A DNA stretch of 64,000 bases from Metabacillus litoralis (lineage in GTDB: Bacteria; Bacillota; Bacilli; Bacillales; Bacillaceae): assembly GCF_007994985.1 (NCBI RefSeq), contig NZ_VOQF01000005.1, positions 248,001-312,000 of the forward strand, read 5' to 3'. The translations under genes were made by a program, and so were the position numbers. How positions within the stretch are numbered: the first letter of the stretch is position 1; each line of letters opens with the position of its first letter. Shown here piece by piece: positions 1-64,000 of the stretch. Below the pieces are notes generated by a model that was given only the letters and a program-made list of their open reading frames with translations, searched no databases and was not told where the DNA came from.

Positions 1-2
1 TA

Positions 3-128
3 GGGGAATTGATTCCGCAAGATTATCGTTTCGTATTTTTGAATGTACAGTATCTGTATCTTGTCGGAATCACCTTGCAACTCATTTTAAGTATTTTTAC
101 GAGTGATATTTTATCTATCAACATTTAA
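3..128 (+). CDS. C-terminal fragment of an upstream gene, possibly a membrane protein
   Basis: An open frame runs in from the left edge and stops with TAA at 126-128. The 41 visible codons end in a hydrophobic stretch (LYLVGITLQLILSIF), so this may be the last membrane helix of an integral membrane protein. It lies 53 bases upstream of the sugar-binding lipoprotein gene and on the same strand. Sugar-transport loci of Bacillaceae often carry a YesL-type (DUF624) membrane protein in this position, but the fragment is too short to assign. It could also be a chance open frame. Confidence 0.3.
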   Translation, partial: GELIPQDYRFVFLNVQYLYLVGITLQLILSIFTSDILSINI

Positions 129-181
129 GTAGATAGATAAAATTTACTAATAGATTTATAAAAAAATTAGGGGGAACAACA

Positions 182-1474
182 ATGAGTAAGATGAAAAAAA
201 TATTTTCAATAGGTTTACTTTTCACTCTAGTATTTACATTAGTTGCTTGTAATGGAAAAGAAGACAAAGCAGGAACAACAGATGCTGGAGATGAAAAAGT
301 TACGTTAAATTTTTGGGGCTTTGGTGCAACTGGATATGAAGAGCTAGTAAAAGAATATATGGAAGAAAATCCAAATGTAACAATTAAATTCAAAACATCT
401 GAGAATGCTGAGCATCATGATGCATTGTTTACAGCTCTTTCAGCAGGTAGCGGTGCTCCTGATATTGCGATGTTAGAAGTTGATCAGTTAGATCGTTTTA
501 AGAAAGCAGAAGATCGTTTTGTAAACTTGTATGATGTAGGTGCAAAAGATGTTCAAGATCAATATTTAGATTGGAAATGGAATGGTGGACAAAACACAGC
601 TGGAGATTTCTTAATTGGATTACCAACTGATATTGGTCCTAAAGCGTTATATTATCGTACAGATGTGTTTGAAGCAGCTGGATTACCAACTGATCCTGCT
701 GAAGTTGAAGCATTAATTAATTCTCCTGAAGCCTTTAAGGATGCGGGTATTCAAGTGAAAGAAAAAACTGGAAAACCATTTGTGGATAGCATGGAAATGG
801 CGTACAGAGCTTACTTGGATGCTGCTAATGAATCACATTTAAACCCTGAAGGTGAACTTTTACTTGAGAATGAAGGAAATGCAGTTAAGCAAGCGTATGA
901 TTTCGCTGTTGATTTAAATGCAGCAGGTTTAGTTGGAAAGTTTGAAATGTGGACACCTGAGTGGGCAAATGCAGTAAATAATGGTGATTTTGCAGTTGAA
1001 TTAGGTGCTGGCTGGTTAAAAGGCTGGATGGAAGGAAATGCTCCAGATGCTTCTGGTAACTTTAAAGTTGCAACATTACCAACTGAGTTTGCTGCAAACT
1101 GGGGAGGATCATATTTAGCTATTCCAGCTGAAACTGAAAATTCTCAAGCTGCGTTTGATTTTATTAAGTGGTTAACATCACCTGAAAATCAATTATCATC
1201 ATTCCAAACGAATGGTTTATTCCCATCTGCTCCTGCAGTATATGAGATGGAAGAATTCAAAACAAGTGAAGATAAATTCTTTGGCGGTCAAGTAACTTCT
1301 GTTGTATTTGCTGAAGCAGCTAAAGATATTAATGGTGCTGTGTACAAAGGTGAAAAATATGTTCCTGTAAATAACGAGATTTTAAATGCATTAAGGAATG
1401 TACAAGAAGGTGCTGACCCTAAAGAAGAATGGGAAGCAGCAGTTAAGCGTGCGAAAGACTTAGTAAGTCGTTAA
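182..1474 (+). CDS. ABC transporter carbohydrate-binding lipoprotein (CUT1 family)
   Basis: This is an extracellular solute-binding protein (family 1, MalE-like) of 430 aa that would capture an oligosaccharide outside the membrane and deliver it to the two permeases that follow. Residues 1-22 form a lipoprotein signal peptide ending in the lipobox LVAC, so Cys23 should be lipid-modified. The mature part has the usual features of the family, such as an early NFWGFG strand and the later segment SPENQLSSFQTNGLFPSAPAVY. AGGGGG at 169-174 lies seven bases before the ATG, which supports this start. The neighbouring GH1 glucosidase and GH94 phosphorylase suggest beta-gluco-oligosaccharides as ligand; by analogy with the Listeria locus for beta-1,2-glucans they could be sophoro-oligosaccharides. 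The ligand is inferred, the family is clear. Confidence 0.9.
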   Translation: MSKMKKIFSIGLLFTLVFTLVACNGKEDKAGTTDAGDEKVTLNFWGFGATGYEELVKEYMEENPNVTIKFKTSENAEHHDALFTALSAGSGAPDIAMLEVDQLDRFKKAEDRFVNLYDVGAKDVQDQYLDWKWNGGQNTAGDFLIGLPTDIGPKALYYRTDVFEAAGLPTDPAEVEALINSPEAFKDAGIQVKEKTGKPFVDSMEMAYRAYLDAANESHLNPEGELLLENEGNAVKQAYDFAVDLNAAGLVGKFEMWTPEWANAVNNGDFAVELGAGWLKGWMEGNAPDASGNFKVATLPTEFAANWGGSYLAIPAETENSQAAFDFIKWLTSPENQLSSFQTNGLFPSAPAVYEMEEFKTSEDKFFGGQVTSVVFAEAAKDINGAVYKGEKYVPVNNEILNALRNVQEGADPKEEWEAAVKRAKDLVSR

Positions 1475-1489
1475 TAATGGTAACAGCTT

Positions 1490-1527
1490 GAATATGGTGT
1501 TCTTTTAGAACACCATATTCAGTTTTT
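1490..1527 (+). terminator. Intra-operon hairpin after the binding-protein gene
   Basis: A perfect 13-bp stem (1490-1502 with 1508-1520) around a 5-base loop is followed by AGTTTTT. Such a hairpin between binding protein and permease genes commonly stabilises the upstream message or causes partial termination, so that the binding protein is made in excess. Confidence 0.75.
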
Positions 1528-1548
1528 ACTTAGAAACGGGGAGTAGAA

Positions 1549-2493
1549 ATGATTTCTCTTAAACAAAGCAAAAACAGTAAGAAAACGGCTATATCTGAAG
1601 AAAAAAAGGATATGATTTCAGGTTATGTTTACATCGCTCCATTTTTCATTATCTTTGCATTAGTAGGTCTATATCCTGCTCTTTATAGTATATTTTTAGC
1701 TTTCCAAAAGTGGGATGGCTTAAGTCCGAAGGTGTTCGTAGGGTTGGATAACTTTAGAGTAGTTTTGCAAGATCCACTGTTTTGGAAGTCGCTTTATAAC
1801 ACGATTATTATGGGTTTAATGGGAACTGCACCACAACTAGTGATTGGGATCATCTTAGCCTTCTTATTGAATCTATCGTTTCTCCGTTTTAAACAATTCT
1901 TCAGAGTAACGATCTTCATGCCATATATTACGTCAATGGTTGCGGTAGCACTTATCTTCAGTGTGCTTTTTAGCAATCACGAATCTTCATTGGCAAACTA
2001 TGTATTAGGCTTATTTGGTATCGATCCGGTTAACTGGGCTTCCTCAGAATGGGGAACTAAAATTGCGATATCATTTATGGTGTTTTGGAGATGGGTAGGG
2101 TATAACACAATCATTTACCTTGCTGGAATTCAAAGCATTTCTAATGATTTATATGAAGCAGCAACAATTGACGGGGCTAACAAATTCCAACAATTAATGT
2201 ACATTACTATGCCACTTCTTAAACCATTTATTTTATTAACTGTATTTTTCTCAACAGTGGGTGCACTCCAATTATTTGCTGAACCAACTGTGTTTTTAGG
2301 GGCAAGTGCATTTACTCGAGATGAAGCAATGACAGTTGTTATGTATTTATATCGTGATGCTTTTAGATTACAGTCCTTTGGAACAGCTTCAGCTACAGCG
2401 ATTATTTTATTATTCATCATCATTGCCGCTGCAGCAATCAATGTATTCCTAACTTCTGGTATGAAACTAAAGAAAAGGGGTGTTAGTAAATGA
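1549..2493 (+). CDS. ABC sugar transporter permease 1 (MalF-like, CUT1)
   Basis: A 314-aa inner-membrane subunit of the carbohydrate ABC importer. About six hydrophobic segments are visible, the first near residues 26-50. The EAA loop that docks the ATPase is seen as EAATIDGA around residues 203-210, followed by the MPLLKP stretch. ACGGGGAG precedes the ATG by a normal distance. The gene overlaps the next permease by four bases (ATGA), which indicates translational coupling. No ATPase gene is present in the window; as in many Bacillaceae CUT1 systems a shared MsmX-type ATPase encoded elsewhere probably energises it. Confidence 0.92.
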   Translation: MISLKQSKNSKKTAISEEKKDMISGYVYIAPFFIIFALVGLYPALYSIFLAFQKWDGLSPKVFVGLDNFRVVLQDPLFWKSLYNTIIMGLMGTAPQLVIGIILAFLLNLSFLRFKQFFRVTIFMPYITSMVAVALIFSVLFSNHESSLANYVLGLFGIDPVNWASSEWGTKIAISFMVFWRWVGYNTIIYLAGIQSISNDLYEAATIDGANKFQQLMYITMPLLKPFILLTVFFSTVGALQLFAEPTVFLGASAFTRDEAMTVVMYLYRDAFRLQSFGTASATAIILLFIIIAAAAINVFLTSGMKLKKRGVSK

Positions 2494-3332
2494 ATCGTGC
2501 AGCAGGAGCAAAAAAACTTTCGTTAAGTAAAATATCGATCTATCTATTTTTAGGACTAGCATCACTTTTATCTTTATTTCCGTTTTACTGGATGTTTGTT
2601 ATGGCAACAAGTCCAAGTGCGGCTTATAATTCAATACCGCCAACTTTGACACCAGGTAACATGTTGGTGGAGAATTTCCAAAAAGTGTTAGGACAAATAA
2701 ATTTCTTCCAATCTATGTGGAATACGATTATTCTTTGCACAGTTGTTACACTTGTTGTGTTAATTATTAGTTCTTTAGCGGGCTTTGCATTTGCTAAATT
2801 TAAGTTTCCGGGAAAAAATGCATTCTTTATTGCGATCCTTTTGACGATGGTAATTCCGCCGCAACTGGGATTGATTCCACAATACTATTTAATAGCTAAT
2901 GCAGGTTTGCTTGATACACTTCAAGGGGTTATGATTCTGTTTTTCCTTAATCCTTTAGGTATTTTCTTGATGAGACAATATATAAGTGAGTCAGTGCCTG
3001 ATGAGTTAATTGAGGCTGCAAAATTGGATGGTTGTTCGAACTTTAGAATTTACAGAAGTATTGTTTTGCCAATTATTCTCCCTGCGTTTGCAACTCTAGG
3101 TATTATTGTATTTACAGCTGTATGGGGTGAATTTCTATGGCAATTTACAGTTCTTCGTGATCCAGAAATGTATACGATTCAAGTTGCATTAGCATCATTA
3201 AGTAACACATTTAAAGTAGACTTTGGAATGCTACTATCTGGTGTATTCTGGGCAACTGTACCGTTAATCATCATCTTCTTATTCTTTAATCGCTTATTCA
3301 TATCTAGTATTACAGATGGTGCTGTTAAGTAA
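2490..3332 (+). CDS. ABC sugar transporter permease 2 (MalG-like, CUT1)
   Basis: A 280-aa membrane subunit that pairs with the preceding permease, with about six transmembrane segments. The EAA loop is EAAKLDGC from about residue 175, followed by RIYRSIVLPIILP. The start codon overlaps the stop of the previous gene (ATGA). No convincing terminator follows in the 203 bases before the beta-glucosidase, so read-through into the glycoside genes is plausible. Family membership is certain, substrate inferred from context. Confidence 0.92.
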   Translation: MNRAAGAKKLSLSKISIYLFLGLASLLSLFPFYWMFVMATSPSAAYNSIPPTLTPGNMLVENFQKVLGQINFFQSMWNTIILCTVVTLVVLIISSLAGFAFAKFKFPGKNAFFIAILLTMVIPPQLGLIPQYYLIANAGLLDTLQGVMILFFLNPLGIFLMRQYISESVPDELIEAAKLDGCSNFRIYRSIVLPIILPAFATLGIIVFTAVWGEFLWQFTVLRDPEMYTIQVALASLSNTFKVDFGMLLSGVFWATVPLIIIFLFFNRLFISSITDGAVK

Positions 3333-3535
3333 TAGATATTGATTCGGATAAAAAGGAAAGAACCTCGATGTAAATTTTAGTAACTTAAATTAGAAGTAAA
3401 AAGTTGAAAGAAAGCTATTACCTAATTTTTTTACATGAGTGTAATAGTTTTCATAAAGATTAATAGATTCCGGTGAAAGTAAGGTCATATATATAAAACC
3501 TATATTCGCTAGGTAGAAAAGTGGAGGACGAAAAA

Positions 3536-4879
3536 GTGGCTAACATAACATTTCCAAAAGATTTAAGGTGGGGGGCAGCAACTGCAGCTTATCAAATAGA
3601 AGGTGCTTCAACAAAAGGTGGAAGAGGATTATCTATATGGGATACGTTTTCTCATACACCTGGTAAAGTTCGGAATGGGGATAATGGGGATATCGCTTGT
3701 GATAGCTATCATCGTTACAAAGAAGATATTCAGATTATGAAAGAACTTGGAATTGATATTTACAGATTTTCTGTATCTTGGCCAAGAATTTTCCCAGAGG
3801 GTACTGGTGAGATCAATCAAGAAGGCCTACAATATTATCATAATTTTGTAGATGAGTTGCTTGCAAATGGTATTGAACCGATGTGTACACTATACCATTG
3901 GGATTTACCTCAGGCTCTACAAGAAAAAGGTGGTTGGAATAATAGAGAAGTAGTAGATGCCTTTGCTCACTATTCAAAGGTGATGTTTCAAGAGTTTCAT
4001 GGAAAAATTAAAAAATGGATTACGATCAACGAACCTTGGTGTGTATCCTTTCTTTCAAATTATTTAGGTGACCATGCTCCTGGAAACACGGATCTACAAT
4101 TAGCTGTCAATATTTCACATAATTTGATGCTTGCACACGGAAAAGCAGTAACAGAATTTAGAAATTTATCTATTGATGGGGAAATTGGGTATGCTCCTAA
4201 TGTAGAGTGGATAGAAGCTTTTAGTAGAAAACAAGAAGACATTGATGCATGTAATCGTGGTATGGGCTATTTTATGGAATGGTTCTTTGACCCTGTGTTT
4301 GAGGGGAATTATCCGACATTCATGTTAAATTGGTTTGAGAAAAAGGGAGTTACCTTAGAAATTGCTGATGGAGATATGGACATCATCAAACAACCAATTG
4401 ATTTCCTTGGAATCAATTTTTACACAGGAAGTGTGGGAAGATATAAAGAGGGAGAAGGATTATTCGATTTAGAAAGAATTGATATCGGTTATGAGAAAAC
4501 TGATTTTGATTGGAATATTTATCCTGAAGGGTTTTATAAAGTTCTATTGAAAATAAAGGATCAGTACGGTGATGTGCCAATTTATATCACTGAAAATGGT
4601 GCTTGTTATAATGATGGAGTAGAGCATGACCGAGTGAAAGATGAAAGACGTATTGAATATCTTAAACAACATCTTGTATCAATTAAGAGAAGTATAGATT
4701 CAGGCGTGAACTTAAAAGGATACTTAACATGGTCGCTTTTAGATAATTTTGAATGGGCAGAAGGATATAATAAACGTTTCGGTCTTGTACATGTTGATTT
4801 TGATACGTTGAAACGAACTAAAAAAGATAGTTATTTTTGGTATGAAAAAGTAATACGAAATGGTGGTTATGAAATTTAA
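3536..4879 (+). CDS. Family GH1 beta-glucosidase
   Basis: A 447-aa cytoplasmic retaining beta-glycosidase of family GH1. The acid/base is Glu166 in TINEP and the nucleophile is Glu353 in YITENG; the C-terminal WSLLDNFEWAEGYNKRFGL block that shapes the glucose subsite is intact. I place the start at GTG 3536, because GGAGG at 3523-3527 lies eight bases upstream of it; an in-frame GTG at 3521 overlaps that ribosome site and is unlikely. The enzyme would release glucose from short beta-glucosides brought in by the transporter. The comparable Listeria beta-1,2-glucan locus uses a GH3 enzyme here, so a GH1 enzyme is a substitution. A 6-phospho-beta-glucosidase is less likely because the partner is an ABC transporter, not a PTS. 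Confidence 0.93.
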   Translation: MANITFPKDLRWGAATAAYQIEGASTKGGRGLSIWDTFSHTPGKVRNGDNGDIACDSYHRYKEDIQIMKELGIDIYRFSVSWPRIFPEGTGEINQEGLQYYHNFVDELLANGIEPMCTLYHWDLPQALQEKGGWNNREVVDAFAHYSKVMFQEFHGKIKKWITINEPWCVSFLSNYLGDHAPGNTDLQLAVNISHNLMLAHGKAVTEFRNLSIDGEIGYAPNVEWIEAFSRKQEDIDACNRGMGYFMEWFFDPVFEGNYPTFMLNWFEKKGVTLEIADGDMDIIKQPIDFLGINFYTGSVGRYKEGEGLFDLERIDIGYEKTDFDWNIYPEGFYKVLLKIKDQYGDVPIYITENGACYNDGVEHDRVKDERRIEYLKQHLVSIKRSIDSGVNLKGYLTWSLLDNFEWAEGYNKRFGLVHVDFDTLKRTKKDSYFWYEKVIRNGGYEI

Positions 4880-4938
4880 TCATTTCGTTGTTTTCATAAA
4901 ATTTATTTAAAAAACAACCTATAGATAAGAATTTACAA

Positions 4939-4985
4939 TTTTAACCCTGATGGATGAGTAATCTGCTCTTCCGTCAGGGTTAAAA
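4939..4985 (+). terminator. Hairpin downstream of the beta-glucosidase gene
   Basis: A 16-bp stem with one G-T pair (4939-4954 with 4970-4985) encloses a 15-base loop. There is no U-tract on either side, so it may be a processing or stabilising hairpin rather than a classical terminator. The rest of the 323-base gap holds the operator-like site at 4993 and nothing else recognised. Confidence 0.45.
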
Positions 4986-4992
4986 CAGGATA

Positions 4993-5006
4993 TGATAACG
5001 TTTTCA
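4993..5006 (+). promoter_or_regulatory. LacI/CcpA-type operator (cre-like) before the GH94 gene
   Basis: TGATAACGTTTTCA is a near-perfect palindrome centred on CG. With its flanking bases it differs from the catabolite-responsive element consensus WTGNAANCGNWWNCAW at one position. It lies about 200 bases upstream of the phosphorylase gene. It could bind CcpA or a local LacI-family regulator encoded outside the window. Confidence 0.5.
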
Positions 5007-5202
5007 ATAGAATGGAAAGAAAAACTAAATGAACTGGCTACGGAATGAAGAATCTGAATAATTGATTTAAGGTTTAAGGAATCTTAACTTACTTAATAAA
5101 AGGCTGTGTTAAAGATTGTTATTGAATTTGAGTACTTTGTTATATGTCTGCAACGGTCCTCAACAACCAACTATAACTTGGCCTAATTAAAAGGAGATGC
5201 CA

Positions 5203-8200
5203 ATGAAAAACTACTACTTTGATGAAAAAAAGAGAATGGTAATTGAAGACTATGATAAGGCAAAAACATTTTCCAGCTTTCTCCCTGGGGTAGCAGGAAT
5301 AAAAGGGGTGCCAATGTGGACTTTTTACGTGAATAGAGGTCAGGGTATCTCAAGCTTTGGAGTGAGAGACAAACATTCACCGATCATGGAATTTTCACCA
5401 GCCAATATTGCCTATAAAAATGTATCTACAACTGGTTTTAGAACATTTATTAAACTCAATGATCGTAAAATGGTGTATGAACCGTTTCAACCGACTTTAA
5501 ATAAAAAAATTAAAAGAAAAATGTATATAGAAGCGAACCAAATAAGTATAGAAGAAGTAAATGAAGAACTTGGATTGAGTACTGTGATTGAGTACTTTAA
5601 TATGCCAGAAGAAAGCTTTGCTGGATTAGTTAGAAAAGTTCAAATAAGAAACTTAACGAAGAAACAGTTGAATATTGAGGTATTAGATGGAATGCCGGAA
5701 GTTCTACCATACGGTGTAGAAAATCAACTATACAAAGAAATGGGAAATTTACTTAGAAGCTGGATGGAAGTTTATAACCTTAATAATAAAATACCGTATT
5801 ATCATGTTCGTGCAAGTATCGGGGATGAAGCAGAAGTAAATGAAGTAAAAGAGGGACACTTTTTCCTTACGTTCTCAAATGATGAAAAAATAATATCTCC
5901 TATTGTGGATACAGAAATCATCTTTGGCAGTGATCATTCGCTTTTAAATCCAGAGAACTTTGTAAAAAAACCACTAGAAGATTTAGTTGAAAAACTACAA
6001 GTAACAGCAAATAAAGTGCCATGTGCTTTTACTCCGATTCAAAAAAGCATAGGAGAAGAAGAAGCGATTGAAATCTTCAGTATTATTGGACATGTATCTA
6101 ACATAGATCTTATTAATAATAGAGTGAATGATTTAGTGAATGTAGATTATATTAACCAAAAACAACTTTTAGCAAACAGACTGATTAGACAGTTAACAGA
6201 TAAGATAAATACTAAAACAGGTTCAGAAATGTTTGATGAATATGCTAGACAAAGTTATTTAGATAATTTCTTACGTGGTGGATATCCATATCTTTTAGAT
6301 AATAAAAAAGACGGTTTTGTTTATCATCTTTTTTCACGGAAACATGGAGATCAGGAAAGAGATTATAATTTCTTCTCAATAGCACCAGAGTACTTCTCTC
6401 AAGGAAACGGGAATTTCAGAGACATGAATCAAAATAGAAGAAATGACATCTATTTTGAACCAGCTGTTGGTAGTTTCAATACAAAAATGTTCATGAGCCT
6501 TATACAAGCTGATGGATACAATCCTTTACTCGTAAAGGGATGTTCTTTTGAAATCGCAGCTAATCAACAAGCTCAGTTAAAAGAGTTAATAAAAGAGCAT
6601 GTTCAAAGCCATCAAGAACAAATAATAAACCTCTTGGATAGTAAATTTACTCCAGGACAATTGATCAACTATATAGCAAATGAAAATGTGCAGCTAACAA
6701 TAGATGACCAAGCTTTTTTAACAGATATTTTAAGCATATCGCAACAAAATATTGAAGCAGGTTTTGGAGAAGGCTTTTGGGTTGACCATTGGACATATAA
6801 TCTAGATTTAGTCGAAAGTTATCTTGATGTTTACCCAGATCACTTTGTAGACTTTATGTTTAAGGATAAGAGCTACAAGTATTTTGATAGCCCTGCCTAT
6901 GTTCTTCCTAGAAGCGAAAAATTTGTCTTATCAAAAGGAAATGTAAGGCAATTTGGCTCTGTTATTGAAGACAAAGAAAAAATGTCTAAACTTGGAATCG
7001 CAATTAATGATACGAACTGGTTAAGAATAGAAAATGGCTCTGGTGAAGTTTATCACACAACTTTATTTGTTAAGCTACTTTCTCTTTCATTAATGAAATT
7101 CGTCACACTTGATCCACTAGGTATTGGTGTTGAAATGGAGGCGAATAAACCAGGTTGGAATGATGCGATGAACGGCCTACCTGGTCTTATAGGTTCTGGA
7201 ATAAGTGAAACATTTGAATTGAGAAGAATCGTCGAGTTTTTACTTACAACAACTGAAGAGTATAAAAACAACCAAGTAGATGTACCGGTAGAATATGCTG
7301 AACTTTTAGAGGGAACCAGTGGTTTAGTAGATCAATACTTTAAAGGAAATGTAGATGATTTTCACTACTGGGATCAAGTTGCTTCAATGAGAGAATCTTT
7401 CCGTGAAAAAATTCGTTTCGGTATAAACGGTGAAGAATCAAGGCTTTCACTTAGTGAATTAAAAGGTGTGTACAAGAATTTCTTAAATAAGATTGATTTA
7501 GGAATAAAAAGAGCTGAGGAGCTTGGAGAAGGCTTATACCCAACATATCTTTCATACGAAGTGAATGAATTTGACGTTTTAGAAAATAATCTTAGTCAAT
7601 ATGGACTGCCTAAGGTCAAAATATATGGGTTTTCCAACCCAACTGTTCTCCCTTATTTCTTAGAAGGACCAGCCAGAGCGCTAAAAGCGATTTCAGATCA
7701 AGATAAGGCGAAAACAATTTATCAAAAAGTAAAAAAATCAGATCTGTTTGATAAGAATATTAAGATGTATAAAACATCTGTGAGCCTTGATAACGAATCT
7801 TTTGAAATCGGAAGAATAAAAGCATTTACACCTGGGTGGCTGGAAAGAGAGTCAGTGTTTCTTCATATGTCTTACAAATACCTTCTAGAGGTATTAAAAT
7901 CAGGTTTATATGATGAGTATTTTAATGATATTCAAACATCACTCATACCATTCTTGGATCCAGAGACATACGGAAGAAGCACATTAGAAAATTCATCATT
8001 TATTGCAAGCTCTGTAAATCCTGATCCTTCTGTCCATGGTAGGGGGTTCATTGCAAGATTGAGTGGTTCAACGGCTGAATTTTTAAGTATGTGGAAAATG
8101 ATGATGATCGGTAAAAAAACATTCCATATAAGCGAAGGTCAGTTAGTTCTAACTCTGTCACCAAATCTGCCTAGTTGGATGTTTGACGAATCAGGTAGAG

Positions 8201-8412
8201 CATCCTTTACGTTTTTAGGGGACACAAAGGTAACGTACTACAATACAGAAAGAAAAAATACGTATGGAACGGATAAAGTTGAAGTGAAATCTTTTAACTT
8301 AAAATACAAAGATGGAAGTTCCAAAAAAATTGAAAGTTCTATAGTAGTTAATGAAGATGCGAAGGCAATTAGAAATGGTGAGATAAAAGAAATAGATATA
8401 GAACTTTGTTAA
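5203..8412 (+). CDS. GH94 phosphorylase, likely 1,2-beta-oligoglucan phosphorylase
   Basis: A 1069-aa cytoplasmic glycoside phosphorylase. The putative catalytic acid is Asp654 in GWNDAMNG, which matches the WND(G/A)MN motif of family GH94; the segment FWVDHWTYNLDL about 120 residues earlier and the HGRGF loop near residue 945 fit the same fold. Cellobiose phosphorylases have about 800 residues; the length here and the N-terminal style (MKNYYFDEKKRMVIEDYDKAKTF) fit 1,2-beta-oligoglucan phosphorylases such as Listeria Lin1839. Such enzymes split beta-1,2-gluco-oligosaccharides with phosphate to give glucose 1-phosphate. ATG 5203 is chosen because AAGGAG (5191-5196) lies six bases before it and abuts the alternative ATG 5197. 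The linkage specificity is from recalled similarity and locus content, not measured. A strong terminator follows. Confidence 0.8.
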   Translation: MKNYYFDEKKRMVIEDYDKAKTFSSFLPGVAGIKGVPMWTFYVNRGQGISSFGVRDKHSPIMEFSPANIAYKNVSTTGFRTFIKLNDRKMVYEPFQPTLNKKIKRKMYIEANQISIEEVNEELGLSTVIEYFNMPEESFAGLVRKVQIRNLTKKQLNIEVLDGMPEVLPYGVENQLYKEMGNLLRSWMEVYNLNNKIPYYHVRASIGDEAEVNEVKEGHFFLTFSNDEKIISPIVDTEIIFGSDHSLLNPENFVKKPLEDLVEKLQVTANKVPCAFTPIQKSIGEEEAIEIFSIIGHVSNIDLINNRVNDLVNVDYINQKQLLANRLIRQLTDKINTKTGSEMFDEYARQSYLDNFLRGGYPYLLDNKKDGFVYHLFSRKHGDQERDYNFFSIAPEYFSQGNGNFRDMNQNRRNDIYFEPAVGSFNTKMFMSLIQADGYNPLLVKGCSFEIAANQQAQLKELIKEHVQSHQEQIINLLDSKFTPGQLINYIANENVQLTIDDQAFLTDILSISQQNIEAGFGEGFWVDHWTYNLDLVESYLDVYPDHFVDFMFKDKSYKYFDSPAYVLPRSEKFVLSKGNVRQFGSVIEDKEKMSKLGIAINDTNWLRIENGSGEVYHTTLFVKLLSLSLMKFVTLDPLGIGVEMEANKPGWNDAMNGLPGLIGSGISETFELRRIVEFLLTTTEEYKNNQVDVPVEYAELLEGTSGLVDQYFKGNVDDFHYWDQVASMRESFREKIRFGINGEESRLSLSELKGVYKNFLNKIDLGIKRAEELGEGLYPTYLSYEVNEFDVLENNLSQYGLPKVKIYGFSNPTVLPYFLEGPARALKAISDQDKAKTIYQKVKKSDLFDKNIKMYKTSVSLDNESFEIGRIKAFTPGWLERESVFLHMSYKYLLEVLKSGLYDEYFNDIQTSLIPFLDPETYGRSTLENSSFIASSVNPDPSVHGRGFIARLSGSTAEFLSMWKMMMIGKKTFHISEGQLVLTLSPNLPSWMFDESGRASFTFLGDTKVTYYNTERKNTYGTDKVEVKSFNLKYKDGSSKKIESSIVVNEDAKAIRNGEIKEIDIELC

Positions 8413-8447
8413 AAATATACCCTTTTAAATAGGAAGTTAGATAGAAA

Positions 8448-8478
8448 AGCTCAGAGTTTTTAAGCTCTGGGCTTTTTT
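8448..8478 (+). terminator. Rho-independent terminator of the glucan operon
   Basis: A 9-bp stem (8448-8456 with 8465-8473) is followed by a run of six T, 36 bases after the phosphorylase stop codon. Confidence 0.85.
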
Positions 8479-8637
8479 GTGCGTATACATTAGTTTTTTG
8501 TTGCAAGGCTTCACCGACCTAGTAACAAAATTACTTAAGCTTGTTTTCATATAACAGGTCACACAGTCCTTGTATATTTTGCTACAAAAATGAATCTCAT
8601 CTGTTTACAGTCTTTAAAAATCTTTTTAATTATCTAA

Positions 8638-8784
8638 CTAACAATAAGCAGCTCCGACAATGATAAGAAGAATGAATAAAACAACGATTAAAACAAAAGG
8701 ATTGACACCAACTGGTGCAGCAACAGGAGCTGTGTTTCCGTAGCCGCATAAGCCACCGCCAAATCCGCCATATCCGTAACCCAT
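8638..8784 (-). CDS. YjcZ-family sporulation miniprotein
   Basis: A 48-aa protein with a Gly/Tyr-rich N-terminus (MGYGYGGFGGG) and a single C-terminal hydrophobic helix (FVLIVVLFILLIIVGAAYC). This is the layout of the YjcZ/CotU-like sporulation miniproteins that are numerous in Bacillaceae. GGAGGTG precedes the ATG by seven bases. It stands alone. A second family member lies at 61226-61369. The family is linked to sporulation by naming and expression; the molecular role is not known. Confidence 0.88.
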   Translation of the reverse strand: MGYGYGGFGGGLCGYGNTAPVAAPVGVNPFVLIVVLFILLIIVGAAYC

Positions 8785-8929
8785 AAAAAAGCACCTCCAT
8801 TTCACATTAGATCAATACATACTATGGATATATCCCAAAACTGTAATAGACAATAACACATTTTTGAGAAATTTAAATTCAAAAGGAGAGAGGGAGAGGT
8901 CGGGTGATTTTGGGTATGAAGACATAAAA

Positions 8930-9267
8930 AAGACTGTTTTTGTAAACTTTGTTGATATTAGTATCTTAAAGGAAAAGCACTGTATAAAGTCTGAGGCATC
9001 TTTTCTTCTTAGAAGGTTACCTTGTTAAACTTTGTTGTTGATTTCCGTTACAGGCATTCGCTTTCCGTGGGCGGTCTGGGAGCCTCCTCGGCGCAAGCGC
9101 CTGTGGGTCTCCCTTTGACACGCTTCTCCCGCAGGAGTCTCATATATTCACCTCCAATCAACAAAGTGCTAAAAATAAACATTAAGCTTTAATATAGCCT
9201 TCTAAAAAAGCACTGTTTTCTAAGAGGAAATTAAGTCAAATAGCAACAATTTTTCAGAAAAGAGCCT
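8930..9267. repeat. MITE-like element, copy 1, containing a second repeat
   Basis: The left end (AGACTGTTTTTGTAAACTTTG) and right end (AGCAACAATTTTTCAGAAAA followed by GAGCCT) match the ends of the other copies at 15141, 26548 and 38160. The internal box GGCATCTTTTCTTC is also kept. The copy is about 170 bases longer than the others because a core of the second repeat family lies inside it (9050-9165). Confidence 0.7.
9050..9165. repeat. Core of the second repeat family, nested in a MITE
   Basis: A G+C-richer block with the features GCTTTCCGTGGGCGG, AGCCTCCTCGGCGCAAGCGCC and CCCGCAGGAGTCTC. It belongs to the same intergenic repeat type as 25541, 28875, 32050 and 55071 but is a variant core without the GAGGCTGGGACATAA ends. 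Confidence 0.65.
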
Positions 9268-9292
9268 AAAAAAAAGACACCCCGAAGGATGT
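9267..9292 (-). terminator. Terminator of the 84-aa hypothetical gene
   Basis: Read on the minus strand, a 6-bp stem closed by a TTCG tetraloop (9292-9287 with 9282-9277) is followed by a run of T. It begins directly after the stop codon of the gene at 9293. Confidence 0.8.
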
Positions 9293-9547
9293 TCATTTGA
9301 TACTTTGTTTGTAGATTTCATCCAATTCTGGTTGTGATAGTTCATTGTTTACGAAACAAACTGTAGCATCTACAAGTTTATCAAAATTTTCTGATGATCT
9401 ACTTTTCATCTTCAGCTCGTGCTCATACATTTCTAGGTCTTCCTTTTGTCTGAGTAGATCTTGTTCTCTTCCATCATAATCTGGTCCATTCATTGTTTCG
9501 GAATTTTTCTTAATAATATCAATATATTGTTGTAATTGATCATCCAT
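9293..9547 (-). CDS. Small acidic/coiled-coil protein of unknown function
   Basis: An 84-aa soluble protein that I do not recognise. It is rich in Glu, Asp, Lys and Gln and probably mostly helical (for example DLLRQKEDLEMYEHELKMK), with no signal peptide or membrane segment and one Cys. It is likely real: AAAGGAGG lies a proper distance before the ATG and a TTCG-tetraloop terminator follows the stop directly, so it is a monocistronic unit. Confidence 0.75.
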   Translation of the reverse strand: MDDQLQQYIDIIKKNSETMNGPDYDGREQDLLRQKEDLEMYEHELKMKSRSSENFDKLVDATVCFVNNELSQPELDEIYKQSIK

Positions 9548-9769
9548 ATTTCCTTCAACCTCCTTTGCGCAAATGTTCTCAATTTAGTATGTGCTAAATT
9601 GAATGACTCATTCTAAAAGGTTGTTTTCTCATACTTTGCTATGTTTTATGCATTGTTAAATGGTAGCGAATTTGCTCCAGACACTTCAAAAATGTGTTGT
9701 TAAGAATAGTCTACTCAAGCATCATCAAAAAAGGGATAAAGACCTGAACAATTTTCTCGAAATCACAGC

Positions 9770-10360
9770 CTATTTCCCAATACTCTCTTTTTTCTTCTCT
9801 AATTTCTTAAATCCCCAATATATAAAAGCAACACAAAGTAGTAATCCAACTACAGCAGGAATCATGATTGATTTTCCAGATTCACCTGCAGAAGTTACAC
9901 TCCACATCATTTTACCTAAAGCCATCATGACAATAACGGATAAACCGATCCACAAATTTCTCTTCCAAAACCCTAACCCTAATAACAAGAAAGAGATGGG
10001 GACTAATAAAGTTAACAGGATTTTTGATAAGCCCCATTCGCTTGTTAAATATTCAACTTCATAATCAAGAAATAATTCAACCTGTTTGCTTACCATTTCT
10101 GGCTCAGGAAACCAAAACATACTTGTGAAAAGACTAAAGATCGTAATTGAAATACCACTCCAGCTTCTTTTATAAGCAAAATAACAAAAAGGAATTAAAA
10201 AAATTGGTCGAATAAACCAGCTTAACTGATTGTGATGACGAGCAAAGGCCCAATCTAAAAAATCCCTATTTGTTATGGCTAAGATAAAGAATATAAAAGT
10301 GAGGAAAGCAAATAGTGATGCGACTAATTTATCATATTTTTTAAAAAACATGTTCAACAC
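9770..10360 (-). CDS. Integral membrane protein of unknown function (TetR partner)
   Basis: A 196-aa protein with about five or six hydrophobic segments and a basic C-terminus (KKLEKKKESIGK). I do not recognise a family. It starts 11 bases after the TetR gene and so is in its operon, and would be controlled by the tandem operators at 11019-11052. TetR repressors often control efflux or envelope proteins whose substrates bind the repressor, so a role in handling a membrane-active compound is possible, but no transporter motif is visible. Confidence 0.75.
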   Translation of the reverse strand: MLNMFFKKYDKLVASLFAFLTFIFFILAITNRDFLDWAFARHHNQLSWFIRPIFLIPFCYFAYKRSWSGISITIFSLFTSMFWFPEPEMVSKQVELFLDYEVEYLTSEWGLSKILLTLLVPISFLLLGLGFWKRNLWIGLSVIVMMALGKMMWSVTSAGESGKSIMIPAVVGLLLCVAFIYWGFKKLEKKKESIGK

Positions 10361-10371
10361 TCCTATCTGAT

Positions 10372-10998
10372 TTAGTTTGAAACTATGCCATTTTGTAAGA
10401 TGAATAGTAATCGATCGATGTACTTGATCAACTCTTCATTGTCAAAACCCATGTCTTGATGCTCTAAGAAATAATTTGCAAATGTTGCATTGATTGTATT
10501 AATCAAATAGATGAGCATTTCTGAATCAATTTCTTCAGATATTTCGCCAGTTTTTTTTCGGCTTTCTATCATGCTCATAAAAAATTGCTGACTAGCTTTT
10601 TGACTGTTACCTTCTATTTCTTTTTTTAATTCTTGATTCCTGATCGTAAGAAAATCTGTTGCTATTGCTGCAAGCTTAGGCTCATTTTTATAGAATTCAA
10701 GACCACTTATAAATAATGCACGAATGAAAGGGATAAACTTCATTTCATCAGTTCTTCCTGCCAATCGAGTAGAGTAGTGACTTTTCCTGTTTCCGATAAT
10801 CTCGATAATAATAAATTTATAAAGCTCATCTTTGTCTACAAAGTACTGATAAAAGCTTCCTCTTGGAATATTAGCTTTACTAATCATTTTTGAAATACTC
10901 ATCTTTTCATAGCCTTTATCAAAAAACTCATCGACGGCAGCATTAATTATTTGGTTTTTCTTATCATTAGGTAAATTATAAAAGGTTTGTGTTGGCAT
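10372..10998 (-). CDS. TetR/AcrR-family transcriptional repressor
   Basis: A 208-aa protein. Residues about 10-57 form the typical TetR N-terminal helix-turn-helix: IINAAVDEFFDKGYEKMSIS, KMISKANIPRGSFYQYFVDKD. The C-terminal part is a variable all-helical ligand and dimer domain, here with LIYLINTINATFANYFLEH. It is the first gene of a two-gene operon with an unknown membrane protein. Two adjacent palindromes immediately upstream (11019-11052) are the probable operators, so autoregulation is expected. The ligand is unknown. Confidence 0.93.
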   Translation of the reverse strand: MPTQTFYNLPNDKKNQIINAAVDEFFDKGYEKMSISKMISKANIPRGSFYQYFVDKDELYKFIIIEIIGNRKSHYSTRLAGRTDEMKFIPFIRALFISGLEFYKNEPKLAAIATDFLTIRNQELKKEIEGNSQKASQQFFMSMIESRKKTGEISEEIDSEMLIYLINTINATFANYFLEHQDMGFDNEELIKYIDRLLFILQNGIVSN

Positions 10999-11018
10999 TA
11001 CAGTTTCTCCTTTTTGTT

Positions 11019-11052
11019 TATGACATTATTGTCATATGACGATACTGTCATA
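11019..11052. promoter_or_regulatory. Tandem TetR operators
   Basis: Two 18-bp palindromes with identical arms, TATGAC-N6-GTCATA, occupy 11019-11036 and 11035-11052 and share two bases, giving a 16-bp repeat period. They lie about 20 bases before the TetR start codon. The shared arms and position argue for cooperative binding of two TetR dimers. Confidence 0.8.
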
Positions 11053-11134
11053 ATAAATGATTTTAAAGCAATTGTCTACTAAAATTAGGAAAATATTAGT
11101 TAACCATTTTTTTACTGAAAGATACAGCTGTAAA

Positions 11135-11169
11135 TAAAAAAGGGAGCAAGCTAAAACTTGCTGTCCCTT
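11135..11169 (-). terminator. Terminator of the chemoreceptor gene
   Basis: On the minus strand a hairpin (AGGGACAGCAAG ... CTTGCTCCCT, with a small bulge) is followed by TTTTTTA. It lies 20 bases beyond the stop of the chemoreceptor at 11190. Confidence 0.8.
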
Positions 11170-11189
11170 TCACATAAAAATTTCGCTTA

Positions 11190-12881
11190 TTAAATTTTAA
11201 ATTTACCAACTATCTTCTGTAGCTCTTCAGCCATGTGAGATAGGGTAGAGGATGAAGCAGTAATTTCCTCCATTGCTGCAAGCTGCTCTTCTGTGGAAGA
11301 GGAAACACTTAATGTTCCACTTGCTGTAATATCAGAGCTTTCAGCAATTTGATCCATTGATTGGACGATTAATTTTGTCCCAACAGACATCTCTTGAACG
11401 GCTGAAGCTACCTCTTGAATCTGCGAAGATACTTCAACAATTGATTTCTGGATTTGTTCAAACGAATCACCTGTTTCATTGACTGAGGTAATTCCCTCTG
11501 CCACTTTGATTGTTGTTTCTTCCATTGTCTTTACTGTGTTATCAGTATCGATTTGTATGGTTGATATTAATTGTGAAATCTCTGAAGCTGATTTAGTTGA
11601 TTGTTCAGCTAGTTGACGTACTTCATCTGCAACAACGGCAAAGCCTCGCCCGTGTTCACCAGCTCTTGCTGCTTCAATTGCTGCATTTAATGCAAGTAGA
11701 TTTGTTTGTTCGGCAATTTCTGTAATGACTTTAATAATTTCGCCGATTTGACTTGAACGTTTTCCTAAGGTTTTCACTTTTGATGAAAGCTCAGTAACAG
11801 TAGAGTTAATATCACTCATTTGTGAAATAACAGTTGTTACGGAATTGTTCCCTTTATCAGCCATGTCTGATGCATGATTAGCTGTTGTTGTAACAGCAGT
11901 GGAACTTTCCGCGATTAACTGAACGGATTTTGAAAGATCGTCAACTATTTTAGTTGCATCTTTCACACTGTTCACTTGTTTGTCTGTTCCGTATGCTACT
12001 TCTTGGACTGTTGTGGAAATTAATTCAGTTGCTCTCGTTGTTTCTTCTGAACTTGCTGTTAATTGTTCCGATGCTGCAGCTACTTGCTCTGAATAAAAGC
12101 TTACTTGCTGAAATAGATCTCGTAATTTTTCTATCATCTTATTAAACGATTGAGCCATTTCACCAAGTTCATCTTTTGTATTCAAATTGATTGATTGAGT
12201 AAGATCTCCTTCACCTTCAGATATTTCTTTTAAGCGATTATTCATAATACTAATCGGTTTATTAATTGATCTAATAATAAAAAGTGAAGCAATAACCCCA
12301 CCTATAATCGACAACGCAATAGTAGAATATAAAATTAAGTTTGCAAAGCTTTGATGCTTATCTAATAACTGCTTATCTTCCTCAATTTCATTTGTTAGCT
12401 TATTGATAAAAGCTTCTATACTCGGATCAACTAATTCTTTTCGAATGCTTCTTTGTTCTTCCATATGAACGACAAGAGCTGCTTCTATTTCACCATTCAA
12501 ATAAGTATTGACCATTTTTTCATTTGCTTCGCTATAAGTTAACAAATTGCTTTTTATAGAATCGAGAGCTTCTTGATCAGCATTATCAAGAGTGGAAATA
12601 GTTTTTAGCTCATCAAGGTATTCAAATATTTTCTTTTCCTTTTCTTCTATACCTGTAATTAACTCATTATCTCCTGTCAGTAAGAAGGCTCTTTCATCAT
12701 TAGATAAACCTGTAAAACGATATTGTAAGGATTTTAGTATTAATTGAACCTTTTCATCTTCTTGCATTTCAAGATATGATTTTTCTGTTGATTTTAATTG
12801 CAGAGCTGATAATGTCCCTATAATGGCTATCCCTGAAATTAATAATGAAACTAATAAAAGCAGTTTAACTTTAATTTTCAT
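11190..12881 (-). CDS. Methyl-accepting chemotaxis protein (4HB type)
   Basis: A 563-aa transmembrane chemoreceptor. A first membrane helix (residues about 5-27) is followed by a ~150-residue, all-helical extracellular region that looks like a four-helix-bundle MCP sensor, a second membrane helix (about 182-203) and a HAMP domain starting at [12 protein letters not shown]. The cytoplasmic signalling bundle has the conserved hairpin tip [19 protein letters not shown], which contacts CheA and CheW. AGGAGG precedes the ATG. It is monocistronic with its own terminator. The ligand cannot be read from the sequence. It is one of three chemoreceptors in the window. Confidence 0.95.
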
Positions 12882-13237
12882 AATTTCCTCCTGTATTTTC
12901 TAGATTACCTGACAGAAAACGTTATAATTCGACAAATTTCTATTTTTCTAATAATAGCACATAGTGACATTAATAAACTATATGAATATGAGCTTTCATA
13001 GAGGTGGGTGAAGTTACCATAAAACTAGTTCGATCTAGTTTATAATTATGATAGAAGTAATTATGTAGTGGATTGAAAAAAGCTGTAATCACTTGCTAAT
13101 TACCTTCTAATTTGATATATTTATTCCGTTTATGAACCTTTTCAAACTACTTAAATAGCAAATAACTTCGAATAACAATATTTGTATGTTATTCTATAAT
13201 AATAAGGTGATTTTGAACGATACTTGAGGAGGATAAG
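12882..13237. other. Intergenic region between chemoreceptor and LtaS genes
   Basis: This 356-base A+T-rich spacer separates two divergent genes. A TATAAT at 13195-13200 could be a -10 element for the LtaS gene, but no good -35 element stands 16-18 bases before it. I found no repeat, RNA or small open frame with a ribosome site. Confidence 0.4.
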
Positions 13238-15118
13238 ATGTTAAAAAGTTTAATAAGCAGATATTCTTTTCTATTTTTAGCTGTTGTCCTCATGTGGGTA
13301 AAAACGTATATTGTCTATCGAACTGGTTTTGATATAAAAATAGAAAATATGCTGCAATCTTTTATTCTATTTATGAACCCACTTAGCTTCTTTTTGTTGA
13401 TTTTTGGTTTCGGCTTATTTATGAAGCAAAAAGCAAGGAACATTTATATTCTCGTGATCAGTACGTTGGTGACAATTATACTGATTTCAAATATGATCTT
13501 TTACGGTTTTTATAATGACTTTCTAACAATTCCTCTTTTATTTCAGTCAAGTAATATGGGGGATTTAGATAGTAGTGTTCAAGAGTTAGTAGATCCTATT
13601 TATTTTCTTTTGTTTATTGATGTTTTACTTTTACTATGGATAGCACTAAAGCATAAATTTCAGCAAATAGATGTTGTACCCTCAAAAGAGAGAAAAGCTT
13701 ACTTTTTGTTAGTTTTAGCTGTGTTTGTGATTCATTTAGGTCTTTCTGAGATATCACGTCCACAGCTATTAACTCGTTCATTTGATCGTGAGGTATTAGT
13801 AAAAAATATTGGGATTTTTAACTTCCATATTTATGATGCTGTAGTCCAATCAAGTACATCGGCACAAAGAGTGCTAGCTGATAGTGATGAGCTTGTAGAA
13901 ATACAAAATTATATTAAAGCAAATAAAAAAGAACCTGATGAAAAGATGTTCGGTATCGCTAAAGATCGTAATGTGATTTTTGTTTCGTTAGAATCTACAC
14001 AAAGCTTTGTTGTCAACGAAACATTAAATGGGGAGGAACTTACACCTTACCTAAACGATTTTATCAATGAAAGCTATTACTTTGAAAACTTCTATCATCA
14101 AACAGAGCAAGGCAAAACATCTGATTCAGAATTTCTAGTGGCAAACTCACTGTATCCTCTTGGTCGTGGAGCGGTTTTCTTTACACATAATGATAATGAG
14201 TATAACTCAATGCAAGAAATTCTAAGAGAAAACGACTATTACTCTGCAACATTTCATGCCAATAATGCGAGCTTTTGGAACAGAGATATTATATATGAAG
14301 CATTTGGTGTGGATAAGTTTTATGACTTAGAAAGCTATGATGTGAATGAGGCAAATTCAACAGGATGGGGATTGAAGGATAAAGAGTACTTTGAACAGTC
14401 TGTGGATTTAATGAAAGGGTTACCACAGCCGTTTTATAGCTACTTTATTACGTTAACAAATCATTTTCCATTTGAATTAGACGAAGAAGACAAGTTGATC
14501 GATGAATTTGATTCTACTAGTGAAATACTAAATCGATATGTAACAACGATTCGCTATCAAGATGAAGCGTTGAAGAGATTTATTGAGAAGCTAAAAGAAT
14601 CTGGACTTTATGATAACTCCATCATTGTACTAATGGGTGATCATTATGGTATTTCTCAAAATCATAATGAAGCAATGGCGAAGTTTTTAGGGAAAAATGA
14701 AATAACAGCTTATGATAACGTGCAATTACAGCGTGTTCCATTTGTGATTCATATGCCTGGTATAACAGATGAAGACCCGAAATTGATAACTGATGTTTCT
14801 GGTCAAATTGATATTAAACCAACACTTTTACATTTGCTTGGTATTGATACAACAGAAATGATTCAATTTGGAAATGACTTATTTTCACCTGATCGACAGT
14901 CATTTGCCGTTTTGAGAAATGGTAGTTTTATAACGGAGAAGTATGTTTCCATATCTGATGTTTGTTATGATCGTCAAACTCAGGAAGTAATTGAAGCTGA
15001 AGGAGCTTGTGATTCATATGAAGAAAAAGCACATAGTGAATTAAGTTTCTCTGATAAAATTATTTATGGTGACTTATTACGATTTTATAATGAAGAAAAA
15101 ATGAGTACGGGGAAGTAA
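13238..15118 (+). CDS. Lipoteichoic acid synthase family protein (LtaS-like)
   Basis: A 626-aa membrane-anchored sulfatase-fold enzyme that polymerises glycerol phosphate from phosphatidylglycerol onto the lipoteichoic acid anchor. The N-terminal ~190 residues contain about five membrane helices; the rest is the extracellular catalytic domain. Key residues fit the family: metal ligand Glu252 (SLEST), nucleophile Thr294 (QGKTSDSEF), and Asp468-His469 (MGDHYG). AGGAGG lies before the ATG. Bacillus species carry several paralogues (LtaS, YfnI, YqgS, and the primase YvgJ), and I cannot tell which one this is, so I give no symbol. It is monocistronic, with a terminator that overlaps its stop codon. 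Confidence 0.92.
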
Positions 15119-15134
15119 TTTCTCCGTACTTTTA
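15104..15134 (+). terminator. Terminator overlapping the LtaS stop codon
   Basis: An 11-bp stem (15104-15114 with 15120-15130) with a 5-base loop is followed by TTTATTATTT. The stop codon TAA at 15116-15118 sits in the loop. Confidence 0.85.
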
Positions 15135-15140
15135 TTATTT

Positions 15141-15290
15141 AAGGCTGTTTTATAAACTTTGTTGCTCTTAATAACTCTAAATAACATAACATAAAGCAGG
15201 GTGGTATCTTTTCTTCATAAATTAGTACTTATTTTGCTATAACTAATAAATAACTAGGACAATTAGCAACAATCTTTCAGAAAAGAGCCT
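15141..15290. repeat. MITE-like element, copy 2
   Basis: A 150-bp copy beginning AAGGCTGTTTTATAAACTTT and ending AATCTTTCAGAAAAGAGCCT, with the internal box GTGGTATCTTTTCTTC. Its last base is also the third base (on the minus strand) of the stop codon of the universal stress protein gene, so the element abuts that gene exactly. Confidence 0.8.
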
Positions 15291-15709
15291 TATTTAACAA
15301 TCAAAACAGGACAGTTCGCTCGTTTTGCGACCTTATGACTAACGCTTCCTAATACAAACTCTTGAAGTCCATTCAACCCACGACTACCAATGACTACAAT
15401 ATCAATGTTGTTATCGCTTACATATTTAACGATGCAAGGTCCTGGCTCTCCATGAAGAATCTTAATCTCAAAAGATACACCGGCTTCAATTGCTTGTTTT
15501 TCAACATCCTTCATTCGTTCCTTACGCTTATCGTTAATATCTACCGAATTCCAATTGCTTAGAACATCTGATTTGGCCTTTTCAGCATCAACAACATATA
15601 CCACATCAATTGTTGATCCTTTACTGCATTTTGCAATATGAATGGCATTTTCTGCTGCTCGTTTAGAATGCTCTGAACCATCTGTAGCTAATAAAATTCT
15701 TTTATACAT
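15290..15709 (-). CDS. Universal stress protein (UspA family)
   Basis: A 139-aa cytoplasmic UspA-fold protein. It has the ATP-binding signature of the family, G-2X-G-9X-G(S/T), near the C-terminus (GSRGLNGLQEFVLGSVS), and the starting LLATDGSEHSKRAAENA. It lies 15 bases behind a SulP transporter gene, in the same operon. Usp-SulP pairs are common and suggest that the Usp adjusts the transporter or responds to the same stress. The MITE copy at 15141 ends in its stop codon. Confidence 0.93.
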   Translation of the reverse strand: MYKRILLATDGSEHSKRAAENAIHIAKCSKGSTIDVVYVVDAEKAKSDVLSNWNSVDINDKRKERMKDVEKQAIEAGVSFEIKILHGEPGPCIVKYVSDNNIDIVVIGSRGLNGLQEFVLGSVSHKVAKRANCPVLIVK

Positions 15710-15724
15710 TCTTCACACCTCCTG

Positions 15725-17173
15725 CTAATGGGAGTTCAGTTTATTTGCTAGTTTTCCAATTAATTCTGTGCTTTCTTCATTTAAGCCTGTTACCTTTACA
15801 CTTTTACCTGTTTCTTCAAATTTTGATACAATTTTATCAATTGCAGCAACGGCTGAATCATCCCAAATATGTGATTGAGTTAAATTTATTTCAACAGACA
15901 TAATGTTTTCTTTATAATCAAAAAATGTTAATAATTCTGTGACTGATGCAAAAAATAACTCTCCATTAATTCTATATATTCTTGTATCTCCTTTTAAGTG
16001 ACTTTCTACACGTATCTTTGATATTTTCGAAACAAAAAAGATCGCACTTAAGAAAATACCAGTAAATACACCAATAGCTAAATTATGAGTATAAATCACA
16101 GTAATGACTGTGACAATCATCACAATTGCATCACTTTTTGGTACAATACCTAGCGTCTTAATGGAATTCCAGTCAAATGTACTAATTGAAACCATAATCA
16201 TCACACCAGCAAGAGCAGCCATTGGAATTTGAACAACAATATCACCTAAAACGATAATTAAGAACATAAGGAAGACTCCTGCAACCAAAGCGGATAGACG
16301 CCGACTACCTCCAGATTTAACGTTAATAACAGATTGTCCGATCATGGCACACCCAGCCATTCCACCAAAAAAACCTGTAATGATATTTGCAATACCCTGT
16401 CCACTACTTTCAACATTTTTATCACTTGGTGTATCTGTCATATCATCCACAATTGTGGCAGTTAAAAGAGATTCTAATAAGCCGACAACTGTAAGTGCTA
16501 TTGAGTAAGGAAAAATGATTAATAAGGTTTCAAAACTGAATGGTATATTAGGTATTAAAAACATAGGTAATGTTCGTGAAATTTCTCCCATATCACCAAC
16601 TGCCCTCACATCGATATTCATCATGATAACTAAAACTGTTATAGCAACAATTGCTACTAGGGTAGATGGAATGATTTTCGTTAAATATGGTAGTAAATAG
16701 ATGATCGCTAATGTAAGACCAACTAAAATATAAATAACATAGCTTTCTCCTTCAAAATGCTGAAGTTGAGAGGTGAAGATTAAAAGTGCTAATGCATTAA
16801 CAAATCCTACCATAACTGATCTTGGTATGAACTTCATATATCTTGATAATTTAAAGATCCCAAAAAGAATTTGAAGAATACCAGTTAATATTGTTGCAGC
16901 AAGAAGATACTCTAAACCATGATCTTTGACCAAATCTATAAACAATAGAGCCATTGCACCTGTTGCAGCTGAAATCATTCCTGGTCTGCCACCAACAAAG
17001 GCAATTGTAACAGCAATCGTGAAGGAAGCATAAAGCCCAACCATTGGGTCAACACCTGCAATGATCGAAAAGGCAATCGCTTCAGGAATGAGTGCAAGTG
17101 CAACGACTAATCCTGATAAAAGGTCACCTTTGATATTACCAAACCAAGAATCTTTATAAGAAAGATGCTCCAC
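15725..17173 (-). CDS. SulP-family anion transporter with STAS domain (YbaR-like)
   Basis: A 482-aa SLC26/SulP membrane transporter. The N-terminal part has the conserved [20 protein letters not shown] start, [13 protein letters not shown] and [17 protein letters not shown] segments and 10-14 helices; residues about 390-480 form the cytosolic STAS domain ([22 protein letters not shown]). Substrate could be sulfate, bicarbonate or another anion; the sequence does not say. AAAGGAGG precedes the ATG. It is co-transcribed with the Usp gene and diverges from a close paralogue at 17534. Confidence 0.92.
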
Positions 17174-17421
17174 TTTTTTTACCTCCTTTCCATAATGCTT
17201 ATTATGTACAAGAGGTTTTTTAACAACTCATATTCTCATAAAAGAATAAATAAAAGGGGACTAACATTGTTTGATGTAGGTTGAGATGCGTTTTTATAAC
17301 AACATTAAGTGTAAAAGATAAAAAGGGCATCTATTACCTTATTTTTATGTTTTGTACGTGTTATTGTTCGATAAATAAAGAATGATAGAGAATTCAATTA
17401 ATGTTTCCGCTTACATCAAAT

Positions 17422-17450
17422 TTCACAAATTCGTCAAAACCATATATAAT
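17422..17450 (+). promoter_or_regulatory. Sigma-A-type promoter of the second SulP gene
   Basis: TTCACA (17422-17427) and TATAAT (17445-17450) are separated by 17 bases. Transcription would begin near 17457, which makes the ATG at 17456 unusable and moves translation to TTG 17534, leaving a leader of about 77 bases. The rest of the 17174-17533 gap shows nothing else. Confidence 0.7.
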
Positions 17451-17533
17451 TCTTTATGTTAATAACGGACCCGACTTTCATGAGAGTTGAAAGTCATAAA
17501 AAAATAAAAAATGTTAAAGGGAGAGTGTCTTTT

Positions 17534-19012
17534 TTGGATTTAAGTACAATTAAATATTCTTGGTTTGGAAATATCAAAGGTGATGTATTAGCAGGTATCG
17601 TGGTTGCTCTTGCATTAATTCCTGAAGCAATTGCGTTCTCAATCATTGCAGGTGTAGATCCGATGATAGGATTATACGCATCTTTTTGTATTGCGGTGAC
17701 AATTGCTTTTGTTGGAGGACGTCCTGGAATGATTTCAGCTGCAACAGGGGCTACTGCTCTGTTGATGGTAACTTTAGTTGCTGATTATGGATTGCAATAT
17801 TTACTTGCTGCAACCATTCTTACTGGTATCATTCAGATTATTATGGGTGTTTTAAAATTAGGAAGGTTAATGAAATTTGTTCCTCGTTCGGTTATGACAG
17901 GTTTCGTTAATGCATTAGCTATTTTGATTTTTACATCACAATTACCACATTTTGCAGGTGAATCATGGCCGATGTTTGCTATGGTAGCTGGAGCACTAGC
18001 TATTATTTATATTTTGCCACGCTTTACAAAGGTTGTGCCATCACCACTAGTAGCAATTGTTGTGATCACACTCATTGCATTTATGACTGGAAGTGGTGTC
18101 AGAACTGTTGGTGATATGGGTGAATTAACACAGGCATTACCACTATTCTTATTACCTGATATTCCATTAAACTTTGAAACATTGAAAATCATCTTTCCAT
18201 ATTCTCTTTCTATTGCGATTGTAGGATTAGTGGAATCTTTATTAACGGCACAAATTGTAGATGATATGACAGATACAGATAGTGACAAAAATAAAGAAGC
18301 ACGTGGTCAAGGTATTGCCAATATTGTTTCAGGATTTTTTGGCGGTATGGCAGGGTGTGCGATGATTGGTCAATCAGTAATCAATGTTAAGTCAGGTGGT
18401 AGAGGACGATTATCAGCATTAGTTGCAGGGGTTTTCTTAATGGTGTTAATTTTACTATTAAATGACTTCCTTGTTCAAATACCAATGGCAGCTCTTGTTG
18501 GAGTTATGATCATGGTTTCTATCGGTACATTTGATTGGACTGCATTAAAAACTCTGCACAAAGTACCTTTAACAGATACGTTAGTTATGGTTGTTACAGT
18601 CATTACTGTTATTATGACTCATGACTTATCTAAAGGTGTTCTTGTTGGGATTATTTTAAGTGCGATATTCTTCGCTGCAAAAATATCAAAAGTAAAGGTA
18701 ACAAGCTTATCTTCTGATGGATCTAGTAAGAAGATTTACCGAGTATCAGGTCAATTATTCTTTGCTTCTGTTACAGATTTTGTTAAAGAATTTAATTTTA
18801 AAGAAAATGTAAAGGAAATTGATTTAGATTTAACACAGGCTCACCTTTGGGATGATTCTGCCGTTGGTGCTATTGATAAAGTTGTCATTAAATATCATCA
18901 AAATGGTGTGAAGGTGAATTTAATAGGTCTAAATTCCGAGAGTAACAAGCTTATTGAGAAAATAGCCGTTCATAATAAACCAGGCGGACTTAATAAAGTA
19001 GCAAATCACTAA
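17534..19012 (+). CDS. SulP-family anion transporter with STAS domain, paralogue 2
   Basis: A 492-aa SulP transporter very like the divergent neighbour at 15725; both share [21 protein letters not shown] and the STAS stretch [19 protein letters not shown] choose the TTG start at 17534, which has AAAGGGAG about ten bases upstream and gives [17 protein letters not shown], aligned with the paralogue. A longer frame from ATG 17456 begins at the predicted transcription start and is unlikely. The STAS domain is at about residues 395-475. The two genes look like a tandem duplication that became divergent. A terminator follows. Confidence 0.9.
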
Positions 19013-19028
19013 TGAATTAGGATTAGTA

Positions 19029-19064
19029 AACAGAACATCGAATTATTTGATGTTCTGTTTTTTT
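19029..19064 (+). terminator. Terminator of the second SulP gene
   Basis: An 11-bp stem (19029-19039 with 19049-19059) is followed by a run of T to 19064. It overlaps the last codons of the convergent isochorismatase-like gene. Confidence 0.85.
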
Positions 19065-19630
19065 ATGCTTTTGGGGTCAGACCCCAAATAGGTTCTAATA
19101 TACTCATCTGTCGTTAAAACTGTGGCAAACTCTTTATGTAATGTTGCTAGTGAGACATTTTGGATTGTTTCTGCATCAATATATTGGTCATTATGATCAT
19201 ATAAACCAAATGATGCTGTTGCATCTGAAATTAGGAATGTATTAAAGCCTAAGTTCCCGCTCATCCGAGTTGTCGTAGAAACACAGTGAGCTGTTGTTAA
19301 CCCAACGATTACGACATCTGAAATTTCCTTCTTAACAAGATGCTCCTTAAGTGAAGTATTGATAAAAGCGCTATTAACTTCTTTTTTGATGATCATTTCA
19401 TCTGCTGCTGGCTGGACTATATCTTTGATTTGAGAGCTGGATTTTTTTTGATAAAAAAGCGAGTTGGGATTTTTAGATATATGCTGAATGAAAATAACTT
19501 CTTGTTTACTTTCTCTCCATAAACTTAATAGCTGACTAATGTTAGCTTCTGCTTGAAGATTATTACGCGTGCCCCAACTTGGATCAAAGAAAGCATTTTG
19601 TACGTCAACAATAATAAGTGCACTTTTCAT
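19043..19630 (-). CDS. Isochorismatase-like cysteine hydrolase
   Basis: A 195-aa cysteine hydrolase of the isochorismatase superfamily (nicotinamidase-like fold). The presumed triad is Asp9 (IIVDVQNAF), Lys84 (IIKKEVNSAF) and the Cys in GLTTAHCVSTT; the cis-peptide motif GLTT precedes it. Substrate unknown; homologues act on amides or N-carbamoyl compounds. AAAGGAGG precedes the ATG. It starts 17 bases after the DUF1272 gene and probably forms an operon with it. The last ~15 residues, after DEYIRTYL, come from a palindromic repeat and a terminator stem and look foreign to the family, so the C-terminus was probably altered without harming the core. Confidence 0.88.
   Translation of the reverse strand: MKSALIIVDVQNAFFDPSWGTRNNLQAEANISQLLSLWRESKQEVIFIQHISKNPNSLFYQKKSSSQIKDIVQPAADEMIIKKEVNSAFINTSLKEHLVKKEISDVVIVGLTTAHCVSTTTRMSGNLGFNTFLISDATASFGLYDHNDQYIDAETIQNVSLATLHKEFATVLTTDEYIRTYLGSDPKSIKKQNIK
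19070..19088. repeat. TTTGGGGTC-A-GACCCCAAA palindrome
   Basis: A perfect 9-bp inverted repeat around one base. Palindromes of this GGGGTCAGACCCC type recur between genes in many bacteria, so this is probably a small repetitive element. Here it is inside the 3' end of a coding frame and supplies the residues LGSDPK to the hydrolase C-terminus. Confidence 0.55.
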
Positions 19631-19647
19631 TTTAATTCCTCCTTTTA

Positions 19648-19827
19648 TTACCTTATTTTGTTAAGATGTTTAGGTCTCTTAACTAACTCCCCCTTACAAT
19701 TTGGGCAAATAAAGATCATTTTCTTTGTGCAATCATGACAAAAAGTACATTCATGAACACAAATATACGCATCATCACGAATAGAATCATGAAATTTTTC
19801 ACAAATATTCTTCATCTCTAATCCCAC
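19648..19827 (-). CDS. DUF1272 zinc-binding-like small protein
   Basis: A 59-aa protein that matches the DUF1272 pattern: MGLEMKNICEK, then AYICVHECTFCHDC, then CPNCKGELVKRPK. I choose the GTG start (19827) because it restores the conserved MGLEM beginning and has AAAGGA about ten bases upstream; ATG at 19815 is the alternative. The family usually has CEKC at the first metal site, while here it is CEKF, so one ligand is missing and the first site may be lost or altered. The other Cys/His residues are intact. Function of the family is unknown. It is followed by the cysteine hydrolase gene. Confidence 0.82.
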   Translation of the reverse strand: MGLEMKNICEKFHDSIRDDAYICVHECTFCHDCTKKMIFICPNCKGELVKRPKHLNKIR

Positions 19828-19971
19828 TGTATAGCTTCCTTTATATGTATTAATTCAATTTTAAGTTATATAAAATGTAAGATATATACTATTTATAAGG
19901 AGTTTGAACTGCTATTCTTAAGAATATAAGGAAATTAAGGAATTTATAAATAGAATTGAAGGTGAGCTTAT

Positions 19972-20391
19972 ATGGATAAAGTAAATCGTGAAATTTTAAC
20001 CATCCTTCAAGATGAAGGTAGAATTTCAATGACGGACTTAGGAAAAAAAGTTGCGTTATCAACACCAGCTGTAACAGAAAGAGTACGAAGATTAGAAGAA
20101 CAAGGTGTAATTGAAGGGTATAAAGCGAAAATAAATCCAGATAAAATAGATAAACCAGTAAAAGCTTTTGTTTTAGTTGAAACACATCAGTGTAAGGCGT
20201 TTAGAGAATATTGCATTAAAAATCCTGTTGTGACCGAGTGTCATAGATTAACAGGTCAGTATAGTTATTTAGTGAAAGTTGTTACAAATAACAATGAAAG
20301 TTTAGAGAGATTTATAGATGAAACAATGGAATATGGTCAGCCATACACAATGATTAACCTTTCCTCACCATTATTACATAAAAGTATATAA
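19972..20391 (+). CDS. Lrp/AsnC-family transcriptional regulator (LrpC-like)
   Basis: A 139-aa regulator. Residues 1-60 form the AsnC-type winged helix (REILTILQDEGRISMTDLGKKVALSTPAVTERVRRLEEQGVI) and residues about 68-135 the RAM ligand/oligomerisation domain. It resembles LrpC of B. subtilis in length and in TPAVTERVRRLE. Such proteins are octamers that sense amino acids and bend DNA. It stands alone between convergent or divergent neighbours, so its target is not obvious. Confidence 0.9.
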   Translation: MDKVNREILTILQDEGRISMTDLGKKVALSTPAVTERVRRLEEQGVIEGYKAKINPDKIDKPVKAFVLVETHQCKAFREYCIKNPVVTECHRLTGQYSYLVKVVTNNNESLERFIDETMEYGQPYTMINLSSPLLHKSI

Positions 20392-20576
20392 ATGCTTAGT
20401 TGGTAAATAAACTGAACGAAGGTGATAAGTTAACTTCTTTTAATCTGTTTAGAAAAAAGATAAAGCTTGAACATTAGAAGCGGTTCCAAAAAGAAAAGGC
20501 TGATTTCAATGGACGTTGATTCCAACACCTTCGAGTCAGCTTATTATGTATAAAAGCTTCCACCTCTTGACACCTA

Positions 20577-20987
20577 TTAGCTAAGTATTAAAACAAATAA
20601 GCAAGATATAAATGTTACAAATGCTAAGGGAGTCATGACCATTCTTTCTTTTTTACTTTTTGATGCTAAATTTCCTAAAGTGTTTAACCCCATAAAAATT
20701 GTTATGAACCAAACAAAAATATACGTTGGTAGAACGAACTCTATCGTTAAAACATTCGTATGAATCAAAAATATAAATCCAATCAAAAGTAAAATCATTG
20801 CTGATAGCAAGCTCATGCAGCGCATTCGTTTAGGTAGTACACCTTGATATTTACCACCCCAGCTATATTCCGCCAGTGGTAATTTTATAAAAAGCAGAAA
20901 TTGAAAAATGGCAATTAAAATTGAAACCACAGCAACAGCAATTCCTGCAACCTGAATATATACAACCTCCAAACTAGAGCCCTCCAA
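20577..20987 (-). CDS. Four-helix membrane protein of unknown function
   Basis: A 136-aa integral membrane protein with four hydrophobic segments (about 10-34, 58-78, 85-104 and 116-135) and a loop RMRCMSLLS after KYQGVLPK. No family is recognised. It is monocistronic and points away from the partner-switching operon. Confidence 0.7.
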   Translation of the reverse strand: MEGSSLEVVYIQVAGIAVAVVSILIAIFQFLLFIKLPLAEYSWGGKYQGVLPKRMRCMSLLSAMILLLIGFIFLIHTNVLTIEFVLPTYIFVWFITIFMGLNTLGNLASKSKKERMVMTPLAFVTFISCLFVLILS

Positions 20988-21239
20988 ACATATTGTGTTT
21001 ATTTCATTTAGTAATTCGGTGTTTCATTGATTTTTCCTTGTTACTACCAAAATATATACAAACCTCTAAGGTAATTTCCTACTAACTCATATTTTATTCG
21101 TTCTTTATATCTATATTAGGTAAATAGCTTCAAAAGTTTCTTAATACCTCCTGTCAACCCCTATAATATTGTAGAATTTTGTCGATATAGTAGTTAAGTG
21201 TTTTTTTACTATAATAAAGTTGAGGTAGAGTGGCGAATT

Positions 21240-22439
21240 GTGGAAAAACTAAAAAAGTTTGATAAAGCAGCATATAATGTTCTCCAATTAATCAGTGAGA
21301 GAATTCCGGGTAGCTCTTTCTTTGTTGCCACAACAAGAAATAATCGATTTAAAATTTTAGAAAAGCTTGTTATGCAAGATGGCTGTATCATTCCGGATGG
21401 AGTTAATAAGCCTCTTGAAGAATCTTATTGTAATATTGTGGCAAATAAGCGAGAACCTGTATTAATAAGTGACACATCTACCAATTTTCTTGTAAAAGAT
21501 TTAGCTGTGACAGATGAACTTAAAATCGGTTCATATATTGGTGTGCCGATTATGTTAGAAGATGGATCAGTTTTCGGAACTTTATGTGCTTTAGATCCTA
21601 AACCATACGTATTGAAACAAGAAGATATTCATGTATTAGAATTGTATGCAAGTTTCATTAGTACAACAATTGAATTAGAAGAAGTATATTTTAGATTGAC
21701 TGATTATGAACAGCAAATGAAGAAAGAGCTTAATTTAGCAAGAAACATACAAAGATCTTTTATAAGTGATGATATGAACGATGAAAGAATAAAAATTGAC
21801 TTTTTATATACTCCATCTTCTCATTTATCAGGTGATTTATGTCGATGGGAACAAGTGAATGATGGCATTTATATAGCTGTTGTACTGGACGTAATGGGAC
21901 ATGGTGTTTCTTCAGCTATGATTGGTATGGCAATAACTCCAATATTGAAATCCATTTCAACTGAAAAAAATAGTCCGTTTGATGTAATGAATGAGTTAAA
22001 TAAATCAATTAAAGATTGGTTTAAAGATAATGATCACATCTCACCTTTTGTCACGGGCATTTACTTATTAATCGATACAAATAAACAAGAAATTAAATAT
22101 TATAATGCGGGGCATCCAGCAGGCTTTTTATTAAATAATGATGCAACAGTTACATTACTCAATGAGGGAAGCTTACCTTTAGGGATTGTATCTGATTTAC
22201 CAAATATAGAAACAACTATTTCATACAAGAAATCATCGGAAATTCTCTTGTATTCTGATGGTGTATTAGATCAATTTATGGAAAAGGGTAATAACAACAA
22301 AGTGATTCCACGATTAATGGATAAATATCAACAGTCAGTTTTAAATGGAATAGCTTTTATTCCATACTTAAAAGAAAAAATTAATGCTATCGACTTTCTT
22401 GAAGATGACGTCTGTGCGGTAACGATTACGTTGAAATAA
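21240..22439 (+). CDS. GAF-domain PP2C serine phosphatase (RsbU/RsbP-like)
   Basis: A 399-aa protein, first gene of a five-gene operon. Residues about 5-150 are a GAF sensor domain (GSYIGVPIMLEDGSVFGTLCALD); a helical linker leads to a SpoIIE/RsbU-type PP2C domain (about 170-398) with LDVMGHGVSSAM, YSDGVLDQ and EDDVCAV metal-site motifs. The first metal motif is SGDLCRW rather than the usual GGDYYDW, so one acidic residue is changed. It should dephosphorylate the STAS protein encoded two genes downstream. GTG 21240 is my start; a TATAAT at 21210-21215 would put transcription after the earlier GTG 21198. The ribosome site is weak (GAGG, 14 bases away), so the start is uncertain. Confidence 0.88.
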   Translation: MEKLKKFDKAAYNVLQLISERIPGSSFFVATTRNNRFKILEKLVMQDGCIIPDGVNKPLEESYCNIVANKREPVLISDTSTNFLVKDLAVTDELKIGSYIGVPIMLEDGSVFGTLCALDPKPYVLKQEDIHVLELYASFISTTIELEEVYFRLTDYEQQMKKELNLARNIQRSFISDDMNDERIKIDFLYTPSSHLSGDLCRWEQVNDGIYIAVVLDVMGHGVSSAMIGMAITPILKSISTEKNSPFDVMNELNKSIKDWFKDNDHISPFVTGIYLLIDTNKQEIKYYNAGHPAGFLLNNDATVTLLNEGSLPLGIVSDLPNIETTISYKKSSEILLYSDGVLDQFMEKGNNNKVIPRLMDKYQQSVLNGIAFIPYLKEKINAIDFLEDDVCAVTITLK

Positions 22440-22451
22440 TGGGGTGTGATT

Positions 22452-22871
22452 ATGTTTAAATGGGATGTTCAGCTGCCTTGTGATCTTGACGAAATTGAAA
22501 GTTTTGATGATGCACTTAGGGATAAATTTGAGGAATATTCTTGTTCATTACAAGAGCATATTTGCTTTATTACTCATGAGCTTCTTGTTAATTCTTTTGA
22601 AGCAACGATTAACAAATATGGAGATGATGCTCATCAATACAATCTATATGCTGAAGTGGAGATGAAGGAAGATGAATATATTATTCAAATTTCTGATGAA
22701 TGTGGTGGTGTTCCACAGGAGGCTTTAACATATGATTTAGAAGATTTTCTTCATAATGAAAGAGGACGAGGACTTCTTCTTATAAAAGAATTAGTGGATT
22801 CTATCTCTTTTCATCGAGAACATGAAGAAGAATTATATACAGTTTTGGTGAAAAAGAAAAGGAGCGGTTAA
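22452..22871 (+). CDS. RsbW-like anti-sigma/serine kinase ATPase
   Basis: A 139-aa GHKL ATPase. The N box is HELLVNSFEATINKYG, the G1 box SDECGGVP and the G2 box RGRGLLLIKELVD, as in RsbW/SpoIIAB-type serine kinases. It would phosphorylate the STAS protein encoded next and perhaps hold a partner protein. ATG 22452 is preferred over GTG 22446, which overlaps the GGGGTG ribosome site. No sigma-factor gene is present, so the target may not be a sigma factor. It lies 12 bases after the phosphatase gene and 2 bases before the STAS gene. Confidence 0.87.
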   Translation: MFKWDVQLPCDLDEIESFDDALRDKFEEYSCSLQEHICFITHELLVNSFEATINKYGDDAHQYNLYAEVEMKEDEYIIQISDECGGVPQEALTYDLEDFLHNERGRGLLLIKELVDSISFHREHEEELYTVLVKKKRSG

Positions 22872-22873
22872 TT

Positions 22874-23212
22874 TTGAATCCTACGATTAAAATAAATCAG
22901 TTTGATGGAAATCAACTATTTGTTATTGAAGGTAAGCTTAGCTATGGTCGAACACAGTCAATAAAAGAAGTCTTAATTGAAGCAATTGACCATGAATCAC
23001 CTGCCTATGTGTTTGATTTAACTGAGCTTAAAGCAATAGATAGCACAGGCATGGGGTTATTTGTCACATTTTTAAAATATATTGAAAATGAAAAACAAGT
23101 GCATCTTATAATCCAAAAAGGATTTATAAAAGAACTATTTCACATTGCAAAGCTAGATCAGCTTTTCATCATAAGTGAGAACATAGAAGATTGTAAAGGA
23201 GAAAGTGGATGA
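22874..23212 (+). CDS. STAS-domain anti-anti-sigma factor-like protein
   Basis: A 112-aa single STAS domain. The phosphorylatable serine is Ser57 in [10 protein letters not shown], at the same place as in SpoIIAA/RsbV. It starts with TTG, preceded by AAAGGAG. It is set between its expected kinase (upstream) and a chemoreceptor whose ATG overlaps its stop by four bases. It is expected to be switched by the kinase and the PP2C phosphatase of the operon and to signal to an unknown partner. Confidence 0.9.
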
Positions 23213-24903
23213 GAAAACTAGGTGTTAAGGGGAAGTTAACTTTTTGGTTTTTATTGTTGTTTCTTATTGGAAGCTCAATATTAATTTTCGAATCAGTATG
23301 GACAATCAAAAAGGAAGTATTACATGTTGCTGAAAAGAATTTAGCTAATGATTTAAATGTGGCAAAAGGTCTAATTGATGAACAACACCCTGGCTCATGG
23401 ACAGTAAGTAATGGTGATCTTTATAAGGGTGAAACAAAGGTTAATGATAATAACGAAATGGTTGATTCCATTGGTGAATTAACGAATAATGCTGTTACGA
23501 TTTTTCTAGATGATACACGGGTTTCAACAAATGTGAAGGATGAAACTGGAACAAGAGCGATCGGTACAAAGGTCTCTGACGCAGTTGCAGATGTTACATT
23601 GAAGCAAGGAGAAACATATATCGGTGAGGCCATTGTTGTAGGAGAAAAACTCGTTACAATTTATGAACCGATTAAGAATGCATCAGGTGAAATTATTGGT
23701 ATGGTTTTCGTGGGGCACTCAGCAGAAACATATGACTCAATGGTTTCTAGCTTTACAAACAATTTAATTTTAACAGGTGTTGTTGAGTTAATTGTTATTG
23801 CACTAATCATGTTATTCATCATTCATAGACAAATTCAGCCGTTAAGAAAAATGACGGTTTTATCTGAGCAAATAGCTCGAGGTGATTTAACAGGTGAAGT
23901 TATTGAAACGAAACTAAAAGATGAAATCGGCGATTTGTCACAATCAGTTAATTTAATGTCTACTAATCTTAAAAACTTAATCACCAATGTGAAGGATACG
24001 GCCGAACAAGCTGCTGCTACTTCTGAAGAGTTGGCTGCAAGTGCTGATGTTACAGGGGAAATGAGTAACCAAATTGCTTTAACAACAACTGAAATTGCCT
24101 CAGGAGTATCAAGACAAACAACAGAGGTTAATAATATCTTAGATAATATGAGGATAACAACAGATCGAGTTGATAGTGGTGGGGAAATCATAGAAGGAAC
24201 GTTAGATCTTGCAATGCGATCCACAAAAGAAGCGGATTATGGTAACAAAGCAATTAACGAAGCTATCCAACATCTTGGGAAAGTGACAAGTACTGTAGAA
24301 TTTGCTACTGAATCGATCCAAAAATTAGGTAGTCGTTCTGAGGAAATCGGCAGTATTATTACCGTTATATCTGATATCTCTAATCAAACAAATTTATTAG
24401 CTTTAAATGCAGCGATTGAGGCTGCTCGAGCCGGTGAAAATGGTAAAGGTTTTGCTGTTGTAGCAGATGAAGTGAGAAAGCTTGCTGAACAATCAAACTC
24501 TGCTGCAAATCAGATCACAACACTTATTGAGGATATTCAGTCTGAAACAAAGGTAACAGTCAACACAATGGAGACAAACCTTGTTTCTGTAAAAGAACAG
24601 GTACAATTAATTGAAAAGGGTGGAGAATCTCTTCATAAGATTGTTGAAAATGTTCAAGAAACGGAAAATGGAGTACTTTCAGTGAAGGAGATATTCCAAG
24701 AACTGAAAGGCTATGCAGAATCTGTTTTGCAATCGATCGAATCCATGTCAGAGGTAATTGAAGCATCTGCAGCTCTATCTGAAGAAGCAGCAGCATCAAC
24801 AGAGGAACAAAGTGCAACAATTGAAGAAGTAGCTCATAGTGCGAAGGATTTAGCAAAAATTGCAGAAAAACTTCAAGAGGAACTGAAGCAATTTAAACTA
24901 TGA
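23209..24903 (+). CDS. Methyl-accepting chemotaxis protein with single Cache-like domain
   Basis: A 564-aa transmembrane chemoreceptor. Membrane helix 1 is at about residues 9-29, an extracellular region to about 180 looks like a single Cache-type sensor (segments [20 protein letters not shown] and [12 protein letters not shown]), membrane helix 2 is at about 184-206, followed by HAMP and the signalling bundle with the tip [19 protein letters not shown]. Its ATG overlaps the STAS stop codon, so translation is coupled. Placing a receptor inside a partner-switching operon is unusual and suggests joint control of motility or that the receptor feeds the switch. Confidence 0.93.
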
Positions 24904-24942
24904 CCATGACTAGTTTTAACTAATGTGGAGGGCGGTGTAGGA

Positions 24943-25395
24943 ATGAGTGCAACAGATTTAAAAATAGTAACAACTATTCAAGAAGCAATGATGAATTCAA
25001 TTAAACAAATTATTCCTCTACAAACTGTTAAAGTGGATTCAAAAACTGGCAGTAAAGAAATCACCTTGAATTTTGCTGTTCTTGTTGGTTTAACAGGTGA
25101 AATAAAAGGTAAAATTCTATACAAAGGTGAAGTATCACTATTTAGTTCAGTTGGAAACATAATGTTTGGTATGGAGATTGAAGGAGATATGTTAAAATCC
25201 TTTGCTGGAGAGCTTGGTAATATGATTTCTGGAGGATTTTGCACAAATGTTTCCGCAAATGGCATGACTGTTGATATAACATCACCAACAATTCTAGATG
25301 GAAACTCAACAATTTCAGGCTTTAAAGAAGCGGTGGAGCTAGACGTTTTATTTCAAAACAATGAAACATTGAATATAGCTGTGATGATTGATTAA
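24943..25395 (+). CDS. CheX-like CheY-P phosphatase
   Basis: A 150-aa protein of the CheC/CheX/FliY fold. The single active-site motif E-x2-N is seen in SFAGELGNMISGGF, flanked by the CheX-like start (NSIKQIIPLQTVKV) and FAVLVGLTGEIKGKILY. CheX dephosphorylates phospho-CheY. B. subtilis has CheC and FliY but no CheX, so this is a notable accessory. ATG 24943 is chosen because GGAGGG (24926-24931) lies upstream of it; the earlier GTG overlaps that site. It ends the operon, 39 bases after the receptor and before a strong terminator. Confidence 0.88.
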   Translation: MSATDLKIVTTIQEAMMNSIKQIIPLQTVKVDSKTGSKEITLNFAVLVGLTGEIKGKILYKGEVSLFSSVGNIMFGMEIEGDMLKSFAGELGNMISGGFCTNVSANGMTVDITSPTILDGNSTISGFKEAVELDVLFQNNETLNIAVMID

Positions 25396-25453
25396 TTTAT
25401 ATGCAATAAACACGCATTGTTAAAAATTAATGTCTTTTAAAATATACTAAGAT

Positions 25454-25497
25454 TAGTAGTACAGACCCTGGTCAGGGTTTGTACTACTATTTTTTTA
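25454..25497 (+). terminator. Terminator of the partner-switching/chemotaxis operon
   Basis: A long stem (25454-25469 with about 25474-25489) is followed by a run of T. It closes the five-gene operon that begins at 21240. Confidence 0.9.
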
Positions 25498-25540
25498 TAG
25501 TAGAAGTGAAGTAAGGTTGACCAGCCTCTGGGACCATATA

Positions 25541-25863
25541 GAGGCTGGGACATAATGAAAGATGTCTTACAAAAAGACGTATACATCTAAATTCAGTTAA
25601 ATTGAAATAAACAAGTTCGTTCCATTGCGCTGCAGACATAAGATTCGCCGGGGAGGAAGCTAAGCCTCCTCGGCGCATGCGCCTGTGGGGTCTCAGCCTT
25701 TCCTCTTCACCCGCAGGAGTCAAATGTCTTCCGCTCCATTCCACTAGTTCTTAAAAATAGTATGCAAAATCAAAAAGTCTACTGAAGACAGCAAATAAAA
25801 ACCCGAAATATCTCCTAATATTTCGGGTTTATCATTAGCTTAAATACTAATGTCCTAGACTCT
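25541..25863. repeat. GAGGCTGGGACATAA element, long copy 1
   Basis: It starts GAGGCTGGGACATAATG and ends with the degenerate inverted end TAATGTCCTAGACTC. The core contains GTTCGTTCCATTGCGCTGCAG, AGCCTCCTCGGCGCATGCGCC, CCCGCAGGAGTCAAATGTC and CTTCCGCTCCATTCCAC, followed by a hairpin (CCCGAAATAT ... ATATTTCGGG) with a T-run. It has no credible coding content. The 25864-26159 stretch beyond it holds nothing I can name. Confidence 0.85.
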
Positions 25864-26159
25864 TTTTCTTTACAGCAGTAATGCAGCTTTTAAGAACTAG
25901 ATATAAAGTTATTCTTTTAAATAACAGGAAATTATCATGTTAGCCAGTAGATTGAAAAGAAACAATGGGTGAGGGGCATTGTATACATATGTATGAACGC
26001 CAAGGTGAAGTGTACTTATGATGTTTTTACTAGTAGTAGTCTTAACTATCAGTTTAGAATGTTGAAGGAATCTCTCTTTTCAGTAATATGTTAACATGAA
26101 TATGTCTGAATTATCTTTTTTAATAGAAAAGTGGGGTTCCTTCATAGATCGTAAGTAGG

Positions 26160-26393
26160 TTATTCTTTAATATAAATATACATGTTTCGCTTTTGGTGAA
26201 ATTGGTTAATTAACTGATCAACTTGACAGCTTAATTCAATTGTTTCTTTACTAGTCATGCCAGTACTTGCAGCAGAATTTATCATTTTTGAGCTTGCTTC
26301 CATAATCTTTCTTCCAATTTTCAGCAATTCTTTCTTTTTCCTCTTTTTTATTCTATTATCCTCTATTAACAAATAAAACCGTTCCTCAATCAA
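26160..26393 (-). CDS. Spo0E-like aspartyl-phosphate phosphatase
   Basis: A 77-aa helical-hairpin protein. The segment LLKIGRKIMEASSKMI ... TSKETIELSCQVDQLINQF matches the Spo0E/YisI/YnzD layout, a family that dephosphorylates Spo0A-P and so delays sporulation. The usual signature is SQELD; here it reads SCQVD, keeping Ser and Asp but with Glu replaced by Gln. I choose the TTG start at 26393, five bases after AGAGGTGG; a GTG at 26402 overlaps that site. Activity is uncertain because of the motif change. Confidence 0.7.
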   Translation of the reverse strand: MIEERFYLLIEDNRIKKRKKKELLKIGRKIMEASSKMINSAASTGMTSKETIELSCQVDQLINQFHQKRNMYIYIKE

Positions 26394-26547
26394 TACAACC
26401 ACCTCTATTAGTCAGATTTTGATAAAATTATTAAACCAAATTAATAGTTAAAAGGGAAGCTATTCGACAAAAATAGAATTTATATGATAAAAAACTTCAT
26501 AGTTTGTAAAAAGAAAATCTAGCAAATTTTATTTCAAAATAAAATAT

Positions 26548-26715
26548 AAAGGCTTTTTTCGCAAACTTTGTTGCTTTTATATACCCGAAGAAATCAGCAC
26601 AGCATTAAGTCTGGTGGCATCTTTTCTTCATAATATTGTATCCCTGTATGCAAAAACACAATGTTTCTACTGGATATTTTGGTTACATAACAACAATCTT
26701 TCAGAAAAGAGCCAA
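26548..26715. repeat. MITE-like element, copy 3
   Basis: A 168-bp copy from AAAGGCTTTTTTCGCAAACT to TCTTTCAGAAAAGAGCC, nearly identical over its left half to copy 4 at 38160, including GAAGAAATCAGCACAG and GGTGGCATCTTTTCTTCATAA. It fills much of the gap before the acetyltransferase. Confidence 0.85.
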
Positions 26716-26809
26716 TATTAAATATGAAAGTAACGATTTTCTTATAGTATTGTACATAAAAGAAGTAAGAATATTATGTAGAAATAAAGTGATAGGAGAG
26801 GTTGAGTAA

Positions 26810-27349
26810 ATGTCTCAAATTTTGAAATTAAGAAAAAAGACAGAAGAAGATACATTAATACTATGGAACTTTATTTATGGAAGTGACAATCCTGAGTGGA
26901 AAAAATGGGATGCCCCCTATTTTTCATTAAACCATCTTTCATATGATGAATATGTTCAACAATTTTATAAAGAAGATTTAGAAAAAAGTAGACTAATTGA
27001 AGTAGATGGAACGGTTATTGGATATGTCGGTTATTATTGGGAATATGAAAAAACGAAATGGCTTGAAGCAGGAATTGTTATTTATGATCCTGCCTATTGG
27101 AGCGGTGGATATGGTACAAAAGCACTTTCTCTTTGGATTGACCATTTATTCCAAACATTGGATATACCTAGAGTTGGCATTACGACTTGGTCAGGCAATG
27201 AACGAATGATGAAACTAGCACAAAAGCTTGGCATGCAATTAGAAGGTCGAATGAGGAAATGCCGTTATTATAATGGAGTGTATTATGACTCAATAAGAAT
27301 GGGGATTTTAAGGGAGGAATGGGAAAGCGGGAAAAAACCTATGAAATAA
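26810..27349 (+). CDS. GNAT acetyltransferase (RimJ/RimL-like)
   Basis: A 179-aa GNAT-fold enzyme (Acetyltransf_3 type). The acetyl-CoA-binding region is IVIYDPAYWSGGYGTKALSLWIDHLF, followed by the typical NERMMKLAQKLGMQLEGRMRKCRYYNG. AGGAGAGG precedes the ATG. The RimJ/RimL subgroup acetylates N-terminal amines of proteins or small amines; the substrate here is unknown. Monocistronic. Confidence 0.9.
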   Translation: MSQILKLRKKTEEDTLILWNFIYGSDNPEWKKWDAPYFSLNHLSYDEYVQQFYKEDLEKSRLIEVDGTVIGYVGYYWEYEKTKWLEAGIVIYDPAYWSGGYGTKALSLWIDHLFQTLDIPRVGITTWSGNERMMKLAQKLGMQLEGRMRKCRYYNGVYYDSIRMGILREEWESGKKPMK

Positions 27350-27416
27350 CATTATAATGTAGGTTTCTGTGTACACTAATTTAGCAGGACTTTTTAAGTT
27401 ACGTTATATCTATTTA

Positions 27417-27782
27417 TTAACGCTCAACATAGGGTTCTATTTTCTCAATCATCAGACCTCCAGGACCCTCAATAAAATAGACATTGATTTTCATACCGAC
27501 AACAAGTTCATCTTTATAGGAAGTGTATAATTTTGCGGGATCAAAGGAAATAATTGTTTGATCCTCACTTATGCCTTGGACAGTATTATCGACTATTTCT
27601 GTTATTGTATAGATTTCTACTTTTACATAATCCTTCTCATTAGTAATAATGGTTTCATCAGCACTAACACTACTAACCTTTTTGCTAATATTTATAATAG
27701 ATTTATTAGTAGAATAATTAGCTAGTAAAAGTAGCAAAATAAGTGTCAGAATACATAATAATGCAATTTTCTTTATCATCAT
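27417..27782 (-). CDS. Exported or membrane-anchored protein of unknown function
   Basis: A 121-aa protein with an N-terminal hydrophobic helix (residues about 5-22, IALLCILTLILLLLLANY) and no lipobox after it, so it is either secreted or held by an N-terminal anchor. The rest looks like a small beta-rich domain (VKVEIYTITEIVDNTVQGI ... VVGMKINVYFIEGP), reminiscent of DUF3221-type OB-like domains, but I do not claim the match. AAAGGGAG precedes the start. Confidence 0.7.
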   Translation of the reverse strand: MMIKKIALLCILTLILLLLLANYSTNKSIINISKKVSSVSADETIITNEKDYVKVEIYTITEIVDNTVQGISEDQTIISFDPAKLYTSYKDELVVGMKINVYFIEGPGGLMIEKIEPYVER

Positions 27783-28023
27783 TTAATCTCCCTTTAGTTT
27801 CCACACTGTTTACTTTTATTCTTCCCAACTAGTAATAAGGTAAACATGTAAAAAAAATGAAACCGTTTCATTTAGAAAAAAGATTTCCACTTCTGAGAAT
27901 TTGCCGTTATACTAAAGTTTGTTGCATGATAGAGCTATTGTTTTAGTCTTTCTGTAAGAAGAAAGCTAAGTAGGAAAATAAGTTAACGGATTTTCATTTA
28001 ATAGGTGAATGGAGAAAAAGAAC

Positions 28024-28866
28024 ATGGATATTCTTACACTGTTGAAAGCGTTGATTCTTGGCGTGGTTGAAGGATTAACAGAATTCGCCCCAGTATCATC
28101 AACGGGTCATATGATTATTGTTGATGATATGTGGCTGCAATCTGAGAAATTTTTAACAAAATATGTTGCGAATACATTTAAAATTGTTATACAGTTAGGA
28201 TCAATTTTGGCAGTTGTTGTCATATTTAAAGATCGTTTCATCCAGCTGCTTGGCTTAGGACGATTAAGCAAGAAAACAATCAACACACAGCAATCTAGTG
28301 GAAATCATTTGCGACTTTCACAGGTTATTGTCGGGTTAATTCCTGCTGGTGTTCTTGGTGTGCTTTTTGAGGATTATATAGATGAATATTTATTTTCAAT
28401 AGAGACGGTTTTAATAGGATTAGTAGTAGGAGCTATCTTAATGATTATAGCTGACATCTTTGGACCAAAAGAGCCTAGAATTGTTTCAGTGGATCAGATT
28501 ACTTATAAACAGGCACTTTCTGTAGGGCTTATTCAATGTTTATCATTATGGCCAGGATTTTCTCGTTCAGGATCAACAATTTCAGGCGGAGTTTTATTAG
28601 GAATGAGTCACAGAGCAGCAGCAGACTTTACATTTATTATGGCTGTTCCGATTATGGCTGGTGCAAGTGCATTATCATTACTAAAAAACTGGCAATACTT
28701 TACACTTGATGCCATGCCATTTTTTATAACAGGATTTATTAGTGCATTTGTTTTTGCGTTAATTTCAATTCGCTTCTTTCTAAAGCTTATTAATAAGATT
28801 AAATTAGTTCCGTTTGCGATATATCGTATTGTTTTAGTTGTTGTTATCTGGATCGTTTATTTTTAA
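28024..28866 (+). CDS. uppP: Undecaprenyl-diphosphatase (UppP/BacA)
   Basis: A 280-aa polytopic membrane enzyme that dephosphorylates undecaprenyl diphosphate and so recycles the lipid carrier of wall synthesis; extra copies raise bacitracin tolerance. Both family motifs are intact: EGLTEFAPVSSTGH at residues 16-29 and PGFSRSGSTISGG. The APVSS form is the one found in the B. subtilis YubB/UppP protein. ATG 28024 is chosen, since GGAG lies nine bases upstream, whereas ATG 28009 has AGGTGA too close. Monocistronic; a repeat element follows nine bases after the stop. Confidence 0.95.
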   Translation: MDILTLLKALILGVVEGLTEFAPVSSTGHMIIVDDMWLQSEKFLTKYVANTFKIVIQLGSILAVVVIFKDRFIQLLGLGRLSKKTINTQQSSGNHLRLSQVIVGLIPAGVLGVLFEDYIDEYLFSIETVLIGLVVGAILMIIADIFGPKEPRIVSVDQITYKQALSVGLIQCLSLWPGFSRSGSTISGGVLLGMSHRAAADFTFIMAVPIMAGASALSLLKNWQYFTLDAMPFFITGFISAFVFALISIRFFLKLINKIKLVPFAIYRIVLVVVIWIVYF

Positions 28867-28874
28867 GAATGTAA

Positions 28875-29217
28875 GAGGCTGGGACATAATTAAAGAAATC
28901 ATTCAAAAAGACGAATAAACCTAAATTCAGGTTGAAAGAAACAAGTTCGTTCCATTGCGCTGCAGACATAAGATTCGCCGGGGAGGAAGCTAAGCCTCCT
29001 CGTAAGCTGCGCGCCTGTGGGGTCTTAGCCTTTCCTCTGCACCCGCAGGAGTCAAATGTCTTCCGCTCCATTACACTAGTTCTTAAAAATAGTATGCAAA
29101 ATCAAAAAACATTGAAGACTGCAAATAAATACCCGAACTATTAGGCGAATGTTTAATTGACATATCACCTAATAATTCGGGTTTTTCATTAGCTTAAAAA
29201 TTTATGTCCCATCCTCT
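28875..29217. repeat. GAGGCTGGGACATAA element, long copy 2
   Basis: A 343-bp copy with clear inverted ends, GAGGCTGGGACATAA and TTATGTCCCATCCTC. Its core is almost the same as copy 1 but has a GTAAGCTGCG insertion in the central GCC-rich palindrome. The 3' part has a hairpin with a CCCGAACTATTAGG/CCTAATAATTCGGG stem and T-run, so it may also terminate transcription. Confidence 0.88.
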
Positions 29218-29299
29218 TTTTTGTACTATAAAAAATTATTATAGGGTAGATAAAATCTTAACAGGCTTGTTGCTATCGTCCTAAGGAACCTATCGTTAT

Positions 29300-29348
29300 T
29301 TGACATGACGTTGTTTAAAATAATATATTATGTTTAACATTTTAAACA
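29300..29348 (+). promoter_or_regulatory. ArsR promoter and operator
   Basis: TTGACA (29300-29305) and TATATT (29324-29329) with an 18-base spacer form the promoter. The perfect 18-bp palindrome TGTTTAA-CATT-TTAAACA at 29331-29348 covers the expected transcription start, so the ArsR protein could block its own transcription. Confidence 0.7.
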
Positions 29349-29372
29349 TTTGGAAATAAGGAGCTAAACGTT

Positions 29373-29678
29373 TTGATAACAGAGAAACCGGTTGATACTT
29401 TCAGAGCTTGTATACCACTATTTCAAGTGTTAGGAGATGTGTATCGTCAAGATATTATTTTGCTTCTTGCAGAGAAAAAAAGCTTAACCGTTAATGAGAT
29501 TACAGATCATTCTACATTATCTCGTCCAGCGATTTCTCACCATTTAAAACTATTACGACAAGCCAATTTAGTGACAATAGAACAAAAAGGTACACAACGA
29601 TTTTATTCTCTTTCTTTAGAACCCTCTATAGATCAGTTTAAAAAGCTAGTTTCTATTGTTGAAGAAAAGTGTCTTTAA
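29373..29678 (+). CDS. ArsR-family winged-helix repressor
   Basis: A 101-aa ArsR/SmtB-type regulator: VLGDVYRQDIILLLAEKKSLTVNEITDHSTLSRPAISHHLKLLRQANLVTIEQKGTQRFYSL covers helix-turn-helix and wing. I see no Cys pair in the recognition helix (CxC) or other classical metal site; the only Cys residues are Cys13 and the penultimate residue, so it may sense something other than a metal. TTG start, with AAGGAG nine bases upstream. A degenerate MITE begins two bases after its stop codon and separates it from the aldehyde dehydrogenase gene. Confidence 0.9.
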   Translation: MITEKPVDTFRACIPLFQVLGDVYRQDIILLLAEKKSLTVNEITDHSTLSRPAISHHLKLLRQANLVTIEQKGTQRFYSLSLEPSIDQFKKLVSIVEEKCL

Positions 29679-29680
29679 TA

Positions 29681-29803
29681 TAGGCTCTTTTCTAAAAGAT
29701 TGTTGCTATGTAACCCAAATATACAGTAGTAACAGTGTATTTTCGTATATTAAGCTACCATTTTATGAAGAAAAGATGCCACTAGACTTTATACAGAGTT
29801 GTG
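29681..29803. repeat. MITE-like element, copy 4, inverted and truncated
   Basis: In reverse orientation to the others: starts TAGGCTCTTTTCTAAAAGAT and carries TTATGAAGAAAAGATGCCACT, the reverse complement of the shared internal box. Similarity fades after about 29803, so the far terminal repeat is lost. It lies between the ArsR and aldehyde dehydrogenase genes. Confidence 0.75.
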
Positions 29804-29916
29804 TCCATCATGATTCTAAAAACAAAAAAGTTTATGAAATTGCATTACTTTATGAAGAACAAATTTACAATTAGATACTATTTTTTAGATCACATTAAAC
29901 TAGGAGGGAATACTCC

Positions 29917-31311
29917 ATGATCGAAATTAAGGAGCATTCGCAGGATTCAGTTGAAAAGCATGTAAAGCTGCAGAAGCAATACTTTAAAGCAGGAAAAACT
30001 CGATCAAAAGAATATCGAGTAAACATGCTACAAACACTTGAGAAGCAAATTAGGAAACATGAAGCTAATATATCTCAAGCTTTAAAGCTTGATTTAAATA
30101 AATCTGAAACAGAGGCATATGTAACTGAAATTGGTTTTCTATTAGAAGAAATACGTTTTACGATCAAACATATCGATAAATGGATGAAACCTAAAAAGGT
30201 AAAAACAGCTAAAACACATATTGGCTCAAAGGGCTACACAATTGCTGAGCCATATGGTGTGACACTTATTATCGCACCATGGAATTATCCGTTTCAATTG
30301 CAAATTGCACCGCTAATTGGAGCTATTGCAGCAGGAAACACTGCCATTCTTAAGCCTTCTGAAATAACACCAAATACATCAAATGTAATTACTTCTATCA
30401 TTAATGAGGTATTTGATCCAGCATATATAGCAGTACTAGAAGGCGGAGTTGAGACAACAACGCATTTACTCGACCAGCGCTTTGATTACATTTTCTTTAC
30501 AGGAAGTGTTTCTGTTGGCAAAGTGGTGATGGAAGCTGCTGCGAAAAGGTTGATTCCTATAACGTTAGAGCTTGGTGGTAAAAGTCCTTGTATTATAGAT
30601 GAGTCAGCAAATTTAGAGCTAGCTGTAAAGCGGGTCGCATTTGGTAAATTTATTAATGCAGGTCAAACCTGTATTGCGCCAGATTATTTATTTGTTCATA
30701 AAAAGGTGAAAGAAAAATTCATAAGTGAATTTAAGAATGTGATTCATGAATTTTATGGAGAGAATCCACTAGAAAATGAACAGTTCGCAAAGATCGTAAA
30801 TGAACGTCATTTTAATCGAATTAAGAGCTATCTATCTCATGGTGAAGTTCTTCATGGGGGAAATGTAGACGAAAAACTTCATAAAATTGAGCCTACATTA
30901 ATTGTCCCGAAAGAGATGTCATCAGCATTAATGACAGAAGAAATTTTCGGCCCAATTCTTCCGATAATTGAATATGAAGATATTCAGGAAGTAATCGATT
31001 TTGTTACTGATCGACCAAAACCGCTTGCATTATATCTGTTTACTAAAAATGACCGTATTGAACAGCAAGTAACTGAAACAATTTCATTTGGAGGCGGCTG
31101 TATAAATGACACATTAATGCATATTGCCACACCTTATTTACCATTTGGAGGAGTAGGAGAAAGTGGGATAGGGGATTATCATGGGGAATCAAGCTTTCAA
31201 ACATTTTCTCATATGAAAAGTATCTTAAAGCAAACAACTCTTTTTGATTTTCGCTTTAGGTACCCTAATGCGAAAAATGGGTTGGCAACGTTAAGGAAAC
31301 TAATGAAATAG
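29917..31311 (+). CDS. Aldehyde dehydrogenase, class-3 type (YwdH-like)
   Basis: A 464-aa NAD(P)-dependent aldehyde dehydrogenase of the ALDH3 type, which oxidises medium- to long-chain or aromatic aldehydes. Motifs: WNYPFQLQIAPLIGAIAAGN (substrate/cofactor), FTGSVSVGKVV (cofactor Rossmann), Glu in LELGGKSP and catalytic Cys in GQTCIAPDY. The C-terminus PYLPFGGVGESGIG is intact. AGGAGGG precedes the ATG. It could belong to the upstream ArsR regulator transcript, with the MITE copy in between. Closest described relative by appearance is B. subtilis YwdH. Confidence 0.93.
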   Translation: MIEIKEHSQDSVEKHVKLQKQYFKAGKTRSKEYRVNMLQTLEKQIRKHEANISQALKLDLNKSETEAYVTEIGFLLEEIRFTIKHIDKWMKPKKVKTAKTHIGSKGYTIAEPYGVTLIIAPWNYPFQLQIAPLIGAIAAGNTAILKPSEITPNTSNVITSIINEVFDPAYIAVLEGGVETTTHLLDQRFDYIFFTGSVSVGKVVMEAAAKRLIPITLELGGKSPCIIDESANLELAVKRVAFGKFINAGQTCIAPDYLFVHKKVKEKFISEFKNVIHEFYGENPLENEQFAKIVNERHFNRIKSYLSHGEVLHGGNVDEKLHKIEPTLIVPKEMSSALMTEEIFGPILPIIEYEDIQEVIDFVTDRPKPLALYLFTKNDRIEQQVTETISFGGGCINDTLMHIATPYLPFGGVGESGIGDYHGESSFQTFSHMKSILKQTTLFDFRFRYPNAKNGLATLRKLMK

Positions 31312-31368
31312 TGATTTTAATAGCTAGTTCTAGATCATACTGACAATTTAGAAAAGATAGGAGTTTTT

Positions 31369-31911
31369 ATGCAAAAAATAGTTCCTGCATTTTCATCAAT
31401 GAAGCAATATGAAAGATTTTTAGAAAGTGATTATGAAATTGGTGTTTTTTTAGAAACTCATATTTCTCAATTAAATAGTATTCATAAATTGGCAGAACAG
31501 CATCAAAAGAAAATTATTTATCATGTGGATTTAATACATGGATTAAAGAATGATGATTATGCAACCGAGTATGTTTGTCAGGAGTATAAGCCTTATGGTT
31601 TAATCTCAACAAAATCGACAGTCATTATGAAGGCTAAACAAAAGGGTGTTGTAGCAATTCAACGAATGTTTTTAATTGATTCACACGCTCTTGAAAGAAG
31701 CTACCGCCTTGTTGACAAAACAAAGCCTGATTATATTGAAGTTCTTCCTGGTGCCATGCCATGGATGATAGAAGAAGTAAAGAAGCGTACAAAAACCAAA
31801 ATCCTTGCAGGAGGTCTTATCAGATCTGTTGCTGAAGTTGAAGCAGCCCTTGAAGCAGGTGCAGACGGAATTACAACTTCAAATAAAGAATTATGGGATC
31901 ATTTTAAATAA
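31369..31911 (+). CDS. glpP: Glycerol-3-phosphate-responsive antiterminator GlpP
   Basis: A 180-aa TIM-barrel-like RNA-binding antiterminator. Family features are VDLIHGLKNDDYATEYV, GLISTKSTVIMKAKQKG, QRMFLIDSHALERS, DYIEVLPGAMPW and AGGLIRSVAEVEAALEAGADGITTS. With glycerol 3-phosphate bound it prevents termination in the leader of glp genes; such a leader is present before glpD (32283-32338). In B. subtilis the order is glpP-glpF-glpK-glpD; here glpF and glpK are missing and a repeat lies in their place. Confidence 0.93.
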   Translation: MQKIVPAFSSMKQYERFLESDYEIGVFLETHISQLNSIHKLAEQHQKKIIYHVDLIHGLKNDDYATEYVCQEYKPYGLISTKSTVIMKAKQKGVVAIQRMFLIDSHALERSYRLVDKTKPDYIEVLPGAMPWMIEEVKKRTKTKILAGGLIRSVAEVEAALEAGADGITTSNKELWDHFK

Positions 31912-32049
31912 TGGTTTTGTGGGATAAATTAGAATTGCTTAATTGCTTCTTTGATTAAGATTAATATCAAAATATTATTCAACAAGGAGCAAAAAATCTC
32001 ATTACGTTTTAACTTATTTGATAGCTAAAGAAGTTGTTTTCTTAAATTC

Positions 32050-32197
32050 ACTATAGTGGAATGGAGCGGAAGGAAATTGACTCCTGCGGGTGTAGAGGAA
32101 AGGTCAAGACCCCACAGGCGTAGCCGAGGAGGCTTGACTTCCTCCCCGCGGAAAGCAATTTTCTGAAGCGAAATGGAACGAATAAATTACTATAGAA
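32050..32197. repeat. Core-only repeat between glpP and glpD
   Basis: A core copy in inverse orientation: ATGGAGCGGAAGGAAATTGA, CTCCTGCGGGTG, CCCCACAGGCGTAGCCGAGG, CTTCCTCCCCGCGGAAAGC, AAATGGAACGAA. It lacks the GAGGCTGGGACATAA ends but is bounded by CTATAG at both sides. It fills the first part of the 31912-32409 gap; the promoter and leader of glpD follow. Confidence 0.75.
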
Positions 32198-32220
32198 TAT
32201 TTCCTATTATTATTTAATCA

Positions 32221-32248
32221 TTGAAATACGCGTAATGAGTGTTATAAT
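32221..32248 (+). promoter_or_regulatory. Sigma-A-type promoter of glpD
   Basis: TTGAAA (32221-32226) and TATAAT (32243-32248) are 16 bases apart. Transcription would start near 32255, leaving a 155-base leader with a terminator. Confidence 0.75.
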
Positions 32249-32282
32249 AAAGATAAGTTAATAAAAGCGGTAGGAGACATGG

Positions 32283-32338
32283 AGAGACCATTCTACATTA
32301 TAACAATTGTTATAATGCTAGTTTTGGTCTCTTTTTTT
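32283..32338 (+). terminator. GlpP-controlled leader terminator of glpD
   Basis: An outer stem (32283-32290 with 32325-32332) and a perfect inner palindrome of 22 bases (32296-32317) form a long hairpin followed by seven T. It stands 72 bases before the glpD start. In B. subtilis such a leader terminator is bypassed when GlpP binds with glycerol 3-phosphate. A glpP gene is 500 bases upstream. Confidence 0.88.
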
Positions 32339-32409
32339 GTACCATTTTATAGATATGGCTATATGGACATATAAAAATCAGATTTCACAATATAATTGGA
32401 GGTTATCAC

Positions 32410-34074
32410 ATGGGGAATTTCTCTAGTATGAATAGAACAGAGCAGTTAAAGACAATGAGTGAAACAAAGTATGATTTATTAGTAATCGGTGGTGGAATCA
32501 CAGGTGCTGGTATTGCATTAGATGCGGCTTTACGAGGAATGAAGGTTGCAGTTGTTGACATGCAGGATTTTGCTGCTGGAACATCAAGTCGTTCAACAAA
32601 ACTTGTTCATGGTGGTTTACGATATTTAAAGCAATTCCAAGTAGCGATGGTTGCTGAGGTTGGGAAAGAGCGAGAAATCGTTTATGAAAATGGACCACAT
32701 GTAACAACACCTGAATGGATGCTACTTCCAATGCATAAAGGTGGAACATTCGGAAAATTTTCAACATCTATTGGTTTACGAGTATATGACTTTTTAGCAG
32801 GTGTGAAAAAATCAGAACGCAGAAAAATGCTTTCAGTAGAAGAAACGTTAAAGAGAGAGCCGTTAGTTAAGAAGCAAGGTCTTGCTGGTGGAGGATATTA
32901 CGTTGAATACAGAACAGATGACGCTAGATTAACTATAGAGGTTATGAAAGCGGCGGTGGCAAATGGAGCAAATAGCATTAGCTACACTAAAGCAGAGGAA
33001 TTAATTTACGATAATAAAAAAGTTGTAGGCTCAAAGGTAAAAGATTTAATTTCACAAAATGAATACAATATTTCAGCTGACATTGTCATTAATGCTGCAG
33101 GTCCTTGGGTTGATCAAGTTCGAAATCAAGATTATTCACGAAACAATAAAATGCTACGCCTAACAAAGGGGGTACATTTGGTTATTGATCAATCTGTGTT
33201 CCCACTTCAACAAGCCATTTATTTTGATACACCAGATAAAAGAATGGTGTTTGCTGTTCCTAGAGAAGGAAAAGCATATGTAGGAACAACAGATACATTC
33301 TTTGATACAGATATTACAAACCCGAAAATGCTGGCAGAAGATCGTGATTATATATTAAAAGCAATTCGATATATGTTCCCAGATGTAAATGTCACGGAAA
33401 AGGATGTTGAATCAAGCTGGGCTGGGGTTCGTCCGTTAATTTATGAAGAAGGAAAAGATCCTTCTGAAATATCTAGAAAAGATGAAATATGGGAAGGTGA
33501 CAGCGGGTTAATCACAATTGCTGGAGGAAAATTAACAGGCTATCGTAAAATGGCTGAAAGTGTTGTTGATCTTGCTTCAAAACGAATTACAGAACATAAT
33601 CCATCTGTTTCTTTTAAACAATCAAAAACAAAATCTTATCCAATATCAGGAGGAGATGTTGGTGGATCAAAAGGTTTTGCAGTATTTGTTTCAAAGAAGC
33701 AACAAGAAGCTATTCAATATGGCTTTACGAAAGAAGAAGGTCAGCACTTAGCACAAATGTATGGATCGAATGTTGATACATTATTTCAATATGGAAAACA
33801 ATATGATGAGCTTTCTGTCACTTTATCAAGAGACGTTTATGCAAAGCTTATGTATTCAATCGAACATGAAATGGTAACAAAACCAGTTGATTTCTTTATT
33901 AGACGCACAGGTGCACTGTTTTTCCATATAGATTGGGTTAACCAGTGGAAAGATGAAGTTATAAGCTTTATGGAAAATAAATTATCATGGACAGCTGAAC
34001 AAACAGAGGAATATAAAGTACAATTAGAGAAAGAGTTAAAAGATGCAGTTACACCGTATGATTTGAAAGCTTAG
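32410..34074 (+). CDS. glpD: Aerobic glycerol-3-phosphate dehydrogenase
   Basis: A 554-aa FAD-dependent membrane-associated enzyme that oxidises glycerol 3-phosphate to dihydroxyacetone phosphate and passes electrons to menaquinone. The dinucleotide fold is [23 protein letters not shown] (about residues 21-43), followed by [16 protein letters not shown] and [19 protein letters not shown], all typical for GlpD. GGAGG stands seven bases before the ATG. Expression should depend on the leader terminator and GlpP. Length agrees with the family. Confidence 0.96.
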
Positions 34075-34209
34075 AATATCCATCTTTACTTTTAAAGGAT
34101 TTTTTTAAAAAGTTATTTGATTAGTTCCTTTTAAATCGAGTTATTAGTACAAAACCTTCCATTTTGCTGGGAGCACTTTTAATAATGTTATTGCTAGATA
34201 AATTTAAAG

Positions 34210-34239
34210 GAGTTAGACGATATGTCTAGCTCTTTTTTT
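34210..34239 (+). terminator. Terminator or attenuator before the lipase gene
   Basis: A 9-bp stem with one wobble pair (34210-34218 with 34224-34232) is followed by a T-run to 34239, only 15 bases before the lipase start. It may end glpD transcription or attenuate the lipase gene; a 10-codon leader frame overlaps it. Confidence 0.75.
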
Positions 34240-34254
34240 AAAAGGAGAAATTAA
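34222..34254 (+). CDS. Possible 10-aa leader peptide
   Basis: ATG 34222 opens a 10-codon frame (MSSSFFKRRN) whose TAA directly abuts the ATG of the lipase gene. AAAGGAG at 34205-34211 stands ten bases upstream, and the frame runs through the 3' arm and T-run of the terminator hairpin. This layout fits translation-dependent attenuation or coupling, but such a short frame can arise by chance. Confidence 0.35.
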   Translation: MSSSFFKRRN

Positions 34255-35187
34255 ATGAAAACAACTAATTGGTTAAAGATGTCAGATGGTGAAGAAGTAT
34301 TTGTTAGCACGTGGTCAGAAGAGGGTATCTCGCCAAAAGCAATCCTTCAACTATCACATGGTATGGGTGAGCATATTGGACGTTATGATGCATTTGCACA
34401 ATTCTTAGTTGGTAAGGGAATTATTGTAGTGGGCAATGATCATCGAGGTCATGGTGAAACAGGAAGTAAAAGTGGACAGCTAGGTTTTTTTGCAGCTGAG
34501 AGAGGCTTCGAAAGAACTGTAGAAGATTTGAAAGAGATTAATACTAGCATTCAGCAGCAATACCCAAATACACCCATTTTAATTATGGGTCACAGTATGG
34601 GATCATTTTTAGTTCGACGCTTTTTACAGCGCTTTCAAACAGGTGTTGATGCTGTGATTTTATCAGGTACTGGTGGAAATCCGGGATTTATGGGAAAAAT
34701 AGCAAAAACAATTGCTAAATCTCAAATCCGCAAGCATGGTCAAACATCAGAAAGTCACTTAATGAATAAGTTAATTTTTGGTCGTTATAATAAAAACATT
34801 CCGCAATTGAAAACAAGCTCTGATTGGCTGACAAGAGATCATCAAGAAGTTCAGAAATATATTGAAGACAAGTATTGTGGATTTATCCCAACAACAAGCT
34901 TTTTTTATGATTTGATGGATGGATTAGAAAGTATTCACAAAAATGAAGAAGTAGGAAAAATAAACAAGCACCTTTCATTTTTTATTTTTAGTGGTGATCA
35001 AGATCCAGTAGGTAATTATACAAAAGGTGTAGTAGAAGTGATAGAGCAATATAAAAATAGTGGAATCAATAATATTGAACATAAATTTTATAAAGAAGGT
35101 CGTCATGAAATGTTAAATGAACTGAATCGAAAAGAAGTTTATCATGACATTTCCACATGGATTGAAAAACAATTAAAAACCCAATAA
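34255..35187 (+). CDS. Alpha/beta hydrolase, monoacylglycerol lipase/lysophospholipase type
   Basis: A 310-aa Hydrolase_4 (serine aminopeptidase S33-like) enzyme. The nucleophile is the Ser in GHSMGS (about residue 116), the oxyanion segment is LSHGMGEHIGRYD, the acid is probably the Asp in SGDQDPVG and the His is in EGRHEMLNE. This layout is that of monoacylglycerol lipases and YtpA-like lysophospholipases of Bacillus. No signal peptide, so it is cytoplasmic. AAAAGGAG precedes the ATG. A 42-base gap separates it from alkC, so the two are probably co-transcribed. Confidence 0.9.
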   Translation: MKTTNWLKMSDGEEVFVSTWSEEGISPKAILQLSHGMGEHIGRYDAFAQFLVGKGIIVVGNDHRGHGETGSKSGQLGFFAAERGFERTVEDLKEINTSIQQQYPNTPILIMGHSMGSFLVRRFLQRFQTGVDAVILSGTGGNPGFMGKIAKTIAKSQIRKHGQTSESHLMNKLIFGRYNKNIPQLKTSSDWLTRDHQEVQKYIEDKYCGFIPTTSFFYDLMDGLESIHKNEEVGKINKHLSFFIFSGDQDPVGNYTKGVVEVIEQYKNSGINNIEHKFYKEGRHEMLNELNRKEVYHDISTWIEKQLKTQ

Positions 35188-35229
35188 GTGATATAATGTT
35201 CGTAATGAATGTTGATTAAAGGAGCAAAT

Positions 35230-36318
35230 ATGGCTGAGGAACTAAGATATATTTATAATGAACAGTTTATTAAATCACTTTCTACTTATATAAATGAAGA
35301 GTATCAGAATTTTGATTGCGCTCTGTTTGAATCACTAATATATGATGATAGTTGGAATGAACTTCCTCTAAAAAGGCGTATGCGCCATATTACGAACTGC
35401 TTACATGAAACTTTACCGAAGGATTATGATGAAGCAATTGCGATTTTAAGAGCTGTAGCACCAAGAGTGAATGAAAGCTTAGCTGGGATCATCTTTCCGG
35501 ATTATGTAGAGGTATATGGTCTAGAAGAATGGGATTTATCAATTGATGCTCTTGAATTTTTCACAAAATACTCCACTGCTGAGTTTGCGGTTCGGCCATT
35601 TGTTATAAAAAATCAATCTGCAATGATAGAGCAGTTCCTTATATGGAGTAGAAGTGACAATGAGCATGTGCGAAGGTTAGCAAGTGAAGGATCTCGTCCA
35701 AGATTACCTTGGGGAATATCATTAGTGAATTTAAAACAAAATCCATCCCCTATTTTTCCTATATTAGAAAATTTAAAGGAAGACACATCACTATATGTGA
35801 GGAAAAGCGTTGCAAATAATCTTAATGACATTTCAAAAGACCATCCTGAAGCTGTGATCAAAATCGCTGAGAAATGGAATGGACAAAATGAAGTAACAAA
35901 TTGGATTATTAAAAAGGGATTACGAACATTATTAAAAAAGGGAAATGAACAAGCTCTTGAATTAGTAGGGATACAGAGGAATGAAAACATAAACGTTTTA
36001 CATTTAACAGTGACAGAATCTGTGAAAATAGGAGATTACCTCTCATACACATTTAATCTTCAATCTAATGATCAGCAAGCACAAAGAATTAGAATTGAAT
36101 ACGCAATAGATTATGTCAAGGCTAATGGTAAGCTTTCACCAAAACAGTTTAAAATATCAGAAATCACATTATCTCCTGGAGAATTAAAGAGCTATAAACG
36201 CAATCATAACTTTAAAGATTTATCTACACGAAAGCATTATCCAGGAAAACATACTGTTTCCGTTATTATCAATGGGGAAGTAAAAGCAACAGCAGAGTTC
36301 AGTGTAATAAGCATGTGA
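35230..36318 (+). CDS. alkC: DNA alkylation repair protein AlkC with Ig-like C-terminal domain
   Basis: A 362-aa HEAT-like-repeat DNA glycosylase that excises cationic N-methylated bases such as 3-methylcytosine and 1-methyladenine. The signature RRLASEGSRPRLPWG is clear at about residues 155-169, followed by the paired-helix repeats (SLYVRKSVANNLNDISKDHP). Residues about 260-362 form a beta-rich region (VKIGDYLSYTFNLQSNDQ ... HTVSVIINGEVKATAEFSV) like the Ig-like domain of the longer AlkC subgroup. ATG 35230 is used because AAAGGAG precedes it closely; an earlier ATG at 35209 overlaps the ribosome site region. Confidence 0.9.
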   Translation: MAEELRYIYNEQFIKSLSTYINEEYQNFDCALFESLIYDDSWNELPLKRRMRHITNCLHETLPKDYDEAIAILRAVAPRVNESLAGIIFPDYVEVYGLEEWDLSIDALEFFTKYSTAEFAVRPFVIKNQSAMIEQFLIWSRSDNEHVRRLASEGSRPRLPWGISLVNLKQNPSPIFPILENLKEDTSLYVRKSVANNLNDISKDHPEAVIKIAEKWNGQNEVTNWIIKKGLRTLLKKGNEQALELVGIQRNENINVLHLTVTESVKIGDYLSYTFNLQSNDQQAQRIRIEYAIDYVKANGKLSPKQFKISEITLSPGELKSYKRNHNFKDLSTRKHYPGKHTVSVIINGEVKATAEFSVISM

Positions 36319-36857
36319 TAAAAATCAACAAGGCGACAATATAATTGTTAAGGCTTGTTGATGGATACTAATAAAGTGTATCAAAAGGCGATTCCTAAAG
36401 TTTAGTCCTTAGAATATACTTATAAAGTTTTTTGTAAGTATAAAAATTGAGGAAATTTACTTCTTAGTTGAGTCGTCCTTTTTTTGTTTTGTAACCATTT
36501 AAAGTCAAATAATTACAAAATATAACATAAAAACTAAAATTAAACAGATAATGTGAAATAATAGTCGATATCTAAAAGGATTTTCAATATTTCACTGTAT
36601 TTTTTTATACTGTTTTCCATATTTTAATAATACTAGAATTTGATTGTAAATTATGATAGAGTTAAAAAAGTGTTCTTTTTTAGGGGAAAAAGGGTCATAT
36701 GTTACATAATGAAATATAATTGTAATATTAAAAACATAGATTTGTCATTTTTTGATGATATACTTCTAATTGTGGCTAAGTAGTTAAATAGTAATATTAA
36801 TAGATAGTTAGATATACATACAACTTGATTCAGATAGAATGGAAAGTAGGGAAAAGG
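36319..36857. other. Long A+T-rich intergenic region before the NlpC/P60 gene
   Basis: 539 bases without a credible gene. It holds a stem near its start (about 36324-36332 with 36353-36361) without a U-tract, and a weaker ATACTTA...TAAGTAT hairpin near 36415-36445. I looked for a WalR-type TGTWAH-N5-TGTWAH site, expected for an autolysin, and found none. The long leader may hold promoter elements I cannot define. Confidence 0.4.
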
Positions 36858-38075
36858 ATGTCGAAAAAGAAACTAGTAATTATGAATCTAGCATTCATGA
36901 TTGGATTAGGAAGTTCATTTGCTATTCCTTCGGTAAAAGCTGAAACTAATGTTCAGCAGCAACGCTCCGAAATTCAAAACGATATTGCTAATGCAGATCA
37001 AGAACTACAAAAAGTAAAAGCAGAGCTTGATAAATTAAATGAACAAATTGTTCGTGTTGATCAAGCAATCGCTGATAACAATAAAAAGATTGAACAAACG
37101 AAAAAAGATATAACAGTTGCTAACGAGGAAATTTCTACTATGGAAAGTGAAATTACTCAGTTAGAAAAATCAATTGAAAATAGAACAGAAATCCTAAAAG
37201 AGCGTGCAATTTCTTTCCAACACAGTGGTGGAAATATTGACTATTTTGATGTGCTTATTGGTTCATCAAGCTTTGGAGATTTTGTTAACCGCGCTATAGC
37301 AGTAGGTAAGATTGTTGAAGCAGATCAAAATCTAGTGGACGAGTATGTGGCTGATGAAGAAACATTAAAAGAATCAAAAGCTTCTAAAGTAAAGAAACTT
37401 GCTGACCTAACGAACATGAAGGAAGAGTTAGAAGGTATGCAAGCACTTACATTAGAGCAAAAAGCACAAAATGATGAATTGAAGAAACAACTTCAAAATG
37501 AAGAGACTGCAACTCTAGCAGCAAAGAATAGTTTACAGCAAAGAGATATGAATCTAGCATCACAATTAGTTGTTAATGATGATACTACAACAAATGACGC
37601 TCAAAGTTCAGAGTCTTCTTCTGTAGAATTAGCTAGTGGTACTAAATCAATTGCCAAAATAGAAAACACACCAGTTAATCCAAATGGTACGGTAAATGAC
37701 TTAATTACAGCAGGGTATAAGTATATTGGTAATTCTGTGTATGTATTTGGTGGCGGACGTAATTCATATGATATAGCTAATGGTCGATTCGATTGTTCTG
37801 GTTTTGTTCATTGGGCATTTTCAACGATCGGTGTTAGTGTTGGTGCTAGTACAGATTCGTTAAAATATGGTGGTACACAAATCTCAACTAGTAATATGCA
37901 ACCTGGAGATCTTGTTTTCTTTAATACGTATAAAACAGATGGACATGTAGGTATCTATATGGGTGGCGGTAAATTTATTGGCTCACAAAGCTCTACAGGT
38001 GTAGCCATTGCAAATATGTCTAGTGGTTACTGGGCTGATAAATTTAATGGTCGTGTAGTACGAGTTAATTTATAA
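36858..38075 (+). CDS. Secreted coiled-coil NlpC/P60 peptidoglycan endopeptidase (CwlO-like)
   Basis: A 405-aa secreted wall hydrolase. Residues 1-28 are a signal peptide ending SVKA; about 30-240 is a long coiled coil as in CwlO (the part that binds FtsEX in that protein); a Ser-rich linker leads to an NlpC/P60 domain (about 280-405). The catalytic Cys is Cys313 (RFDCSGF) and the His is His363 (DGHVGIY). The third polar residue, often His in FIHAS, is in FIGSQS here. It would cut the D-Glu-mDAP bond. Start at ATG 36858 places the signal peptide at the N-terminus; an upstream frame from 36825 adds residues before it and is unlikely. Confidence 0.9.
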   Translation: MSKKKLVIMNLAFMIGLGSSFAIPSVKAETNVQQQRSEIQNDIANADQELQKVKAELDKLNEQIVRVDQAIADNNKKIEQTKKDITVANEEISTMESEITQLEKSIENRTEILKERAISFQHSGGNIDYFDVLIGSSSFGDFVNRAIAVGKIVEADQNLVDEYVADEETLKESKASKVKKLADLTNMKEELEGMQALTLEQKAQNDELKKQLQNEETATLAAKNSLQQRDMNLASQLVVNDDTTTNDAQSSESSSVELASGTKSIAKIENTPVNPNGTVNDLITAGYKYIGNSVYVFGGGRNSYDIANGRFDCSGFVHWAFSTIGVSVGASTDSLKYGGTQISTSNMQPGDLVFFNTYKTDGHVGIYMGGGKFIGSQSSTGVAIANMSSGYWADKFNGRVVRVNL

Positions 38076-38107
38076 AAAGCAGAGCTGGCAGAGATGTCAG
38101 CTTTTTT
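38074..38107 (+). terminator. Terminator of the NlpC/P60 gene
   Basis: AAAAAGC at 38074-38080 pairs with GCTTTTT at 38100-38106, with an inner TGGCA-GAGA-TGTCA stem, ending in a T-run. It overlaps the stop codon. Confidence 0.75.
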
Positions 38108-38159
38108 GTTTGGTTATTTAAGAGTTTCCCGAATTGATTAAGAGTTAAACATCATTTAT

Positions 38160-38327
38160 AAAGGTTATTTTCGCAAACTTTGTTGCTTTAATATTCCGAA
38201 GAAATCAGCACAGTATTAAATCTAGTGGCATCTTTTCTTCATAAAAAGGTAGCTCTAGATACGAAAAGAGACTGTTAATACTGCATATTTTGATAACATA
38301 GCAACAATTTTTCAGAAAAAAGCCTTT
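38160..38327. repeat. MITE-like element, copy 5
   Basis: A 168-bp copy with the best preserved ends: AAAGGTTATTTTCGCAAACT and TTTTTCAGAAAAAAGCCTTT, an imperfect inverted repeat of about 27 bp. TTTATAAAGG/CCTTTATAAA extends the symmetry at the borders. It ends 12 bases before the -35 box of the Zur-controlled promoter. Confidence 0.88.
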
Positions 38328-38339
38328 ATAAAACAAATG

Positions 38340-38391
38340 TTGCAATGAAGATAATTTTAGTTTACAATTTAAATCGTAACAATTACGTTTT
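38340..38391 (+). promoter_or_regulatory. Promoter with Zur box 1
   Basis: TTGCAA (38340-38345) and TACAAT (38363-38368) are 17 bases apart. Directly after it lies AAATCGTAACAATTACGTTTT (38371-38391), which has two mismatches to the Bacillus Zur operator TCGTAAT-N-ATTACGA. Zur with zinc would cover the transcription start and repress the flavoprotein gene and those behind it. Confidence 0.82.
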
Positions 38392-38407
38392 GTAAGGAGT
38401 TAAATAA

Positions 38408-39562
38408 TTGAATGAATGGATTATTATTGGTGGAGGGCTCCATGGGTGTACAATTGCTACAGCTTTAATAAAGAATCATTTCACAACAGCAGGTGACCTC
38501 AAAGTTATTGATGAACATGAAGAGCCCTTAATGGAATGGAAAAGAAAGACGTCACTTATAGGTATGGAATTTCTAAGATCACCTTCTGTACATCATATTG
38601 ATGTTGATCCCTATAGTCTTCAAAGGTATGCAAGGAAGCAACATTTTAAAGCAACATTTTTAGGTCAATATAAAAGACCATCATTAGAACTTTTTAATGA
38701 TCATTGTGATGATGTTTTAAGAAGTATCAATATTTCACAATCATGGATAAAAGGCAAAGTTAGAAATATGGAAAAATGTGATGATCATTGGAATCTACAT
38801 TTAGATAATGACAAGATTATAAAAGGGAAGAAAGTTGTCATTGCGGTTAGTGTTAATAAGCAGTTACTTATTCCAGAGTGGGCAAATGAGTTAAAAGAAA
38901 ATGAAAACTCTCAATTTCATATTTTTGATGATAGCGTTAGTAATCTTGATAGGATAAAACCTCCAGTAGCTGTTATAGGTGGAGGAATAACAGCAGCTCA
39001 TCTTACAATTAAACTTGCTAGGATGTTTCCTGGAAAGGTCATGCTAGTCATGAAGAATGATGTTGAAGTAAAAGATTTTGATAGTGATCCTGGTTGGCTA
39101 GGCCCAAAATACTTAACTGATTTTAAAAAGTTAGATTGTTATAAGAAACGAAGAAATATAATTAAGAAAGCTAGAAATAAAGGAACTGTTACTGGAGAAC
39201 TTTTTAGACAGCTCAGAAAACTGGAAAACAATCATAAAATAGAAATGAGGCAAGTAGCTACTGAAAGTCAATTGTCTTTTCTAAAAAAGTGGCAAAAGGA
39301 GAGTCAAGAAACTCTTTCTATATTATTTGCTACAGGATTTAGCTCCACTTTACCTGAAAAAAATATGGTCGCTGATTTAGTATCCAGTGAAGAACTAGCT
39401 TTATCTGATTGTGGCTATCCAATTGTTACTTCCTCACTAGAATGGTGTCCAAATTTATTTGTGTCTGGGCCACTGGCTGAACTAGAGATAGGTCCAATTT
39501 CAAGAAATATTGCGGGAGCAAGGCATGCTGCTGAAAGAATTATTAAAAAGTATGCTCATTAA
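38408..39562 (+). CDS. FAD/NAD(P)-binding oxidoreductase, Zur-controlled
   Basis: A 384-aa two-dinucleotide-domain flavoprotein: IIIGGGLHGCTIATALI at the N-terminus binds FAD and VAVIGGGITAAHLTIKLAR (about residues 190-208) would bind NAD(P)H. It resembles the lysine/ornithine N-monooxygenase-like (IucD/SidA) and FAD-dependent pyridine nucleotide oxidoreductase groups, but I cannot name the reaction. TTG start with AAGGAG eight bases upstream. Zur boxes lie in front of it and behind it, and it is followed by a zinc-metallochaperone gene, so a task in zinc limitation, such as making a zinc ligand, is likely but inferred. Confidence 0.82.
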   Translation: MNEWIIIGGGLHGCTIATALIKNHFTTAGDLKVIDEHEEPLMEWKRKTSLIGMEFLRSPSVHHIDVDPYSLQRYARKQHFKATFLGQYKRPSLELFNDHCDDVLRSINISQSWIKGKVRNMEKCDDHWNLHLDNDKIIKGKKVVIAVSVNKQLLIPEWANELKENENSQFHIFDDSVSNLDRIKPPVAVIGGGITAAHLTIKLARMFPGKVMLVMKNDVEVKDFDSDPGWLGPKYLTDFKKLDCYKKRRNIIKKARNKGTVTGELFRQLRKLENNHKIEMRQVATESQLSFLKKWQKESQETLSILFATGFSSTLPEKNMVADLVSSEELALSDCGYPIVTSSLEWCPNLFVSGPLAELEIGPISRNIAGARHAAERIIKKYAH

Positions 39563-39581
39563 ATCGTAATAACTTCGATTT
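39561..39581 (+). promoter_or_regulatory. Zur box 2, before the zinc GTPase gene
   Basis: AAATCGTAATAACTTCGATTT is a 7-1-7 palindrome with two mismatches in the right half to the Zur consensus. It begins in the stop codon of the flavoprotein gene and ends five bases before the ribosome site of the next gene, so it may control an internal promoter or act as a roadblock. Confidence 0.75.
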
Positions 39582-39597
39582 AAAAGGAGGGTTATTT

Positions 39598-40788
39598 ATG
39601 GGGAATTCAAAAATTCCAGTTACTGTTTTAAGTGGTTACTTAGGATCAGGTAAAACAACATTACTAAATCATATTTTGAAAAATAAAGAAGGTATACGTG
39701 TGGCAGTTATTGTTAATGACATGAGTGAAATTAATGTAGATGCTTCTTTAATAAAGCAAGGTGGGTTTACACGCACTGATGAAAAGCTTGTAGAGCTTCA
39801 AAACGGGTGCATCTGCTGTACACTTCGTGAGGACTTAATTTTCGAAGTGGAAAGGTTAGTAAAGCAAGGAAACATAGATTACCTTGTTATTGAGTCTACG
39901 GGAATATCTGAGCCAATTCCTGTTGCTCAAACTTTTACGTATGTTGATGAAGAACTTGGAATTAATCTCTCAGATTATTGTGAATTAGATGCAATGATTA
40001 CGGTAGTTGATGCGAATCGATTTTGGCATGATTTTTCTTCCGGAGAAACATTACTAGATCGAAAGCAGGCAACAGATGAGAGAGATACAAGAGAAGTTGT
40101 TGATTTATTAATTGATCAAATTGAGTTTGCCAACATCATTCTTCTAAATAAAGCGGATCTTGTGAAGGGAGAGGATATGAATGAATTAAAGGCAGTAATG
40201 AGGAAGTTGAATCCAGAAGCTAAAGTCATTGAGAGTGAATTTTCAAAGGTTCAGCTAGATCAGGTTTTACATACTAAATTGTTTGATTTTGAAAAATCGA
40301 GTCAGGCTGCAGGCTGGATACAGGAGTTGACGGGAGAACATGTTCCCGAAACAGAGGAATATGGAATATCTTCTTTTGTTTATAATCGAAGAAAACCATT
40401 TCATCCAGAAAGATTTATGAAATGGCTTGAAGCTTGGCCTGTTGATGTTGTCCGGGCAAAAGGTTTCTTTTGGTTAGCTTCCAGGAATGAAACAACAGGT
40501 CTTCTATCACAAGCAGGTCCATCTATTATTATTCAAGCTGCAGGTGAATGGGTGGCAACTTATCCACAACAAGAGCAAAAACAAATTTTACAAGAGGAAC
40601 CAGAGTTACTTGAAAAGTGGGATTCTATATACGGTGATCGGATGACTGAGCTTGTGATGATTGGTATTGATATGAACAGAAGTGCTATAGAGGAATCACT
40701 AGATCATTGCTTATTAACTGAGGAAGAAATGGAACATGATTGGTCAAGATTCACTGATCCGTTGCCACTATTTACAGTAGCAGGATAA
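39598..40788 (+). CDS. COG0523 zinc metallochaperone GTPase (ZagA/YciC-like)
   Basis: A 396-aa G3E GTPase. Walker A is GYLGSGKT (residues 13-20), the metal-binding CxCC is Cys71-Ile-Cys73-Cys74, and NKAD lies near residue 183; the CobW C-terminal domain follows (YNRRKPFHPERFMKWLE). In B. subtilis the Zur-controlled ZagA (formerly YciC) delivers zinc to FolE when zinc is short. AAAGGAGGG precedes the ATG. The two Zur boxes and the zinc-free L33 gene 28 bases downstream support the same role here. Confidence 0.93.
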   Translation: MGNSKIPVTVLSGYLGSGKTTLLNHILKNKEGIRVAVIVNDMSEINVDASLIKQGGFTRTDEKLVELQNGCICCTLREDLIFEVERLVKQGNIDYLVIESTGISEPIPVAQTFTYVDEELGINLSDYCELDAMITVVDANRFWHDFSSGETLLDRKQATDERDTREVVDLLIDQIEFANIILLNKADLVKGEDMNELKAVMRKLNPEAKVIESEFSKVQLDQVLHTKLFDFEKSSQAAGWIQELTGEHVPETEEYGISSFVYNRRKPFHPERFMKWLEAWPVDVVRAKGFFWLASRNETTGLLSQAGPSIIIQAAGEWVATYPQQEQKQILQEEPELLEKWDSIYGDRMTELVMIGIDMNRSAIEESLDHCLLTEEEMEHDWSRFTDPLPLFTVAG

Positions 40789-40816
40789 ATTTATTTTAAA
40801 AATGGAGGAATCATAA

Positions 40817-40966
40817 ATGAGAGTAAACATTACATTAGCATGCACAGAAACTGGAGATCGCAACTATATAACAACCAAAAATAAACGCAATAACCCAGAT
40901 CGAATTGAATTAAAGAAATATTGTCCAAGATTAAAGAAGCACACATTGCACAGAGAAACAAAATAA
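40817..40966 (+). CDS. rpmG: Ribosomal protein bL33, zinc-independent paralogue
   Basis: A 49-aa bL33. The zinc form has two CxxC pairs; here the first reads CTET and the second CPRL, so each pair has lost a Cys. This is the C-minus type that replaces the zinc-binding L33 under zinc starvation and so frees zinc, known from Zur regulons of B. subtilis (RpmGC). GGAGG precedes the ATG. It is 28 bases behind the zinc GTPase gene, in the same Zur-controlled operon, with a terminator after it. Confidence 0.93.
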
Positions 40967-40975
40967 TGTTTAGTA

Positions 40976-41014
40976 AAATTCATTAACAGAGTTTTTGTGT
41001 TAATGAATTTTTTT
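40976..41014 (+). terminator. Terminator of the Zur operon
   Basis: AAATTCATTAACA (about 40977-40988) pairs with TGTTAATGAATTT (40998-41010), followed by a run of T. It separates the zinc operon from the B12 operon. Confidence 0.85.
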
Positions 41015-41028
41015 AGTTGCGACAAATA

Positions 41029-41057
41029 TTGACACTCTTCAAGACCTAGACTATGAT
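41029..41057 (+). promoter_or_regulatory. Sigma-A promoter of the B12 operon
   Basis: TTGACA (41029-41034) is a perfect -35 box, 17 bases before TATGAT (41052-41057). Transcription would begin near 41064, just before the cobalamin riboswitch. Confidence 0.85.
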
Positions 41058-41081
41058 TAAGTAATTGAATTGAATAACTAA

Positions 41082-41244
41082 AAAATAGGTTGATAGATGT
41101 ATAATCTATCATGAAAAGGGAAGATCGGTGCAAATCCGACGCGGTCCCGCCACTGTAAATGGGAGCTTTTTTACGATGAACCACTGTCGCAAGATGGGAA
41201 GGTGTAAAAGGTGATGATCATGAGCCAGGAGACCTGCCTATTTT
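41082..41244 (+). ncRNA. Cobalamin (adenosylcobalamin) riboswitch
   Basis: The conserved B12-element blocks appear in order: CGGTGCAAATCCG, then GCGGTCCCGCCACTGTAA, then GGGAAGGTG and the strongly conserved GAGCCAGGAGACCTGCC. The closing stem P1 is formed by AAAATAGG (41082-41089) and CCTATTTT (41237-41244). It should turn off the downstream transporter operon when cobalamin is plentiful, through the terminator at 41333. Confidence 0.96.
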
Positions 41245-41332
41245 GTTTATACCTTATTACTACGCGGATAGAAGGGTGTTATTATAGATGAAATATGTCT
41301 AATTAAGCCATATGTAATTCTAAACAACACTT

Positions 41333-41357
41333 ATCTCCTTCGTAGGGGATTTTTTTA
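41333..41357 (+). terminator. Expression-platform terminator of the B12 riboswitch
   Basis: ATCTCC (41333-41338) pairs with GGGGAT (41345-41350) around TTCGTA and is followed by seven T. It stands 24 bases before the ribosome site of the first structural gene. An antiterminator partner could lie in the 41245-41332 stretch, but I could not define it. Confidence 0.8.
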
Positions 41358-41395
41358 TGCCCAATTTTATCAAATAGATGGGGAGAGATTTTCGT

Positions 41396-43714
41396 ATGTT
41401 AAACAAATTAAGATTGTCTTTATTATCATTTCTGTTAGTATTTACTGTGTTTTTTGGGACTTTGCAGCCATCTGCTCAAGCAGAGGAAGTTGTAAAAGAT
41501 GAAACAATTAGTGTAGTTGGTAATAGTGAAACATTACTAGAAGAGACAACGTTTAGTTATGAAGAAAATATGACAGCATTAGATGTGCTTATAGATGCTG
41601 TTGGTGAAGAGAATATCGAATTCGAAGATACAGATTTTGGAAAAATGATAATTGGTATTAATGGAGTAAAGCCTGCTGAAGATGAAAGTTTTTATTGGGC
41701 GATTTTTATTAATGGAATTGCATCGCCAGTTGGTGCTGAATCGTATATTGTTCAACCAGGAGATTCGATTAGTTATAGATATATAGATTATATGGAAGCA
41801 GCTGATTCGGCAACATTAAATGTGATCAATGGAGATGATATACAGGAATTTTATCCATCCACGTTTATTGATAACCCAACAGCATTAGATCTTTTAAACC
41901 TATTAGTAGGAAAAGACAATGTAGGTGTTACTTACTATGGAGAAGATGCTTTTGTTAACAGTATTAATGGTGTAGCAACAGAAGGTAATAGTTATTGGGC
42001 TTTTTATATCAATGATGAAATGGCAAGTACAGGATTAAATGGACACACTCTAAAAAATGGTGATAAGATCACGTTAAACTACGAAACATGGGAAGAAGAA
42101 TCACCTGAAAATCCAGAAGAGCAACCGGAAACAGAGGAACCAACAAAGGCCTTTGATTCAGTTGAATTTAACAAAGCTGTTAACTCTGCAAGTCAATATA
42201 TTCTTTCTAATAAAGTAGAAGATTGGCAAGCTGTTGCACTTAATAAAGCAGGAAAATCACTACCAGCTTCCTATTCATCAAACTTAAAATCACTAATTCT
42301 TGAGAAAGATGGCATGTTCTCAAAAATCACAGATTATGAGCGCTTAACATTAGGGATATTAGCTGCTGGTAAAGATCCAAGAAATTTTGAAGGGCATAAT
42401 TTAGTAGAGTCAATATATAATGGAAACGTAACGAAGCAAGGACTAAATGGTGTTGCTTACGCACTGATTGCGTTAGATAGTGCGAACTTCCAAGTTCCTA
42501 AAACGGCAAAATGGACAAGAGAGAAGCTAATAGCTGAGTTACTCAAGAATCAACACGATGATGGTGGTTGGTCATGGTCTCTAAATCCACCAAGTGATAG
42601 TGATACAACAGCTATGGTATTAACTGCTCTAGCACCTTATAAAAATCAAGCAGATGTGAGCTTGGCAATTGAAAAAGCAGTAAATTATTTGAAAGAACAA
42701 TATCAAGGATCTACGGTGGATAATAGTTCAACAGCAGCAACAATTGTTATTGCATTATCAGCTCTAGGAATTGATTCACACAGTGAAGAATTTACAAAAA
42801 ATGAGAATAGTTTAATAGAGTTTTTACTTACTTTCCAAAATAAAGACGGTGGATTTGATTGGCAAGGTGGAGAAGAAAGTGACTCATTTTCTTCAGATCA
42901 AGGATATCGTGGGATTGTAGCGTATCAGTTATTTTTAGCAGATAAAGGCTCTTTATATACATTGCCTTTGAATACTAATAAGGTTGAAGATGGTAATCTA
43001 TTGGTTAAGGATCACTCTGATCTTGTAATTAAAGCTAGCAATGTTTATAAAGTGAAAAAAGATGCTAAAACATTTACACTTACAAATGAACTGTTAAAAG
43101 GTCTACCACAGAATTCTTCGATTGAAGTATCAAATGGAAAAGTGAATGCTACTGTTCCCGTTGCATTACTTTTAACGAATTCAGATGTTATTTTCAGCTT
43201 TGGTGAGGTTTCTGAAGCAGTAAAAAATACTAGTGATCTAGTAAGTGATTTATACGATTTTACAATTACTTCAGAAGGAAAGACAATAAGTGATTTTGGA
43301 AATCATGTTGTCAATTTAGGATTTGATCTTACTAACTTTAATGGTGATTGGGATCAGCTTCGTATTTATCATGTTGATGAAAATGGAAATAAACTTGAAG
43401 AAATGAAAACTACTTATGATGCAAAAACAAACCAAGTATTTGCAAGTGTAGGTCATTTCAGCATTTACGGAGTATTCGAGCTACAAAAAAATTCTATAAA
43501 AGAACCTGTTGTGAAAGAAGATAACTCTTCTGAACAGAAAGGCGAGGTTCAGCAAGATCAAGTTCAACAAAAAGAAAAAACTTCATCAAATGGCAACCGC
43601 CTGCCAAACACAGCAACACCATTATTTAACTTAATTGCACTAGGTGGAGCACTAATGTTAATTGGAGCTGGTGGTACAATTTATTCAAGAAGACGTCAAA
43701 CAAATAAAATTTAA
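41396..43714 (+). CDS. Wall-anchored transcobalamin-like cobalamin-capture protein
   Basis: A 772-aa secreted protein under a cobalamin riboswitch. Residues 1-29 are a signal peptide (PSAQA). Two DUF4430/transcobalamin C-domain-like modules follow (about 57-132 with YWAIFINGI, and 139-231 with YWAFYINDE), then an acidic Pro-rich linker (232-252) and an alpha/alpha-barrel region (about 255-525) of prenyltransferase/squalene-cyclase repeat type (NQHDDGGWSW, QNKDGGFDWQGG). A beta-rich part follows. Near the end stands the sorting signal LPNTA (736-740), a hydrophobic helix and RRRQ. Vertebrate intrinsic factor and transcobalamin use the same two folds in opposite order to bind B12. I infer that it captures cobalamin at the wall. 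ATG 41396 has GGGAGAG upstream; ATG 41378 overlaps this site. Confidence 0.85.
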   Translation: MLNKLRLSLLSFLLVFTVFFGTLQPSAQAEEVVKDETISVVGNSETLLEETTFSYEENMTALDVLIDAVGEENIEFEDTDFGKMIIGINGVKPAEDESFYWAIFINGIASPVGAESYIVQPGDSISYRYIDYMEAADSATLNVINGDDIQEFYPSTFIDNPTALDLLNLLVGKDNVGVTYYGEDAFVNSINGVATEGNSYWAFYINDEMASTGLNGHTLKNGDKITLNYETWEEESPENPEEQPETEEPTKAFDSVEFNKAVNSASQYILSNKVEDWQAVALNKAGKSLPASYSSNLKSLILEKDGMFSKITDYERLTLGILAAGKDPRNFEGHNLVESIYNGNVTKQGLNGVAYALIALDSANFQVPKTAKWTREKLIAELLKNQHDDGGWSWSLNPPSDSDTTAMVLTALAPYKNQADVSLAIEKAVNYLKEQYQGSTVDNSSTAATIVIALSALGIDSHSEEFTKNENSLIEFLLTFQNKDGGFDWQGGEESDSFSSDQGYRGIVAYQLFLADKGSLYTLPLNTNKVEDGNLLVKDHSDLVIKASNVYKVKKDAKTFTLTNELLKGLPQNSSIEVSNGKVNATVPVALLLTNSDVIFSFGEVSEAVKNTSDLVSDLYDFTITSEGKTISDFGNHVVNLGFDLTNFNGDWDQLRIYHVDENGNKLEEMKTTYDAKTNQVFASVGHFSIYGVFELQKNSIKEPVVKEDNSSEQKGEVQQDQVQQKEKTSSNGNRLPNTATPLFNLIALGGALMLIGAGGTIYSRRRQTNKI

Positions 43715-43851
43715 TGATAATGAGGGTAACTCAATAGAGTACTAGTTTATTTCCTGTTTAGGAGATCGGTAGGAAAATGAGTTTCCCTCGTTTTCTGTAT
43801 CTAGTTTATACTATATAAAGAGCTTTCCTAGGATAGACAGGGGGTATTGAA

Positions 43852-44688
43852 TTGAAAAGACTTAACAAAGTGTTATTAGCATTTATTATGATCATGATGT
43901 TTTTAATAGGCTGTGAAAAAGATGAGGTAGTTCCTATAACAGAAAAAGCAAGTGTTGAGGAAACTACTGAAGCATCTTCAGAAGATAAAGAAGTAGCAAC
44001 ACATAATGGTCATGAAGAAAGTCAGGATCCTACTGAAGAAAGTAATAAAGAAGAATCAAGCCAAGACACTACTGAAAAGAATGAAAAAGCAAGTGATGTG
44101 GCTTCAGAAGATAAACAAGAAACATCATCAACAAATACTTCTAAGGAGAAAGAAACCTCAAGTAACAAAACTGAGAAATCAACAGAACAGCAAAAGTCTA
44201 AATCAGCGGCAACTCCAGAAGTTGATGAAAAAAAGAAATCTTCAACAGCAACACAAACTGCTAAAACAACTTCTGAAGTAAATACGACACCAAAAGAAGA
44301 AGCAAAAAAAGAGAAAGTAACCGCTCCACCGGTCGTTAAAAAAGAGGAACCGAAACAAACAGTTACTATAACAATTGCTGGTGATCAAGAAAAAGGAACA
44401 GTTCTTTCTTCAACAAAGGTAGAAATGAGTGAAGGCAATACAGTACTTGATATTACAACGAAAATTCTTAAGCAAAAGAAGATACCAATTAGTGTGACTG
44501 GTAGTGGTTCAGGTGCTTATGTGGAAGGTATTGCAAATTTGTTTGAATTTGATCGAGGTCCTTTAAGTGGTTGGACGGTGAAAAAAAATGGTACGACTTT
44601 AGATCGAAGTGCTGGCATTGTTAAAGTGAAAAGTGGTGATAGCATTCAGTGGATTTATACAACAAATTATGAAGAGGATGGAAACTGA
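43852..44688 (+). CDS. DUF4430 lipoprotein, likely cobalamin-binding
   Basis: A 278-aa lipoprotein. The signal peptide ends in the lipobox LIGC, so Cys21 should carry the lipid. A ~140-residue low-complexity spacer rich in Glu, Ser, Thr and Lys would reach through the wall. The C-terminal DUF4430/transcobalamin-like module (about 170-275) has the hallmark YVEGIANLFEFDRGPLSGW followed by TVKKNG. It starts with TTG preceded by AGGGGG. Its stop overlaps the ATG of the ECF T subunit by one base. I infer that it takes the ligand from the wall protein and hands it to the membrane transporter. Confidence 0.85.
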   Translation: MKRLNKVLLAFIMIMMFLIGCEKDEVVPITEKASVEETTEASSEDKEVATHNGHEESQDPTEESNKEESSQDTTEKNEKASDVASEDKQETSSTNTSKEKETSSNKTEKSTEQQKSKSAATPEVDEKKKSSTATQTAKTTSEVNTTPKEEAKKEKVTAPPVVKKEEPKQTVTITIAGDQEKGTVLSSTKVEMSEGNTVLDITTKILKQKKIPISVTGSGSGAYVEGIANLFEFDRGPLSGWTVKKNGTTLDRSAGIVKVKSGDSIQWIYTTNYEEDGN

Positions 44689-45572
44689 TGAGAGGAGTTC
44701 ATGCTTTTCATCCTTTTGTCCTTTTTCTATATTATGTTGGAGCAGCAACACTGGTCATGCTATATAAGCATCCGGTGTTTTTGTTTGTAGCGATCATTTT
44801 GTTCATTATCTTTAATCTTCAATTAGATGGGGGAAAAGCATTAAGAGGATGGTTCTTTATGCTGTTTTATTTATCATTCTTTTTCTTATTAATTAATCCG
44901 CTGGTGAATCGAAAGGGAAATCATATTTTATTTTATTTTAATAACAATCCAGTGATGCTTGAGGCTGTTATTCATGGGATCATTGCTGCTCTATCAATCT
45001 TTGCACTGCTTGTTTTATTTCTTTCCTATAATATCGTTATTACTGCTGACCGGTTTTTATATTTATTTTCAAAATGGTTACCACAGTGGGCTCTTCTCAC
45101 AATGCTTTCCATGAGATTTATCCCATTGTTAAAAAGAAGATTAAGAGAGATTGAAACGGTTCAACAAAGCAAAGGATTGTCAGTAAAAGGTGGAAAACTA
45201 AAAGATCGTGCGAAAAATGGAATATTGCTTGTGCAAATTCTTTTAACTTGGTCATTAGAGGAAGCGATTCAAACAGCTGATTCGATGGCAGCACGTGGTT
45301 ATGGACTTAAAAAGAGAAGCAAATATACACCATACAGAATGCGAAAGATGGATTGGATCGCTCTCGTTTATATTGTATTATTCACGATTGTTGCATTGTT
45401 TGGATGGTGGTTAGGTGATGGCGTGTTAAGCATTGAGCCAGTGTTAGAAACAATGGTAATTGAGGGACGTGAATGGTTTTATTTATTGATGTTTTCACTG
45501 TATATTGGTGCACCACTAATGATTGAAGGAAGGGAGGCGCTCCTATGGCATTTTTGGAGACAAAAAACCTAA
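44688..45572 (+). CDS. ECF transporter transmembrane subunit (EcfT/CbiQ-like)
   Basis: A 294-aa membrane protein with about six or seven helices. The coupling-helix motif that docks the ATPases is visible as SMAARGYG (about residues 201-208); a second, altered one is ETVQQSKGL. It overlaps the lipoprotein stop by one base and the ATPase gene by 28 bases. No cbiM or cbiN gene is present, so this is not a cobalt CbiMNQO system. It would form the energising module for the S subunit at 47182. Confidence 0.9.
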   Translation: MRGVHAFHPFVLFLYYVGAATLVMLYKHPVFLFVAIILFIIFNLQLDGGKALRGWFFMLFYLSFFFLLINPLVNRKGNHILFYFNNNPVMLEAVIHGIIAALSIFALLVLFLSYNIVITADRFLYLFSKWLPQWALLTMLSMRFIPLLKRRLREIETVQQSKGLSVKGGKLKDRAKNGILLVQILLTWSLEEAIQTADSMAARGYGLKKRSKYTPYRMRKMDWIALVYIVLFTIVALFGWWLGDGVLSIEPVLETMVIEGREWFYLLMFSLYIGAPLMIEGREALLWHFWRQKT

Positions 45573-47200
45573 GCTTTGCATATCCAGAAGAGAAAATAAA
45601 GGTGCTTAATGATGTTTCATTTTGCGTAGAACAAGGTGATTTTGTTGTTTTATGTGGACCATCTGGAAGTGGTAAGTCGACTCTTCTGCGACTATTAAAG
45701 CAGGAGCTTGCTCCACATGGTGAAAAAGAGGGAGACATTTTCCTCGAAAATAAACCTCTACTAGATATTTCGCCTGCACAGGTTGTAAAAGACATTGGCA
45801 TGGTTTTTCAAGATCCAGAAAATCAAATTGTTATGGATCGTGTTCTCGAAGAACTAATTTTTGGGATGGAGAATTTCGGAACATCAACAGAAGAGATGCG
45901 AAAAAAAGTGGCTGAAATTGTTCATTTTTTTGGTATAGAAGGACTGCTCAATCGTAAGACCCATGAGCTTTCTGGAGGCCAAAAGCAACTAGTCAATTTA
46001 GCTTCTGTTTTATTATTAGAGCCGAAGCTATTATTGCTAGATGAACCAACGTCACAATTAGATCCTGTTGCTTCAAGAGAATTTATTGGCATGCTTCATA
46101 CAATGAATGAGGAATTTGGGATAACAGTGATTATCGCAGAGCATCGGCTAGAAGAGCTTTTTGCTATTGCTGATAAAGCTCTTGTGTTAGACAAGGGAGG
46201 TATTTTATCATATGATACGCCACGACATGTTATTGATTTTTTAAGCGAATATAAAGATCATGCAATGTATCATTATTTACCAAGTCCGGCCCGTCTATAT
46301 TTAGAATATTCCCCATCAAAAGTGAATGGTGATATCCCACTGTCAGTTAAGGAAGGGAAGAATTGGTTAAAGAATGTAGCTATTACACCGAGAGAGGGTA
46401 TTTTGAGGGGAAATCATCATACACCTAAGAAAGAAATAATGAACATAAAAGAAATTGATTTTCAGTATTCAAAGGACTCAAGTAAGATTCTTAATGATTT
46501 GTCATTAAGTATTTTTGAAGGTGAATGGCTTTCAATTGTTGGGGCAAATGGAACGGGAAAGTCAACATTACTAAAAGTCATTGCTGGACTCGAGAAACCA
46601 CAACGAGGATCAATATTTTACAAAGCGAAGAAATTTAAAAAACAACTTCCAAAAGAAATCGGCTATCTCCCACAAAATCCTAAGTTGTTCTTCATCCACG
46701 ACACGATTGGTGCTGAGTTAAGATATCTTGAACAATTACATCAAATCGGTGATGGTGAAACTAGGATTGAGGAGTTGCTAGAAATTTTCAACTTAAAAGA
46801 ACTAGTTCATCGTCATCCTTATGATGTTAGTGGAGGAGAGATGCAAAAGGCTGCATTAGCGGGAGTGCTTCTTCCTAACCCAAACTTGTTATTAATAGAC
46901 GAACCGACAAAGGGACTTGATCCAGAAGCTAAGCTTAAGCTTGGTAAGCTACTACAAACATTACAACAAAAGGGCTTAACAATCGTTATGGTCACACATG
47001 ATATTGAATTTGCTGCACAATATTCAACAAGGTGCGCAATGATGTTTCAAGGAACGATTACAACAAATTCTCCAACGAAAAGCTTTTTTCAGGGAAATGC
47101 ATTCTACACGACAGTTCTAAATCGAATCACTAGAGGAAGTGAAGTTCCAGATGTATTAACGTTAGAGGAGGCTCGCAAGACTTGGCGCGTTCAAGAATAA
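45545..47200 (+). CDS. ECF transporter double ATPase subunit (fused A-A')
   Basis: A 551-aa protein with two full ABC ATPase domains. Domain 1: Walker A GPSGSGKST, signature LSGGQKQ, Walker B LLLLDEPTSQLD. Domain 2 (from about residue 300): Walker A GANGTGKST, signature VSGGEMQK, Walker B LLLIDEPTKGLD. Fusion of the two ECF ATPases in one chain is seen in some dedicated (group I) ECF transporters. GGGAGG precedes the ATG. It overlaps both neighbouring transporter genes, which argues for stoichiometric production. Confidence 0.93.
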   Translation: MAFLETKNLSFAYPEEKIKVLNDVSFCVEQGDFVVLCGPSGSGKSTLLRLLKQELAPHGEKEGDIFLENKPLLDISPAQVVKDIGMVFQDPENQIVMDRVLEELIFGMENFGTSTEEMRKKVAEIVHFFGIEGLLNRKTHELSGGQKQLVNLASVLLLEPKLLLLDEPTSQLDPVASREFIGMLHTMNEEFGITVIIAEHRLEELFAIADKALVLDKGGILSYDTPRHVIDFLSEYKDHAMYHYLPSPARLYLEYSPSKVNGDIPLSVKEGKNWLKNVAITPREGILRGNHHTPKKEIMNIKEIDFQYSKDSSKILNDLSLSIFEGEWLSIVGANGTGKSTLLKVIAGLEKPQRGSIFYKAKKFKKQLPKEIGYLPQNPKLFFIHDTIGAELRYLEQLHQIGDGETRIEELLEIFNLKELVHRHPYDVSGGEMQKAALAGVLLPNPNLLLIDEPTKGLDPEAKLKLGKLLQTLQQKGLTIVMVTHDIEFAAQYSTRCAMMFQGTITTNSPTKSFFQGNAFYTTVLNRITRGSEVPDVLTLEEARKTWRVQE

Positions 47201-47868
47201 TTGTCATAGCAATGTTTTTATTGATTAGTATCACTATTTTGACAACACCTCTTTTAGCTGATAAGTACTTTCTTCCATTTAGCATAATCATCATGTTGCT
47301 GAGCTTTGTTCCTTTTATTATTCGGTTTGAACGAAGAAAGGTTGCTGGAAGAGAGCTTGTTTTATTAGCTGTATTAGCAGCGATTGCAGCTGTTAGTAGA
47401 GTACCCTTTGCTTCCATCCCAAGTGTTCAACCAACAACCTTTGTTATTATTGTCGCAGCACTTGCTTTTGGTGCAGAAAGTGGGTTTGTTGTTGGTGCAC
47501 TTGCTGCATTAGTATCTAATTTATTTTTAGGGCAGGGACCTTGGACACCTTGGCAAATGTATGCTTGGGGGATGATTGGATTAAGTGCAGGTTTATTAAG
47601 AAATACATGGATGATGAAACATAAAGTCGGAAAAGTTATTTTTGGATTTATAACAGGTATCTTATTTGGATGGGTCATGAATTTATGGTATTTTGTTAGC
47701 TTAGATGAAAGTATAACAATTACTGCGATAATAGCTAGATATAGTGCCAGCTTATATTTTGATTTAGCACATGCATTTTCTAATGTTTTTTTCTTGATTA
47801 TTTTTGCAGACAGCTGGTTAAAGATTTTACAGCGTTTTCGGAAAAAATATGGTTTGCTAGACAAGTAG
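47182..47868 (+). CDS. ECF transporter S subunit, predicted cobalamin-specific
   Basis: A 228-aa integral membrane substrate-binding subunit. It has about seven or eight hydrophobic segments, the first two forming an N-terminal extension; the core shows the S-component style VLAAIAAVSRVPFASIPSVQP and GAESGFVVGALAALVSNLFLGQGPWTPWQM. The riboswitch and the transcobalamin-like proteins in front suggest cobalamin or a precursor, as for CbrT of lactobacilli. TTG start with AGGAGG ten bases upstream; overlaps the ATPase gene by 19 bases. It is the last gene of the operon. Confidence 0.87.
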   Translation: MARSRIIVIAMFLLISITILTTPLLADKYFLPFSIIIMLLSFVPFIIRFERRKVAGRELVLLAVLAAIAAVSRVPFASIPSVQPTTFVIIVAALAFGAESGFVVGALAALVSNLFLGQGPWTPWQMYAWGMIGLSAGLLRNTWMMKHKVGKVIFGFITGILFGWVMNLWYFVSLDESITITAIIARYSASLYFDLAHAFSNVFFLIIFADSWLKILQRFRKKYGLLDK

Positions 47869-47903
47869 TGTTAATCCTGATCATGAGGGATTAACACTTT
47901 TTT
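47867..47903 (+). terminator. Terminator of the B12 operon
   Basis: An 11-bp stem (47867-47877 with 47888-47898) with a T-run to 47903; its 5' arm begins at the stop codon of the S-subunit gene. Confidence 0.9.
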
Positions 47904-48022
47904 ATGGAGTGACCTGTCCATTGAAACTAAAACAAATAAATTCGCGAAATAAGAAGGTTTTTCATACTTTTTGTCTAAAGAGTATAGATATCATCTAAAT
48001 AATGAAAAAAGAGGTGAACTAT

Positions 48023-49177
48023 TTGAACCACGATTCTTCGGTCATTATCTCACTAGAAGAAAAGCTAACTCTGTATCTAGAAAAAACACAGGATGAAATA
48101 TTGGAAGTATGGCAAGAGAGTATTATTATTCATGAGCATGACATGTATAAGGGAAGTATTAAGGATAATGGATTTCAAATGTTTCTATTAGTAAAAAGAT
48201 CATTATTAGGCGAAATCTGTGAACGAGACATCCAAGAGCTTGCTTATAAGGTAGCACATGAACGTGTTATTACGGATGTTAATATAGGAGAGTATGTTTA
48301 TAACGTAAATGTTGGCAGAAGTACTGTTATTAAATTCATTAACAAATCCGGTGTTTCAATTGCAGATTTACATCCAATTATCGATCGGATCAATCAAGAC
48401 TTTGATCGATTTTGCTTTCATACAGTTACTCGTTATACTGAATTAAAAGATAATGAGTTAAAGGAAAAAGTTCTATTCATCAACCAATCACACAAAGATC
48501 GTTTATCACTTCTAGGTCAAATGTCCTCAAGCTTTGTTCATGAATTTAGAAATCCTCTAACAGCTGTAATAGGTTTTATGAAGCTTTTAAAAGATGAACA
48601 TCCTTCTCTTAAATATATGGACACAATCGAGCATGAACTCGATCAATTAAAATTTAGAATTACCCAATTTCTACATGCTGCGAGATTGGAAATTGTTGAT
48701 AAACCTAAAGAAATGATACTGTTGTCTGAATTATTTACTGAAATTACTTCCTTTTTATACTCAAGTATAGTAGATGGTGATGTTGACCTGCAAACCTCCG
48801 TGAATCATGATTGTGTAATTTATGCAAAAAAAGAGGAGTTAAAGCAGGTACTCGTTAATATTATTTTAAATTCAATTGATGCAGTGAAAGAGAATGATCA
48901 CAATGACCGAAAATTAACGATTCTATGTGAATGTAATAATGAGGATATCACATTTACGATAACAAATAACGGACCACAAATTCCCCACGAAATGCAGAGT
49001 ACAATTTTTGAACCATTTTATACAACAAAAAGCTTAGGAACTGGAATCGGATTGTATGTATGTAAAACCATAATTGAAAAACATAATGGCTCAATAGAAT
49101 GTCAATCAGATCCCCAATATACTTCATTCATCATTAGGCTTCCATATGAACAAAAAAATCGATCAGGTGAGTACTGA
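48023..49177 (+). CDS. Soluble sensor histidine kinase
   Basis: A 384-aa kinase without membrane segments. The first ~155 residues form a helical sensor region (HEHDMYKGSIKDNGFQMFLL ... GEYVYNVNVGRSTVIKFI) of the HisK_N or sensor-globin-like style. The HisKA phospho-site is the His in SFVHEFRNPLTAVIGFM, the N box is NIILNSIDAV and the G2 box GTGIGLYVCK. The HEFRNPL form is that of sporulation-type kinases phosphorylating Spo0F, so a role in sporulation is possible. No response regulator is adjacent. TTG 48023 is chosen since GAGGTGA precedes it; ATG 48002 overlaps that site. Confidence 0.87.
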   Translation: MNHDSSVIISLEEKLTLYLEKTQDEILEVWQESIIIHEHDMYKGSIKDNGFQMFLLVKRSLLGEICERDIQELAYKVAHERVITDVNIGEYVYNVNVGRSTVIKFINKSGVSIADLHPIIDRINQDFDRFCFHTVTRYTELKDNELKEKVLFINQSHKDRLSLLGQMSSSFVHEFRNPLTAVIGFMKLLKDEHPSLKYMDTIEHELDQLKFRITQFLHAARLEIVDKPKEMILLSELFTEITSFLYSSIVDGDVDLQTSVNHDCVIYAKKEELKQVLVNIILNSIDAVKENDHNDRKLTILCECNNEDITFTITNNGPQIPHEMQSTIFEPFYTTKSLGTGIGLYVCKTIIEKHNGSIECQSDPQYTSFIIRLPYEQKNRSGEY

Positions 49178-49188
49178 TCGATTTTTTT
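49152..49188 (+). terminator. Terminator of the histidine kinase gene
   Basis: AAAAAATCGATCA pairs with TGATCGATTTTTTT around a short loop; the hairpin covers the last codons of the kinase gene. Confidence 0.85.
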
Positions 49189-49467
49189 GTAACTAGGTAA
49201 TTTAAAAGCTAATGTAACAATCAAGTTAAGATAAGGGAATAGACAGATCTTTTGAAAGGGTTTACATTAAATGTTACAAAAAATCTCATAATAATATAAA
49301 TTCTGCCATGTACCAATGTTCATCACGTTTTGTCTTCAAGTGTAGAAAATATCTAAAAATTTAATGATTATATCTATTTATCTTTCTATTGTTTTCATGT
49401 TATACTCTTCATGTAACAAATGTTCAATATAGTATGAACAAAATTTCTTAAAAGAGGGGTAACGTAA

Positions 49468-50322
49468 ATGAAAATAGGTGTGGTTCATTTTGGTTGTGCT
49501 TTAGAAGGTACAGCTCAAATCGTTCGTACCCTTATTGAAGATCTTTCAAGTGAGGAAACAACTGTATATGCTATTGAATGGAATCATACTTCAAAAGAAC
49601 TACAACTAAGAGAATTAAATAAAATGAGTCAAAAAACACTAACAACTACCTATAGCTTATGTAATGCCTTTCCACGAAAAATATGGGATGAAAAATCCTT
49701 TTTACTAAGTGATGAATTACAAGAGCTAGATCAGGTTATTTTATTAGGGGTTAGTAACACTCAAGAACAAGAAACCTCGGTGAACGTTTTACAAGTTCCT
49801 GTTAGTATTTACAATACTGTAGAGAACTCACAGTTTACTTTAGGTTATGATACTGCATTAAATTCGATTGTTAACAGTGTTGAAAGTGTAAGAGATACGG
49901 CTAGTTCTTTATCTTATGGTAAAGTACGTTTATTCAATGTACAAATACCTGGTAATCAACAATCAAGACTGCTGTTTGATGCTGCTGGTGCAGTTGGAGC
50001 AGAGGTTGTCACAGGTGTAAGCCCCCAGGAGCTTGATCGATTACATAATCACATCAAACAAAAAGAAGATAATGAAGATGGATATACATTCTTTATGATG
50101 GATCATTCTATTGATCTTACATCTTTTGAACAATATTTCAGTAATTTTGATTTAGATTGGAAGATTGTTGTCATTGATGATTCCCAGTGTGGAGGACCAT
50201 ATCCAACTGCTCAGGATCGATTATTAGCTAATCAATTGAAAACAGCAGTTGTCAAATGGTGTAAAGCAAATAAACCTACTGGTCAATTGCTTATTCAAGA
50301 TAATAAAGTCGTATTTAAGTAA
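49468..50322 (+). CDS. Catalytically degenerate phosphofructokinase-like protein
   Basis: A 284-aa protein that I read as a divergent ATP-phosphofructokinase homologue. Diagnostic stretches: TLGYDTALNSIVNSVESVRDTASS, which matches the PFK segment FTIGFDTALN...IRDTATS, and GGPYPTAQDRLLANQL, which matches the fructose-phosphate-binding GGSPTA.DR.LA..L. Catalytic parts are lost: the TIDND motif reads SIYNT, the nucleotide loop GGDxPGMN reads FGCALEGT and GGDGS is missing. It is about 35 residues shorter than PFK. It is probably a non-enzymatic or regulatory paralogue. It stands 69 bases before transketolase on the same strand. AGAGGGG precedes the ATG. Confidence 0.75.
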   Translation: MKIGVVHFGCALEGTAQIVRTLIEDLSSEETTVYAIEWNHTSKELQLRELNKMSQKTLTTTYSLCNAFPRKIWDEKSFLLSDELQELDQVILLGVSNTQEQETSVNVLQVPVSIYNTVENSQFTLGYDTALNSIVNSVESVRDTASSLSYGKVRLFNVQIPGNQQSRLLFDAAGAVGAEVVTGVSPQELDRLHNHIKQKEDNEDGYTFFMMDHSIDLTSFEQYFSNFDLDWKIVVIDDSQCGGPYPTAQDRLLANQLKTAVVKWCKANKPTGQLLIQDNKVVFK

Positions 50323-50391
50323 GGTTTCTATGATCAAGTAGTAGGATTAGGTTATAATGTAAAGATGAATATATTTTGGAGGGATTAACAA

Positions 50392-52404
50392 ATGAGTGAA
50401 ATGACAAAAACAGACAAATTATCTATTGAGACAATTCGTACACTTTCTATCGATGCAATTGAAAAGGCTAATTCAGGACATCCTGGTATGCCAATGGGTG
50501 CTGCTCCAATGGCATATACGCTTTGGACGAAATATATGAATGTGAACCCATCAAACCCAAGCTGGTTTAACCGTGATCGTTTTGTTCTTTCAGCAGGACA
50601 TGGATCAATGCTTCTTTATAGCTTACTTCACTTAACAGGCTATGACTTATCTATAGATGATTTAAAAGAGTTCAGACAATGGGGTAGCAAAACTCCTGGA
50701 CACCCTGAATACGGTCATACTGCAGGTGTTGATGCAACAACAGGTCCACTTGGACAAGGTATTGGAATGGCAGTAGGTATGGCAATGGCAGAGCGTCACT
50801 TAGCAGAAACATACAATAAACCATCATACGATGTTGTTGACCACTTTACATATGCAATCTGTGGTGATGGAGACTTAATGGAAGGTATTTCATCAGAATC
50901 TGCATCTTTAGCAGCACACTTAAAATTAGGTCGTTTAGTTGTTCTTTATGATTCAAATGACATTTCATTAGATGGTGATTTAGATCGTTCATTCTCAGAA
51001 AATGTTGAGCAACGTTTCATTGCACAAGGTTGGCAAGTTATTCGTGTTGAAGATGGAAATGACTTGAACGAAATTTCAAATGCAATTGAACAAGCGAAAT
51101 TAGACCTTGAGCGTCCAACATTAATTGAAGTGAAAACAACAATTGGATTTGGTTCACCTAATAAATCTGGTAAATCAGCTTCACATGGTTCTCCACTTGG
51201 TGAAACAGAAATTAAGTTAACGAAAGAAGCTTACAATTGGACATTTGAAGAAGATTTCCATGTACCTTCTGAAGTGTATGATCACTTTAATAAAACGGTA
51301 AAAGAAGCAGGAGCAAATAAAGAAAAAGAATGGAATGAATTAGTTGAAGCTTACGGAAAAGAATTCCCTGAGTTAGCAACACAATTCAAACATGCAGTAA
51401 GTGGAGAGTTTCCAGAAGGATGGGATAAAGATATTCCTGTTTACGAAGAAGGAAGTAGCCTTGCTTCACGTGCATCATCTGGTGAAGTATTAAACGGAAT
51501 TGCGAAAAACCTACCTTCATTCTTTGGTGGTTCAGCTGACTTAGCAGGATCTAACAAAACAACAATTAGTGATGCAGGAGATTTCACTAGTGATAATTAT
51601 GGTGGACGTAATATTTGGTTCGGCGTACGTGAATTTGCAATGGGTGCTGCATTAAACGGTATGGCATTACATGGTGGATTACATGCATTTGCTGGTACAT
51701 TCTTTGTATTCTCAGATTACTTACGCCCAGCGATTCGTCTAGCGGCATTAATGAATCTTCCTGTAACATATGTATTCACACATGATAGTATTGCAGTTGG
51801 TGAAGATGGTCCTACTCATGAACCAATCGAACAATTACCATCATTACGTGCAATGCCTAACTTATCAGTTGTTCGTCCAGCAGATGGAAATGAAACAGCT
51901 GCAGCTTGGAAATCAGCAATTGAATCAACAGCAACACCAACAGCTCTTGTTTTAACACGTCAAAACTTAAAAACAATCAAAAACACGAAAGATACTGCTT
52001 ATGAAGGTGTTAAAAAAGGCGCATATGTCATCTCGCCAGCATCAAAAGAAACAGCTGATGTTCTTTTATTAGCTTCTGGTTCTGAAGTTGGTTTAGCAGT
52101 TGAAGCTCAACAAGCATTATCTCAAGAAGGAATTGACGCAGCTGTTGTAAGTATGCCAGCGTGGAATCGCTTTGAAGCACAAAGTGAAGAATACAAGCGC
52201 TCTGTTTTACCTAAAGAAGTGAAGAAACGTTTAGCTATTGAAATGGCATCTCCACTTGGTTGGGATCGTTACACAGGAGACGAAGGAGACATCCTAGCTA
52301 TCAATACATTCGGTGCTTCAGCTCCAGAACAACGTATTTTAGCTGAGTATGGTTTCACAGTTGAAAATGTTGTTGCACGTGTGAAAAAGCTTATCCAAGG
52401 ATAA
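50392..52404 (+). CDS. tkt: Transketolase
   Basis: A 670-aa thiamine-diphosphate enzyme of the pentose phosphate pathway, transferring two-carbon units between sugar phosphates. The thiamine motif begins [20 protein letters not shown]; the N-terminal [14 protein letters not shown] and the pyrimidine-domain [21 protein letters not shown] are intact. Length is standard. TGGAGGG precedes the ATG. A TATAAT at 50353-50358 may be its -10 element, so it need not depend on the PFK-like gene for transcription. Codon use is strongly biased, as expected for an abundant enzyme. Confidence 0.97.
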
Positions 52405-52453
52405 GTTAAGATATCTAATAAAAGAAAAATAATTTTATAACTTTCCTGATAAT

Positions 52454-52493
52454 GAGGCTGACGTGATGTAAAATATGTCAGCCTCTCTCTTTT
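52454..52493 (+). terminator. Terminator of transketolase
   Basis: GAGGCTGAC (52454-52462) pairs with GTCAGCCTC (52477-52485), followed by TCTCTTTT. Confidence 0.85.
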
Positions 52494-52584
52494 AATTGAG
52501 TGCTGTTTAAGGAGATAACTAAGGGAAAGCTACTTAACAAGCAATTAACTGTGTGTTAATACTAATAAAAATAGGTGCTGCGTA

Positions 52585-53529
52585 ATGGAAAGAGAAAAAT
52601 TAAATAAAATTATTGAAGCTGCTAAGCTTTATTATCAATTAGATTACAGTCAGCAGGAAATCGCAAAAAAACTAGATGTATCAAGACCAACTGTTTCAAG
52701 ATTATTAAAAGTTGCAAAGGATTCGGGCATTGTTGAAATTACAATTCATAATCCAGTTGAAGCTGGAGAATTATTAACAGATAGATTAAGGAATAAATTT
52801 GATCTTAAAGAAGTGATCGTTACACCTGTTTCAGAGTATGACAATACATTAATAAAACGCCATCTTGGAGAAGTTGCGGCAAACTACATTAATAGAATTG
52901 TAAAAGATTCAGAAATCATTGCAACTTCATGGGGAACAACTGTTCATGAAATTGCGAAAAGACTACAACCAAAACCATTGAGTCAAACAACAATTGTGCA
53001 GCTTAATGGGGGAGTTAGTCATTCAGAATCAAAAACATATGCATCTGAAATTATCCACCTTTTTGGTGAAGCATTTAATACCCAAACATTTATGTTGCCA
53101 CTGCCAGCCATTGTTGATCATATCGTTGTGAAGCAAGCGATTGAAGCAGACCGACATATTCATAAAATACTTGATTTAGGTAAAAAAGCGAATATTGCGA
53201 TCTTTAGTGTGGGAACTCCTGTTGTTGATTCAGTTTTATTGCAAGCGGAATACCTCTCAAGTGAAGATCAACATCAAATTCAGTCAAAGGCCGTTGGAGA
53301 AATATGCTCGAGGTTTTTTGATAAAAATGGTGAAGTTTGTGTAGAGAGCTTGAATAGTCGCACAATCGGAATAGAGCTTCATGAATTAGCGAAAAAAGAA
53401 AAATCAATTCTAGTTGCAGGTGGCCCTAAAAAGTTTGATGCAATCTATGGAGCGTTAAAAGGTAAATATGCCAATGTGTTAATTACAGATCAGCATACAG
53501 CAAGATTATTAGTTGATTTAGAAGACTAA
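52585..53529 (+). CDS. deoR: SorC/DeoR-type regulator, close homologue of B. subtilis DeoR
   Basis: A 314-aa repressor. The N-terminal helix-turn-helix is YYQLDYSQQEIAKKLDVSRPTVSRLLKVAKDSG; the rest is the sugar-phosphate-binding domain with SWGTTVHEIAKRLQPK, QLNGGVSHS and ANVLITDQHTA, almost word for word as in B. subtilis DeoR. DeoR senses deoxyribose 5-phosphate and represses dra-nupC-pdp. Those genes do not follow here, so it is separated from its usual operon. Confidence 0.88.
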   Translation: MEREKLNKIIEAAKLYYQLDYSQQEIAKKLDVSRPTVSRLLKVAKDSGIVEITIHNPVEAGELLTDRLRNKFDLKEVIVTPVSEYDNTLIKRHLGEVAANYINRIVKDSEIIATSWGTTVHEIAKRLQPKPLSQTTIVQLNGGVSHSESKTYASEIIHLFGEAFNTQTFMLPLPAIVDHIVVKQAIEADRHIHKILDLGKKANIAIFSVGTPVVDSVLLQAEYLSSEDQHQIQSKAVGEICSRFFDKNGEVCVESLNSRTIGIELHELAKKEKSILVAGGPKKFDAIYGALKGKYANVLITDQHTARLLVDLED

Positions 53530-53676
53530 TAAGCTGCATTAAATAAATTATAGTAGCATCGATGGTAAACGAATGAATATAGTTTCTTATATTTTGTGAC
53601 TTACCTAATAGGTATATCATTTGTATTCTAAAGCAAGATTAGGTAAGGTGAATAATAAGATAAGGAGGCTGAAAGC

Positions 53677-54201
53677 ATGAGATTATCTGGAAAAAAGGTA
53701 TTAAGCTTTGTTCATGAGGATTTTGAGGATTTAGAGCTGTGGTATCCCATTCACAGATTGCGTGAAGAAGGTGCGATTGTTGATTTAGCTGGAGAAGACG
53801 CATCATTTACATATAAAGGGAAGTATGGAGTTCCTGCTACTTCGGACTTTGCTTTTCAGGATGTAAAAGCAAGTGATTATGATGCTTTATTAGTTCCAGG
53901 AGGATGGGCTCCAGACAAACTTCGTCGTTTTAAAGAAGTGATTGATATCGTTCAATATATGGAAGAAAACAAAAAGCCTATTGGACAAATATGTCATGCA
54001 GGCTGGGTACTGATTTCTGCCAAAATTCTAGAAGGTAAAACAGTGACAAGTACACCAGGTATTAAAGATGATATGGAAAATGCAGGAGCAACATGGTTAG
54101 ATGAAGCTGTTGTTGTTGATGGTCATCTTATTTCAAGTAGACGTCCACCAGATCTACCTGATTATATGAGAGAGTTTATACGAGTACTTGAAGAAAATTA
54201 A
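53677..54201 (+). CDS. DJ-1/PfpI-family protein (YfkM/YraA-like general stress protein)
   Basis: A 174-aa class-I glutamine-amidotransferase-fold protein of the PfpI group. The nucleophile elbow is GQICHAGW with Cys106 and His107; the conserved Glu near residue 17 (HEDFEDLE) is present. Members have been described as deglycases or as general stress proteins. TAAGGAGG precedes the ATG. Monocistronic, with a terminator. Confidence 0.92.
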   Translation: MRLSGKKVLSFVHEDFEDLELWYPIHRLREEGAIVDLAGEDASFTYKGKYGVPATSDFAFQDVKASDYDALLVPGGWAPDKLRRFKEVIDIVQYMEENKKPIGQICHAGWVLISAKILEGKTVTSTPGIKDDMENAGATWLDEAVVVDGHLISSRRPPDLPDYMREFIRVLEEN

Positions 54202-54206
54202 TTTCA

Positions 54207-54259
54207 GTCAGCACGATAGTAAATGATAAATTATCTTTACTAAAGTGCTGGCTTTTTTT
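54207..54259 (+). terminator. Terminator of the PfpI gene
   Basis: A long hairpin with outer arms CAGCAC/GTGCTG and inner TAGTAAA/TTTACTA is followed by a run of seven T. Confidence 0.8.
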
Positions 54260-54315
54260 ATTATTAAAGTTATATAGAAAATATTAACAAATATATTTGA
54301 ATAGGAGTTAAAACC

Positions 54316-54711
54316 ATGATTACATACAAGGTAAATGATGAGCTAGATGCTGTAGAATTAGCTGAGGTTTTTAAATTATCTGGCATTACACGACCTGTTG
54401 AAGATTTACCAAGATTAGAAAAAATGATTGAGCATGCTGATATTATCATTACAGCTAGAGAAGAAGGTAAAGTAGTTGGCGTAGCTAGAGCTATTACTGA
54501 TTACCACTATTGCTGTTATTTATCAGACTTAGCGATTAATAGAGAGTACCAAGGTAAAGGGATTGGTAAGAAGCTTGTGGCTTTATTAAAAGAAGAATTA
54601 GGTGAGAAAGTAGCATTAATCCTACTAGCATCAGAAGAAGCAATGGAATACTATCCGAAGATCGGCTTTGAATCAATCGATAATGGCTTTAAAATTGGTC
54701 GAAAATCTTAG
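54316..54711 (+). CDS. GNAT acetyltransferase
   Basis: A 131-aa small GNAT enzyme. The acetyl-CoA motif is YLSDLAINREYQGKGIGKKLV; the C-terminal EAMEYYPKIGFESIDNGFKI is typical of the short YjaB/ArsN2-like acetyltransferases. Substrate unknown. AGGAG precedes the ATG and a terminator follows at 54779. Confidence 0.9.
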   Translation: MITYKVNDELDAVELAEVFKLSGITRPVEDLPRLEKMIEHADIIITAREEGKVVGVARAITDYHYCCYLSDLAINREYQGKGIGKKLVALLKEELGEKVALILLASEEAMEYYPKIGFESIDNGFKIGRKS

Positions 54712-54778
54712 GCATACTTTGTTTCTAAGTAATTAATCTTTTATGGGATAATGAAAACCTACCATTCCACTTGTTTAT

Positions 54779-54804
54779 AGGACCATCTTTAGGTGGTTCT
54801 TTTT
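54779..54804 (+). terminator. Terminator of the small GNAT gene
   Basis: AGGACCA pairs with TGGTTCT around CTTTAGG-type loop bases, followed by TTTTT. Confidence 0.75.
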
Positions 54805-54937
54805 ATATTGCTCGCAATGATATAACCGTTGTTTTATTTGATTTTTGGCAGGCTGAAATAAACATTTGCTCCAGACGGTATTTACCATTTCGCTTTACAG
54901 ATGTACTCCCGCAATGAACACAACCTATTAACCACAT
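54803..54937 (-). CDS. Possible 44-aa protein with a half zinc ribbon
   Basis: A short minus-strand frame, MWLIGCVHCGSTSVKRNGKY at its start, with GGGAGG eight bases before the ATG. The CVHC knuckle followed by xxVKRNGKY resembles the N-terminal zinc ribbon of IS1-type InsA and related transposases, but only one more Cys follows (FISACQK), so the ribbon is incomplete. It could be a real small protein or the remnant of a transposase. Confidence 0.45.
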   Translation of the reverse strand: MWLIGCVHCGSTSVKRNGKYRLEQMFISACQKSNKTTVISLRAI

Positions 54938-54991
54938 AGCTGAACGCCTCCCAAAACCGTATTATATCAACATTCTATTAATATGGTCAGG

Positions 54992-55021
54992 ATAGCAACA
55001 AACCTATAGGAAAACAGCCTT
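54992..55021. repeat. Solo MITE end
   Basis: ATAGCAACAAACCTATAGGAAAACAGCCTT resembles the right end of the MITE-like elements (ATAGCAACAATCTTTCAGAAAAGAGCCTT) with several changes. No left end or internal box is found nearby, so it is a decayed remnant. Confidence 0.5.
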
Positions 55022-55070
55022 GAGAAAAGATCCAGCCTTAAAATAAAGAACAGATAAGCCATTTTAGAAG

Positions 55071-55435
55071 GAGGCTCGGACATAACAAAGCTAATGATAA
55101 ACCAAAATTATTAGGTAATAGGTGATATTTTATCTATCGCCTGATAGTTCGGGTCTATATTTTCTATCTTCAATAGTTTTTTTGACTTCGGATACTTTTT
55201 AAAAGAACTTAGTGGAATGGAGCGGAAGACACTAGGGCACCTACGGGACGTAGAGGAAAGGATGAGACCCCACAGGCGCGCAGCTTACGAGGGAGGCTCA
55301 GCTTCCTCCCCGTGGAAAGCGAGTGTCTGCAGCGCAATGGAACGAACTTGTATTCCCAGCTTAACTGATTAATAGGAATAAGCATTTTAGATTTATCCGT
55401 TTTTATAGATGATTTCTTAATTATGTCACAGCCTC
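55071..55435. repeat. GAGGCTGGGACATAA element, long copy 3, inverted
   Basis: A 365-bp copy in opposite orientation with ends GAGGCTCGGACATAA and TTATGTCACAGCCTC. The core reads GTGGAATGGAGCGGAAGACA, GACCCCACAGGCGCGCAGC, CTTCCTCCCCGTGGAAAGCG and GCAGCGCAATGGAACGAACT. It fills most of the 54938-55702 gap; the remaining 270 bases before the RND gene show no named element. Confidence 0.85.
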
Positions 55436-55702
55436 TGATTCTTTATCCAATTTTCTTATCTTCTTCCTCCCTCACCTATCTACTGTTTCCAAATAAATAA
55501 ACTTGCAACTCTACACTATCCAAAATCCACCAAATACGTCTTAAGCCTTAGAGAAGTTTACACCTCAAGTCATTTAACGAGTGATCATTTAATGATTAAA
55601 ATTATGACTGTAGTAACTAACCAAATATGACAACTTTTTCCTATGATAAGGGAGGAGTTACGGTTCATCAACTAAAACGAGAAATCGGAAGGAGAAAAGA
55701 AG

Positions 55703-58700
55703 ATGTCGTGGATTACAAAATGGTCTTTTAAAAATAAGGCTGCAGTCATTTTAATGTCATTAATTATTTTAGTTATGGGGGTTTTGAGTTATTTCAGGTT
55801 ACCAATGGAGTTTCTTCCATCTGCAGATCAACCGTTTATCTCTGTTGTCACAATGGGAGAGGGAATGGATGCAAAATCGATGGAGAAGCAAGTAACAACT
55901 CCTATTGAAAAAGCAGTTGATTCAATAAGTGGGATAACGAATGTATTCTCAACAACAGGTGATGGGTATTCATCAGTTGATATTCACTTTGAATCAGGTG
56001 TTGAAAAAAAAGAAGCAAAACGGGAAATTGAAGAAGCTCTAGGAAACGTACCTTTTCCAACAAATGTGATGAAACCGAATATTGTTCAGTTAAACACATC
56101 GATGATTCCTGTTTCATATGTTGCTCTTACATTTGATGAAGGAATTAATCCTAATACAATACAATATGCAGAAGACGAAATTGTTCCTTATTTTAAAAAC
56201 ATCGACGGAGTTTCTGATATACAAACAAATGGTGTTATTCCCTCATATGTTTCGGTTAAGTTAAATGAGGATAAAATGGCAGAAAAACAAACCTCTGTTG
56301 AACATATTATGTCATTGCTTCAAGGACAAACAAATGCCACTGCTGTTGGAGTAAAGGATATCGATGGCAAAGCCTCAAATATTAAAGTAGTTGGTGATAT
56401 CACAACACTTGAGAAACTTAAAGAAACTGAAGTAATTCCAACAGTGGCGCTTAAAGATGTAGCAGAAACCAACATACAAAAACAAGAAAATAATTTAACT
56501 AGATTAAATGGTAAAGATGGACTGATCTTTGTGATCACAAAAGATAGCAGTTCAAATGCTGTCACAATTAGTAAAGATGTCAAAAAGGCTTCAAAAGAAA
56601 TAAATAAGAAATATGATGATTTAGAAACAACAGTAATTTTAGCTACAGCAGATATGGTTGAATCATCTGTACACAGTATGATTAAGGAAGTTTTACTTGG
56701 TGCTTTATTTGCAACAATTGTTATTATGATCTTTCTACGAAATCTTCGCTCAACATTAATTACGATTATTTCAATACCATTATCACTAGGATTTACTTTA
56801 TTTCTGCTTGCTCAATCAGGAGTAACCTTAAATGTTTTAACACTTGGTGGAGTTGCAGTTGCAGTGGGGAGACTTGTAGATGACAGTATTGTTGTGATTG
56901 AAAATATTTTCAGAAGAGCACAAACTGAGAAGTTTTCGATAAAAATGGTTATTGATGCAACAAAAGAGGTTGGTGTGGCGATTACATCCTCAACTTTAAC
57001 AACTGTCGCTGTATTTTTGCCGATGGGCTTAATTCAAGGAAGCTTGCAAGATTTCCTTCTTCCTTTTGCCTTGACTATAACGTACTCCCTTTTAGCGTCA
57101 TTAATTGTTGCGATTACCATCGTTCCAATTATGAGTGCGGGGTTACTGAAAAATGCCAAAATAAAAGAACACAAACCATCAAAAGGATTCGCAAATTTCC
57201 TAACTTGGTCTTTGAATCATAAGTGGGTTGTTCTTTTAACAGCCTTCTTCTTATTAGCTGGATCAATTGGAGCATATGTGGTTCTGCCAAAAGGATCTGT
57301 GGATAAAGCAAAAGCAGATTATGTACTTGTTTCATTAGAATATCCAAATGAAACACCTATTGAAAAGGTTAAGGAAGAATCTTTAAAATTAGAGGATTAT
57401 ATTCTTAAACAAAAAGAGCTTGATCATGTTTATGTACAGTTGGGGAATACAGAGGATGGAGCTAAATTTGGCTCTGTTGAAAGTCCTACGAAAACAATGA
57501 TTATGGCTATTTTGAAAAAGGATGCTGAAATGGGAGGATTTGTTGATAAAATTCACTCGCAAAAAGCTGAATATAAAGATGCGACATTAGAAGCTACAGA
57601 AGCAACGATGATGAGTGGTGGTGGAACATCTATCACAATCGATGTTATCGGCGAGGATATTGAACAATTAATCAATGTATCTGAAACAATTACAGCTGAA
57701 ATCAAAGATGTAGATGGAGTGGAAAAGGTTTCATCAAATCAAGAAGAAACAAAAACAGTTTATTCATTTGTTGTTGATCCAAGTATGGCTAAAGCAGATC
57801 AAATCGCCCAGCAAGCTTCAGTTATGCTCAATAAGACTCCATTGGGTTTAATAGAAATGAACGATCAACAAACAATGGTGATGCTTGAGCCGATTTATAA
57901 CCCAGAAACGAAGCAAGAACTTTCAGAAGTTCCGATCATGACTGCTGATGGATTATCAACAATTTCAGATGTTGCAAAACTACAACAAATAGAAGAGCCT
58001 ACTAGTACATTCCATAAAGACGGAGAGCAATATGTCAGAATTACAGCTAATGTTGAACCAGAAAACCTGTCTGCCATTTCAGCAGAAGTGAACAAGAAAA
58101 TCTTTGGTGATCAAGAGGTTAAGGGAATAAAGGTTCCTGATAATATTGATGTTTTAGTTGGTGGAGCAAGTGCTGATCAACAAAGTGATTTTAATGACTT
58201 GTTTATGACTATGCTAGCATCAATTGGAATTGTCTTTCTAATTATGGTTATTACATTTAAAACAATCCGTGCACCTATTGCGATCTTATTTTCTTTACCA
58301 CTAGCAGCAATTGGCGCTATTTTAGGAATACTGATAAGTGGTATTTCTGTTGACATTACAGCATTGCTTGGTGCTCTTATGTTAATCGGTATTGTTGTAA
58401 CAAATGCAATAGTTCTTCTAGATCGAGTAAAACAAAACGAAAAAACAATGATTATTAGAGAGGCAGTAGTTGAAGCTGCATCAATAAGAATGCGTCCAAT
58501 TATTATGACGGCCGTTGCCACAATTTCAGCAATGCTTCCATTGCTATTTAAAGAAGCGGAAACTGGTAATTTAGTATCTGCTAGTTTAGCAGTAGTTGTT
58601 ATTGGTGGATTAAGTGTAGCCACAATGTTAACCTTAGTCGTGATACCTGTTGTATATGAATTACTGCATTTTAGAACAGCTAAAAAACAAAGACAACAAA

Positions 58701-58732
58701 TAGAGAAGCAAGACGATACAATAGCAGTATAA
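55703..58732 (+). CDS. RND-family exporter (SwrC/AcrB-like)
   Basis: A 1009-aa multidrug or lipopeptide exporter of the HAE RND group with twelve membrane helices and two large extracytoplasmic loops. The proton-relay Asp pair is Asp393-Asp394 (GRLVDDSIVVIEN) in helix 4. B. subtilis SwrC (YerP), its closest described kind, exports surfactin and supports swarming. GGAGAAAAG precedes the ATG. No membrane-fusion or outer-membrane partner is expected in a Gram-positive, and none is present. Monocistronic with its own terminator. Confidence 0.93.
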   Translation: MSWITKWSFKNKAAVILMSLIILVMGVLSYFRLPMEFLPSADQPFISVVTMGEGMDAKSMEKQVTTPIEKAVDSISGITNVFSTTGDGYSSVDIHFESGVEKKEAKREIEEALGNVPFPTNVMKPNIVQLNTSMIPVSYVALTFDEGINPNTIQYAEDEIVPYFKNIDGVSDIQTNGVIPSYVSVKLNEDKMAEKQTSVEHIMSLLQGQTNATAVGVKDIDGKASNIKVVGDITTLEKLKETEVIPTVALKDVAETNIQKQENNLTRLNGKDGLIFVITKDSSSNAVTISKDVKKASKEINKKYDDLETTVILATADMVESSVHSMIKEVLLGALFATIVIMIFLRNLRSTLITIISIPLSLGFTLFLLAQSGVTLNVLTLGGVAVAVGRLVDDSIVVIENIFRRAQTEKFSIKMVIDATKEVGVAITSSTLTTVAVFLPMGLIQGSLQDFLLPFALTITYSLLASLIVAITIVPIMSAGLLKNAKIKEHKPSKGFANFLTWSLNHKWVVLLTAFFLLAGSIGAYVVLPKGSVDKAKADYVLVSLEYPNETPIEKVKEESLKLEDYILKQKELDHVYVQLGNTEDGAKFGSVESPTKTMIMAILKKDAEMGGFVDKIHSQKAEYKDATLEATEATMMSGGGTSITIDVIGEDIEQLINVSETITAEIKDVDGVEKVSSNQEETKTVYSFVVDPSMAKADQIAQQASVMLNKTPLGLIEMNDQQTMVMLEPIYNPETKQELSEVPIMTADGLSTISDVAKLQQIEEPTSTFHKDGEQYVRITANVEPENLSAISAEVNKKIFGDQEVKGIKVPDNIDVLVGGASADQQSDFNDLFMTMLASIGIVFLIMVITFKTIRAPIAILFSLPLAAIGAILGILISGISVDITALLGALMLIGIVVTNAIVLLDRVKQNEKTMIIREAVVEAASIRMRPIIMTAVATISAMLPLLFKEAETGNLVSASLAVVVIGGLSVATMLTLVVIPVVYELLHFRTAKKQRQQIEKQDDTIAV

Positions 58733-58747
58733 TACTTCAGATGAAAA

Positions 58748-58784
58748 TGACCATTGATCCTTAAAAATCAATGGTCATTTTTTT
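58748..58784 (+). terminator. Terminator of the RND exporter
   Basis: TGACCATTGAT (58748-58758) pairs with ATCAATGGTCA (58767-58777), followed by seven T. The 58785-59025 stretch before the next chemoreceptor contains a TATAAT at 58890-58895 without a good -35 box. Confidence 0.9.
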
Positions 58785-59025
58785 ATATTAAAGTAATAGT
58801 TTCAAAAGACAGTATCTTTTTATAGGTAAATATATCTATGTGCGATTTATATTTTTAAAAAAATTGGAGAATAAATAGTCTGATTATAGTATAATGTAAA
58901 CGAATACACTACTAAATTAATACAATATTACTTATTTTTGAAACAAATGTACTGTCTTTAAGAGTGTTAAAAGAGTATTTTCAAAGAATTATGGATCGTT
59001 GATTACATATGTGGGGGGATGAGTT

Positions 59026-61059
59026 ATGAAGATCAAATCTAAATTCATAAAAAGAGAAAAAGTTATAAGGAAGCCTAAACAACCAAAAGATAAAAAGATG
59101 ATGTTGAAACTTCCTCCTAGCATTAAAGGCATGACATTAAGATCAAGAATCATTATATTCCTGCTATTATTCACAATTATTCCCAGTGTAATTATTGGTA
59201 ATGTTGTATATTTTGTTTCTAAGAATACGATTGAGAGTAAAGTTTCAACAATGAACGATGAAATTGGAACTCAGGTTACACAAAATGTTAATTATAAATT
59301 AGCTGAAATTGACAATTTATCTCTTGTCCCTTTTACTAATATAGATTTAATCGAACAATTAAAAAGTGATGATGGTTTATCAGAATATGAAGCTTTCAAT
59401 ATACAACGAACAGCCACAGAGTATTTGTCTGGTATTTCTTTCACAAATGAGCATGTAAAAGCTCTATTTTTTGTAAATAAAGAGAATAAGATTTTTGGAG
59501 AAAAAAGCTATGTGAAATCACTCGAAATAGATAGCTTTATATCCGATGTTCTTGCTAAAAAAGGTGATGGAGTTACAAGATCTGCGCAATGGGTTACTGG
59601 TTTCAATGATAACAATGAACTCCTATATTTATACCGAGATATTGAGAAAAATGGAACATTAATACTTGTTGCTGATCGGGCAATTTTTGAGAAGGTTTTT
59701 AGTGAAGGTAAAGATAATTCTGGTAGAGAAATATCGGTTATAAACGAAGATGGAACGATTGTTTCTAGTAATCAAGAAAAACTAATTGGAACAAAATATG
59801 ACGCAGCTAAAGATAGTCAAGATCACCTTACTTCTATAAATGAAAGTGATAATGGTTGGCAAGTAGCTGTTTCTACATCAAAATCTTATCTTTTTAAAGA
59901 AATACAAAATGTTATTTATCTTGTTTACATCATTATTCTAGCATTTGTTGTCTTAGCACTTGTAGCAAGTATATTCCTAGCAAAAAGTATGATTAAACCT
60001 ATACATGAGCTAGTTGGAGTTATGAAGCATGCTGAAGAAGGTGATTTAACTCATCGAGCAGAATATTTATATAAAAATGAAGTTGGACAGCTTGGAACTA
60101 GCTTTAATACAATGATCGATAATATTAGAGCAATGATCGATGAAAATAAACGAGTTTCAGCTTATGCTGTTAATCGAGCAAATGATTTGAAACGTATTGC
60201 TTCTGAATCAGCATCAGCTTCAGAGCAAATTGCATCTGCTATTGAAGACGTTGCAAAGGGTGCTGTGAGTCAGGTTGATTACTCAGAAAGAACAAATCGA
60301 GAAATGAAAGAGCTATCAAGTGAAATAAACGAAGTTTCCAATAATATGATGAAAGTTTCAGAGTTTACGGAAACAACGAAAAAAGTAAGTAGTCAATCGA
60401 TTGAAACGATTAAAGAACTCACAGAGAAAAATAAAGAAATGGGTACGAATATTGGTCAAGTTGATACAACAATGGATGCGTTAAACAAAGAGATTTCACA
60501 AATAAAAGAAATTGTTGAAATGATTAAAAATGTAAGTGAAGAAACAAATTTACTCTCATTAAATGCAAGCATTGAAGCTGCAAGAGCTGGAGCAGCAGGA
60601 CGAGGATTTGCTGTTGTTGCAGATGAAATTCGTAAATTAGCAGATCAAACTAAAACGTCTTCATTGAGAATTGAAACAGTTATCTCAAGCATTTTAAATC
60701 AAACAAAAAAATCTGTAGAGCTAGTTAAAACAACGATCACTCTCTTTAAAGAGCAAACATCTTCTATTAATAATACACAAGAAGCTTTTGAAAATATTCT
60801 AGAAGGTACTAACTCAATAATAGACGAAATTAATCATGTTGAAGTATCAATAAGCAAGATTAATCTTAATAAAGATAAAGTGGAAAGTGCGATAGGTGAA
60901 ATGGTTGATGTTGCAGAGGATTCTTCAGCGACAACAGAGGAAGTAACGGCTACAACAGAAGAACAATCAGCAGCTGCAGACGAACTAGGCAATTTAGCAT
61001 CAGCACTTTCAAGTACGGTTTCTGAATTAGAGCAAACAATCAATAAATTTAAAGTCTAA
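59026..61059 (+). CDS. Methyl-accepting chemotaxis protein (dCache-like, McpB/TlpA type)
   Basis: A 677-aa chemoreceptor with an unusual ~40-residue basic cytoplasmic N-terminus before membrane helix 1 (about 42-65). The ~230-residue extracellular domain looks like a double Cache sensor ([13 protein letters not shown] ... [19 protein letters not shown]), as in the amino-acid receptors McpB/TlpA of B. subtilis. Helix 2 (about 300-325), HAMP and the signalling bundle follow, with the tip [30 protein letters not shown] precedes the ATG. The ligand is unknown; amino acids are the usual ones for this type. Confidence 0.94.
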
Positions 61060-61225
61060 ACATAAGGTTACGTCGTTGAATTTTATTGATATGAGTTACA
61101 TTTCTCTTTGATCTATTGTCTCTCTATGAAGTAGTCTAATAAAAAGGATTAGGCAAACGTCTAGATCACTTTCTAGGTGAACTACATAAAGTATAAATGT
61201 AGATCATCTTGGAGGTGAAGAATTA

Positions 61226-61369
61226 ATGAGTGGTGCAGTTGGTTATACAGGTGGATTCACATTACTTGTTGTACTATTTATCTTGTTAATCGTAGTTGGA
61301 GCTGGTGGATATACAGCTGGAGGATATGGAGTAGGTACACCAGGTTACGGCTATGGATATGGATATTAA
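61226..61369 (+). CDS. YjcZ-family sporulation miniprotein, second copy
   Basis: A 47-aa protein with a central hydrophobic helix (FTLLVVLFILLIVVGAGGY) and a Gly/Tyr-rich tail (PGYGYGYGYGY). Compared with the copy at 8638 the Gly/Tyr part is at the C-terminus instead of the N-terminus. GGAGGTG stands eight bases before the ATG and a terminator follows at 61378. Confidence 0.87.
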   Translation: MSGAVGYTGGFTLLVVLFILLIVVGAGGYTAGGYGVGTPGYGYGYGY

Positions 61370-61377
61370 TAAATGAT

Positions 61378-61405
61378 AAAGAGGCACTTAGTTGTGCCTC
61401 TTTTC
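61378..61405 (+). terminator. Terminator between the YjcZ-like and LysM genes
   Basis: AAAGAGGCAC (61378-61387) pairs with GTGCCTCTTT (61394-61403). T follows on the + strand and A precedes, so it can act for both convergent genes. Confidence 0.85.
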
Positions 61406-61417
61406 TTATTAGATAAA

Positions 61418-63319
61418 TTACTTTAGACCGGCTGCAATTTTCACCTTATCTTGATGAGAGGGATCAATTTGCCCGTCTTTGTGGCGTGTCGAATTTTTGA
61501 AATGAATATCAAAATGTCCGGTCATTCCGTTGTTACTAATATAATCAACATCATGTGGAGCAAAAGACATACTGGCCGCGATTTTTCGTCCATCAACTTC
61601 AACAATTACTGGGCGAGTAGACCAACTAAATCCACCCCAAATGCCTTTTGCAATCGTTGTATCAGCAGTTGTAACTGTTTCACAATCAGCATGGTTTGCC
61701 CCAATTGTTCGCTTAATTTTAAAGCTTTTTCCTGTTTGAAAATCAGTAATCGTGACAGTTTTACCAATAGGAAATACATATTGTGCTTCTGTCCACCAAT
61801 CTAGATATTCCCCATGACGCTCACTAACCGTTTCTTGAACAGCAATTTGATGAACAGGAATGGTGAGCTTTTGACCGATTGAAAGCCTGCTTGATGTTGT
61901 TAATTTATTGGCTCTTAAAAGCTCGGCTTGTGGAATACCATATTTCACACTTAAATTCCATATATTATCCCCAGAAACAACAGTGTGGGTGCGATAAGAA
62001 ACTGTATTTTCTTCTTTTTCTATAGCTTGATCACCAGTTTCAGGCTTTACTGTTCCTTTTATCAGTAAAGTTTGCCCAACAAAGATTAATTCTGACTTTA
62101 AAGAGTTCAAAGACATAATATCAGATGTAGTTACACCAAAGTTCTTAGCGATTTGTGAAAGTGAATCACCACTTTTTACTGTGTAGGTTTGTTGCGACTG
62201 CTGTTCCTTTAGTTGTAGCTTTTGACCAAGAAAAATATTATCCGTATGTAAATTAGTTATTTCCTTTAAATAACTTACAGTAAGTCCGTAGCGTTTCGCA
62301 ATTCCAGAAAGAGTATCACCTGCTACAACAGTATAAGTAGTAGGAGTTGAAACATTATTGTTAACAGTGTTTGGCTCGTTAGTTGTCGGATTTGATATCT
62401 TTAAGGTTTGTCCCACAATAATCGTGGTGTTTGTTAATAAATTCAGGTTCATGAGTTCTTGAACAGTCGTGTTGAATTTTTTTGCAATAACAGATAAGCT
62501 ATCACCACTTACAACTGTATATAGATCAGGTAAGGTGTCAGCTGCTTCCGTTTGCTTTTGAGATTCTACATGTTGTTGGCGAGGTATGTTAATTTTTTGA
62601 CCAATAGTAATGAAATCTTTAGTCAAATTATTTTCTGATTTAATGGCAGCAACAGTTGTACCAAACCTTTTTGCCAAAACAGATAGGGAATCACCCGCTT
62701 GTATTGTATAGATTGTAGCATTAGTACCTGTATCTTCCAATGGTTTTGAAATGCTTGTAGGAACATATAATGTTTGTCCTGGAAAGATAACATCTGAATT
62801 CATATTATTTTGAGCTTTTAGTCTGTCAATAGAAACAGAATAAGCTTTAGCAATAACTGAGAGAGAGTCACCAGATTTTACAGTGTATTTTATTAATGGT
62901 AATTGCAACACTTGTCCAATTCTGATAGTGTTTGTTGTTAATTTATTGAAGGATGTTAACTCATTAGTGGTGATGTTATACCTTTTGGCTATAACACTTA
63001 AAGAGTCCCCACTTTTCACTGTATAAGTTAAAGCAGTATGAACTGTCATATCTGGTTCAGCTGCTTTTGCTGTTGTTTTTGAAGATATTCCGGAAAATGA
63101 AAACATACATACAATAATTCCACCGGCAACTACCTTTATCGTGTTAATTTTTAGATTAGGAAAACGACGTTGTGCATAAGAACTAATTTCTTCTTGACGA
63201 GTATTCGTTACTTCAGTACCTAATTCTGTTGCAAATTCTGTGTCAAAATCAGATACATATAAAATTAATGTGGCTCCGTCCTGATGATGTTCAACTTTAT
63301 ATTTATGCAAAAATTCCAC
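61418..63319 (-). CDS. Seven-LysM wall-binding protein with cytoplasmic N-domain
   Basis: A 633-aa protein. The first ~55 residues (EFLHKYKVEHHQDGATLILY) are soluble, followed by a membrane helix near 65-80, so it is probably a type-II membrane protein. Seven LysM modules follow, each starting Y/HTVxSGDSLS and ending IGQ.L.IP, in residues about 100-500. The C-terminal ~130 residues form a separate domain (FPIGKTVTITDFQTGKSFKI, GANHADCETVT, GHFDIHFKNSTRHKDG) that I cannot name; His, Asp and Cys residues in it could be catalytic. I start at GTG 63319 because GGAGGTG precedes it; a longer frame to 63481 overlaps the promoter of the divergent gene. Confidence 0.85.
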   Translation of the reverse strand: MEFLHKYKVEHHQDGATLILYVSDFDTEFATELGTEVTNTRQEEISSYAQRRFPNLKINTIKVVAGGIIVCMFSFSGISSKTTAKAAEPDMTVHTALTYTVKSGDSLSVIAKRYNITTNELTSFNKLTTNTIRIGQVLQLPLIKYTVKSGDSLSVIAKAYSVSIDRLKAQNNMNSDVIFPGQTLYVPTSISKPLEDTGTNATIYTIQAGDSLSVLAKRFGTTVAAIKSENNLTKDFITIGQKINIPRQQHVESQKQTEAADTLPDLYTVVSGDSLSVIAKKFNTTVQELMNLNLLTNTTIIVGQTLKISNPTTNEPNTVNNNVSTPTTYTVVAGDTLSGIAKRYGLTVSYLKEITNLHTDNIFLGQKLQLKEQQSQQTYTVKSGDSLSQIAKNFGVTTSDIMSLNSLKSELIFVGQTLLIKGTVKPETGDQAIEKEENTVSYRTHTVVSGDNIWNLSVKYGIPQAELLRANKLTTSSRLSIGQKLTIPVHQIAVQETVSERHGEYLDWWTEAQYVFPIGKTVTITDFQTGKSFKIKRTIGANHADCETVTTADTTIAKGIWGGFSWSTRPVIVEVDGRKIAASMSFAPHDVDYISNNGMTGHFDIHFKNSTRHKDGQIDPSHQDKVKIAAGLK

Positions 63320-63465
63320 AGCTACACCTCCACCTATAGTATGGAAAAAGATAAGGGAAATTATCCTAAGTGAGGGTGTTGTGAAATTGTCAAACTTAAT
63401 TGTCATGATCTCTTTAAAAGCTTGTATAATGAAGAGAGAACGCTTTGAAAATTGGAGTTGAAAAG

Positions 63466-63753
63466 ATGTTTCATTCATCAATTGGGTTATTGAGATTTAC
63501 TGGTATTTTAGAAGGAGTTTCTTATCTTGTATTATTACTAATTGCGATGCCGTTAAAGTATTTTTTTGATTTTCCAATGGCTGTAACAATTGTTGGGGGC
63601 ATGCATGGGTTCCTTTTTGTCATTTATGTGATTATGGTTGCATTTGTTAAATTTCAAAAACGCTGGTCTGTCTTATGGGGATTCTGGGCTGTATTATTAG
63701 CATTTATTCCTTTTGGTACATTTTATTTGGACAAGCAATTAAAAACAAAATAA
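63466..63753 (+). CDS. DUF3817 small membrane protein (YdzA-like)
   Basis: A 95-aa integral membrane protein with three helices. The start FHSSIGLLRFTGILEGVSYLVLL and the GGMHGFLFVIYV segment are the DUF3817 signature. Role unknown. ATG 63466 has GGAG eight bases upstream; TTG 63445 overlaps the ribosome site. A TATAAT at 63425-63430 lies upstream, with TTGTCA at 63400 but a 19-base spacer. Confidence 0.87.
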   Translation: MFHSSIGLLRFTGILEGVSYLVLLLIAMPLKYFFDFPMAVTIVGGMHGFLFVIYVIMVAFVKFQKRWSVLWGFWAVLLAFIPFGTFYLDKQLKTK

Positions 63754-63777
63754 CTTCATGCTTTGTGTTTGCTAGAA

Positions 63778-63815
63778 GGGGTCTGATAAGTATAACTTTA
63801 TCAGACTCCTTTTTC
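63778..63815 (+). terminator. Terminator after the DUF3817 gene
   Basis: GGTCTGATAA pairs with TTATCAGACTCC, followed by TTTTTC. The convergent gene at 63801 ends inside the hairpin. Confidence 0.8.
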
Positions 63816-64000
63816 TTTGAAGGAAATCAATATATTTTGTGATGTATCTTTATTATGAATATATTCAATCATAAGCGGTTTATTTGTTTCAAATAATTCT
63901 AGCTGCTTTTTTTGTTTCTCACTAATTTGCAGAGCTAAAGGTTTATTTTCGATGATCACTTCGATAGAGTGGTTATCAATCAGACCTATATAAGTAGCTT
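63801..64000 (-). CDS. C-terminal part of an unknown protein (runs off the window)
   Basis: The last 65 codons of a minus-strand gene are visible, ending TGA at 63801. The sequence (for example YIGLIDNHSIEVIIENKPLA, then MIEYIHNKDTSQNILISF) is protein-like with alternating strands and one helix, without membrane segments. I do not recognise the family from this fragment. Confidence 0.65.
   Translation of the reverse strand, partial: ATYIGLIDNHSIEVIIENKPLALQISEKQKKQLELFETNKPLMIEYIHNKDTSQNILISFKEKGV

What the first reader, a model, noticed from the sequence alone, without database searches (positions are those of the whole stretch)
41029..47903. Riboswitch-controlled transcobalamin-like capture system feeding a complete ECF importer
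Seen: a strong promoter, a cobalamin riboswitch with terminator, then five genes overlapping or closely spaced: a wall-anchored protein with two DUF4430/transcobalamin-like modules and an alpha/alpha-barrel region, a DUF4430 lipoprotein on a ~140-residue spacer, ECF T, double ATPase and S subunits. Known: vertebrate intrinsic factor, haptocorrin and transcobalamin bind B12 between an alpha6-alpha6 barrel and a small beta domain of the DUF4430 type, and CbrT-type ECF S subunits import cobalamin. Inferred: a relay wall protein - lipoprotein - ECF S subunit, replacing the BtuF-BtuCD route. The module order (beta domains before the barrel, in two copies) differs from the vertebrate proteins. I know of no experimental description of this full relay in a Bacillus.
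Basis: partly seen in the sequence, partly recalled or inferred. Interest (0 to 1): 0.9.

Follow-up and report, generated by a model that had tools for sequence, protein, structure and literature searches.

The report
Riboswitch-controlled vitamin B12 capture operon
A Bacillus relative (genus Metabacillus) carries a B12-sensing RNA switch in front of genes for two surface proteins related to the animal B12 carriers and a membrane pump related to a proven bacterial B12 importer, very probably a B12 scavenging line whose hand-over steps have not been tested.

Summary
A cobalamin riboswitch (122.8 bits) with a terminator-like hairpin precedes five genes: an LPNTAT-anchored protein (two DUF4430 domains plus an alpha/alpha toroid), a DUF4430 lipoprotein on a ~150-residue spacer, EcfT, a fused EcfA-A' ATPase, and an S subunit homologous to CbrT, a proven B12 importer. 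A profile of the wall protein finds transcobalamin-1 in the PDB (E 1.9e-7). Of 80 relatives picked by the wall protein alone, 66 hold all five components and 67 a cobalamin riboswitch.

The idea is not new: Burroughs et al. 2007 predicted B12 scavenging for this architecture.

Seen here: in 74 of 78 Bacilli genomes with this S subunit a DUF4430 gene lies within 4 kb; lipoprotein spacers measured 75-179 residues in 43 full operons and 15-48 in 16 compact ones; full-operon S subunits form one group and carry an N-terminal extension that CbrT lacks.

The parts
41029..41057 (+). promoter-like site TTGACA-17-TATGAT
   Evidence: 11 of 12 matches; count of such sites in the region is at chance level
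41070..41255 (+). cobalamin riboswitch aptamer (RF00174)
   Evidence: 122.8 bits, E 2.4e-30, model 1-189 of 189
41333..41357 (+). putative attenuator: 7-pair hairpin plus run of T; a longer alternative stem can form upstream
   Evidence: (whole stretch folds no better than shuffles, z -0.99); such a hairpin in 44 of 61 leaders, window included, 0.7 expected from mononucleotide shuffles
41396..43714 (+). wall-anchored capture protein, 772 aa from this start (ORF opens at 41378)
   Evidence: homologue in 15 of 21 genomes of the genus
41501..41788 (+). first DUF4430 (transcobalamin beta-type) domain
41813..42085 (+). second DUF4430 domain, 30% identical to the first
42170..42970 (+). alpha/alpha toroid domain; last Asp of the terpene-cyclase DxDD motif absent
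43010..43582 (+). C-terminal module, absent from 9 of 11 aligned wall proteins, recurring in other wall proteins of this genome
43601..43618 (+). LPNTAT sorting motif, followed by a hydrophobic stretch and RRR
   Evidence: (LPxTATN model 40.0 bits, cut-off 32)
43852..44688 (+). DUF4430 lipoprotein (LIGC lipobox, Cys at residue 21)
43915..44364 (+). E/K/T/S-rich spacer of the lipoprotein, about 150 residues
44365..44670 (+). DUF4430 domain of the lipoprotein
44688..45572 (+). EcfT (CbiQ family PF02361)
   Evidence: E 3.9e-11
45545..47200 (+). EcfA-EcfA' fused double ATPase
   Evidence: (TIGR04520 361.9 bits, cut-off 315)
47182..47868 (+). S subunit, CbrT-like from residue 54-57 on; residues 1-51 hydrophobic, probably two extra helices
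47867..47898 (+). operon-end terminator hairpin, 12 pairs, then T run

Best explanation
A B12 (corrinoid) scavenging operon. When adenosylcobalamin is scarce the riboswitch lets transcription pass the attenuator (inferred from the RNA family and the hairpin). A sortase-anchored surface protein catches the corrinoid, probably between its toroid and DUF4430 domains as in intrinsic factor (inferred). A DUF4430 lipoprotein, on a spacer long enough to reach into the wall, takes it over (inferred). A CbrT-type S subunit with its own EcfT and EcfAA' imports it (inferred by homology to a proven B12 importer). Shown: gene order, RNA family, homologies, conserved co-occurrence. Not shown: ligand binding, hand-over, transport. 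In this genome it stands beside de novo synthesis genes and a BtuFCD-type set.
For: S profile matches CbrT (PDB 6fnp_A) at E 7.7e-26, next chain E 0.13; 6FNP is the B12-transporting ECF-CbrT (PMC5997447, passages). Wall profile matches transcobalamin-1 at E 1.9e-7 and transcobalamin-2 at 4.9e-4 through DUF4430. Of 80 loci chosen by the wall protein alone (the best 80 of 300), 66 have all five components and 67 a cobalamin riboswitch: 65 by model R1 (all on the gene strand; four of the 80 were in R1's training set) and 2 more by Rfam in the 15 left over (one of them barely over threshold); in 61 of 80 it lies under 700 bp before a capture gene. Of 250 Bacilli genomes 78 have this S and all 78 have DUF4430; 9 of the other 172 do. 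Two genus-mates (G060, G069) lack cbiD and a close BtuF, have three B12-binding-domain proteins each, and have exactly three cobalamin riboswitches: this operon, B12-independent metE, and class I nrdAB.
Against: No structure model could be made. The toroid resembles terpene cyclases far more than the animal alpha domain: Cobalamin_bind PF01122 matched 2 of 27 members, best E 0.033, and no transcobalamin chain was hit up to E 10. The own genome already has synthesis and BtuFCD-type genes. In 20 compact S regions only 7 have a B12 riboswitch by Rfam. The 5 genomes without a close BtuF all have the operon, but that would happen by chance about 15% of the time (my arithmetic). After the aptamer the RNA folds no better than shuffles. 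Thirteen of 80 relatives show no cobalamin riboswitch in the fetched stretch, and 14 lack some component (several are cut off by contig ends).
Confidence: 0.82

Rival explanations
1. The operon scavenges a corrinoid other than complete B12 (cobinamide, a cobamide with another lower base, or a precursor); the riboswitch only reports the end product. (A sub-case of the best explanation, not exclusive with it.)
For: CbrT binds cobinamide about fourfold more weakly than cobalamin (PMC5997447, passages); Burroughs 2007 says 'B12 or its precursors'; this genome has late-synthesis genes (CobT-, CobU-, CobS-like by eye) near its BtuFCD-type set, so it could finish an imported precursor.
Against: None decisive. 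G060 and G069 lack cbiD and still have the operon, but cbiD is not needed for precursor salvage.
Confidence: 0.3
2. Import is of B12, but there is no relay: the wall protein stores or concentrates B12, or serves adhesion, and the lipoprotein alone feeds, or merely gates, the S subunit. (Compatible with the import part of the best explanation.)
For: 18 of 20 compact regions hold a short DUF4430 gene beside or near S and none of the 20 holds a toroid, so lipoprotein plus S seems enough in those species; CbrT binds B12 without help (PMC5997447).
Against: Measured spacers are 75-179 residues where a capture protein is encoded and 15-48 where none is, which fits reaching towards the wall protein.
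Confidence: 0.4
3. The ligand is not a corrinoid: DUF4430 proteins here catch another cofactor and the riboswitch is a bystander.
For: DUF4430 has a PDB relative named only 'putative metal binding protein' (3u7z); the S subunit also hits general ECF-S families.
Against: CbrT homology, cobalamin riboswitch in 67 of 80 relatives, a cobalamin adenosyltransferase (Pfam, L239) or a B12-dependent RNR (Pfam, L250) beside compact versions.
Confidence: 0.04
4. The toroid is an enzyme (squalene/terpene cyclase-like) displayed on the wall.
For: Best sequence relatives are cyclases (E 2.7e-20); one plasmid relative is annotated terpene cyclase/mutase.
Against: The last Asp of DxDD is absent in 27 of 27 aligned toroids; 3 of 139 toroid domains hold any DxDD; it is outside the cell and sits in a riboswitch-preceded transport operon.
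Confidence: 0.02

Closest known systems
Bacterial SLBB (DUF4430)-toroid proteins of Burroughs et al. 2007 (PMC1796856)
   Same: Beta-grasp before toroid in Bacillus, wall anchor, second SLBB protein in the operon, CbiO/CbiQ genes, proposed B12 scavenging
   Different: The main text holds no mention of riboswitch, lipoprotein or BtuF; it says carriers usually lack B12 synthesis, whereas 10 of 15 operon-bearing genomes of the genus have cbiD
ECF-CbrT of Lactobacillus delbrueckii (PDB 6FNP, PMC5997447)
   Same: S subunit homologous over residues 54-224 of the profile; ECF T and AA'
   Different: Here S has an extra ~50-residue hydrophobic N-terminus, its own T/AA' in the operon, and two capture proteins
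Vertebrate intrinsic factor, haptocorrin, transcobalamin
   Same: Beta domain homologous; both have an alpha/alpha toroid (for the animal proteins as stated in PMC1796856)
   Different: Order reversed, two beta domains, anchored to the wall, alpha domain not recognisably homologous by sequence
'Additional lipoprotein component of putative cobalamin ECF transporter' (table entry in PMC9963975)
   Same: A lipoprotein annotated as part of a cobalamin ECF transporter in Lacticaseibacillus rhamnosus
   Different: A line in a proteomics table, seen as a passage only; I did not compare its sequence
BtuF-BtuCD
   Same: Extracytoplasmic binder feeding an ABC importer for B12
   Different: Unrelated binder and membrane parts; BtuFCD-type genes exist separately in this genome

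Membership tests
Cobalamin riboswitch RF00174 | Covariance-model score above gathering over the full aptamer | tested here: met
   122.8 bits vs 31.5, 1-189 of 189
Cobalamin riboswitch RF00174 | Binds adenosylcobalamin and switches the gene | not testable with these tools
   only a hairpin with T run seen; fold no better than shuffles
ECF transporter with dedicated module | EcfT, two EcfA-type ATPases and S in one operon | tested here: met
CbrT family S subunit | Sequence homology to CbrT | tested here: met
   E 2.4e-16 single, 7.7e-26 profile
CbrT family S subunit | Binds and transports cobalamin | not testable with these tools
   needs ITC or complementation
Transcobalamin / intrinsic factor | Beta (DUF4430) domain homologous | tested here: met
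   transcobalamin-1 E 1.9e-7, 8e-5 with DUF4430 alone; intrinsic factor only 0.47
Transcobalamin / intrinsic factor | Alpha domain of Pfam Cobalamin_bind type | tested here: not met
   2 of 27 members, best E 0.033; no transcobalamin chain at E up to 10
Transcobalamin / intrinsic factor | Alpha6-alpha6 barrel fold with B12 between the two domains | not tested
Bacterial SLBB-toroid B12 scavenger (Burroughs 2007) | SLBB plus toroid, surface anchored, with CbiO/CbiQ-type genes | tested here: met
Class II terpene/squalene cyclase | DxDD motif | tested here: not met
   0 of 27 have the last Asp
Sortase-anchored wall protein | LPXT-type motif, hydrophobic stretch, positive tail; sortases in genome | tested here: met
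   five sortase matches in the genome

The most novel reading that the evidence does not exclude
An ECF importer fed by dedicated extracellular carriers: the CbrT-type S subunit in Bacillota receives B12 from a DUF4430 lipoprotein as a standing partner, and in one derived group (S with two extra N-terminal helices, lipoprotein with a long tether) from a wall-held intrinsic-factor-like protein further out. ECF transporters are generally described as doing without a separate binding protein (recalled), so this would be a distinct ECF class and a likely bacterial parallel or ancestor of the animal B12 carriers.
Probability: 0.45. Interest if true: 0.75.

Novelty: new member of a known kind. Interest (0 to 1): 0.52.

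Why it matters
If the relay is real, Gram-positive bacteria have a B12 capture line across a thick wall that parallels the BtuG/BtuB surface system of Bacteroides (PMC6977713, passages) and uses the same beta domain as animal B12 carriers. It would also mean that an ECF importer can have an extracellular binding protein. Two genus-mates with neither cbiD nor a close BtuF make the function directly testable, since this operon is the only import candidate at a cobalamin riboswitch in them.

Tried and rejected

Animal alpha domain by sequence: searched with toroid profile A5, no transcobalamin chain up to E 10; Pfam PF01122 weak in 2 of 27. I did not compare the toroid with a transcobalamin sequence directly.

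Own regular expression for riboswitches missed most of those that covariance model R1 then found. A first riboswitch alignment (A2) held four rows in the wrong orientation and was redone (A3).

Neighbouring cobW gene (39598-40788) considered as a B12 gene and rejected: best match is the zinc GTPase ZigA (545 bits, under its 600 cut-off), followed by an L33-like rpmG (recognised by eye).

Plasmid search with the wall protein: 13 records, none with one place covering 80% of it: no sign there of the whole wall protein on plasmids. GC content of the operon (0.33-0.38 in 1-kb steps) does not stand out from its flanks.

Tree of S subunits: full-operon S is one side of a branch (100/99), but the extension columns were not taken out, 22 of 62 full rows were used, and six compact rows are flagged as long branches.

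Pasted lists: for I left out part of the lower-scoring DUF4430 rows; by eye none of them changes the four S genomes counted as 'not near'. One search used 60 of the 65 riboswitch loci plus the window (L087, L092, L096, L118 and L127 left out).

Papers, passages only unless said: PMC1796856 (also abstract, outline and one reviewer's report), PMC5997447, PMC4350170, PMC9963975, PMC11477304, PMC5462765, PMC10368641, PMC6977713; PMC10117117 was fetched but the term was not in its main text. Two older comparative-genomics papers are not held. No experimental description of the full system was seen in the listings; the library lacks most subscription journals.
Full report
What is there. Window 41029-47903 holds what looks like one transcription unit on the + strand: a promoter-like site, a full-length cobalamin riboswitch, a hairpin with a T run, five genes with overlaps or short gaps, and a closing terminator hairpin. 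The first gene makes a secreted protein with two DUF4430 domains, an alpha/alpha toroid, a C-terminal module found in other surface proteins of the same genome, and an LPNTAT sorting signal; the genome has five sortase matches. The second makes a lipoprotein with a DUF4430 domain behind about 150 residues rich in E, K, T and S. Then come EcfT (CbiQ family), a fused EcfA-EcfA' and an S subunit. The closest relative in the named collection is Metabacillus crassostreae (73% in the best segment of the wall protein); its contig has the same length as that of G053, a genome of the same genus as the window's, so the window is from a Metabacillus.

What the parts are related to. A profile of 11 wall proteins finds transcobalamin-1 in the PDB at E 1.9e-7 and transcobalamin-2 at 4.9e-4, through DUF4430; intrinsic factor is only at 0.47. 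DUF4430 alone still finds transcobalamin-1 at 8e-5 (transcobalamin-2 at 0.15), the Trp that is invariant in 23 bacterial domains falling on a Trp of both. The toroid's sequence relatives are terpene cyclases and prenyltransferases (26 of 27 members hit Prenyltrans at E up to 1); the last Asp of their DxDD motif is absent in 27 of 27. The animal alpha domain was not detected beyond noise (2 of 27, best E 0.033). The S subunit matches CbrT (6fnp) at E 2.4e-16 alone and 7.7e-26 as a profile, the next chain being at 0.13; 6FNP is the structure of ECF-CbrT, shown to transport cobalamin and cobinamide (PMC5997447, passages).

Is the arrangement conserved? Of 80 genomes of the family (own included), 22 match the wall protein; 16 of these (15 of the 21 in the genus, and G008) match its capture region, the other 6 only its C-terminal module. 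The same 15 of the genus have S. Fifteen neighbourhoods were fetched (14 genus-mates and G008): all 15 have wall, lipoprotein, T, AA' and S in this order, the ATPase match of L043 being in two adjoining pieces. Twelve of those 15 were scanned with Rfam and 12 have a cobalamin riboswitch before the wall gene. Outside the genus, a scan of genome contigs with the wall-protein profile found 300 relatives, of which the tool kept the best 80, from Bacillaceae, Paenibacillus, Clostridium, Desulfotruncus, Oscillospiraceae and others, and including some of the same Metabacillus. Of these 80, 66 hold all five kinds of component, 65 have a cobalamin riboswitch by model R1 at E under 1e-10, and of the remaining 15 two more have one by Rfam, one of them at 33.4 bits against a threshold of 31.5. 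In 61 of 80 it lies within 700 bp before a toroid or DUF4430 gene. The own genome has six such riboswitches in 4.88 Mb, so about 0.02 would fall in a 16-kb stretch by chance. Forty-four of 61 leaders (window and 60 of the 65 riboswitch loci) have a terminator-like hairpin after the aptamer; mononucleotide shuffles give 0.7. Against this, the window's own leader after the aptamer folds no better than shuffles as a whole.

The own genome's other five riboswitches lie before a cbi/cob cluster (two of them; CbiD, CbiH/CobJ, CobB and CobQ, and cobalt-transport CbiM, named by NCBIfam over their cut-offs; the other genes read by eye), before CobT- and adenosyltransferase-like genes (by eye), before a BtuF/BtuC/BtuD-type set, and before class I nrdAB. 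The BtuFCD naming rests on best families below their NCBIfam cut-offs plus the riboswitch and neighbours. So the operon is an addition here. Across 21 genomes of the genus (own included), S is in 15, a close BtuF (51% identity or more) in 16, cbiD in 15. None lacks both importers; the 6 without S all have BtuF and the 5 without BtuF all have S, which chance would give about 15% of the time (my arithmetic). G060 and G069 lack cbiD and a close BtuF. Each has exactly three cobalamin riboswitches: this operon, metE (Pfam, both) and nrdAB (Pfam in G069, same sequence type by eye in G060). They have three B12-binding-domain proteins each, with lengths as of methylmalonyl-CoA mutase subunits and MetH (not annotated further). 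In these two species this operon is the only import candidate at a cobalamin riboswitch. Each also has a distant BtuF-like ABC set (25-31% identity), not at any cobalamin riboswitch of its genome, which I cannot exclude as an importer.

S and DUF4430 as partners. In 250 genomes drawn from the class, the S profile hits 78 and DUF4430 hits 87. All 78 have DUF4430; 9 of the other 172 do, and the one of these that I fetched (G233) has a divergent S beside it. In 74 of 78 a same-strand DUF4430 lies within 4 kb. Genomes are related, so the Fisher value (4e-55) overstates independence. Two layouts appear: full operons, and compact ones. Of 20 regions fetched with a short S or with DUF4430 but no S hit, 18 have a short DUF4430 gene beside or near an S, none has a toroid, and 7 have a B12 riboswitch by Rfam. 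A cobalamin adenosyltransferase (Pfam in L239, look-alikes by eye in others) or a B12-dependent RNR (L250) sits next to some.

A length clue to the mechanism. From lipobox Cys to DUF4430 is 15-48 residues in 16 of 18 compact lipoproteins (two had no recognisable lipobox) and 75-179, median 146, in 43 of 61 DUF4430-only ORFs directly before ecfT in full operons (18 had none recognisable in the first 70 residues). The measured ranges do not overlap. A tether that appears only with an outer capture protein suits a hand-over across the wall. Full-operon S subunits also share a hydrophobic N-terminal extension of about 50 residues, seen by eye in the 77 S ORFs listed where the start is clear (some are one gene fetched twice), which CbrT lacks (match starts at 54-57). 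They form one side of a branch with 100/99 support (extension columns included, 22 of 62 full rows used). Three compact-type regions with an ATPase gene of their own (L244, L245, L256) have a shorter extension, so the trait may go with a dedicated ECF module and not with the lipoprotein.

Most likely working. Low adenosylcobalamin leaves the riboswitch in its read-through form (inferred). The wall protein catches the corrinoid (inferred from homology), the tethered lipoprotein carries it inward (inferred), and S with EcfT-AA' imports it (inferred from CbrT). I put corrinoid import at 0.82 and the complete relay at about 0.45; the first two rivals are variants inside the import reading, so the odds overlap.

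Known and new. Burroughs et al. 2007 (PMC1796856; abstract, passages, one reviewer's report) already described SLBB-toroid fusions in Bacillus with the toroid C-terminal, wall anchors, a second SLBB protein in the operon, CbiO/CbiQ genes, B12 scavenging, and transfer to animals. Its main text does not mention riboswitches, lipoproteins or BtuF. A lipoprotein is already annotated elsewhere as a component of a putative cobalamin ECF transporter (PMC9963975, passage). I therefore class the locus as a new member of a known, predicted but, as far as the listings show, untested kind. I saw the spacer rule, the S extension group and the G060/G069 regulon in no passage that I read, but I ran no search aimed at them.

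Noticed in passing
39598-40967: cobW-family gene closest to zinc GTPase ZigA (below cut-off) followed by a small L33-like rpmG at about 40818-40967 (by eye): probably a zinc-starvation pair, not B12.
   Followed up: partly
43010-43582: C-terminal module of the wall protein (residues 545-735) recurs in other large wall proteins of the same genome (up to about 3000 aa) and resembles the C-terminus of a nucleotidase family; no Pfam name.
   Followed up: partly
L009 (own genome C74:126001-140000): A cobalamin riboswitch precedes class I nrdAB, so B12 may repress the B12-independent reductase.
   Followed up: partly
L108, L112 (Clostridium): Capture genes with up to five toroid hits in one ORF, several capture genes in a row.
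   Followed up: no
L120, L121, L131, L134: EcfAA' and S hits fall in a single ORF of 808-936 aa: possible ATPase-S fusion.
   Followed up: no
L244, L245, L256 (one family of the class): Compact cluster where a 223-235 aa gene and an ATPase gene lie between DUF4430 and S; S has a shorter N-terminal extension.
   Followed up: partly
L043 (G054): The double-ATPase match is in two adjoining pieces, so the gene may be split there; left as is.
   Followed up: no
55703-58732: AcrB/AcrD/AcrF-type RND pump of 1009 aa.
   Followed up: no
61418-63481: Protein with seven LysM stretches on the minus strand.
   Followed up: no
5197-8412: 1071-aa ORF with no Pfam hit at 1e-8.
   Followed up: no
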